Origin: Limisphaerales bacterium
GTDB taxonomy: Bacteria > Verrucomicrobiota > Verrucomicrobiia > Limisphaerales > UBA11358
DNA: 35,609 nt
Direction of reading: 5' to 3'
Assembly: GCA_003151855.1 (NCBI GenBank)
Contig: PLYV01000098.1
Span: forward strand, 5,536-41,144
A program made the position numbers and the translations under genes. The notes below the pieces were generated by a model. The model made no database searches and was not told where the DNA came from. It saw nothing but the letters and a program-made list of their open reading frames with translations. Shown here one piece after another: positions 1 through 35,609 of the stretch (positions within the stretch are counted from its first letter, which is position 1; each line of letters starts with the position of its first letter).

Positions 1-18
1 AGGCGCTGATTTGTCAAA

Positions 19-1584
19 TCAAAGTTGTCCGCCGGCCTTGCCTGAAAGCCCTTGGTGCAGCTTGGAATGCCGGTGGCCGTAGGCAAAATAAATCACGAAG
101 CCGATGATCATCCAGATGATGAGCCGCAGCCAGGTGTCGCCCGGCAGCGCGAGCATCAGCCCGCCGCAGGAAATGATACCGAGCGGCGCGACCAGCCAGA
201 CGGCGGGCGTGCGGAACGGGCGGTGGATACCCGGATTGATTTTGCGCAGCACCATCACGCCGGCGCAAACGATGGCGAACGCCAGCAGCGTGCCGATGGA
301 AACGAGTTCGCCGAGCAGGCCGATGGGAAACAGTCCGGCCACGAGCATCGCGACGCCACCGGTGAAGATTTGCGCGACCCACGGCGTCTGGAATTTCGGA
401 TGCACGGAGCTGAAAATTTGCGGCAGCAATCCGTCCTTGGCCATGCAATAAAAAATGCGCGGCTGGCCGAGCAGCATGACGAGAATCACCGACGACAAGC
501 CGGCGATGGCGCCGATTTTTACGAACGTCCGCAGCCACGCGAGATTTTTGCCGAACGCGTCCACGGCCACGGCGATGGGCGCCGGGACATTGAGCGTCTG
601 GTAATTCACCACGCCGGTCAGCACCAGCGCGACGGCGATGTAAAGCACGGTGCAGATGCCGAGCGAGGCGAGCATCCCGATGGGCATGTCGCGCTGCGGA
701 TTTTTCGCCTCCTGCGCGGCGGTGGACACGGCGTCGAACCCGATGTAGGCGAAGAAAATCACGGCGGCACCATGCAGCACGCCGCCCCAGCCGAATTCGC
801 CCGGCCCGATGGGCGGCGGGATGAACGGATGCCAATTGTGCCGGTTGATGAAGGCAATGCCGACGGCAATAAACGTGAGGATCACGATCATTTTGATGGC
901 GACGATGACATTGTTGAACGTGGCGGATTCCTTGATGCCGAGCACGAGCAGCAGGGTGACGGCCAAAATGATCAGCATGGCCGGCACGTTCAAAATGGCG
1001 GTGGCCTGCCCCAGCGTAGCGGCATCAACGCCTGCCAGCTTGATCTGGTTCAACAAATCCGGATTGAGGGAAGTCCAGCCGTCGTTGATTTTCAAGGCCG
1101 CCGCCAAAGTGGCGGGAATTTGAATCAGATGCGTGCCAATGGCGGCGGAAAATTCCGGCGGAATGACGATGCCAAAATCCTTCAAAAACGAAACGACGTA
1201 GCCCGACCAGCCGACGGCCACGGTCGCGGCGGCAAACAAATATTCCAGAATCAAATCCCAGCCGATGATCCACGCGATGAATTCGCCGAGCGTGGCGTAG
1301 GCGTAGGTGTAGGCGGATCCGGACACGGGGATCATCGCAGCAAATTCCGCGTAGCACAGGCCGGCGAACGCGCACGCCAGCCCCGCCAGCACGAACGAAA
1401 TCGCGATGGCCGGCCCGGCGTATTTCGCGGCGGCGTGGCCGGTGAGGACGAAAATGCCCGCGCCGATGATGGCGCCAATGCCGAGCGCGGTGAGGTTGAC
1501 CGGGCCAAGCGCGCGCTTGAGGCGCGTGTCGTTTTTGGCCTCGGCCTGCAAGTCGGCGGCGTGTTTGCGTCGGAAAAGTTTCAT
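19..1584 (-). CDS. APC-superfamily amino acid permease
   Basis: A 521-residue polytopic inner-membrane protein that should import amino acids with a cation or by exchange. The first membrane segment carries the family signature GIGAIIGAGIFVLTG at about residues 35-49, after a short basic N-terminus. About twelve hydrophobic segments follow, matching the length and layout of the cationic amino acid transporter (CAT/YfnA) branch of the APC family. Conserved stretches such as FFAYIGFDAVSTAAQEAKNP (near residue 280) belong to the same branch. The ATG at 1584 is the natural start because the signature segment follows shortly after; no strong ribosome binding site is visible. It lies downstream of the DUF2339 gene on the same strand, but a 168-base gap with a palindromic repeat separates them. 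The substrate cannot be read from sequence. The family call is safe; CAT-type is likely. Confidence 0.9.
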   Translation of the reverse strand: MKLFRRKHAADLQAEAKNDTRLKRALGPVNLTALGIGAIIGAGIFVLTGHAAAKYAGPAIAISFVLAGLACAFAGLCYAEFAAMIPVSGSAYTYAYATLGEFIAWIIGWDLILEYLFAAATVAVGWSGYVVSFLKDFGIVIPPEFSAAIGTHLIQIPATLAAALKINDGWTSLNPDLLNQIKLAGVDAATLGQATAILNVPAMLIILAVTLLLVLGIKESATFNNVIVAIKMIVILTFIAVGIAFINRHNWHPFIPPPIGPGEFGWGGVLHGAAVIFFAYIGFDAVSTAAQEAKNPQRDMPIGMLASLGICTVLYIAVALVLTGVVNYQTLNVPAPIAVAVDAFGKNLAWLRTFVKIGAIAGLSSVILVMLLGQPRIFYCMAKDGLLPQIFSSVHPKFQTPWVAQIFTGGVAMLVAGLFPIGLLGELVSIGTLLAFAIVCAGVMVLRKINPGIHRPFRTPAVWLVAPLGIISCGGLMLALPGDTWLRLIIWMIIGFVIYFAYGHRHSKLHQGLSGKAGGQL

Positions 1585-1663
1585 GGGGAAATAACCGCTT
1601 CTATTGGGCCGGTTAAATGCCGCTTTCCGCCGCCGCCGTCAAGCAAATGTGCTCACCGGCAGC

Positions 1664-1742
1664 GTCCTAATCCTAATCATCATCGTAATCTTAATCTGCT
1701 TGAAACTACGATTACGATTAAGAACAAGATTAAGATTAGGAC
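1664..1742. repeat. Imperfect 79-bp palindrome of TAATC-rich repeat units
   Basis: Two 33-base arms (1664-1696 and 1710-1742) are imperfect reverse complements and enclose a 13-base loop. Both arms begin or end with the complementary pair GTCCTAATC / GATTAGGAC and are built from short units such as TAATC and GTAATC. The element fills the gap between the DUF2339 gene and the permease gene. It differs sharply in base composition from the GC-rich genes around it. It is probably a dispersed non-coding repeat. A transcribed form would fold into a long hairpin. Confidence 0.75.
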
Positions 1743-1751
1743 AGCACCAAC

Positions 1752-4613
1752 TCACAGCCATTTGCGGATGGCGTCCTGATATTTGTTGTAGATGAAGCCG
1801 ACGACGAGCAGCGCCACGCCAAGCGCCATGAACGTCACCACGCGCCAGATCGTCTCCTGTTTCCACACGTCCACCAGCACGACGCGCCCGACCGCCGCCG
1901 CCAGCACACCGAGGCCGAGCCAGCGGTGGAAACGTTCGCGCAGAAACATCCCCAGCGCGAACACCACGACGGCGAAGCCCGCCCAGCTCATCGTCAGGAA
2001 AATGCCGCTGGTCGTCACCCAGCACGACAGCAATCGCCACAAGCTCACGCCGGCGGTGAAGATGATGGTCGCGTGGATTTTTTCGTCGAGCGGCAACGTT
2101 GCGGCAGCGCGGCGCAGGATTTGTTGCATCGCCAAAAGCGCGAGCAGCGACAGCAAGTTTGCCCAATAGGCATCCATCTCCAAATCTTCGCGCAGCCACA
2201 GCGCGGCGAGCGCGGCCACGGCATAAACCGCCGTGCCGACGAGCGCCTCGCGGTTGCGCTTCCAGAGGGCAAACGCGAAAACGCCAATGGCGGCGGCCAT
2301 GAACGCGACGGCGTGCTGGCGGTCGGGAACGTATTGCCAGAGCCACAGCAGCGACATCGCCAGCGCCAGCCAGCGATAGACGAGCGCAATTTGCAAGAGC
2401 GGTTCGCGCGCGGTGCCGGCGCTGTCCGGCTTGCGCGCGAACCAGCCGACGGTGGCGAATGACAAAACCGCCAGCCCGGCCAGCGGCGCGAGCGGGAAGA
2501 ACCATTCCGGTTTTTCGTGGAAAAGTTCCGCGAGAAATTCCCACGCGCTGGCCGCCAGAAAAATTTGCCCGCACACCGCCAGCGGCCACGCGCGGGTGGC
2601 GACGCCATAGACCGTCGCGGCCACGGCCAGCAGACTGGTGAGCGCGAGCCACGCCGGCGGCGACACGAGCGGATGCGCCCACACCAGCACGACCGCGACC
2701 GCCGCCAGCGCGAACACCAGCGAGTAACAGACAAAGATATTGCGGCTGACGGCGAGCGTTTTTTGGCGCTGCCACCAGTGGCTCAAGCCGATGGTCACGG
2801 CGATGAGCGCGAGCGGATTCCACCACGGCGGCGTGGCGTTGATGAAATGCAGCAGCCACGCGATTTGGGCGAACACTAGAAAAAATTGTCCGAGCAAAGT
2901 GATTTCGCGGACGCGCAGCAAATAAATTGAAAGCGTCAGCGCCACGGCCTCGGCGGCGAGCGCGAGCGGCAGGTTGGCCTCGGTGGTGTTGAACCACGTC
3001 GTCGCCAGCCAGCCGGCAAACGCGAGCAATGTAAAAAAGGTCGGAGCGGAGCGGAGCGGCTCCGGATTTTCCCGATCCTGCCGGTGCGCCCAAAAGGCGT
3101 TGAACGCGAGCAGCGCACCGAGGCCGGTGCCGGTCCAGAGTCCGGGCGAATCGAAACGGTTCAGGTTCGTGACACACCAGCCGGTCGCGAGCAGCGCGGC
3201 GGTGCCGGCGAAAAATTTCAGCACGGCGCTCTGGCGTTGTGTGCCGAGGACGAACAGCACGACGCTTTCCACGCCGAGGACGAGCGCGAGTTGCAGGCCG
3301 GCGAATTTGGTGATGAAGCCGAGCGTGACGAGCAGCAAACCCTGCGTGAGATAGGCGTTTTTCGTGAGCGGTTCGGCTGGCAGCACTTTCATCGCGAGGC
3401 CAGCCAGCGCGAGCAGCAACAAGCCGTAACCGAGTGAAATTTTCCAGAAGCCGCCGGTGTGGACCTGGATCATCGTCAGCAAAAACAGGGCGAAGAACGC
3501 GCCGTTGTTCAAGGTGAGAAACGCGGCGCGATTCGGGCCGGTGAGTTTTTCGCACCGCGACATGAAGGTTGCCACCGTGAACACCAGCCAGTAGGCCGCA
3601 AGAAACATGGCACCGAAATAAAGTCCTTCATCCGGGTTCGCCCAGCGCCAGCCGTCCTCGTGCAGGAAGCGCCAGAACGCGTAGCCGGCGTAGCTGGTCG
3701 CCAAACCAGCGAACGAAAGGCTGACCCAGCGGTTGCGGATGAGGAATACGACGGCGGCGACGGTGAGAATCAAATTGGAATACAAGGTGAAATCGCCGAC
3801 GCGTGTGATGACGGAGCTGTAAAACGCGAGGCCGACGGCGAACAGCGCCATGACTTCGGATTTGCGGCGGTCGGCGATCCACGCGATGACGCCCGCCCAC
3901 GCGAGCAGCAGCGTGCCGTCCACCACCGCGCTTTCGATGACGCGCAACGGCGGGATGTGATGCGCGGCGTAAGTAGTGAAATAAACCGCCGCGAGCCCGC
4001 CGGCGAACAGCACCTGCGCGTAATTTTTCAGCGACTCCTTCACGTTTCGCCGCTGCCACCACGCGCCGGCACCGAGCAGCAGTCCGCTGGCGAGGTAGAG
4101 CAGGGAAATTTTTCCGCCGGGGCCGAGCCGGGGAACGACATGGTGATAGGCGTAGTTGGCGAAGAACGCGAGGCCGGTCAGCAGCATCACGATGCCGATA
4201 CGGACGAGCCAGAAAGTTCCCAGCCGCATCTCGAACGAATTTTTTTCCGCAGCGGGCGGCGGTTCGGGCGGCATGGTGAATCCGGTGCTGGCCGTGATGA
4301 CGGGCGGAACCGGCGCGGCCTCCGGTTCAGCCGCCGGAGCGAAGTCCGGGATTGGCGGTGGCGCGGTCACGGTATCTGGCGCGGTTTCCGGTGGTTCCGG
4401 TTGGAAGGAGTTTTTACGAATGGGCAGTGGTGGGACAACTGGCGTGGGCATGGCGGGTGATGGCGCGGCAGATTTTTGCCGCTGCCGATACACTTCCACT
4501 TCCAACTGGGTGAGGCGGTCAGCGAGTTGCTCGTTGTTTTCGCGGACAATTCTACTGCGCCGCAATGCGAGGGCGGCCAGCACGACACCAATCAGACCAA
4601 TCAGAATTCCCAT
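1752..4613 (-). CDS. DUF2339-type large polytopic membrane protein
   Basis: A 953-residue membrane protein of unknown function. The N-terminus has one hydrophobic segment (about residues 2-17). A short charged, probably coiled-coil stretch (about 22-46) and a proline-rich linker (to about residue 120) follow. The rest is a long run of more than twenty hydrophobic segments. This arrangement is characteristic of DUF2339 proteins, which are widespread in bacteria and usually 800-1000 residues long. The ATG at 4613 is preceded by GAAAGGTAACGCT, a good ribosome binding site. The C-terminal part contains the typical Trp-rich helices near RFHRWLGLGVLAAAVGR. The family assignment rests on length, topology and remembered sequence style, not on a search. 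Confidence 0.8.
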   Translation of the reverse strand: MGILIGLIGVVLAALALRRSRIVRENNEQLADRLTQLEVEVYRQRQKSAAPSPAMPTPVVPPLPIRKNSFQPEPPETAPDTVTAPPPIPDFAPAAEPEAAPVPPVITASTGFTMPPEPPPAAEKNSFEMRLGTFWLVRIGIVMLLTGLAFFANYAYHHVVPRLGPGGKISLLYLASGLLLGAGAWWQRRNVKESLKNYAQVLFAGGLAAVYFTTYAAHHIPPLRVIESAVVDGTLLLAWAGVIAWIADRRKSEVMALFAVGLAFYSSVITRVGDFTLYSNLILTVAAVVFLIRNRWVSLSFAGLATSYAGYAFWRFLHEDGWRWANPDEGLYFGAMFLAAYWLVFTVATFMSRCEKLTGPNRAAFLTLNNGAFFALFLLTMIQVHTGGFWKISLGYGLLLLALAGLAMKVLPAEPLTKNAYLTQGLLLVTLGFITKFAGLQLALVLGVESVVLFVLGTQRQSAVLKFFAGTAALLATGWCVTNLNRFDSPGLWTGTGLGALLAFNAFWAHRQDRENPEPLRSAPTFFTLLAFAGWLATTWFNTTEANLPLALAAEAVALTLSIYLLRVREITLLGQFFLVFAQIAWLLHFINATPPWWNPLALIAVTIGLSHWWQRQKTLAVSRNIFVCYSLVFALAAVAVVLVWAHPLVSPPAWLALTSLLAVAATVYGVATRAWPLAVCGQIFLAASAWEFLAELFHEKPEWFFPLAPLAGLAVLSFATVGWFARKPDSAGTAREPLLQIALVYRWLALAMSLLWLWQYVPDRQHAVAFMAAAIGVFAFALWKRNREALVGTAVYAVAALAALWLREDLEMDAYWANLLSLLALLAMQQILRRAAATLPLDEKIHATIIFTAGVSLWRLLSCWVTTSGIFLTMSWAGFAVVVFALGMFLRERFHRWLGLGVLAAAVGRVVLVDVWKQETIWRVVTFMALGVALLVVGFIYNKYQDAIRKWL

Positions 4614-4782
4614 AGCGTTACCTTTCAGTTAAGCGGACGACACGGCTTGGTTGTGCCAAGATTGAAACATGAAATGCCGCCGGCACAAACCGGAATCGGC
4701 AGGCATCAGAACGGCGGACGGAATTTGTTTTCATGTCGCGAGCATAATGCGCCCGTGTCTCGCCGGGTGAATTGATAAACTT

Positions 4783-5031
4783 TCACCGGCATTGACCGAA
4801 ACGATGCGTGGTCACGTCGTCACCGGCTTGCAGGCGAACAGGCTCTTGAACCACGCCCACGCCCATCAGCGGCGAAATGGGCACACCGGTGACCATTGAA
4901 ATAGTTTCGCAAACTTTTTTTGCGGCGGGATTCGGGTCGGCGGGTTTGGCGGCGGCGGTGATTTGCGCGGAGGCCGCCAGCGGCAGCCAGAGCAGGCCGG
5001 CGAGCAGAAGCAAAATCTGGGTTTTCCTCAT
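4783..5031 (-). pseudogene. Short secreted ORF, probably frameshifted (possibly DUF4126-like)
   Basis: The ORF begins with a convincing signal peptide (MRKTQILLLLAGLLWLPLAA, then SAQ). A mature part containing CETISMVTGVPISPLMGVG follows. After this the frame reads an unconvincing tail. In the neighbouring frame the same DNA reads AWAWFKSLFACKPVTT and stops at 4812-4814. The switch point lies in a GGGCGTGGGCGTGG tandem repeat, a likely slippage or sequencing-error site. The ISPLMGVG phrase resembles small membrane proteins that I associate with DUF4126 from memory only. Either the gene is a decayed remnant or a one-base error hides a short intact protein of about 75 residues. No clear ribosome binding site is visible. 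Confidence 0.4.
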
Positions 5032-5094
5032 GCGGACATCTTTTGCCCAACGGTTGCCGGCGTAAAGCCCAATCCAATTAATTGAAATCGCGTG

Positions 5095-5122
5095 TTGACT
5101 TCATGCGCCCGTTTGATAATTT
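5095..5122 (+). promoter_or_regulatory. Candidate promoter of rplM-rpsI
   Basis: TTGACT at 5095-5100 could be a -35 box. TAATTT at 5117-5122 (16-base spacing), or the overlapping GATAAT at 5115-5120, could be the -10 box. The rplM ATG is about 28 bases further on, with an AGGA ribosome binding site at 5139-5142. This is a consensus match only. Confidence 0.4.
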
Positions 5123-5149
5123 CCACGTCCCTTTGTTTAGGATTTTGAA

Positions 5150-5584
5150 ATGAAAACGCATTTGCCGAAAGTAAATCTGGACCAGCGCAAGTGGCACGTC
5201 ATTGATGCCGATGGCGCTGTCCTTGGCCGCTTGGCCGTGCAGGTAGCCGACATTTTGCGCGGCAAAAACAAACCCGTCTATACGCCGCACCTCGACGCCG
5301 GTGACTTTGTCATCGTCGTCAACGCTGAAAAAGTGCGCCTGACCGGCAAGAAAGAGACCGCCAAGGAATACATGAGCTATTCCGGCTGGAAGGGCGGCGA
5401 AAAATACGCCACCGTCGAGCAGGTGCGCGCCAAGCAGCCCGAGAAGCTGATCGAACACGCCGTCAAGGGCATGATCCCCAAGAACCGCCTCGGCCGCGTG
5501 CTGCTCACCAAACTAAAAGTGTTCAAAGGTCCGAAACACGATCACGCCGCGCAAACGCCCGCCGTGCTCAAGGCCGCTAACTGA
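5150..5584 (+). CDS. rplM: 50S ribosomal protein L13
   Basis: A 144-residue protein with the normal length and sequence of bacterial L13, which binds 23S rRNA early in large-subunit assembly. Recognisable blocks include WHVIDADGAVLGRLA near the N-terminus, GDFVIVVNAEKVRLTGKK in the middle, and HAVKGMIPKNRLGR followed by LKVFKGPKHDHAAQ near the end. The ATG at 5150 has AGGA seven bases upstream. rpsI follows after nine bases, the standard L13-S9 pair in bacteria, so the two are almost certainly co-transcribed. Confidence 0.98.
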   Translation: MKTHLPKVNLDQRKWHVIDADGAVLGRLAVQVADILRGKNKPVYTPHLDAGDFVIVVNAEKVRLTGKKETAKEYMSYSGWKGGEKYATVEQVRAKQPEKLIEHAVKGMIPKNRLGRVLLTKLKVFKGPKHDHAAQTPAVLKAAN

Positions 5585-5593
5585 TTTTTTTGT

Positions 5594-5995
5594 ATGGCTA
5601 AAACAGCAACCATCGAATTCCTCGGCACCGGTCGTCGCAAAACGGCCATTGCCCGCGTCCGTCTCGCGACCGGCAGCGGCAAGATCACCGTCAACGGCCG
5701 CGCGTTTGAAAACTATTTCCCGCTGGACACCCAGCGCGCCACGGTTTCCTCGCCGCTCACCATCACCAACACGGCCGACAAGCTCGACGTGCGCGTGAAC
5801 GTGGTCGGCGGCGGCCCGCTCGGCCAGGCCGGCGCGACCCGCCACGGCATTTCCCGTGCGCTCCTGAAATTTGACGCCACGCTGCGCCCCGCACTGAAGG
5901 CGGAAGGTTTCCTCACGCGCGACCCGCGCGAACGCGAACGCAAAAAATACGGCCAGCCCGGTGCGCGCGCCCGCTTCCAGTTCTCGAAGCGTTGA
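5594..5995 (+). CDS. rpsI: 30S ribosomal protein S9
   Basis: A 133-residue protein matching bacterial S9, which contacts the P-site tRNA with its C-terminal tail. Diagnostic blocks are [16 protein letters not shown] near the start, [15 protein letters not shown] in the middle, and the terminal [14 protein letters not shown], ending in the invariant basic Lys-Arg pair. There is no Shine-Dalgarno motif directly before the ATG (the preceding bases are a T run), so translation probably depends on coupling to rplM nine bases upstream. A strong terminator follows. Confidence 0.98.
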
Positions 5996-6017
5996 TCGCA
6001 ACGGAAAGTTTTCAAAA

Positions 6018-6047
6018 CCCGCTGGCAAATTGCCGGCGGGTTTTTTT
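6018..6047 (+). terminator. Intrinsic terminator after rpsI
   Basis: CCCGCTGGC (6018-6026) pairs with GCCGGCGGG (6032-6040), with one G-T wobble and a five-base loop. Seven T residues follow directly. It lies 22 bases after the rpsI stop codon. Confidence 0.9.
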
Positions 6048-6099
6048 GTTGGAGTTCAAGCTTTAGCTTGTGCGGACACGCTGAAGCGTGAACTCCAAC
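6048..6099. repeat. Compact palindromic element with two nested hairpins (three-way junction)
   Basis: The outer arms GTTGGAGTT (6048-6056) and AACTCCAAC (6091-6099) are perfectly complementary. Between them lie two further perfect hairpins: CAAGCT-TT-AGCTTG (6057-6070) and CACGCT-GA-AGCGTG (6077-6090), separated by TGCGGA. Every base except that linker and the two loops is paired, giving a three-way junction. It directly abuts the rpsI terminator. The form is that of REP-like or RAYT-mobilised palindromes; no transposase is present in the window. Confidence 0.85.
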
Positions 6100-6102
6100 C
6101 AA

Positions 6103-6147
6103 GGCCGGAAAAAACTTTGTTCCTTGGTTCCTTTGTTGTTCAATTAA
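6103..6147 (+). repeat. Half copy of the argJ leader repeat, upstream of argC
   Basis: The 31 bases at 6115-6145 match 8093-8123 upstream of argJ at 29 positions. They follow the same CCGGAAAAAA loop. The left arm found upstream of argJ is missing here and is replaced by the 6048-6099 palindrome. In both places the repeat ends 10-12 bases before the ATG. It may be a dispersed repeat captured twice, or a leader shared by two arginine genes. Confidence 0.8.
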
Positions 6148-6156
6148 TTTTTGAAG

Positions 6157-7218
6157 ATGAAAACGAAAAAAGTCGCCATCGTCGGTGCCTCCGGTTACTC
6201 CGGCGAAGTCCTCGTGCAGTTGCTCCTCAACCATCCGCACGCAGAACTCGTCGCCGTCACCTCGCGCCAGAACGCCGGGCAGACGCTCGCGCAGGTGTTT
6301 CCAAAATTTGCCAGCCACCCGAAATCCAAGACGCTCCGCTTCGTTGAGCCGAACGCGGAGATTTTGGCAAAACAGGCCGACGTGGTTTTTCTCGCGCTGC
6401 CGCACGGCGTCGCTGCGGAATACGCCATTCCGCTCGTCAACGCCGGTTGCATCGTCATTGATTTGAGCGCCGACTTCCGGCTCAAGAGCGCGGACATCTA
6501 CAAGGAATTTTACGCGCACGACCATCCCGCGCCGGAGTTGTTGAAAAAATCCGTTTACGGTTTGCCAGAATTTTATCGGGAAGAGATCAAAAAATCTCTG
6601 CTCATCGCCTCGCCCGGCTGCTACCCGACGAGCATTTTGCTGCCGACGATTCCGCTGCTGAAGGCCGGACTCATCAAGTCTGCCGGCATCATCGCCGATT
6701 CCATGAGCGGCGTCAGCGGTGCGGGCCGCAAGGCCGAGGTGGATTATCTCTTTTGCGAGTGCAACGAAAGCGTGCGTCCCTACGGCGTGCCCAAGCACCG
6801 GCATTTGTCCGAAATCGAGGAACAACTTTCCTTCGCCGCCGGCACGAAAGTCACCATCCAGTTCACGCCGCATTTGATTCCGGTGAACCGTGGTATTTTG
6901 ACCACGCTTTATCTCGCGCCGGAAAAACATTTTTCCACCGAGACGGAAATGAAGTCGCTCGGCGAAAAGATTTCCGCGTGTTATGCGCAGGCTTACGCCA
7001 ATGAACCGTTCGTGCGTCTACTCGAAGGCAAGGCGCTGCCGGACACGAAAAATGTCGTTGGCACCAACGTCTGCGAAATCGCGTGGCGGCTCGACCCGCG
7101 CACCGGCCGGCTCATCGTGATGAGCGCCGAGGACAATGTCGTCAAGGGCGCGAGCGGCCAGGCCGTGCAAAGCCTGAACATCCTGAGCGGCTGGCCGGAA
7201 ACTGCCGGCTTGGTTTGA
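6157..7218 (+). CDS. argC: N-acetyl-gamma-glutamyl-phosphate reductase
   Basis: A 353-residue enzyme of arginine biosynthesis. It reduces N-acetylglutamyl phosphate to the semialdehyde with NADPH. The N-terminal nucleotide-binding motif is VAIVGASGYSGEVLVQLL. The catalytic cysteine is Cys155 in SPGCYPTSILLPTIPLL. The conserved HRHLSEIEEQL and PHLIPVNRGILTTLYL blocks are present. Length fits the family. I chose the ATG at 6157; a TTG two codons earlier (6151) is possible. No strong ribosome binding site is visible because the upstream DNA is repeat sequence. The methyltransferase gene begins only two bases after the stop codon, and argJ lies beyond it, so the three are likely one transcription unit. 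Confidence 0.95.
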   Translation: MKTKKVAIVGASGYSGEVLVQLLLNHPHAELVAVTSRQNAGQTLAQVFPKFASHPKSKTLRFVEPNAEILAKQADVVFLALPHGVAAEYAIPLVNAGCIVIDLSADFRLKSADIYKEFYAHDHPAPELLKKSVYGLPEFYREEIKKSLLIASPGCYPTSILLPTIPLLKAGLIKSAGIIADSMSGVSGAGRKAEVDYLFCECNESVRPYGVPKHRHLSEIEEQLSFAAGTKVTIQFTPHLIPVNRGILTTLYLAPEKHFSTETEMKSLGEKISACYAQAYANEPFVRLLEGKALPDTKNVVGTNVCEIAWRLDPRTGRLIVMSAEDNVVKGASGQAVQSLNILSGWPETAGLV

Positions 7219-7220
7219 AT

Positions 7221-8057
7221 TTGAAATCTCAAATTTCAGATTTGAAATCGCCCCGCCACCAGGCTTCAGTCGCAACTTGGAACGCCGCTGAATACGCGGC
7301 GAACTCCGCCGTGCAGCAAAGCTGGGCGCGCGAACTCATCGCCAGGTTCCATTTGCGCGGCGACGAGCACATCCTCGATGTCGGCTGCGGCGACGGCAAG
7401 GTGACGGCGGAACTCGCCTGCGCCGTGCCGCGCGGATCAGTGACCGGCACCGACGCCTCGGCGGAAATGATCACCTTTGCCAAAAAATCTTTTCCGCCAG
7501 CCAAGATTTCAAATCTGAAATTTGAAACCACCGACGCGCGGAAAATCAGTTTCAAAACCAAGTTCGATCTGGTTTTTTCCAACGCGGCTTTGCATTGGGT
7601 GGACGATCACGAGGCGATTTTGAGCGGCGCGTCAGCCGTTTTGAAACCGGGCGGCCGACTGGTCGTCTCCTGCGGCGGCAAAGGCAATGCTCACGACGTT
7701 TTTCTCGCGCTGCGGCCGGAGATGCGGCTGAAGCGTTGGCGCGAATATTTTCGCAAGATGCCGATGCCATATTTCTTCTACGCGCCGTCCGACTACGAAA
7801 AATGGCTGCCGAAATTTGGTTTCAAAATCCACGCGCTGAAACTCGCGCCGAAAGACGCGGCTTACGCCGGCGCGGACGGTTTTGCGACCTGGCTGCGCAC
7901 GACTTGGCTGCCGTTCGTCCAGCGCGTGCCGGAGAATCTGCGCGAAGAATTTATCGCCGCCGTCACGGCCCGTTATCTGGCCAAGCATCCGGCAGATGCG
8001 GCTGGCAAGGTTCACATTCGCATGGTGCGATTGGAAATTAATGCGGAGAAGATTTAA
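7221..8057 (+). CDS. Class I SAM-dependent methyltransferase, trans-aconitate methyltransferase-like
   Basis: A protein of about 278 residues with a Rossmann methyltransferase core: motif I ILDVGCGDGKVTAEL (GCGDG at about residues 55-59), an acidic TGTDAS strand, and motif IV-like FDLVFSNAALHWVDDHEAIL. The N-terminal WNAAEYAANSAVQQSWARELI and the HWVDDH motif are typical of the trans-aconitate 2-methyltransferase (Tam) group, but the substrate is unproven. There is no ATG; TTG at 7221 or TTG at 7242 are the candidate starts. Both sit in or beside an AT-rich repeat, and an inverted 21-base copy lies inside the gene at 7505-7525. It is wedged between argC and argJ, an unusual position with no obvious role in arginine synthesis. 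Confidence 0.85.
   Translation: MKSQISDLKSPRHQASVATWNAAEYAANSAVQQSWARELIARFHLRGDEHILDVGCGDGKVTAELACAVPRGSVTGTDASAEMITFAKKSFPPAKISNLKFETTDARKISFKTKFDLVFSNAALHWVDDHEAILSGASAVLKPGGRLVVSCGGKGNAHDVFLALRPEMRLKRWREYFRKMPMPYFFYAPSDYEKWLPKFGFKIHALKLAPKDAAYAGADGFATWLRTTWLPFVQRVPENLREEFIAAVTARYLAKHPADAAGKVHIRMVRLEINAEKI
7229..7249. repeat. 21-bp repeat, copy 1, over the methyltransferase start
   Basis: This 21-base sequence is found again in perfect inverted orientation at 7505-7525. It is AT-rich and close to self-complementary (AAATTTCAGATTT). It lies over the first codons of the methyltransferase reading frame. Confidence 0.8.
7505..7525. repeat. 21-bp repeat, copy 2 (inverted), inside the methyltransferase gene
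   Basis: This is an exact reverse complement of 7229-7249. Read in frame it encodes ISNLKFE. That segment falls where the third beta-strand of the Rossmann core is expected, just before the acidic residue in ETTDAR. Confidence 0.8.
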
Positions 8058-8118
8058 CCACCAAGAAACCAAGCAACGAAGACCGGAAAAAACTTTGTTC
8101 CTTGGTGTCTTTGTTGTT
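8056..8118. repeat. Imperfect palindrome before argJ
   Basis: The left arm (8056-8081) and right arm (8093-8118) are each 26 bases and pair at 21 positions, with an 11-base loop ACCGGAAAAAA. The arms are built from ACCAAG / CTTGGT type units. The element begins at the methyltransferase stop codon and ends 12 bases before the argJ ATG. Its right half recurs upstream of argC. Confidence 0.85.
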
Positions 8119-8130
8119 CAATTTTTGAAA

Positions 8131-9468
8131 ATGAAAATGCAGTTCAAAGAAATCACCGGCTCCATCGTTGCGCCCACCGGCTTCCTCGCCAGCGGCGTGT
8201 TTTGCGATATCAAAAAACTCGGCACCGGCAAAGGCTCGAACAAGGGCCAGAAGCGCGATCTCGCGCTCATCGTCTCCGAAACGCCGGCGACCGTTGCCGG
8301 CATGTTCACGACGAACCAGGTTTGCGCCGCGCCGGTGAAAGTCTGCGCCGAGCGCCTGAAGAAAGGCAATCTTGCCCAAGTCGTCGTCGTGAATTCCGGC
8401 AACGCCAACGCCTGCACCGGCAAGCAGGGCATGGCGGATGCGCGTGAAATGGTTTCTTTCACCGAAAAAACTTTGGCGCTGTCCGCTGGCCGCGCGCTGG
8501 TCGGCTCGACCGGGCGCATTGGCGTGACGATGCCGATGGACAATGTCCGCGCCGGCATTCTCGAAGCCGCGATGGAACTTGGCACCACCGCCGCGCACGC
8601 CGACCGCGCGACGGAAGCCATCATGACGAGCGACACCAAGCCGAAACAGGTCGCGGTGGAATTCAAGCTCGGCGGCAAAACGGTCCGCATCGGCGGCATC
8701 TGCAAGGGCGCGGGCATGATCCAGCCCGGCATGAGCGCGACGGGCGCGCGCCCGGCGGCCTTGCCGCACGGCGGATTGCACGCGACGATGCTGGGCTTCA
8801 TCACGACGGACGCGGCGGTGGAGCAAAAAGTTTTGCAGGTAGCCTTGCAGGAAGCCGTGGCGAACAGCTTCAACCGCATCACCGTGGACGGCGACATGAG
8901 CACGAACGACACGGTGTTGGTTCTGGCGAACGGCCTGGCCGGAAATGAAAAATTAAAAATTAAAAATTCAAAACTAAAAACTTTCCAGGCGGCACTCAAT
9001 CACGTCTGCCTTGAACTCGCCAAGAAGATCGTCCGCGACGGCGAGGGCGTTCACCGCGTCGTGACCGTGCGCGTAAATGGTGCGAAGACGATTCAGGATG
9101 CCGATGCCGCCGCGCGCGCGGTGGCGAACAGCGCGCTGGTAAAGACGAGTTGGCACGGCGGCGATCCGAACTGGGGCCGCATCATTGACGCCATTGGCTA
9201 CTCGCCGGCGACGGTGGTGGAGGAGAAAATTGACATCGGCTACAGCGCGTCCGGTGGCAAAAAGATTTTGTGGAGCTTGAAACGCGGTCAGCCGACGCAG
9301 GCGACGTTCAAACAACTGTGCGCCGCCGTGGCACCGAAGGAATTTGAACTGCACATCAATCTGAACCTCGGCAAGGCGAACGCAGTGATGTATGCCGCCG
9401 ATCTGACCGAGGAATATGTGGATTTCAACAAGGGTGACGTGACGGACGCCAGTTCATTGGGCGGCTGA
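8131..9468 (+). CDS. argJ: Bifunctional ornithine acetyltransferase / N-acetylglutamate synthase
   Basis: A 445-residue enzyme that moves the acetyl group from N-acetylornithine to glutamate and can also use acetyl-CoA. The precursor self-cleaves before a conserved threonine: HATMLGFITTDA contains Ala218-Thr219, the expected cleavage pair. Other family blocks are VVVNSGNANACTGKQG, GSTGRIGVTMPMDNV, KGAGMIQPGM, GDMSTNDTVLVLANG and DPNWGRIIDAIGYSP. The protein is somewhat longer than usual. An AT-rich repeat encodes a lysine-rich loop after NGLAGNE. The usual ATK after the RDGEG motif is replaced by VHR. The ATG at 8131 is preferred; a second ATG lies two codons on. Confidence 0.95.
   Translation: MKMQFKEITGSIVAPTGFLASGVFCDIKKLGTGKGSNKGQKRDLALIVSETPATVAGMFTTNQVCAAPVKVCAERLKKGNLAQVVVVNSGNANACTGKQGMADAREMVSFTEKTLALSAGRALVGSTGRIGVTMPMDNVRAGILEAAMELGTTAAHADRATEAIMTSDTKPKQVAVEFKLGGKTVRIGGICKGAGMIQPGMSATGARPAALPHGGLHATMLGFITTDAAVEQKVLQVALQEAVANSFNRITVDGDMSTNDTVLVLANGLAGNEKLKIKNSKLKTFQAALNHVCLELAKKIVRDGEGVHRVVTVRVNGAKTIQDADAAARAVANSALVKTSWHGGDPNWGRIIDAIGYSPATVVEEKIDIGYSASGGKKILWSLKRGQPTQATFKQLCAAVAPKEFELHINLNLGKANAVMYAADLTEEYVDFNKGDVTDASSLGG
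8948..8984 (+). repeat. AT-rich direct repeat in frame inside argJ
   Basis: The stretch is made of repeated AAAAATT and AAAACT units and is almost free of G and C, in a gene that is otherwise GC-rich. It encodes KLKIKNSKLKTF, a surface-loop-like segment in a region that varies between ArgJ proteins. It looks like an inserted dispersed repeat that kept the frame. Confidence 0.7.
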
Positions 9469-9473
9469 TTTTC

Positions 9474-9508
9474 AGCCACAGATGTGAAACACGGATTGAA
9501 CACAGTTT
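9474..9508. repeat. Short CACAGAT-type tandem repeat after argJ
   Basis: Three degenerate 11-12 base units are visible (CACAGATGTGAA, ACACGGATTGAA, CACAGTTTCAAA). This pattern recalls dispersed CCACAGATGAACAC repeats of some environmental bacteria, from memory. Only one copy lies in the window. Confidence 0.5.
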
Positions 9509-9518
9509 CAAAATAAGG

Positions 9519-9548
9519 GGACGGTCTTGTTATTTCACAAGACCGTCC
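9519..9548. repeat. Perfect 12-bp-stem palindrome
   Basis: GGACGGTCTTGT (9519-9530) and ACAAGACCGTCC (9537-9548) pair perfectly around a six-base loop. It could act as the argJ terminator, since TTGTTGTTTCAATTTTT follows. It also has the look of a REP-type element. It marks the left border of the 9.5-10.6 kb islet. Confidence 0.8.
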
Positions 9549-9563
9549 TTGTTGTTTCAATTT

Positions 9564-9593
9564 TTGGACTCCACTAATTCAGATGGAGTCCAA
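9564..9593. repeat. Perfect 10-bp inverted repeat over a gene's stop codon
   Basis: TTGGACTCCA (9564-9573) and TGGAGTCCAA (9584-9593) flank a ten-base loop. The loop contains the minus-strand stop codon (9574-9576) of the small Cys/His protein. There is no T run in the minus direction, so it is not a standard terminator for that gene. Confidence 0.75.
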
Positions 9594-9738
9594 GCTGCCC
9601 ACATTTTCCATGGATATGGATTGGTATGGGCTTGCCGCTCTGTTGCGGAACAAGCGGTTTTGTTTTTAAGTCACCCTTTTTGGGGAACCTAAACACAATA
9701 GGCTGTCCGCAACGGCGACACGCATAGATGCCAGCCAT
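9574..9738 (-). CDS. Small Cys/His protein, possible zinc ribbon
   Basis: A 54-residue hypothetical protein. It begins MAGIYACRRCGQPIVFR and ends with a PIPIHIHGKCGQLGLHLN block. The Cys-x2-Cys pair near the start, with His and Cys residues near the end, could bind one metal ion. I do not recognise a named family. The ATG at 9738 has AAAGG five bases upstream, which supports it over longer upstream starts; an upstream extension to 9822 is open in the same frame. The base composition is less GC-rich than that of the neighbouring arginine genes. Confidence 0.5.
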   Translation of the reverse strand: MAGIYACRRCGQPIVFRFPKKGDLKTKPLVPQQSGKPIPIHIHGKCGQLGLHLN

Positions 9739-9853
9739 TTCGGCCTTTCTACGAGCCTTTGTTTGTTGACTGGGAAAGCCTCCTGTGTCATTGTTGACAC
9801 GTCTTAAGCGGCATTCCCGCAATTCTCCGATGACTCGTTTTCGGAGGATTACA

Positions 9854-9881
9854 GCCCTCGCAGGTTACAGCCTGCGAGGGC
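9854..9881. repeat. Perfect 11-bp-stem palindrome
   Basis: GCCCTCGCAGG (9854-9864) and CCTGCGAGGGC (9871-9881) pair perfectly around TTACAG. AAATTTTTT follows on the plus strand, giving a plus-strand terminator shape, although no plus-strand gene ends here. It separates the two small minus-strand genes. Confidence 0.8.
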
Positions 9882-9888
9882 AAATTTT

Positions 9889-10473
9889 TTAAGTGGTTGT
9901 TGCTGGCGCAAGCTGTTTAATAATTTGCGCGCCTTCGCTTAGTCCAGGATTCGAAAGTTTCCATCCGGCATCCTTTGACCCGCCGATAAAATTGCCAAAC
10001 GCCTTTCTATAATTCGTGTGGTTGGCCACGTCGTAGCAACCAACTTTTCTGCATAATTCACGCCCCTCTTCGTCTGAAAAAGCTGGCTCACCAACTTTAA
10101 GAAAGGATTTTATTCCACAGATTATATATGCCTGCACAGTTTGCTGACGCTTGCCGAAGGCGGGCATTTTTGAAGCGATTACGTCAATGGAATCGCTTTC
10201 AATGGAGAAAACATGATCCAACTGTTCTCTCGTTATCGAACTCTTCTTCATCCACACCAAAGCTTTTCCAGAAATTCCGTCCTCCGCTGCTGGATATGGA
10301 TCTCTGCTCGGCGTCTTCGCGGAACCGATGCTTGGCGTGTGTTCCCCAAAGAGCAACATTGCTGCTGCTATTGCTCGCTGACGTTCTTCGGACGAAAGCG
10401 GAGTCAACACTTCGACAATTTTTGGAACGGCTTCCAAAACCAGCTTCATTGGATTTTCAGGATTTGCGCTCAT
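9889..10473 (-). CDS. Hypothetical protein of the accessory islet
   Basis: A 194-residue soluble protein with no signal peptide or membrane segment. The N-terminal half is mixed helix and low complexity. The C-terminal half (about residues 85-190) looks like a compact domain, with ITREQLDHVF, QTVQAYIICGIKSFLKVG, DEEGRELCRKVGCYDVANH and KDAGWKLSNPGLSEGAQII. The last part resembles C-terminal domains of unnamed proteins seen in scattered bacterial phyla, but I cannot give a family. Codon use is clearly richer in A/T than in the neighbours, which suggests acquisition. It has its own AT-rich promoter region upstream and no obvious Shine-Dalgarno motif. Confidence 0.75.
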   Translation of the reverse strand: MSANPENPMKLVLEAVPKIVEVLTPLSSEERQRAIAAAMLLFGEHTPSIGSAKTPSRDPYPAAEDGISGKALVWMKKSSITREQLDHVFSIESDSIDVIASKMPAFGKRQQTVQAYIICGIKSFLKVGEPAFSDEEGRELCRKVGCYDVANHTNYRKAFGNFIGGSKDAGWKLSNPGLSEGAQIIKQLAPATTT

Positions 10474-10500
10474 ATATTTTTATGTCGTTGAAATTCAACT

Positions 10501-10535
10501 TTCCAATACAATAATTGGAATATTGATTTTGTCAA
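10501..10535 (-). promoter_or_regulatory. Candidate promoter with overlapping palindromic operator
   Basis: On the minus strand TTGACA lies at 10535-10530. TATTGT (16-base spacing) or ATTGTA (17-base spacing) follows as a possible -10, about 35 bases before the ATG at 10473. A perfect inverted repeat TTCCAAT-N6-ATTGGAA (10501-10520) covers the -10 box, which is where a repressor would act. No regulator gene lies beside it. Confidence 0.5.
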
Positions 10536-10611
10536 TAAAAAAATCGTCTTTTGCATAAACATATTGAAATTGTAGATTTTGCTGGGCTTTTAGTGTCCGG
10601 TCTGTGGCTAA

Positions 10612-10645
10612 AATAAAAAGCCGCCGGATTTCTCCAGCGGCTTTT
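10612..10645 (-). terminator. Intrinsic terminator of the ROK kinase gene
   Basis: On the minus strand AAAAGCCGCTGG pairs with CCGGCGGCTTTT with one mismatch, followed by TATTTT. It lies about 25 bases after the kinase stop codon. Confidence 0.8.
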
Positions 10646-10671
10646 GGTTGCACTCGGAAGTCAGCCGGCTT

Positions 10672-11718
10672 TTACGCTTGCCCACGGCTGTGATACATCG
10701 CCACGAGCGCGGCACCGATGGCCTGTGAAAGTTCACCGAGTTCCGCCGGCACGATCTTGATGGTTTTTTTCTGCGGTGCCCAGAGATACGGTTGCGCGGC
10801 AGCGCGGATGGCGTTCATGTAGCGCTCGCGGAATTCCGGCGTGGTGGCCTCATGGTCCATCAATCCGCCGCCGATGACCACAATGCCGGCGTCGAACGCC
10901 ATTGAAAGATTCGCGACGTGGATGCCCATGACGCGCGCCTGGAAGTCGAAAATTTCCAGCGCCAGCGTGTCGCCCTTTTGGGCGCGGGTGCGGAGCGAAA
11001 GGACTTTTTCCTTGATGGGCGCGGCGGATTTCGCGAGTTCGTGTTCGGGATGGCGCTGGATGAATTCAGCAAGCAACTGCGGCAGGCCGGAGATGGTCGT
11101 GTAGGCTTCCACGCAGCCCCAGTCGCGACCGCAGCCGCAGGTGAAGGGCTTGCTGCCGCCCAAGCCAAGGAGGTGCAGTGGCACGGGCATATGGCCGGCT
11201 TCCATGCCGGCGAGCGTGTCGCCGTCGAGGCAGAGTCCGTCGGCACCGACGAACGCCGCGCCGAGGCCGGAGCCGGGCATAAGCATCAGCACGGTGGCCT
11301 TGGAATCGCCGCGCGCCAGCCGCGCCTCGGCCACGCCGCCGTAGTTGCCGTCGTTGCCGCAGACGAGCGGCAATTCGCGGCCGGCCTGCTTCGCCAGGGC
11401 GTTTTTGTAGTCGGTATAAAAGTCCCAACCCGCGAAGCTCTTCGGTAAATTTGGCGTATTGCTCCAAACGCCATAGCGTTCATATGGGCCGGGAACCGCG
11501 AGGCCGACGCCGGCGACCTGCGACCATTGCAGATTGTTTTGCGCAAGGAATTCGCCGGTGCCGGAAATCCACGCCTGGATGACGGCGTCACGGCCTTTTT
11601 CCGAACTGGTGGAACGCTGGAGCACCTTGCTGGAAACGGGTTCGCCGTTTTCCCAGACGGCACAAAATTTGGTCGTGGTCGCGCCGCTGTCCGTGCCGAT
11701 GAAGATTTTTTTGTTCAT
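10672..11718 (-). CDS. ROK-family sugar kinase (glucokinase-like)
   Basis: A 348-residue cytoplasmic kinase, probably phosphorylating glucose or an amino sugar. The phosphate-binding motif IGTDSGATTTKFCAVWENG is at the N-terminus. GVGLAVPGPYERYG marks the linker region. VCGNDGNYGGVAEARLA carries the catalytic Asp in the ND pair, and LMLMPGSGLGAAFV follows. The ROK zinc site is recognisable as CGCGRDWGCVEAY, but three residues instead of two separate the CxCG and GC elements. The ATG at 11718 places the motif four residues from the start; longer upstream frames lack family similarity. The gene stands alone with its own terminator. Sugar specificity is not readable. Confidence 0.88.
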   Translation of the reverse strand: MNKKIFIGTDSGATTTKFCAVWENGEPVSSKVLQRSTSSEKGRDAVIQAWISGTGEFLAQNNLQWSQVAGVGLAVPGPYERYGVWSNTPNLPKSFAGWDFYTDYKNALAKQAGRELPLVCGNDGNYGGVAEARLARGDSKATVLMLMPGSGLGAAFVGADGLCLDGDTLAGMEAGHMPVPLHLLGLGGSKPFTCGCGRDWGCVEAYTTISGLPQLLAEFIQRHPEHELAKSAAPIKEKVLSLRTRAQKGDTLALEIFDFQARVMGIHVANLSMAFDAGIVVIGGGLMDHEATTPEFRERYMNAIRAAAQPYLWAPQKKTIKIVPAELGELSQAIGAALVAMYHSRGQA

Positions 11719-12005
11719 GAATGAAATCAAGTCCGTGGAAAAGGGTGGCAAACGCCGCCGCGCTTGCCAAAATAATTCTGGCATCCAATCGTGCTTTATC
11801 CTGCGGCCGCCTTGGTGATCCATCCCGCTTGGCCGGTCAAAGTGCGTCGTTTTTTTGCCGCGCTGGCCGCCGTGCAAGCCCCGGCGGACAGCATGGTTTT
11901 CATTGGCACGCTCGGTCACGCGAGGCTGGCAGTCTTGTGCCGGATTTGTGGGCTATTGCGGTGCCAAAGGCTTGACTTGCCGGAGCGGCATAACAAGCTG
12001 ATGGC

Positions 12006-12494
12006 GTGAGTCCGTTGCTGTGGCACGTCGCCCATACCCGCCCGCGCCGGGAGAAAAAACTGCTCCAATTTTGCGAGCGGGAAAAGCTCGCCGCCAGCCT
12101 GCCGTGCTTCGCGGCGGCGCACAAGTATCGCGGCAAGACGGTCGTTTTTGAGAAGCCGCTGTTTCCGGGCTATGTTTTCCTAAACCTCGTCGCCGAACAG
12201 CACGACGTGGTTTTGCAGAGCAATCATCTCGCGGCGCTGCTGAAAATTTCCGACCAGGAATTATTCATCCGGCAGCTCGATGAAATTAACCGCGCGCTGA
12301 AAACGGACTTGGAAATCCGTCTCGCGCCCGACATCGGCGAGGGCCAGCGTGTGAAAATCAAGGCCGGCCCGCTGCGCGGCGTTGAGGGCTGGGTGGAAAA
12401 ACGGCATGGCGTGAACACGGTTTTGCTGCGGCTGGATTTCATCGGCCAAGCCGCCGCCGTGAAGATGGACGCTTCGGATTTGGAATTGAGCTGA
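12006..12494 (+). CDS. NusG-family transcription factor (RfaH/UpxY/LoaP-like paralogue)
   Basis: A 162-residue protein with an N-terminal NGN domain (LLWHVAHTRPRREKKLLQFC, then FEKPLFPGYVFLNL) and a C-terminal KOW domain (GQRVKIKAGPLRGVEGWVE). Housekeeping NusG is normally longer and sits in the secE-rplK neighbourhood. A short copy at the head of a polysaccharide locus is typical of specialised antiterminators that let RNA polymerase read through long operons. The start is GTG at 12006; a weak purine stretch precedes it. It is convergent with the Ig/Fn3 gene 23 bases away. Its RNA or DNA target is unknown; a candidate is the leader at 19,647-19,715. Confidence 0.88.
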   Translation: MSPLLWHVAHTRPRREKKLLQFCEREKLAASLPCFAAAHKYRGKTVVFEKPLFPGYVFLNLVAEQHDVVLQSNHLAALLKISDQELFIRQLDEINRALKTDLEIRLAPDIGEGQRVKIKAGPLRGVEGWVEKRHGVNTVLLRLDFIGQAAAVKMDASDLELS

Positions 12495-12516
12495 CGCGGC
12501 GGAATTTTCCGCGCGC

Positions 12517-14013
12517 TCAAGGCTGGTTGAGGCTCACCGTGCGGTAGAACTTCTTGTCGGTCGCCGAGGCATCCGTATCCGTGAAGACGAACGGCGCGGT
12601 GTTGGTCTCCAACGCCGTCCAGTGCGCCAAATCTGTCGAGGCTTGCACGGCGTAGGGATAACCGGGCACGCCGTTGACGGTGAAGGCGAACTGGCCGTTG
12701 ACCCTGACCGCCGATTCCAGCGACGCGGGAGGCAACGAAGTGTAAATAACCAGCGAGGCCGGTGAACTGACGGTGCTGCCGGCGACGTTGGAAACCTTCA
12801 CGGTGTAATTCCCGGCGTCCTTGGTGGTGGCGCTTTTCAGCGTCAACGTCGCGGTGGTCGCGCCGGCGATGTTGACGCCGTTGTGCTGCCATTGATATTT
12901 CAGCGGTGCCTGTCCGGTAGCCTTGGTGCTGAACGAAACTTTCTTGCCGGTCAACGTGAAGCGGTTCGTCAGCGCACCCCAGATCACCGGGCGGGCCGAG
13001 ATGGACTTGGACAAAACGGTGACGGTGAAACTGCGGGTGGTGATGTTGTTGGACGCGCCGCCGTCGTTGACAGTGACGGTGATGGTGGCGAGGCCGCTGG
13101 CGTTGGCGACGGGCTTCAGGCTCAAGGTGCCGGTCGCGTTCGGGCTGACGTAGCTGACCTTCGGATTGCCTACGACCTTGGTGTTGCTTGAAACGGCGGT
13201 GACCTTGAGCTTTTGATTTTCTCCCGCCGCGCCTGCTGAGATGCCGGTCAGGTTGATGACTTGCGCGGCGGCATTGAATTTCACCGAAATATCCGCCAGC
13301 GGGTCGAGCGTCGGGGCCTGGTTCACCGCCGCGACGGTGATCGTGAAGCTGCGCGTGACAAGATTGTTTTGCGGCAAACCGTTGTCCACCGTCACCGTGA
13401 TGATGGCCACGCCGCTCGCATTCGCCGTCGGCGCGAACGTCAGCGTGCCGGCATCGTCGGGGCTGTTGTAATTGACCGCCGGGTTCGGGATCAGCGCCGG
13501 GTTGCTGGAAACCGCCGTGACGTTCAACGCCTGGCCATTGCCGAGGCTGATGCCGGTGAGGCTGATGGTTTGCGCCCCGGCGTTTTCGTTGATGGTCAAA
13601 TTATTCAGCGCGTCAAGCGCCGGCGACTGGTAAACCGGCGCGGGCGGCGCGGGCGGCACAGGCGGGGTGACGACGGCATTCGCGGTGACGGCGGTGGCCT
13701 CGTCGGAAAAATCGCTCTCCACGCCGTCCGCGCCATAGGTCGTCGCGGCAAAAAAGTAAGTCGTGCCCTCGGCCAGCCCGGCGATGACCGTGCTGGTGAC
13801 GTTGCCGACATCCACGGAATTCGTGTAAGTGCGGCTCGCGCCGCCGTAGTAGATTTTGTAGCCGGCGACATTCGCGTCCGGGCTGGGATTCCACGCGAGT
13901 GGGACAGAGACATCGGCCTGGGCGGAGCAGACGGCGAGCGCCAGCATGGCCACAAACCAGCGCAGCGAAGATTTCTTCGCATCGGTTTTTTGGATGGTTG
14001 CTGGCCGCATCAC
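12517..14013 (-). CDS. Secreted Fn3 / Ig-like repeat protein
   Basis: A 498-residue exported protein. The signal peptide is WFVAMLALAVCSAQA after a basic start. A fibronectin type III domain (about residues 35-110; PLAWNPSPDANVAGYKIYYG) follows. Two cadherin/Ig-like repeats with the phrase SNPALIPNP or SNTKVVGNPKVSY occupy about 130-330. Next comes an immunoglobulin domain with the classic YQWQHNGVNIAGAT and DAGNYTVKVSN motifs (about 345-425). The C-terminal domain contains YAVQASTDLAHWTALETN and ends KFYRTVSLNQP. This last module is frequent at the end of large verrucomicrobial surface proteins (from memory). A role in adhesion or polysaccharide binding is plausible, as it sits beside the export operon. 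Confidence 0.85.
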   Translation of the reverse strand: MMRPATIQKTDAKKSSLRWFVAMLALAVCSAQADVSVPLAWNPSPDANVAGYKIYYGGASRTYTNSVDVGNVTSTVIAGLAEGTTYFFAATTYGADGVESDFSDEATAVTANAVVTPPVPPAPPAPVYQSPALDALNNLTINENAGAQTISLTGISLGNGQALNVTAVSSNPALIPNPAVNYNSPDDAGTLTFAPTANASGVAIITVTVDNGLPQNNLVTRSFTITVAAVNQAPTLDPLADISVKFNAAAQVINLTGISAGAAGENQKLKVTAVSSNTKVVGNPKVSYVSPNATGTLSLKPVANASGLATITVTVNDGGASNNITTRSFTVTVLSKSISARPVIWGALTNRFTLTGKKVSFSTKATGQAPLKYQWQHNGVNIAGATTATLTLKSATTKDAGNYTVKVSNVAGSTVSSPASLVIYTSLPPASLESAVRVNGQFAFTVNGVPGYPYAVQASTDLAHWTALETNTAPFVFTDTDASATDKKFYRTVSLNQP

Positions 14014-14362
14014 AGGGGCCTATTGCATAACGACTGCCAATAAACTGCCGCCGGCGTGGAAAAGGGCGATTTCCGCCCCCGGCAGGCGACTGGGAAAATC
14101 TGGGGCGGATTTTACCGCGCAAATTCAGGGGTTTTGCGGGATTTTCCGCCGCCGGAAAATTTCCGAAAAAATCGGGAAATTTTTCAGGCGGCGCGGCGGA
14201 AGTCTGAAGGTGAAAATGTTCAAGACAATTCTGTCGGCTCTGTCCTGAAAAAATACACGGGATTTGGACAGCAAAATCCGCGGAAAACGATGGGGATTCG
14301 GGCTGGCAAACCGTCCGGACACCCGGCGCAAATGTCTTGTGTTCGCGTTGGAATCGGGCTAA
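14014..14362. other. 349-bp gap between divergent genes
   Basis: This region separates the Ig/Fn3 gene (minus) from the AraC-type gene (plus). It must contain both promoters, but I see no convincing -35/-10 pair. It is rich in alternating G/C and A/T runs and holds the hairpin listed at 14,147-14,193. No coding sequence is supported. Confidence 0.6.
14147..14193. repeat. Long imperfect hairpin in the divergent intergenic region
   Basis: The stem starts with CGCCGCC (14147-14153) against GGCGGCG (14187-14193). It continues through GGAAAATTTCC against GGGAAATTTTTC with two single-base bulges, and closes on an A-rich loop. About 20 pairs form. It could be a regulator site or a folded 5' leader of the AraC-type gene. 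Confidence 0.6.
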
Positions 14363-15400
14363 ATGTCGTCAGATTTGGGAAGTCGTGGGTTCCCGGATGG
14401 CCGAGAGCATCACGGAAAACGACGCTTGAACCAGCCCGACCATTTGTCCTTGCGCCTCATGCGCCTGAAATCCCCGGAAGAACTGGAGTTCAAGGGGGAC
14501 GCGCTGAATTTTTTGTTCGGCAAAAGCGGCGCGGGCAAATTCGCCTCGCCCCGCGCCACGCACCGGCTGGCGGCGGGCGATATCCTGGTTTTCAACGGCG
14601 TGACCGGCGGCAAAAGCGGCGTCGGCGACGGCAAGAGTGAATTCCAATTTTGGACCTTTTCCATCTCCTTTGAAAACCTGCTGCCGCTGTTCGCCAGCCA
14701 CGAAATCAGCCTGCTGCATTACCTCGCCGAAAACCTCAAGGCCACCCGTTTTTTTGCCGCGCGCACGCCGCTGGCGGCGGACTGCCAGCGGCTGCTCGCG
14801 GAGGTGCCGGCGGATTTTGACCTGGATCATCGCGGGCAGTTGCTCCGCATCGCCGCCAGCGTTTTGGCTTCTGAATTCAAGGCGATTCAGGCGCAGCGCG
14901 GCGATTCCGCCGGGCCGGACGACCACGTCGCCCAGGTGTTTGAAAGGCTGTCCGCGTCCGACCTTATCAATCTTTCCGTCGGCGAGCTGGCGGGCCGGTT
15001 CAGTTGCAGCCGCCGGCATTTGAACCGGTTGTTTCACCAGCATTTCGGCGTGTCCGTGGCCTCCCTGCGCATGGAGATGCGGCTGCTCAAGGCGGTCTCG
15101 CTGCTGCGCGACGCGAACGCCAAAATCATCAACGTCGCCGAGGAGTGCGGCTTCAACCATCTCGGCCTGTTCAACACCTGTTTCAAGCGGCGCTTCGGCG
15201 TCAGCCCCGGCCAGTGGCGCAAGTCCGCCCTCAAGGCCGAGGATGCGTCGCTGCAAAATATGGACGACGCCAAAACGGCGGCGCCGCTGCCGGCCATGCT
15301 GGGCGCCGTCGCCAGCAAGATCAGCGGCGGCACGGAAATCCTGGCCAATTTGCAGCGGCGGAACCTGTTGTCGGCCGGGCCGGCGCGGGCAATCGAATGA
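14363..15400 (+). CDS. AraC-family transcriptional regulator
   Basis: A 345-residue regulator. The C-terminal double helix-turn-helix spans about residues 190-290, including INLSVGELAGRFSCSRRHLN, LFHQHFGVSVASLRMEMRL, INVAEECGFNHLGLFNTCFK and the closing RRFGVSPGQWRKSA. The N-terminal half looks like a cupin-type sensing domain with the phrase HRLAAGDILVFNG. A tail of about 55 residues follows the DNA-binding domain. The ATG at 14363 is the longest reasonable start; an ATG at 14459 would remove the first strands of the sensor domain. Position directly before the export operon suggests it controls that operon. The ligand is unknown. Confidence 0.85.
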   Translation: MSSDLGSRGFPDGREHHGKRRLNQPDHLSLRLMRLKSPEELEFKGDALNFLFGKSGAGKFASPRATHRLAAGDILVFNGVTGGKSGVGDGKSEFQFWTFSISFENLLPLFASHEISLLHYLAENLKATRFFAARTPLAADCQRLLAEVPADFDLDHRGQLLRIAASVLASEFKAIQAQRGDSAGPDDHVAQVFERLSASDLINLSVGELAGRFSCSRRHLNRLFHQHFGVSVASLRMEMRLLKAVSLLRDANAKIINVAEECGFNHLGLFNTCFKRRFGVSPGQWRKSALKAEDASLQNMDDAKTAAPLPAMLGAVASKISGGTEILANLQRRNLLSAGPARAIE

Positions 15401-15457
15401 AAACCATGTAGTTCGGCAAGGATTGTGCTTCCGCTGGAGGCGCAATCAGAGGACAAT

Positions 15458-16789
15458 TTGAAAAAACTTATGCGATCAAACGCTAAACTTATGGCCGTCC
15501 CGGCGCGGTTCGCCCGGACGATTGGACTGGCGCTGCCGCTGCTCACGGCGGTTTCCGTGACGGCGCAGGAGGCTGTCCGCAACGTGCAGGTCGGCGACAC
15601 GGCGGCTGCGGCGCGCATCATTCAAACGGATCCCACCCAGTCACCGGATTATACTTTCAAGAGCGGCGATTTTCAGATGCTGCTCCAGCCGTCGGTGAGC
15701 TTCGTCTGGAACGACAACGTCGGCCTCTCGCGCAACAACGTCATCAGCGACTTCATCGTGCGGCCGTCGGTCGGGCTGACGGCCAGCTATCCGCTGTCAC
15801 AGCGCAACCTTCTGTTCATTGACATTTCGCTGGGCTACGACTGGTATCTGCAACATACGGCGTTGAGCACGCTCGCCTTGGATTCGTCCTCCGGCACGGG
15901 ACTTTCCTTCGACCTCGGCGTGCAGGATTTTAATTTCAATTTCCACGACTGGATTAGTTACGTTCAGGATTCCGCGCAGACGCCGAACGCGGCGAACACG
16001 GCCAACTACGGCACGTTCCGCAATGCCGCCGGCGTGCTGGGCACCTGGGACATGAATCAGGCGGTTTTGTCGCTCGGCTATGATCACGAGGACGTGCTGG
16101 CCACGAGCAGCCAGTTCAACGGCATCAACCACTCGGCCGAAATGCTCAACGCGCGCGCCGGTTTGAAGGTGAGTTCGCACCTGACCACGGGCGTGGAGGG
16201 CACGGCGGCGTTCACGACCTACGAACAGTCGGTCTTGAACGGCAACGCCGCCTACACCGCCGGCGGCTATGCGGAATGGCATCCAGGCAAGGCGTTCTCG
16301 GTCACGGCGCGCGGCGGATTCACGACGTATCAGTTCGATAACACCAGCAAGCCGTCCGGCACCAACGCGGCCATCCACACCGGCAATCTGAATTCCTGGT
16401 ATGGCAGCATTCTCCTGTCGCATCAGCCGCGCGAATCGTTGAGCTATTCGCTGGAGGCCGGGCATGAGGTGCAGCTCGGCATCCAGTCGGACTTGCTGGA
16501 GGACTGGTATGTCCGTCCGAGCATCACCTGGAAAATCATCAAGAATATGAATTTCACCACCGCGTTCTTCTACGAGCACGGCGAACAGGGCGTCGCCGAC
16601 AAGGGTGGCAACCTGCGTGAAAATTTCGACTGGTATGGCGGCCAGTTGCTCCTCCAGCAGCGGCTGACCAAGCGATTTACGGTCGGCGCGATTTATCGCC
16701 TGACCCTGCGCGCTTCGGACGCTAAAACATCGAACCAGAGCTACACGCAAAATCTCATCGGGCTGCAACTCACCTATCATCCACAATGA
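15458..16789 (+). CDS. Outer-membrane beta-barrel protein of the polysaccharide export operon
   Basis: A protein of about 443 residues. The signal peptide (MAVPARFARTIGLALPLLTA, then VSVTAQ) is followed by a long series of alternating amphipathic strands with aromatic ends (for example LLFIDISLGYDWYLQH, MNFTTAFFYEHGEQG, RFTVGAIYRLTLRAS). It ends in NLIGLQLTYHPQ, a typical last strand. The start is probably TTG at 15458, with AGAGG five bases upstream; ATG at 15470 and ATG at 15425 are alternatives. It overlaps the export-protein gene by ATGA. In other bacteria, separate barrels partner with short periplasmic export proteins to form the outer-membrane pore. Confidence 0.8.
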   Translation: MKKLMRSNAKLMAVPARFARTIGLALPLLTAVSVTAQEAVRNVQVGDTAAAARIIQTDPTQSPDYTFKSGDFQMLLQPSVSFVWNDNVGLSRNNVISDFIVRPSVGLTASYPLSQRNLLFIDISLGYDWYLQHTALSTLALDSSSGTGLSFDLGVQDFNFNFHDWISYVQDSAQTPNAANTANYGTFRNAAGVLGTWDMNQAVLSLGYDHEDVLATSSQFNGINHSAEMLNARAGLKVSSHLTTGVEGTAAFTTYEQSVLNGNAAYTAGGYAEWHPGKAFSVTARGGFTTYQFDNTSKPSGTNAAIHTGNLNSWYGSILLSHQPRESLSYSLEAGHEVQLGIQSDLLEDWYVRPSITWKIIKNMNFTTAFFYEHGEQGVADKGGNLRENFDWYGGQLLLQQRLTKRFTVGAIYRLTLRASDAKTSNQSYTQNLIGLQLTYHPQ

Positions 16790-17460
16790 ACCGCCGCCGC
16801 CATTTTTCGCGCCTGAATTTGACGTGGCTTGGCCTCGTCGCGCTGCTCGCGTTTTTGCTGCCGGGAAACTCGTTCGCGGCGGACACCAATAATTTCGTGA
16901 TGGACAACACATCCCTCCGCGTCAGCGCGATGGATGACAAATACCGTTTGTCCGTCGGCGACCAGTTGAGCTTCCAAGTCATGGAGGACGAGGAAGACCC
17001 GAAGCTGCTGACCGTCACCGATTCCGGCGATTTGCAGGTTCCTAACATCGGGCGTTTTCCGGCGGCGGGCAAGACGTGCAAGCAATTGGCCGCCGCCCTC
17101 AAGGTGGAACTGGAAAAAACTTATTATTACCACGCGACGGTCATTGTGACGGTGGACGCCAAGCCGCGCAGCAGCGGCAAGATTTACATCGTCGGCGCCA
17201 TTCGCGGGCCGGGCTCGCAGGACATCGGCGGCGACGAGACGCTGACCGTGAGCCGCGCCGTCCTGCGTGCCGGCGGCTTCACGGAGTTTGCCGACCAGAA
17301 AAATGTCCGCGTCACGCGCGTGCCGGCGGCGGGCGGGGACGCGAAGAAAGTTTTCACCGTGAACGTCGCCCAGGTTTTTGAAAAGGGTAAGACTGAGAAC
17401 GATCTGGAGTTGCTGCCTGGCGACCTGATTTTTGTGCCCGAACGGATGATCCGGTTTTGA
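16786..17460 (+). CDS. Periplasmic polysaccharide export (OPX/Wza-like) protein
   Basis: A 224-residue protein with a signal peptide (LGLVALLAFLLPGNSFAAD) and a Poly_export domain (YRLSVGDQLSFQVMEDEED, then DLQVPNIGRFPAAGKT). A SLBB-type domain with GKIYIVGAIRGPGSQDIGG follows, and the protein ends LELLPGDLIFVPERMIRF. It has no lipobox cysteine, and nothing follows the last domain, so the C-terminal amphipathic helix with which E. coli Wza crosses the outer membrane is absent. At 224 residues it is much shorter than Wza (about 380). It should therefore work in the periplasm together with another outer-membrane pore. It overlaps the barrel gene upstream by four bases; the Wzc-like gene starts five bases downstream. 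Confidence 0.9.
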   Translation: MNRRRHFSRLNLTWLGLVALLAFLLPGNSFAADTNNFVMDNTSLRVSAMDDKYRLSVGDQLSFQVMEDEEDPKLLTVTDSGDLQVPNIGRFPAAGKTCKQLAAALKVELEKTYYYHATVIVTVDAKPRSSGKIYIVGAIRGPGSQDIGGDETLTVSRAVLRAGGFTEFADQKNVRVTRVPAAGGDAKKVFTVNVAQVFEKGKTENDLELLPGDLIFVPERMIRF

Positions 17461-17465
17461 ACTGC

Positions 17466-19625
17466 ATGAAAGATTTGATCCCCATTTCGCCTTCGGATTC
17501 GGGCCTGCAACTGCTGGAGCCGATGCGGTCGGGCAACCCGGAGCCGGCGGCGCCCAAGTTCCGCGTCCAGAAACTGTGGATGTTTCTGCGCCAATACTGG
17601 TGGATTCCGGTGGCCACGCTGACGTTGAGCCTGAGCGTGGCCGTGGTGGTTTTTTTCCGCACGCCGCCGGTGTTTTATTCCGTCGGCAGCCTGTGGGAGA
17701 CGGAAAAATTGCGGCTGCCCGACGGCGCGGCGTTTGCCGAGGATCGGGAACGTTACATCGGCACGCAGAGCGACGTGCTCCGCAACAAACAGCTTCGCGA
17801 CCAAACGCTGAACCGGATGCGGGCGACGGACACCAACAGCATCGTCCTCGACGAAAATGGCGATCCGCTAGCGGTCGAAATCGAGGTGGATTCCGCGCCC
17901 AAAAGCGCGGTGTATCTGGTGCAGGCGTCGAGCGCCAATCCCGCGTTCACGCCGCGCTATCTCAACGCGCTGATGGAGCAGTATCTTGAATTTCGCAAGA
18001 ATGTGCGCAGCCGCGTTTCGTCCGGCACGCTCGCCTCGATTTCCGAGCAGGTGCAGCGGCTCGAACGCGACACGAAGGTTGGCCAGGAGGCGCTCAACGA
18101 ATACGAGCGCAGCAACAACCTCACGATGATGCAGGAAGAAAGCGCGCAGGAGGTCGCCTACCTGACGAAGCTGAAAACGGAGCTATCCGACTACCAATTG
18201 CAATACAAGCTGCTCGCCGCCAAAGAGCTTGAGGACAACGCTGGCGACGCCAACCGGGCGAATTCCAAGGACACCATTTTCGACACGTTGAACAATAATA
18301 ATTCCAGCCGCAATGCCGGCGGCGACCGCCAGAGCGCGGACAAGGAAATCAAGCTGCTCAAGCTCGAGCGCGCGCGGCTCGCCAAAAACCTGCGCCCCAC
18401 CCATCCCAAAATGGTCAAGCTGGATCAGGACATCAACCGTGCCGAGCGGCTCGTCGAGGTTTATCATCGCCAGAGTCAGGATCAAATCGCCGCCGCGCGC
18501 GAGGCGTTGCAAATCAAAATTGACAGCCTCGATCAGGCCGTCAAGGACTGGGAAGAAAAAATCGCCAATGTCAACGAGCGCATCGCCGTTGCCGACGGCC
18601 TCAAGCAAAACGTCCTGCGAAATCAAGGTCTTTACGATCGCCTGACCGCGCTGCTGCAAAACGTGGACATCAGCCGCAACATTGACCAGGAAACGCTGGC
18701 CATCCTCGAACCCGCCTCGCCGGCAAGGCGTTCCTATTCGCAGGCCAAGACGATGCTGACGCAGGCATTCATCGTCGGGCTTGGCCTCGGCTTGGGCATC
18801 GTTTTTATCATCACGCTGCGCGACGACCGGTTCAACTCGATGAACGAGGTCACCGAGCGTTTCGGCGACACCGTCGTCGGGCAGGTGCCGGAAATGCCGG
18901 AGCTGGCGCAGCCCGGCCCGCTCGTGCTGCTGCACGACAACGACGACCGGCATATGTTCGCCGAGTCGTATCGCAATCTCCGCTCCGCGCTGCTTTACCT
19001 CACCGTGGACGGCAAGCGCCCGCGCGTGCTGCTCGTCACCAGCGCCGTGCCGAACGAGGGCAAGTCCACCATTGCCACCAACCTCACCCGCGCGATGGCG
19101 CTCGGCGGCTCGAAGGTGCTGCTGATTGACGGCGACCTGCGCAAGGGCCACATCCATGACCGGCTCGCGGTGCCGTCCAAGCCCGGCCTGCACGAACTGC
19201 TCCGCCGGCAGTCAAGTCTGGAAGCCGTCATTCAAAAAACCGACCTGCCGAATCTTTTCTTCATCGCGCGCGGCAACGTCTGCCGCAATCCCGGCGATTT
19301 GTTTTTGCAGCCGCTGTTCGATGAACTGCTCGCGCAGATCCGCGAGCAATATGACTACGTCGTGCTCGATTGCAGCCCGGTGTTCGCGGCGGACGATTCC
19401 TCCACGCTCGCGCCGAAGGTGGACGGCACGCTGTTTGTCGTGCGCAACCAGTTCACGCACGCCCGCGCCGTGCGCGAGGCGTTGGAGCTTTTGTTCCAGC
19501 GGCAGGCGCGCGTGCTCGGCCTGATTTTGAACCGCGCGGACTCGACCGCCAGCAACTACTACGCCTATAAATACGCGGAGTATTACGCGGCCAGCACCGA
19601 GGCGGCGGACGAAAAAAAATCTTGA
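17466..19625 (+). CDS. Wzc-like polysaccharide co-polymerase with tyrosine kinase domain
   Basis: A 719-residue inner-membrane protein controlling chain length and export. The N-terminal Wzz domain starts with a membrane segment (about residues 45-65, WIPVATLTLSLSVAVVVFF). A long periplasmic coiled coil (about 180-410) follows, then a second membrane segment (FIVGLGLGLGIVFIITL). The cytoplasmic BY-kinase has Walker A SAVPNEGKST (526-535, Lys533), the A' motif VLLIDGDLRKG and Walker B YVVLDCSP (Asp635). The tail SNYYAYKYAEYYAAS is a tyrosine cluster, the expected autophosphorylation site. The ATG at 17466 is chosen; a TTG at 17457 overlaps the previous stop. All kinase motifs are intact. Confidence 0.93.
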   Translation: MKDLIPISPSDSGLQLLEPMRSGNPEPAAPKFRVQKLWMFLRQYWWIPVATLTLSLSVAVVVFFRTPPVFYSVGSLWETEKLRLPDGAAFAEDRERYIGTQSDVLRNKQLRDQTLNRMRATDTNSIVLDENGDPLAVEIEVDSAPKSAVYLVQASSANPAFTPRYLNALMEQYLEFRKNVRSRVSSGTLASISEQVQRLERDTKVGQEALNEYERSNNLTMMQEESAQEVAYLTKLKTELSDYQLQYKLLAAKELEDNAGDANRANSKDTIFDTLNNNNSSRNAGGDRQSADKEIKLLKLERARLAKNLRPTHPKMVKLDQDINRAERLVEVYHRQSQDQIAAAREALQIKIDSLDQAVKDWEEKIANVNERIAVADGLKQNVLRNQGLYDRLTALLQNVDISRNIDQETLAILEPASPARRSYSQAKTMLTQAFIVGLGLGLGIVFIITLRDDRFNSMNEVTERFGDTVVGQVPEMPELAQPGPLVLLHDNDDRHMFAESYRNLRSALLYLTVDGKRPRVLLVTSAVPNEGKSTIATNLTRAMALGGSKVLLIDGDLRKGHIHDRLAVPSKPGLHELLRRQSSLEAVIQKTDLPNLFFIARGNVCRNPGDLFLQPLFDELLAQIREQYDYVVLDCSPVFAADDSSTLAPKVDGTLFVVRNQFTHARAVREALELLFQRQARVLGLILNRADSTASNYYAYKYAEYYAASTEAADEKKS

Positions 19626-19646
19626 GGCCGATGGTGGCTTCAAACT

Positions 19647-19715
19647 CCGGGCAACCGGCGATGGGCGAACCAAGCCGTTGCCCGGCTTTCGGGAGACCAG
19701 GCGGTAATTCTCCCG
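19647..19715 (+). promoter_or_regulatory. Structured RNA leader before the assembly operon, with an ops-like motif
   Basis: Two hairpins stand in the 196-base gap after the Wzc-like gene. The first pairs CCGGGCAACCGGC (19647-19659) with GCCGTTGCCCGG (19674-19685) with one bulged base. The second pairs CGGGAGA (19690-19696) with TCTCCCG (19709-19715). The loop of the second contains GGCGGTAA (19700-19707), which differs at one position from the RfaH recruitment core GGCGGTAG. Neither hairpin has a T run, so they are not standard terminators. No known riboswitch consensus was recognised. Confidence 0.5.
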
Positions 19716-19821
19716 GACGAAGATGAAAAAACTAGACAACCGGTGTGTAGATTCCCGGCGCAAAACTGCGCTGCGAATTGACCGGGACGAAGTCCGCCCG
19801 CAAATATTTTTTACCTGAACC

Positions 19822-21573
19822 ATGTCCATGCTGTTTTCATTTTTCCGGCTGCTCAAGCGCTGCTACCGCATGGCGCTGCCGTATGGCCGCGCGAAAATGC
19901 TCGGCGTGCTGGGGCTGATTCTGTTCAACGGCGTGCTACAACTCGTCGGTGTTACGTCCGTCTTTCCGTTCTTCGCGCTCGCCGCCGATCCGGAACGCCT
20001 GCAAAAATCCGCGCTTGGCAGCCGGATTTTGCATCAGCTCCCGCCGCTCACGACCAATCAACTGTTAGTCTGGACCGGCTGCTTCGCCATCGCGATGCTC
20101 GTCCTCGCCAGCGTCGGCAGCCTGGTGAGCGAGGTGCTGCGCATCCGCTACGCCTACGGTTTCTGCCATTGGTTGCGCGGGCGTTTGTTTGAATCTTACG
20201 CCAGCCAGCCGTATGCGTTTTTTCTCCGCCGCAACACCGCCGAGCTGAACCAGCGGATGTTTGATGTGCAGATGTTCATCCAGAACGTCCTGCTGCCCGT
20301 CGGCGAAATCCTGACGCGGCTGGTCATCGTCGTGCTGCTCATCGCGGCGGTCTTCGCGGTGCAGCCGTGGGTGGCACTCGGCTCCACCGTCATCTTCGGC
20401 GGATTTTATCTGGTGGTTTTCATCTGGCTGCGGCCTCGGACGCGCAGGGTTTCCAATGGCCTGCAGCATCACACCGTCGGTTTCTGGAAAAACACCAGCC
20501 AGTTTTTGCAGGGCATCAAGACCGTGCTCGTCCACGGCAAAAGCCGGCGCTTCATGGATCGCGCGCTGGAGCATTCCGCACGCATCGGCGATTTCTCCAG
20601 CAAAATCCCGATCTACAGCAACGGCCCGCGCTACCTCATCGAGCCGATTGCCTTTGGCGGGCTGATGGCGGTCGTCGTGTTTCTCGCGCTGCGCGGGCGC
20701 TCGTTCTCCGACATTTTGCCGAACCTCACCGTGATGGCGTTCGCCGGCTACCGGCTGCTGCCCGCGCTGCAACTGCTCTACGCCCAACTCGTCACCATCG
20801 CGGCGAACAACTACACCTTGAAGCAGCTTGAAGAGGAAATTCTCGAAATCGAAAAACTGGTTCCCACCGCCACCGCCGCTTCATCCGCCGCGCCGCTGAA
20901 GTTCCAAAACAAATTGCGGCTGGAGCAAATCGCCTTCCAATACGCCGGCGCGACGGCGCCGGTGCTGAAAGATTTTTCCATCGAAATCACGAAGAATGAA
21001 TCCGTCGGCATCGCCGGCTCGTCCGGCTCCGGCAAATCCACGCTGGTGGATTTGATTCTCGGTCTGCACCAGCCGCAGTTCGGCGCGATCCGCGTGGACG
21101 AAGAAACGCTCACCAGAAAAAACCTCGAAGCGTGGCGGCGCCTGATCGGTTATGTGCCGCAGGATATTTACCTGCTCGACGACACCATCGAGGCGAACAT
21201 CGCCTTCGGCATTGACCCGAAAGAAGTGGACACTGCCGCGTTGCGCGAGGCGGCGCTGGGCGCGCAGATTCTGGATTTCATCGAAAAGGAACTGCCGCAG
21301 GGAATGCAAACGACCGTCGGCGAACGCGGCGTGCGCCTGTCCGGCGGCCAGCGCCAGCGCATCGGCTTGGCTCGCGCGCTTTACCATCGCCCGCAGGTCT
21401 TGATTTTGGACGAGGCCACCAGCGCGCTCGACCATCAGACCGAACTCGCTGTGATGGAAACCATCCACCGGCTGCAAGGCACGCTGACCATCATCACCAT
21501 CGCGCACCGTTTGAGCACGCTGGAGCGCTGCGACCGCGTCATCCGGCTGGACAAGGGCAAAATCACCTCGTGA
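19822..21573 (+). CDS. ABC transporter, fused permease and ATPase (PglK/MsbA-like, candidate flippase)
   Basis: A 583-residue half-transporter. The N-terminal membrane domain has about six helices (residues 1-320). The nucleotide-binding domain has Walker A GSSGSGKS (399-406), the Q-loop IGYVPQDIYLLDDTIEANI, the signature LSGGQRQRIGLARAL (506-520), Walker B VLILDEATSALD and the H-loop TIAHRLSTLERC. Such fused proteins beside glycosyltransferases are often lipid-linked oligosaccharide flippases of the PglK kind. No Wzx or two-gene ABC-2 exporter appears in the window, so this is the likely translocase. The ATG at 19822 is followed by another at 19828; either may be used. Confidence 0.92.
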   Translation: MSMLFSFFRLLKRCYRMALPYGRAKMLGVLGLILFNGVLQLVGVTSVFPFFALAADPERLQKSALGSRILHQLPPLTTNQLLVWTGCFAIAMLVLASVGSLVSEVLRIRYAYGFCHWLRGRLFESYASQPYAFFLRRNTAELNQRMFDVQMFIQNVLLPVGEILTRLVIVVLLIAAVFAVQPWVALGSTVIFGGFYLVVFIWLRPRTRRVSNGLQHHTVGFWKNTSQFLQGIKTVLVHGKSRRFMDRALEHSARIGDFSSKIPIYSNGPRYLIEPIAFGGLMAVVVFLALRGRSFSDILPNLTVMAFAGYRLLPALQLLYAQLVTIAANNYTLKQLEEEILEIEKLVPTATAASSAAPLKFQNKLRLEQIAFQYAGATAPVLKDFSIEITKNESVGIAGSSGSGKSTLVDLILGLHQPQFGAIRVDEETLTRKNLEAWRRLIGYVPQDIYLLDDTIEANIAFGIDPKEVDTAALREAALGAQILDFIEKELPQGMQTTVGERGVRLSGGQRQRIGLARALYHRPQVLILDEATSALDHQTELAVMETIHRLQGTLTIITIAHRLSTLERCDRVIRLDKGKITS

Positions 21574-21631
21574 GTCTGCCAGGTTTATTACAACTGACCG
21601 TTGCCCGCTCGATGGGAAAAGGAAAATAAAG

Positions 21632-22756
21632 ATGCCTGATTCAACCAAAGCTTCGCTGATCAATGCTCACACGGGTTTGAGAGGGATTGCTGCCATGAAC
21701 GTATTTATTGCGCACCTGGCGTTGGCTGATCTTTTTCCAAACTCAAATGCGATAAGGTTAATTTCCCCCGTGTTCTTGTGGCATATTCAATGTGTAGATT
21801 TATTTTTTATCTTAAGCGGCTTTGTGCTGAACTGGGTTTATTTTAGGGAGGCAGACATCAACTGGAAAGGTTACGGAGTGGCGCGGATTGCGCGGATTTG
21901 CCCGCTTTATTTTGCCACGCTGTTTTTTCTATTAGCGCTGGATTTGTATTCGTCAGTGTTCCATCACATCCCGAGCGCTAATTTTGGGGGCGGCCGATTG
22001 GCGTCCAATATTTTGATGGCTTCCGGGCTGGCGAGCGACCCCGGAGCGGCGTGCATCAATTCGCCGGCTTGGTCTATTTCCGTTGAAATGGCCCTCTACA
22101 TAGCGCTGTTCCCACCACTCTGTTATTTGAACCGGAAAATCGGATCTCGGCTCAACATCTTGCTTGGGCTGGGCATCTTGGCCACGACTGGTTTGGTATT
22201 GTGCTACACCGGGCCGCAAGTAATCCGCGTTCCCTCGTATTTATTTTGTCAGGCGCGCGGAGTTTTTGGGTTTATGGCTGGATTCTTTTGCTGTTCCATC
22301 TGGCGGCTAGTGCGCCTTAAAAATCACACGTTTAACGTCATGAGCTTGACCGCATCGGCCTGCGCCATTTTGGCGATTTTAGAGATCATCCCCAAATGGC
22401 TGCTCCCGGCGATTTTTCCATTCCTCGTGTTTTCAACCGTCAATAGCACTGGCTGGATATCCCGTATTCTGGGATCCCGGTTGTTTGACTATTTTGGGGA
22501 AAGATCTTACTCCATTTATTTATGGCATTTTCCCATGATTATTTTCTTCAACCGCCTGTTCTTGTATGGGCATAAGGAACTGGACGGCCACTATTCCCCG
22601 CAACTGGCGGGTAAAACCGTTCTGCTGATTATTTTTTCAACCCTGCTGATTTCAGAGCTGTCATTCCGCTGCTTTGAATGTCCAGCGAGGGAATGGATGC
22701 GGCAAAAGTTGGCTGGCCGCCAGAAAAAGCTTGCCGAGTTGACCGTTCTGCAATGA
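21632..22756 (+). CDS. Acyltransferase-3 family membrane protein (OafA/YrhL-like)
   Basis: A 374-residue protein with about ten membrane helices. It is expected to O-acylate (often O-acetylate) sugar residues of the polymer. The family start NAHTGLRGIAAMNVFIAHL contains the catalytic-type His after a Gly-Leu-Arg-Gly block. WHIQCVDLFFILSGFVLNWV and SPAWSISVEMALYIAL are also characteristic. GERSYSIYLWHFPMI is near the end. The ATG at 21632 has GGAAAATAAAG upstream. The gene is clearly more A/T-rich than its neighbours and uses codons rare in them, which suggests recent acquisition. Confidence 0.92.
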   Translation: MPDSTKASLINAHTGLRGIAAMNVFIAHLALADLFPNSNAIRLISPVFLWHIQCVDLFFILSGFVLNWVYFREADINWKGYGVARIARICPLYFATLFFLLALDLYSSVFHHIPSANFGGGRLASNILMASGLASDPGAACINSPAWSISVEMALYIALFPPLCYLNRKIGSRLNILLGLGILATTGLVLCYTGPQVIRVPSYLFCQARGVFGFMAGFFCCSIWRLVRLKNHTFNVMSLTASACAILAILEIIPKWLLPAIFPFLVFSTVNSTGWISRILGSRLFDYFGERSYSIYLWHFPMIIFFNRLFLYGHKELDGHYSPQLAGKTVLLIIFSTLLISELSFRCFECPAREWMRQKLAGRQKKLAELTVLQ

Positions 22757-22783
22757 TTCAATAGTAGTTGGTTTGAATATTGA

Positions 22784-23977
22784 ATGAATAAAGAGGAGAA
22801 AAAACGGGTTTTGCTCGCCAGCATTGCCCCGCCGCAAAACGACTGCGGCGTGCGCGTCGTTTTGCACCGGCATCTAGTCGAACGGAATCCCTTCGAGATG
22901 TGCGTCGTCACCAACGCCGATTTTTACCGCGATCATCCCGGCGGCACGCAGCTCACGTTGCCGGCACCGTTGCAGCGGCTGCGCAAAAGCCGGTTCGGCC
23001 CCGTCCTGTCGCCATGGCTGATGGATTACGAAACCCTGATCTGGCCGCTGGCCAACCCGCGCAAATTTGACGAGGCGGTCGAGCGCTTCCAGCCGGACGT
23101 CATCCTGGCACTCGCGGACAATTGCCTGAGTTCGTTCGCCCTGCGGTCGGCGCGGAAAAATAAAATTCCTCTCGCCGGCCTGTTTTTGGACTGGGTGCCG
23201 ATCATGAAAGGTCTGCACGGCCATGCATGGACCCAGCCGCGCCTGAGCCGGCGCTTCGAGAATTTTTATCGCGCGTGCGACCTGGCCTTCTGCACCAGCG
23301 ACGGGATGCAGGAAGTTCTGGGCGCACACCCGAACTGCCACGTCATTTATCCGATGCCCGGCCGCCACCGGGTTCCGGAAAATATTTCCCCGCCGAAGAC
23401 CGGCAAGTTCCGCCTCGCCTACGTCGGCTCGGTGCAGAATTTTTACGGCCGGATGATCTGCTCGCTCATCGAAAAAATATCGCTGCTGGCAGACATGGAA
23501 ATCATCGTCGTCGGGCCGGACGCCGACTGGCCGGCGGAAACTTTGCAGCGCGCCAAAGCCAAAGGGATTTATCTCGGCTTCAAGCCGCCGGAGGAGGCCG
23601 CTAGCGTGCTGGCCGGGGCGGACGCGCTGCTCGTGGTGATGAGTTTTGAGCCGGAACACCGGCGTTTCATGGAGACCAGCTTCACCACGAAATTTCTGGA
23701 TTACAGCGCCTACGGCAAGCCCATCCTTCTGTGGGGGCCGGAATATTGCACGCCGGTGCGCGTGGCGCGGCGCGGCGGCGGCGCGAGCGTGGTGGATGTG
23801 CCGGATGCCAACGCGGTGCTGGCCGCGTGCCGCCAAATCGCGACGGAGGCACCGGTGCGGGAAAGCCTGACGGAGCAGGCAAAGAAATTGCACACCGGTT
23901 TGTTCAATCCGGATCGCCTGCAAAATATATTTGTGACCGAGCTGGAAAAGCTGGCCGCGTCCGCCAAACGAAAATGA
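22784..23977 (+). CDS. GT-B fold glycosyltransferase
   Basis: A 397-residue protein of the GT1/GT4-like group, probably adding a sugar to the growing repeat unit at the cytoplasmic membrane face. The C-terminal donor-binding domain starts at [20 protein letters not shown]. It contains [38 protein letters not shown] and the late [20 protein letters not shown] segment. The N-terminal domain has [20 protein letters not shown] and an acceptor-side [25 protein letters not shown] context surrounds the ATG at 22784. The stop overlaps the next start by ATGA. Donor and acceptor are unknown. Confidence 0.85.
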
Positions 23978-24639
23978 AAAAGCCTAACCTCCTGCGCCGC
24001 GCCGGCCTGCGCGTGCTGCTTTGGATTTTGGGCGACGAGCACGCCAGCCGGACCGCCGAGATCAACCGCGTCTTGTATGAACGCGCGGCGGATGGCCGGC
24101 AACTGGCCCAATTCTCGCATCCGCAGGTGGAGGTCGGCGAACATACCTACGGCCTGAAACGGGAAAGTTTTTTCGCCTATCATCCGGACGACCGGGTGCG
24201 GATCGGAAAATTTTGCAGCCTCGCCGACGGCGTCCGTTTTGTCTTTGGCGGCCACCGGTTGGACACCGTTTCCACCTTTCCTTTTCGCGCCATTTGTTTC
24301 GGTGACGCGCCCCATGCCGACGCCACCAGCCACGGCGAAATCGTCGTGGGCCACGACGTGTGGATCGGCGTCAACGCCGTCATCCTGTCCGGCGTCCATA
24401 TCAGCAACGGCGCCGTGGTGGCGGCGGGCGCGGTGGTGACCAAGGACGTGTCCGCCTACGCCGTGGTCGGCGGCGTGCCGGCCAAACTCATCAAAATGCG
24501 CTTCGAACCGGATCAGATCGCCGCGCTCAAAAAAATCCAGTGGTGGAACTGGCCGCTCGAAAAAATCCGGGCGAACCTGGATCTGTTTTACGGCTCGCCG
24601 CCGGCATTCCTGCAACGCCACACGCCATCGCCCAAATGA
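23974..24639 (+). CDS. Hexapeptide-repeat acetyltransferase (CatB/Vat-like)
   Basis: A 221-residue left-handed beta-helix acetyltransferase. The xenobiotic acetyltransferase-type signature [18 protein letters not shown] leads into [11 protein letters not shown], with His94 as the expected catalytic base. Hexapeptide turns follow in [20 protein letters not shown] and [17 protein letters not shown], then the typical [16 protein letters not shown] closure. In a polysaccharide operon it more likely acetylates a sugar than a drug. The ATG at 23974 overlaps the preceding stop; the longer upstream frame overlaps the glycosyltransferase gene and has no family similarity. The next gene also overlaps by ATGA. 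Confidence 0.9.
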
Positions 24640-25574
24640 ATTCCGTCTGTCTGGCGATCTTGAATTACAACGGCCGGCAGCATTTGGAACACCTGCTGCC
24701 CACCGCCGTCGCCGCCGCGAAAAAATGCCCGGTCAAATGTTCCGTGCTGGTGCTGGACAACCGGAGCCCCGAACCGGATGTGGAATGGGTGCGCCAGAAT
24801 TTCCCGACCGTGAAAACCGTGGTCGCGCCGGAAAATGATTTTCTGTTTTCCTACAATTGGCTCCTCGCGCAACTGCCGGACGAAATCGTGGTGCTGCTGA
24901 ACAACGACCTCCGCCTCGACGAGAATTTTATGACGCCGCTGCTCCGGCATTTTCACGCGGCGGATGTCTTCGCCGTGTCCGCATCCAGTTTCGACTGGGA
25001 TGGAACTGAGCGCACCATCGGCCCGGCGCGGCTGGATTTTCAGAACGGATTTTACCGCTGGTATTACGAGCCGCAGCGGCAGGAACTTTGCCACACGCTG
25101 TTCGCCTCCGGCGGCTTCATGGCGGTGGATCGGAAAAAATTCCTCGAACTCGGCGGCTTCAACCGACTGTTTCATCCGGCATACTGCGAGGATTTGGATC
25201 TCGGTTTCCGCGCGTGGCGGCGCGGCTGGCGCTCGGTTTACGAACCCGCCAGCGTCGTCCGGCACCGCGAGCAGGCGAGTTGGAAAGCCAGCCCCGCCGC
25301 GCGGCCAAACAAATTAAACCTGCGCCACTCGTTGTTTTTCCAATGGTCGAGCCTGCCGATGCAGTGCGACCGGCCCGCACGCTGGTGGAGCCTCGCCAAA
25401 CTCATCGGCGGCGGCCTGCTGCGCGGCGACAATCTCTGGCTGAAAATTTATCCGCGCGCCTGGCGTGACTGGCTGAAAATGCGGAAACAATTTTCCACGC
25501 TGAAAGTTTCGGAAGCGGAACTGGCTGCGATCCAAAAAGCCATCGCCGCGCCCGTGCCGCCGGTTGCCAACTGA
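24636..25574 (+). CDS. Family 2 glycosyltransferase (rhamnosyltransferase-like)
   Basis: A 312-residue GT-A enzyme. The N-terminal [20 protein letters not shown] strand-loop and [16 protein letters not shown] nucleotide-binding segment are classic for GT2. [17 protein letters not shown] carries the metal/nucleotide site (NND). [19 protein letters not shown] and the catalytic [13 protein letters not shown] complete the fold. A C-terminal tail of about 80 residues with aromatic, possibly amphipathic helices may attach to the membrane. The ATG at 24636 overlaps the previous stop. Sugar specificity cannot be told. Confidence 0.9.
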
Positions 25575-25575
25575 A

Positions 25576-26817
25576 ATGCGCGTCGCTCACTACAATACTT
25601 TTGCCGACGGCGGCGCGGCCGTCCTGATGCTGCGCCTGCACGCCGCGCTGCGCGAACTCGGCCACGACAGCCGCGTCCGCCACCGGAAAGGCAATCTCCG
25701 GTTGCCTGACGCCGAGCGATTGGAATTTTGCCGGAGCTGGCTCGACCGCCAGCGCGAACGCATTCGCCAGCGTTTTGAAACCTGGGCGCTGCGTCCCGAT
25801 GCGCCGTCATTTTACGGACGCTACCGCTCGCCGCAGCCCACGCCACCGCCCGCGGCAGATGCCACGGCGGACATCGTGCATCTGCACTGGGTCAGCCAAT
25901 GGCTCGACCTGCCGAGTTTCTTGGCCGGCATCCCGGAACACGTTCCGATTGTCTGGACCATCCATGACATGAGCGCGCTGGCCGGCGGCTGTTTTCTGGA
26001 TTTCGGCTGCGACCAGCTTGGGAAAAAATGCGGCGTCTGCCCGTTGTTCAAACCGCCGTTCAATAAAATTCTTGCCGGGCCGGAATGGGAGCGCCGTTCC
26101 CGCGCGCTCGCGGGCCGGAAAATTTTTGCCGTGGGCAACAGCGCCTTCACCGCCGGCCTCATCCAAAAATCCGCCCTGTTCAACGGCGTGGAAAAAATTG
26201 TGACAATTCATCCGGCGTTGAAAATGGACGAGTTCACCCGGCACGACAAAACGGAAGCACGCCGGTTGCTCGGCATCGCGCCCGGTCGTTTGGTGCTCGG
26301 CTTCGGCGCGGCGGCACTGACGGACATCAACAAAGGTTTTAACCGGTTTTGCGAAGTCGCCGAAAAAGCCGGGCAAAAGCTCGGCGGCGTGACCGCGCTC
26401 GTTTTTGGCGACGGCTTGCCGGCGGCGGGCAGCGCGCAGGTGAAAATTCATGGCCCCGGCAAATTGTCCTCGCCGGCGCAGTTGAGCCTCGCGTATTCGG
26501 CGATGGATGTTTTTGTCGTCACCTCGCGCATGGAAACTTTCGGCCAGGTGGCCACCGAGGCGCAGGCGTGCGGCACGCCGGTGTGGGCGTTCGATGTCGG
26601 CGGCCTGCGCGACGCGATCCAACCCGGCGCGACCGGAAACTTGATTCCGTTTCCCGACACCGGCCAAATGGCGGAAGGCATTTGCGCGCAAGCCCGCGCT
26701 GGAAATCTGCCGGCGATGGGCGACCGCGCCGCCGCCTGGGTGCGGCAAACCTTTCCGGTGGAAAAAATGGCGGAACAATACCTGCAACTTTACCGCGACG
26801 CGTTGGCAAAAAAATGA
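25576..26817 (+). CDS. Family 4 glycosyltransferase
   Basis: A 413-residue GT-B enzyme. The N-terminus MRVAHYNTFADGGAAVLMLR includes the Gly-Gly-Ala loop. DIVHLHWVSQWLDLPSF and PIVWTIHDMSALAGGCFLD, followed by a Cys-rich CDQLGKKCGVCP segment, are typical of WcaC-like GT4 proteins. The donor domain has FGAAALTDINKGFNRFCEV and the motif MDVFVVTSRMETFGQVATEA, holding the conserved Glu pair. The ATG at 25576 lies one base after the previous stop. It overlaps the GT8 gene downstream by ATGA. Confidence 0.92.
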   Translation: MRVAHYNTFADGGAAVLMLRLHAALRELGHDSRVRHRKGNLRLPDAERLEFCRSWLDRQRERIRQRFETWALRPDAPSFYGRYRSPQPTPPPAADATADIVHLHWVSQWLDLPSFLAGIPEHVPIVWTIHDMSALAGGCFLDFGCDQLGKKCGVCPLFKPPFNKILAGPEWERRSRALAGRKIFAVGNSAFTAGLIQKSALFNGVEKIVTIHPALKMDEFTRHDKTEARRLLGIAPGRLVLGFGAAALTDINKGFNRFCEVAEKAGQKLGGVTALVFGDGLPAAGSAQVKIHGPGKLSSPAQLSLAYSAMDVFVVTSRMETFGQVATEAQACGTPVWAFDVGGLRDAIQPGATGNLIPFPDTGQMAEGICAQARAGNLPAMGDRAAAWVRQTFPVEKMAEQYLQLYRDALAKK

Positions 26818-27791
26818 GCACGCCGATGAACATCGTTTTCTGCGCCGACCGCCGCGTGCTGCCGGGGTTGCACGTCGCGATGTATTCGCTGCTGGCGCGC
26901 ATCGGCGCGGCGGTGACGGAGACACGGTTTTTTCTTTTCAGCGACGAACTGGCTGACGCCGATTTGGCATTGCTGCGACAGACGCTTTCATCCGTCGGAA
27001 AACAATTCACGCTCGAACAGCGCCGGGTGGACGCGAAGCTGTTCGCCGGTTTTCCGCCATTGAACGGCAGTTGCGCCGCGTATTACCGGCTCGTCGTGCC
27101 GCAGGCTTTGGACGTGGAACGGTTTCTTTATCTCGACGCCGATACGCTGTGCGACGTGGACGTGGGCGGGCTGAACGCGCTGGAGTTGCACGGCGCGCCC
27201 GCCGCGCTGGTGCCGGAAGCGCCGCTGGCCGGCGCGATTGACCGGTTCGTCGCGGAGCAACTCGGCAACAGCGCGACGGAGCCTTACTACAACTCCGGCG
27301 TGATTTTGGTGGACGTGCCGGAATGGCGGCGGCAGCGGGTCACGGAACGCGCGATGGAATACATCGCCGCGCAGCGTCCGCCGTTCCACGACCAGTCCGC
27401 GCTGAATGTGGTGCTGCGCGGTAACGCCGTGACGCTGGACGAGCGTTTCAACTGCATCGCGAACATGAGAAAACACTGGCCGGCGCTGCGGCAAACCGGC
27501 GGTTCCATCAACCGACTGGTGCATTTTGTGGATTACCCGAAGCCGTGGGATTTGCTTGGCGAGTTTGTGAATCCGCATTACCGGCTCTGGCGCGCGGCGC
27601 TGAAAAAAACCGCATTAAAAAATTTCCGCTCGTGGCAAAACACGCCGGCACGGAAATTTCCAAAAACCGGCAAGGCGTGGAGCGGCTACAAAAAATCTTT
27701 GAAAGACCGCTGGCTGTTTGCCGGTTATTCGCGCGGCTGGCTGAAACAGGTGAAGGGTGTGCCAGCTCAAAACGGGGAGGCGGCCGCATGA
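26814..27791 (+). CDS. Family 8 glycosyltransferase
   Basis: A 325-residue GT-A retaining transferase related to lipopolysaccharide galactosyl- and glucosyltransferases. NIVFCADRRVLPGLHVAMYS is the N-terminal strand and loop. FLYLDADTLCDVD holds the metal-binding DxD (Asp108-Ala-Asp110). EPYYNSGVILVDVPEWR and PPFHDQSALNVVLRG are signature blocks, with LVHFVDYPKPWD near the catalytic end. The C-terminal 60 residues are basic (RSWQNTPARKF and following) and may bind the membrane surface. Overlaps of four bases with both neighbours suggest coupled translation. Confidence 0.92.
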   Translation: MSTPMNIVFCADRRVLPGLHVAMYSLLARIGAAVTETRFFLFSDELADADLALLRQTLSSVGKQFTLEQRRVDAKLFAGFPPLNGSCAAYYRLVVPQALDVERFLYLDADTLCDVDVGGLNALELHGAPAALVPEAPLAGAIDRFVAEQLGNSATEPYYNSGVILVDVPEWRRQRVTERAMEYIAAQRPPFHDQSALNVVLRGNAVTLDERFNCIANMRKHWPALRQTGGSINRLVHFVDYPKPWDLLGEFVNPHYRLWRAALKKTALKNFRSWQNTPARKFPKTGKAWSGYKKSLKDRWLFAGYSRGWLKQVKGVPAQNGEAAA

Positions 27792-28720
27792 ACATCCAAG
27801 CACCTTTCGGTTTCGTGACCGGCTGCCATGCCGGCGACAAGTTCATGGTTCAGGCCACGCTGGCGAGCATCAAACATTTTTGTCCGGGCGTGCCGATATG
27901 TCTGGTGGTGGATGGAAATTTCAACGTTTCAGATTTGGTGCAGGCATACGGCGTGATCGTCCTGCGCGTGTCCGACCTGCCCTCGGCGGAGATGCGCCAG
28001 CTCATCGGCGGCAACTACCGCGCCAAGCTGGCGGCGATGTGGGAAGGGCCGTTTGATTATTTCGTGTGGCTGGATTCGGACGCGATTGTGTGGGGCGACT
28101 TCACCGCGCAAGTCCGGCGCGAACTGGATTTCCAGATTTTCTGGAGCGAGGTTTCTGTGCCGGCCGATGCCAGGGAAATTCCCACCTGGCTGCCGCATTT
28201 TTATTTCGACCCGGAAAAATTGCGGCCGTTCGACGCCGGCTTCGACTGGCGCGGGCTGCCCTATTTTTGCACCGGCACCTTCGCCTGCCGGCGCAACGCC
28301 ATTCCGTTTTCCGAGTGGGCGAAGCTCGAAGCGTGGGCGCGGCAGGTGCCGGGACTGTTTGCGTGGGGTGAAATGGGCATGTTGAATTACGCCGTCCATT
28401 CGTTGACGCAGCGCGGAGCCATCAAAAGCGGCATGGCCGATTTGCAGCACATCTGGGGGCACCACGGCACGGCGGAATTGACGCGCGACTGCGCTGGCAG
28501 CTGGCATTTTCCAGAAAATATTTCCCGGCCGCGCGTTGCGCATTTCTGCGGACGCAAGCCGTTCCTGTTTGATCGCGGCGCATATTCGCGGCCGTTCACC
28601 ATCGCGCGGCTGGCGCACCACCGCCGACACCACGGTGAATTCGGCGCGTGGCTGGCCGTCCTCAACGAAGACCGCCGGGTGCTGGCCGGCAAGCTGCGGA
28701 AACAGATTTTTAGAAAATAA
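27788..28720 (+). CDS. Putative GT-A glycosyltransferase, unassigned family
   Basis: A 310-residue protein that begins FGFVTGCHAGDKFMVQATLA and has PICLVVDGN as the second strand. YFVWLDSDAIVWGDF holds a DxD-type site. Later parts show GLPYFCTGTFACRRNAIPFS and HIWGHHGTAELTRDC, then RVAHFCGRKPFLFDRGAYSR. The layout resembles nucleotide-diphospho-sugar transferases, but I do not recognise a numbered family. A GGGGAGG ribosome binding site precedes the ATG at 27788, which also overlaps the previous stop. The next gene starts eight bases after its end. Confidence 0.75.
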   Translation: MNIQAPFGFVTGCHAGDKFMVQATLASIKHFCPGVPICLVVDGNFNVSDLVQAYGVIVLRVSDLPSAEMRQLIGGNYRAKLAAMWEGPFDYFVWLDSDAIVWGDFTAQVRRELDFQIFWSEVSVPADAREIPTWLPHFYFDPEKLRPFDAGFDWRGLPYFCTGTFACRRNAIPFSEWAKLEAWARQVPGLFAWGEMGMLNYAVHSLTQRGAIKSGMADLQHIWGHHGTAELTRDCAGSWHFPENISRPRVAHFCGRKPFLFDRGAYSRPFTIARLAHHRRHHGEFGAWLAVLNEDRRVLAGKLRKQIFRK

Positions 28721-28728
28721 TTTTTCCC

Positions 28729-29610
28729 ATGGGTGAAAACATTTTACAGACAAACGCGCCGCTGCTGGCCTTTTTGATTCCCTTCGCCCCGCGCCGGACC
28801 AAGCTCAAATGGGATCTCGCCTGCCGGCTGCTGCACCAGACGCTCAAGTCCATCCAAAACTCGGCGGACGGAAATTTCTGCGTGGTGGTGGCCGGCAACG
28901 AACCGCCGGACTTCGAGGTCGCGCTGGACGCGCGGTTTTGTTTTGTGTCCGTGCCGCCGATGCCGCCGGCGCATCCGCAGCCGGCCATCGCGGGCGTGCT
29001 GGACAAGTTGTCAAAAATCAGCGCCGGCTGGAATCACGCGAAGGCGAAGTGGAACCCGCGTTATGTGATGAAGCTGGACTCGGACGACCTCATCAGTTCC
29101 AAGCTGGTCGGCTGGCTCGCCCAAAACAGCGGCGCGCCCGGCTACCTCATTTCGCAGGGCTGGCTGTGGCGGATGAACCTGCGCCGGGTGCTCCAGCGCA
29201 CGGAAACGCTGGATCGCATCTGCGGCTCGTGCCTCATTACGCGTAGCGACCTGGTGGAACAGACCGGGCCGTTCCGCACCGAGACCGAGGGCGTGGAGTT
29301 GAGCGAAGAGAACGCAAACTTTGCCAAGGCCGACCATTACTCGCTGGTGCCCGGCTCGGCCACCAGCACGCTGCTGGTGAACGACAGCCATCAGCGTTAC
29401 GCGGCTCAGTTCGCCTATCTCGGCCACCAACTGACCGCCGTGCCGTTTCCCGCCGTGGTTTACCGGATGGGCAACGCCGACAGCGTCAGCGGTGCGAAAT
29501 GGCACATCCACACGCTGCGAATGCTGCTCGGCGCCGTGCGCCGGATGCGACCCATCACGCCCGGCCTGCGCCAGGAATTCATGCTGGACGCCAAACAAAT
29601 CATTAAATAA
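28729..29610 (+). CDS. Putative rhamnosyltransferase-like GT-A glycosyltransferase
   Basis: A 293-residue protein with FLIPFAPRRTKLKWDLACRL at the N-terminus, FCVVVAGNEPPDFE as a second strand and YVMKLDSDDLISSKLVGWLA with the metal-binding DSDD. This pattern, with the later GYLISQGWLWRM and CGSCLITRSDL blocks, fits the 'putative rhamnosyl transferase' (PF11316-like) group from memory. A trailing segment LVNDSHQRYAAQFAYLGHQL is also conserved-looking. It lies between another GT and the FkbM gene with gaps of eight and six bases. Substrate unknown. Confidence 0.75.
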   Translation: MGENILQTNAPLLAFLIPFAPRRTKLKWDLACRLLHQTLKSIQNSADGNFCVVVAGNEPPDFEVALDARFCFVSVPPMPPAHPQPAIAGVLDKLSKISAGWNHAKAKWNPRYVMKLDSDDLISSKLVGWLAQNSGAPGYLISQGWLWRMNLRRVLQRTETLDRICGSCLITRSDLVEQTGPFRTETEGVELSEENANFAKADHYSLVPGSATSTLLVNDSHQRYAAQFAYLGHQLTAVPFPAVVYRMGNADSVSGAKWHIHTLRMLLGAVRRMRPITPGLRQEFMLDAKQIIK

Positions 29611-29616
29611 TCACGC

Positions 29617-30372
29617 ATGAAACCCAACATCACTTCCCGACTTTTGAGAAACCTTAAACGGCTGCGGATGCTTTTCTTCGGCGGGCTGTCGCCGCGCGGC
29701 GCGCTGGAAGAAATGCGGGCGATGCGCGTGAGCTATTCGCAGTTCGGCGAGGACCTGGTGGTGCACAACCACTTTGGCTGCATGGGCCACACGAGCGGCC
29801 GGTTCATGGATGTCGGCGCGTTCCATCCGTTCAAGCTGTCCAACACGAAGCTGCTGAGTTCGTTCGGCTGGCGCGGCGTCAACATTGACTGCGACCCGGA
29901 AAAAATCGCGCGCTTTGAAAAACAGCGCCCGCACGACCACAACGTCTGCGCCGCCGTGTCGAACACCGCCGAGGAACTGGTCTGGCTGCATTATGCGGAA
30001 GGCACCACCGACCGCCTCGCGGCGCGCGGCGAACTAAACCTGGTCTCGGCCCAGGGCGAGCAGCCGCTGAAAAGCACGCCCGTCCAGGCCCTGACGCTGA
30101 CGCAGATTCTGGACGCGTCGCCGTTTCGCGGAGAACATTTCCACTACCTGAACATTGATTGCGAAGGCCATGACCTCGCGGTGTTGCAGGGGCTGGATTT
30201 CCGCCGTTACGCGCCTGACCTCATCACCATCGAGGCCTTGAGCGAAACCGCCCAAGCCAGCCTGACTAGTTTTCTTGAACCGCTCGGCTACCGCCTGACC
30301 GACAGCGTGCGGCTGACGTTGTTCTTCAAAAAATGCGCGGCGGAAAATTCCACCGGTGTGCGACCGGCCTGA
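29617..30372 (+). CDS. FkbM-family methyltransferase
   Basis: A 251-residue SAM-dependent enzyme. SQFGEDLVVHNHFG, then GRFMDVGAFHPFKLSNTKLL, is the standard FkbM start and SAM-binding strand. RGVNIDCDPEKIARFEKQRP is the acidic second strand. HYLNIDCEGHDLAVLQGLDF is the diagnostic late motif (usually D-x-E-G-x-E). In polysaccharide loci such enzymes O-methylate sugar residues. It is embedded in the glycosyltransferase operon with gaps of six and nine bases on either side. Confidence 0.9.
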   Translation: MKPNITSRLLRNLKRLRMLFFGGLSPRGALEEMRAMRVSYSQFGEDLVVHNHFGCMGHTSGRFMDVGAFHPFKLSNTKLLSSFGWRGVNIDCDPEKIARFEKQRPHDHNVCAAVSNTAEELVWLHYAEGTTDRLAARGELNLVSAQGEQPLKSTPVQALTLTQILDASPFRGEHFHYLNIDCEGHDLAVLQGLDFRRYAPDLITIEALSETAQASLTSFLEPLGYRLTDSVRLTLFFKKCAAENSTGVRPA

Positions 30373-30381
30373 AATTATTGC

Positions 30382-31236
30382 ATGACATTTTCGGTGATGA
30401 TTACGACGAAGAACCGCGCGGCGGATTTGCGCCGCACGCTGGCGGTGTTGCGCGCACTGAACCCGGCGTCGCTGGAGATTTTGATCACCGCCGACGGTTG
30501 CACGGATGACACGGTGGAAACCGTGCGCCGCGAAAGGCCGGACGCGCGGCTCATCGTCAACGAGACCGGCCGCGGCTCCGTGGCGTCGCGCGACCGCATG
30601 ATGCGTGAGGCTCACGGCGACTTGGTGCTGGCGCTGGACGATGACAGTTATCCGGAGCAGGTGGACTGCCTCGCGCGCATCGCGCCGTTGTTTGAGCAAA
30701 ACCCCAAGCTGGCCATCGCACATTTTCCGCAGCGCACGGACGAATATCCAGCGACGCTCACGCAGACGGATTTCGGCCCGGCGCAGCCGACGCGGTCGTT
30801 CGCCAATTCCGGCGCGGTGCTGCGGCGCACGGTTTATCTGGCGCTGCCCGGTTTCGAGCCAAAGTTTTTCCACATGTATGAGGAGCCGGATTACGCCCTG
30901 CAATGCGTGGGGGCCGGTCACGAGGTGCTTTACTCACCGCTCATCACCATCCGGCACCATTACTCCGGCCAGACGCGGAGCGAACTGCGCAACCACCACC
31001 GCCACGCGCGGAATGAATTTTGGGGCGTGCTGCTGCGCTGCCCGTGGCCGCAGGGAATCGGGCTGGCGGGCTACCGGATATTTTCCCAATTTCGTTTTGC
31101 CTGCACGCGCGGACTCGGCTGGGTCGTGCGCGAGCCGGTTTGGTGGTGGCAGGCGGCGCGGGGCATCGGCTACTGTCTGGGCCGGCGGCAGGTCATTCCA
31201 TGGTCGCGTTACCGGGCCTGGCTCCGGCGACCGTGA
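30382..31236 (+). CDS. Family 2 glycosyltransferase
   Basis: A 284-residue GT-A enzyme. FSVMITTKNRAADLRRTLAV, LEILITADGCTDDTVETV and GDLVLALDDDSYPEQVD (DDD metal site) are standard GT2 blocks. FANSGAVLRRTVYLALPGF and FHMYEEPDYALQCVGAGHEV give the acceptor and catalytic region. The C-terminal 70 residues are Trp/Arg-rich and hydrophobic in places, possibly a membrane anchor. It is the last gene of the densely packed run; the beta-helix gene begins 26 bases later. Confidence 0.92.
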   Translation: MTFSVMITTKNRAADLRRTLAVLRALNPASLEILITADGCTDDTVETVRRERPDARLIVNETGRGSVASRDRMMREAHGDLVLALDDDSYPEQVDCLARIAPLFEQNPKLAIAHFPQRTDEYPATLTQTDFGPAQPTRSFANSGAVLRRTVYLALPGFEPKFFHMYEEPDYALQCVGAGHEVLYSPLITIRHHYSGQTRSELRNHHRHARNEFWGVLLRCPWPQGIGLAGYRIFSQFRFACTRGLGWVVREPVWWWQAARGIGYCLGRRQVIPWSRYRAWLRRP

Positions 31237-31262
31237 GCTACTTGGCGCGAAGGTTGCTAAAT

Positions 31263-33311
31263 ATGAATTTGAACGTATGTTCCAAAGTTATGCCAACCCT
31301 AAAACCATTTAAGCCGGCGAATCAGCTGTATGGCGGTGGACGCGTGCTTTGCCGGCTGCTATTGCTGGCGGGCATGGCTTGGTGCGGCCGGGAATTTTCC
31401 GCATCGGCGCAATCCGTTTTGAATGTCACAAATTTTGGCGCGGTGGGCGATGCTGTCCAGTTCTATGCCAACACGGTGAGCAACTCGGCGAAGGTGACGA
31501 CGACCAGCCAGTTCTCCAGCGCGGACATCGGCAAAACGATTGAGATCTGGGGCGTCGGACAACAACGGATTGGGATCAATTCGTATGGCGTCAACGTGAC
31601 CAACTATATTGATGCCCTGTCAATCATTACCAACGTGGTCAACGGCACCAACCTCTATATCTCCTGCCTGCCTCAGGCGACCAAGACCGGAACCTTTGCG
31701 ACTTGCGGCACGGACAACACCGCCGCCTTCAACAACTGCATTGCCGCCGCCACCGGCACCAACGTGACCATCCAAATCCCGGCGGGAACTTACCTGTGCA
31801 TTCCGACCAACCGGAACTACGCCGGCAGCGGCTATCTTTACGGTTCGATTCTCGTGTCGCGCGGCGGGCTGCATTTCCTCGGCGAGGGCACCAACACGGT
31901 GCTGTTGTCGAAGGGCGCATTCGTTTGGTCGGATGTCTTTCCGTATGGGACGAACGGCATCCGTGGTTTTCTGTTTGAGTGCGTCGCGCCCATCGCCAAC
32001 GACTCCCCGATTGTTCTCGAAAATCTCACATTGGACGGCGGCGTGCCGAACGGCAATCTTGATGTTCACGGCATCACCGTCAACACCGTGGACGGCCTGG
32101 GCTGGGACGAACAGCATTCGGCCTGGCTGACCTGCGACCGGGGCAACAACACCGGCACCGCCACCCACCAGTGCTTCACCAACGTCATCGTCCAGCACTG
32201 GCGCGGCGAGATGTTCAAGTCCATTGACCAAAACAACAATGGCAACATCAGCATCCAAAGCTGCACGTTTCGCGACGGCGCCGCGACCGCGCTCAACATC
32301 TACGGTTCGTGGGATGTCGCCGGCAGCCGCTTTGAAAACCTGTTCCAAGTCGCCGAATACTACCAGAACTACTACACGAACACCTCGTATTTCCGGCAGA
32401 ACTTCGTCACCAACATCACGGGCAATGGCTGGGCGTGGAATGGCGGGGTGTGGACGGCGCCGCCGTTCCTCATGCAGAGCAATGTGTTCTACTTTGGCGG
32501 GCTCGGCATGAACGGCATTCAGACGATGCCGGCGGCGAACATTTCCATCTTGGACAATGAAATCCACTGCGCCGATTACATGTCCGCCATCAACATCGGC
32601 GGCGCCGGGGCGCAAGGCACCATGATGAACAGCAACATCGTGATCTCCGGCAATTCGATTTACGCCCCCACCAAGCTGACCTCGGTCTTCGGTTTTGGCG
32701 GCGATGGCGTCAACGGCGTTCATGACCTCACGATCTGCAACAATCATGTTTCCGTTCCCCAGCAGATTTTTTTCGTCACCCGCGCCGGCCCGCAGCAGAT
32801 CAACGTCCGCTTTTTCAACAACGCCGTTGACTGCCCGCTGGCGACTTTTGTGACCGGATGGCCCGGCACGAACAATTCCCCCTACGTTCTCGTCCAGACC
32901 AACACCACTTACACCGGCTATCCCATCTACCAAACCCGCGTCCAGACGAACCTCATTGCCTACAGCAGCGGCCCCAAGCAGCGTATGGATTATGTGGCCA
33001 CCGGCAACCTCTTTGTGCTGGATGACTCGACGCCCAACCAGATTCCCGGCGGCGCTTACTTTGAAATTGATAACCGCTCCAACCGTTGGGCCGCTCAAAA
33101 CGGCGGCATCGGCGGCGATGTGATCGTGTTACCGTCGATTAGTCCAGCCAGCCCGGTCGCCGTCGCCAACGGCCAGCTCGTCATGTTCTATTGGAACGGT
33201 GCCGGCTGGTCCACCAACGCACCGGCAACCGTGTCCGGCAATGGCGGTGGCGGCACCACCAATCCGCCGGTCGTGCATACGCCGCCGCCCGGTTTCCACG
33301 TCGTGCATTGA
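31263..33311 (+). CDS. Secreted pectate-lyase-like beta-helix protein
   Basis: A 682-residue exported protein. After a signal peptide (LCRLLLLAGMAWCGREFSA, then SAQS) it reads VLNVTNFGAVGDAVQFYANT and later CGTDNTAAFNNCIAAATG, the usual entry of the Pectate_lyase_3 / right-handed parallel beta-helix fold. Asn-rich turns recur every 20-25 residues (NGNISIQSCTFRDG, NISILDNEIHC, NIVISGNSIYAP, DLTICNNHVSVP). The C-terminus is a Gly/Pro-rich stretch ending PPPGFHVVH. Its role could be a lyase, hydrolase or epimerase acting on the polymer in the periplasm. GAAGG upstream supports ATG 31263. No catalytic residues could be assigned. Confidence 0.82.
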   Translation: MNLNVCSKVMPTLKPFKPANQLYGGGRVLCRLLLLAGMAWCGREFSASAQSVLNVTNFGAVGDAVQFYANTVSNSAKVTTTSQFSSADIGKTIEIWGVGQQRIGINSYGVNVTNYIDALSIITNVVNGTNLYISCLPQATKTGTFATCGTDNTAAFNNCIAAATGTNVTIQIPAGTYLCIPTNRNYAGSGYLYGSILVSRGGLHFLGEGTNTVLLSKGAFVWSDVFPYGTNGIRGFLFECVAPIANDSPIVLENLTLDGGVPNGNLDVHGITVNTVDGLGWDEQHSAWLTCDRGNNTGTATHQCFTNVIVQHWRGEMFKSIDQNNNGNISIQSCTFRDGAATALNIYGSWDVAGSRFENLFQVAEYYQNYYTNTSYFRQNFVTNITGNGWAWNGGVWTAPPFLMQSNVFYFGGLGMNGIQTMPAANISILDNEIHCADYMSAINIGGAGAQGTMMNSNIVISGNSIYAPTKLTSVFGFGGDGVNGVHDLTICNNHVSVPQQIFFVTRAGPQQINVRFFNNAVDCPLATFVTGWPGTNNSPYVLVQTNTTYTGYPIYQTRVQTNLIAYSSGPKQRMDYVATGNLFVLDDSTPNQIPGGAYFEIDNRSNRWAAQNGGIGGDVIVLPSISPASPVAVANGQLVMFYWNGAGWSTNAPATVSGNGGGGTTNPPVVHTPPPGFHVVH

Positions 33312-33371
33312 AGCTGGCCGGCGGCGCGGCGTAAATAATTTCCAATCCGGCGCCGGCCGCGGCGGAACACC

Positions 33372-34613
33372 ATGTCTTCTTTTTCAACCCAGTCGCCTTT
33401 GTGGTTTTGCAGCCAGATCGGCGCGCGCGAGCATTTCGCCATTCCGCGCGCGCTGCATCAAAACGGCAAGCTCGCCGCGCTCTGCACGGATTTTTGGGCC
33501 AGCCCGCTCGCGCGAAAATTTGCCGCCGGCAAACTGCGTCCGCTCGCCGCGCGGTTTCATCCTGATCTGGCGCGGCAACCGGGGCTGGTTCATTCATGGA
33601 ACCTGCGTTCGCTCGGCTGGGAATTTCTCCTGCGCCGGAAATTCGCCGGCGCGCCGTATCCCGGTTTCATCGAAGTCGGAAAAAGATTTTCCACCAGTGT
33701 GCGCGAACATTTGAAACGCCGGACGGATTTGAATGGCCGTTCCATTTTTTTTGCCTACGACACCGGCGCGCTGGAATCGTTCGCGTGGTGCCGCAGCCAA
33801 AAAATCCAATGCGTCCTGAACCAGATGGATCCGAACCGCGTGGAGGTGGACCTGGTGCGCGCGGAGGAAAAAAACTGGCCCGGCTGGGCGGTGCGCCCGC
33901 TGGAAGTTCCCGAAGAATATTTTGCCCGCCGCGAACAGGAATGGGTGCTGGCCGACCGCATCGTCGTGAACTCGGAATTTTCCCGGCAGGCGTTGCTCCA
34001 GCAAGGCGTGCCCGCCGAAAAACTCGTCGTCATCCCGCTGTGCTATGAAACCGGCGAAGCCAAACGTAAATCCGAAATCGTAAATCATAAATCTGACGCG
34101 CCGCTGCGCGTGCTGTTTCTCGGCCAGGTGCTTTTGCGCAAAGGCATCCAGTATCTGCTCGCCGCCGCGCGGCAACTGGAAAAGGAAAACATCCATTTCG
34201 ATGTTGTCGGGCCGGTTGGAATTTCTGAAGCCGCGATCAAAACCGCGCCCGGCAACGTGACGTTTCACGGACGCACCCGCCGCGATCAGGCAGCGGATTG
34301 GTATCGGCAGGCGGACGTGTTTGTCCTGCCGACGCTTTCGGATGGCTTTGCGCTCACGCAACTGGAGGCGATGGCGCACGGCCTGCCGGTCATCGCCACG
34401 CCGAATTGCGGCGCGGTTGTCACCGACGGCGCGGACGGCTTCCTCGTCCCGCCGCGCGATGCGGATGCGCTGGCGCAAACTTTTTGGCGTTACCTTGCGC
34501 AGCCGGAGTTGTTGGTGGCGCAGGCGGCGGCGGCGCGGGAAAAATCCCGCCAGTTCACGCTGAACCGGCTGGCGGAAAACCTGGCGCGGCTGGAGACGGA
34601 TTTGGGGAAATGA
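33372..34613 (+). CDS. Family 4 glycosyltransferase
   Basis: A 413-residue GT-B enzyme. The N-terminal domain opens PLWFCSQIGAREHFAIPRAL. The hinge is VPAEKLVVIPLCYETGEAKR. The donor domain starts LRVLFLGQVLLRKGIQYLL, followed by FHGRTRRDQAADWYRQADVF and VLPTLSDGFALTQLEAMAHG, the conserved EX7E-type region. At the domain junction an AT-rich repeat encodes SEIVNHKS in frame. The ATG at 33372 follows a 60-base gap after the beta-helix gene. Likely role: adding a sugar in repeat-unit assembly. Confidence 0.92.
   Translation: MSSFSTQSPLWFCSQIGAREHFAIPRALHQNGKLAALCTDFWASPLARKFAAGKLRPLAARFHPDLARQPGLVHSWNLRSLGWEFLLRRKFAGAPYPGFIEVGKRFSTSVREHLKRRTDLNGRSIFFAYDTGALESFAWCRSQKIQCVLNQMDPNRVEVDLVRAEEKNWPGWAVRPLEVPEEYFARREQEWVLADRIVVNSEFSRQALLQQGVPAEKLVVIPLCYETGEAKRKSEIVNHKSDAPLRVLFLGQVLLRKGIQYLLAAARQLEKENIHFDVVGPVGISEAAIKTAPGNVTFHGRTRRDQAADWYRQADVFVLPTLSDGFALTQLEAMAHGLPVIATPNCGAVVTDGADGFLVPPRDADALAQTFWRYLAQPELLVAQAAAAREKSRQFTLNRLAENLARLETDLGK
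34066..34096 (+). repeat. AT-rich repeat in frame inside a glycosyltransferase gene
   Basis: The stretch is built of related units (GTAAATCCGAAATC, GTAAATCATAAATC) in a GC-rich gene. It encodes KSEIVNHKS, exactly in the linker between the two GT-B domains. This is a third family of AT-rich insert in a coding region of this window. Confidence 0.65.
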
Positions 34614-34681
34614 ATTTTTCCAGCGCCATTCGCCAGTTGTCTTTGATCGCTTAACCCCGATAATCTTCCGGCTCGGAACTT

Positions 34682-35609
34682 GTGCTGAACCTGTTGTTCA
34701 TATTTCCCTTTTCGTTTTGGGTCGTGATTGCGCTGTTGATTGGCGGCGGTGTCGCAGCGTTCCGGCGCATCCACGACGCCACGAGCATCCCACTGCTGGC
34801 GGTGCTGGGCACGACCGCCGCGTGGTATGTCGGCGACGCGTTTTACAACGACTACGCGAACAACCACGTCAAAATCTTCACGCCGGAGACGCTGTCCGGC
34901 GCGTGGTGGCAGGTGGCGTGGTTTCTCGTTGTGATTTTGCTGACGGTGCGACCGCTGCACGAAAGAATCAACGGTCCGCTGACCGCGCGGCCCAGCGGCG
35001 TGATGCAGTTGTTCAAGCACGGCGTCAGTTTTCCGGAAATCCAAAAGCAGTTGAACATCCTGTTCACCGGCTGCGCGGCGGTGTGGCTCATCCTGTTCGT
35101 GATCGCGCTGATCATCCTGAAGACGGAAATCCCGTATTACCTTTTTCCATTTCTCGGCTACAAGGCCAATCCGTGGTCGCATGGCCGCGTCGGTTCCGGC
35201 TTCGACGCGTTTTCCATCATCGCCGTCTATTTGCAACTGCTGACGACCTCGATGTTTGGCGTGGTGGCGGCGCTGGCGACCGCGCCGCGCGTCCGGCGGC
35301 TCGCGCTGCTGTTCGTGCTGCTGTCGTGGCCGGCGTTTGTCTTTGACCGCACGCGCAACACGATGCTGGCGATGGCGGTGCCGGCGGTGTTGAGCTGGGT
35401 GTTCCTGCGGCTGCGCGGCGGGATGTGGAAAAAAGTTCTCGTGCTGCTGGCGTGCTTCCTCGTGGTCAACACCTGGATGAAGTTTGTCATCGCCAACCGC
35501 TCCTCGATGAGCATCACCGATGCCTTTCACAACAAGGGGCTAAATCTTGCCGCGCAGGAAAAAGTCCACAACGAGGGCCTGAACATGTTCGAGGAATTGT
35601 GCTGGGTCA
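34682..35609 (+). CDS. Polytopic membrane protein, probable Wzy-type polymerase (partial)
   Basis: An open frame runs from GTG 34682 to the end of the window with no stop (309 codons so far). An in-frame TAA at 34661 limits the start, so GTG 34682 or TTG 34694 are the only candidates near the N-terminus. The protein begins LNLLFIFPFSFWVVIALLIG and has about seven or eight hydrophobic segments in the visible part. It includes VWLILFVIALIIL and VFDRTRNTMLAMAVPAV, followed by the soluble motif EGLNMFEELCW. The last motif and topology resemble O-antigen polymerase-like (Wzy) proteins, which fits a locus lacking one so far. The C-terminus is beyond the window. Confidence 0.7.
   Translation, partial: MLNLLFIFPFSFWVVIALLIGGGVAAFRRIHDATSIPLLAVLGTTAAWYVGDAFYNDYANNHVKIFTPETLSGAWWQVAWFLVVILLTVRPLHERINGPLTARPSGVMQLFKHGVSFPEIQKQLNILFTGCAAVWLILFVIALIILKTEIPYYLFPFLGYKANPWSHGRVGSGFDAFSIIAVYLQLLTTSMFGVVAALATAPRVRRLALLFVLLSWPAFVFDRTRNTMLAMAVPAVLSWVFLRLRGGMWKKVLVLLACFLVVNTWMKFVIANRSSMSITDAFHNKGLNLAAQEKVHNEGLNMFEELCWV

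Follow-up and report, generated by a model that had tools for sequence, protein, structure and literature searches.

The intergenic gap at positions 19626-19821 of the window (the whole 35,609-nucleotide stretch of DNA analysed here) contains three structured stretches. Two of them are hairpins that had been described in the original prediction for this gap; the third, absent from that prediction, spans positions 19747-19799 and is the conserved part. Judged from comparative sequence data, this third stretch is probably a cis-acting recruitment element for the NusG paralogue encoded upstream in the same locus. Because it is found in Verrucomicrobia almost only together with the paralogue, it is likely to serve as the boarding site of that protein on RNA polymerase. 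The element is conserved in sequence, its helices covary, it keeps a characteristic location and orientation, and it co-occurs with the paralogue even across contigs. Table 1 lists the features discussed below.

Table 1. Coordinates of the element, its parts, and the neighbouring features in the window
Feature	Position	Strand	Remark
Specialised NusG paralogue, NGN + KOW-like, 162 aa	12006-12494	+	Proposed trans-acting factor; Pfam NusG E 1.9e-8
Polysaccharide co-polymerase / BY-kinase gene	17457-19625	+	Upstream of the element
First hairpin of the original prediction	~19647-19685	+	Conserved counterpart not found
Second hairpin of the original prediction, GGCGGTAA in loop	19690-19716	+	Motif not conserved
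Candidate NusG-paralogue recruitment element, whole	19747-19799	+	CM R1 62.0 bits, E 1.1e-13
Upstream hairpin, 5' arm GTAGATTCCC, consensus GTAGNTTCGC	19747-19756	+	Pairs with 19773-19782
Variable loop or stem extension	19757-19772	+	3 to ~20 nt in relatives
Upstream hairpin, 3' arm GCGAATTGAC, consensus GCGAAN'YGAC	19773-19782	+	Nearly invariant
Mini-hairpin GAC-GAA-GTC, GNA triloop closed by C-G	19786-19794	+	CAC/GTG, GGC/GCC, CGC/GCG in relatives
YG step, candidate pause -1/+1	19795-19796	+	Position counts; pausing putative
ABC flippase gene, PglK/MsbA-like	19822-21573	+	First gene 3' of the element
Remaining polysaccharide assembly genes: acyltransferase, glycosyltransferases, methyltransferase	21632-34613	+	Proposed beneficiary

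The gap separates the BY-kinase/Wzc-type gene from the ABC flippase gene, and the latter heads a series of acyltransferase, glycosyltransferase, and methyltransferase genes that reaches ~34.6 kb. The two hairpins without T runs that had been described are both present, and the gap as a whole folds at -75.2 kcal/mol versus -62.7 kcal/mol for shuffled sequences (z -2.7). A search of positions 19560-19900 for an intrinsic terminator, that is, a GC-rich hairpin followed by a T run, found none, and a sigma-70 promoter was not found in the gap. A comparison with Rfam 15 gave no match at the gathering score and, for the gap, none at E<=5.

The NusG-like gene that had been noted upstream in the locus is confirmed by a Pfam NusG score above the cut-off of that model. 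Its product is a specialised member of the NusG superfamily distinct from the housekeeping NusG, whose model gives 29.9 versus a cut-off of 135.7. The best-scoring named family is UpxY (NF033644, E 5e-21), with 75.4 bits versus a cut-off of 100; the LoaP model reaches 50.9 bits versus 125 and the RfaH equivalog model 49.7 bits versus 144.5. The nearest solved sequence by profile is 8f5g, titled as a NusG-RNA complex, and the fold matches NusG and RfaH. An AlphaFold model predicts the NGN domain with confidence and the KOW domain as beta strands with low pLDDT.

Anatomy of the element: the parts follow one another as a hairpin, a 3-nt linker, a GNA-loop mini-hairpin (SRC-GRA-GYS), and a pause-like end (YG). 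This organization was derived from 99 loci by position counts (n=97) and arm matching. The resulting consensus has a 5' arm of GTAGNTTCGC or GTCAATCGC, a linker [CG]GR, a mini-hairpin S[AG]C-GRA-G[TC]S, and the YG step, often followed by CCC. Position 23 is Y in 97/97 sequences and position 24 is G in 65/97, counts to be read with the YG preference of the search pattern in mind. In the covariance model CM R1, built from 56 sequences that include the window's own element, the runner-up match within the window scores 8.3 bits versus 62.0 for the element. A BLAST search of the gap against relatives of the same genus matched one short stretch, ~19771-19803, in gaps that follow orthologous kinase genes and are otherwise dissimilar. 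GNA triloops closed by a C-G pair are unusually stable in DNA. A diverged element in genome G158 (L314, reverse strand), ~805 nt past the paralogue stop codon, reads GTCAACTCGC AA TGCGAATTGACGG GGC-GTA-GCC; its GTA loop widens the set of loops to GAA, GGA, and GTA and is consistent with a GNA triloop rule.

A separate sequence feature accompanies the element at some loci. The palindrome TTCARTYNNRAYTGAAC lies ~50-75 nt 5' of the element core, at a near-fixed distance, in 18/99 loci from several families (L203, L214, L221, L224, L226, L227, L229, L259-L261, L263, L264, L270-L274, and L278), and the same search of 1.35 Mb of flanking sequence found none. This palindrome is possibly an operator or part of a promoter.

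Both helices of the element covary, and the loop of the upstream hairpin varies as in structures formed by a single strand. In the 56-sequence alignment, the covariation score is 0.207 versus 0.093 in shuffles (0/500), and sliding the pairing partners abolishes it. Pairing of the GCGAA core with upstream sequence reaches 0.76 versus ~0.55 for dinucleotide-shuffled sequence, with a Wilcoxon p of 2e-13 that is optimistic because the sequences are related. Among the best pairs are N/N' of the upstream hairpin (AU 34, GC 9, CG 5, GU 3, unpaired 3) and the outer pair of the mini-hairpin (CG 29, GC 23, unpaired 4). In four loci, one of them CGC/GCG, G-C replaces A-U as the middle pair of the mini-hairpin, and the copies in G482 and G526, which come from outside the order and are not in the model, read GGC-GAA-GCC. 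The pairing is imperfect in places: an A-G mismatch prevails at pair 3-40, a bulge blurs pairs 7 and 8, and 11/97 mini-hairpins carry a G-G outer mismatch.

The distribution of the element was followed at increasing phylogenetic distance. Within the genus, the pattern TGCGAATTGACCGGGACGAAGTCTGCC with up to three mismatches found one copy per genome in 11/49 genomes, and a reversed-pattern control gave zero matches. A looser pattern matched 86/320 genomes of the order, its control giving 2 matches in total, and the covariance model at E<=1e-3 matched 117/320. The model was built without paralogue information, and the presence of the paralogue was taken from a separate profile search. Across the order, the paralogue is present in 111/117 genomes with the element (95%) versus 76/203 others (37%), with p 5e-27; stratified by family, the joint count is 106 observed versus 80 expected, with p ~6e-18; within the genus, 14 genomes have both the element and a close paralogue, 1 has the element only, 3 have the paralogue only, and 31 have neither, with p 1e-8, all three p-values overstating independence because the genomes are related. 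All 27 families that have the element also have the paralogue (27/27), none having the element alone. In the lone exception within the genus, G063, the contig that carries the element has a paralogue fragment within a few bases of its end.

The two partners are also arranged in a preferred order. Where they share a contig, 25/27 elements lie on the same strand as the paralogue and downstream of it, and 12 of these 25 follow its stop codon by 32-152 nt. Some of these were found only by the covariance model, the new copies 133-152 nt past the stop codon being those of G221, G222, G224, and G225. In several genomes of the genus the element and the paralogue are on different contigs, which shows that the association is more than tight linkage. 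Outside the order, 12/288 sampled genomes match the model at E<=0.01; the paralogue is found at E<1e-25 in 9/12 matched genomes versus 4/12 unmatched ones, and in G482 and G526 the element lies ~630-660 nt after the paralogue gene.

Exceptions occur in both directions. Five genomes have the element without a detected paralogue (G049, G091, G104, G163, and G179), all drafts of 82-95% completeness. In 76 genomes of the order the paralogue is present and the element was not found at E<=1e-3. Among the paralogue-only exceptions, G158 and G228 contain diverged element-like copies, and the contigs of G025 and G034 break off shortly after the paralogue. Nearly the whole of genus g2 (family f2; L321-L332, L311, and L312) has a close relative of the paralogue, and no element was found there, which suggests that the g2 paralogue has acquired a different role or acts through a different site. 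In g2, a pfkB-like sugar kinase gene, recognised from its translation, directly follows the paralogue within ~60 nt. The window's own genome carries a second, weaker copy of the element (L301 3556-3597, minus strand, equivalent to G000:C208; 36 bits) of the GGC-GAA-GCC type; this copy precedes a short ORF near a tyrosine-recombinase-like gene and does not head a polysaccharide operon.

Neighbouring genes provide a control for this association. A kinase homologue lies upstream of the element in 41/99 loci and the paralogue gene in some others. A Pfam scan of ten downstream proteins returned an epimerase, an ABC-2 permease, an exosortase, a carbamoyltransferase, an O-antigen ligase, a nucleotidyl transferase, DUF218, and, in one weaker locus, a purH-like gene, with two proteins unmatched; the downstream genes, for the most part polysaccharide or exosortase genes, fit long surface-polysaccharide operons. 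Inside the genus, co-occurrence with the element is about equally good for the kinase gene, the AraC gene, and the paralogue. None of the 13 genus genomes that have a kinase homologue (E<1e-60) and lack the paralogue (G063 left out) contains the element, including G018, which has the same kinase-flippase junction with 82-88% protein identity. Elsewhere, a close AraC orthologue is missing from 29/32 genomes with the element, only 3 having one at E<1e-60, and in G018 and G022 the AraC gene is present and the element absent. Among the neighbours tested, the paralogue is the best tracker of the element across families. In several genomes (G030, G060, G015, G026, and others), the tblastn matches to the kinase include a single in-frame TGA, which may reflect a local break of the frame or an alignment that runs beyond a stop.

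The original prediction had placed the recruitment site elsewhere in the gap, in an ops-like motif within the loop of the second hairpin. That motif, GGCGGTAA, is indeed present in the loop, at 19700-19707, with one mismatch to the ops core, but it is not conserved and occurs at about chance frequency: GGCGGTAR is found 2 times in the window versus 1.16 expected. Motifs of this class are common, since GGCGGTAG with up to one mismatch has 47 matches in 35.6 kb versus 27 expected; without mismatch, GGCGGTAG occurs just once in the window, on the minus strand at 30288, within the gene run. Among equivalent gaps, GGCGGTAA is missing from 23/24, the sole exception being the window's own gap, and lack of conservation of the motif in relatives was the outcome named beforehand as refuting it. 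Both its chance frequency and its non-conservation contradict GGCGGTAA as the recruitment site, and we give that reading next to no credence. The two hairpins of the prediction were likewise rejected as conserved structure, their sequence not being conserved in relatives and only 10/24 equivalent gaps folding at z below -2. GGCGGTAA falls outside the conserved element, and the candidate site starts 40 nt further 3'. The dedicated antitermination circuit with the NusG paralogue, proposed along with the motif, fares better: the argument from GGCGGTAA fails and the site was misidentified, but comparative data support the circuit. It was probably right, with the wrong site, because the co-occurrence of element and paralogue holds while the kinase and AraC genes track the element less well across families.

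The properties of the conserved element would also suit other functions. A leader RNA that acts independently of the paralogue, such as a metabolite riboswitch or an attenuator, would be structured, intergenic, and on the sense strand 5' of polysaccharide genes, as the element is, and could co-occur with the paralogue through shared polysaccharide loci, protein binding being an inferred property of the element. Such an RNA is unlikely here: kinase genomes without the paralogue, including the one with the same junction, have no element; in loci of several other families the element comes directly after the paralogue gene; and conservation is confined to short invariant core segments, with no large conserved pocket and no Rfam match found. 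A double-stranded DNA operator, for instance for the AraC-type regulator encoded at 14363-15400, would explain the inverted repeats, and the AraC gene does lie in the locus and co-occur within the genus. The absence of a close AraC orthologue from most element genomes elsewhere and the presence of AraC without the element in G018 and G022 led us to reject this candidate; a loop of 3 to ~20 nt with compensatory changes in the arms also fits a single-strand structure and not a fixed dyad, and an operator is very improbable. Imperfect inverted repeats, together with the own-genome copy near a tyrosine-recombinase-like gene, could instead indicate a recombination or mobile-element site, attC-like for example. 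The element is usually present in one copy per genome, lies on the sense strand, and has a favoured placement with respect to the paralogue gene or the kinase gene, so that we regard such a site as highly improbable.

Recruitment of the paralogue, the preferred reading, can be formulated as a sequence of steps; we infer binding by the paralogue, pausing, the strand that is recognised, and antitermination from the arrangement of the conserved parts. RNA polymerase leaving the export and kinase genes would transcribe the element, and the upstream hairpin would fold in the nascent RNA as polymerase arrives at the mini-hairpin segment. This segment resembles the consensus pause (G-11 ... T-3, Y-1, G+1), and polymerase would stall there. 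With Y-1/G+1 set at positions 23/24, the pause letters are found at G-11 in 91/97, T-3 in 95/97, Y-1 in 97/97, and G+1 in 65/97 sequences, some of them favoured by the search pattern itself. This alignment would place the mini-hairpin at -10 to -2 of the non-template strand, where the ops hairpin forms, and put the end of the upstream hairpin close to the RNA exit, ~13 nt from the RNA 3' end. The NGN domain of the paralogue may recognise the stalled complex through the GNA mini-hairpin of the non-template strand, the RNA hairpin, or both, the folding energies of the mini-hairpin as DNA or RNA not being discriminating. The paralogue would then ride polymerase through the polysaccharide assembly genes, ~15 kb in all, and suppress both pausing and termination on the way. 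A wider and distinctly tentative proposal is a phylum-wide antitermination system of Verrucomicrobiota, in which the paralogue would read a nascent-RNA hairpin and a non-template-DNA GNA mini-hairpin at the adjacent pause, uniting the DNA mode of RfaH with the RNA mode of LoaP.

The closest comparison is with RfaH/ops of E. coli (PMC5995543), which likewise pairs a NusG paralogue with a short element in the leaders of long polysaccharide operons, places a small hairpin within a consensus-pause-like sequence, and has a factor that can act in trans. The ops pause is at U11, with G12 next (PMC5995543). The element is compatible with an ops-type pause whose small non-template DNA hairpin would be read by an NGN domain. 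The sequences differ, GRSACGRAGTSYG here versus GGCGGTAGCGTG in ops; the ops core GGCGGTAGCGTG was sought in the leader and is absent, the gap having the unconserved GGCGGTAA instead. The mini-hairpin here has a 3-bp stem and a GNA triloop, whereas that of ops has one C:G pair, and the element carries an extra conserved hairpin upstream. The paralogue scores below the cut-off of the RfaH model, and its KOW domain is modelled, at low confidence, as beta strands and not in an alpha-helical, autoinhibited form.

LoaP and the dfn/mln RNA hairpin of Bacillus (PMC12691694) also combine a NusG paralogue with an RNA-hairpin-sized element 5' of a biosynthetic operon, and 8f5g, the nearest solved sequence to our paralogue, is titled as a NusG-RNA complex. 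PMC12691694 calls LoaP the sole NusG-like protein of bacteria for which a specific association with an RNA element is known. Its hairpin is of the UNCG type and has no discernible pause by itself (PMC12691694), whereas the hairpin here adjoins a pause-like mini-hairpin. A hairpin of the UNCG type was not found in the element, where loop length and sequence vary, and the paralogue falls below the LoaP cut-off. UpxY of Bacteroides capsule operons, in the portions of PMC7593976 and PMC7819879 that we drew on, resembles the paralogue in that its gene heads polysaccharide loci, and it is the best-scoring family, although the paralogue stays below its cut-off. According to the same portions, UpxY prevents termination in the leader 5' of its own gene, whereas the element lies 3' of the paralogue gene, and a conserved recruitment element of the present type is not described there.

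To judge by Rfam and the literature searched, the element is new; in outline it is ops/LoaP-like, and it is a member of neither class. PMC7593976 describes target finding by specialised NusG factors as known in detail only for RfaH. A third, widespread paralogue group with a conserved element would supply a protein and its site as a defined pair for testing, a means of marking target operons in a phylum that is largely uncultured, and a case in which the RNA recognition of LoaP and the non-template-strand recognition of RfaH may combine.
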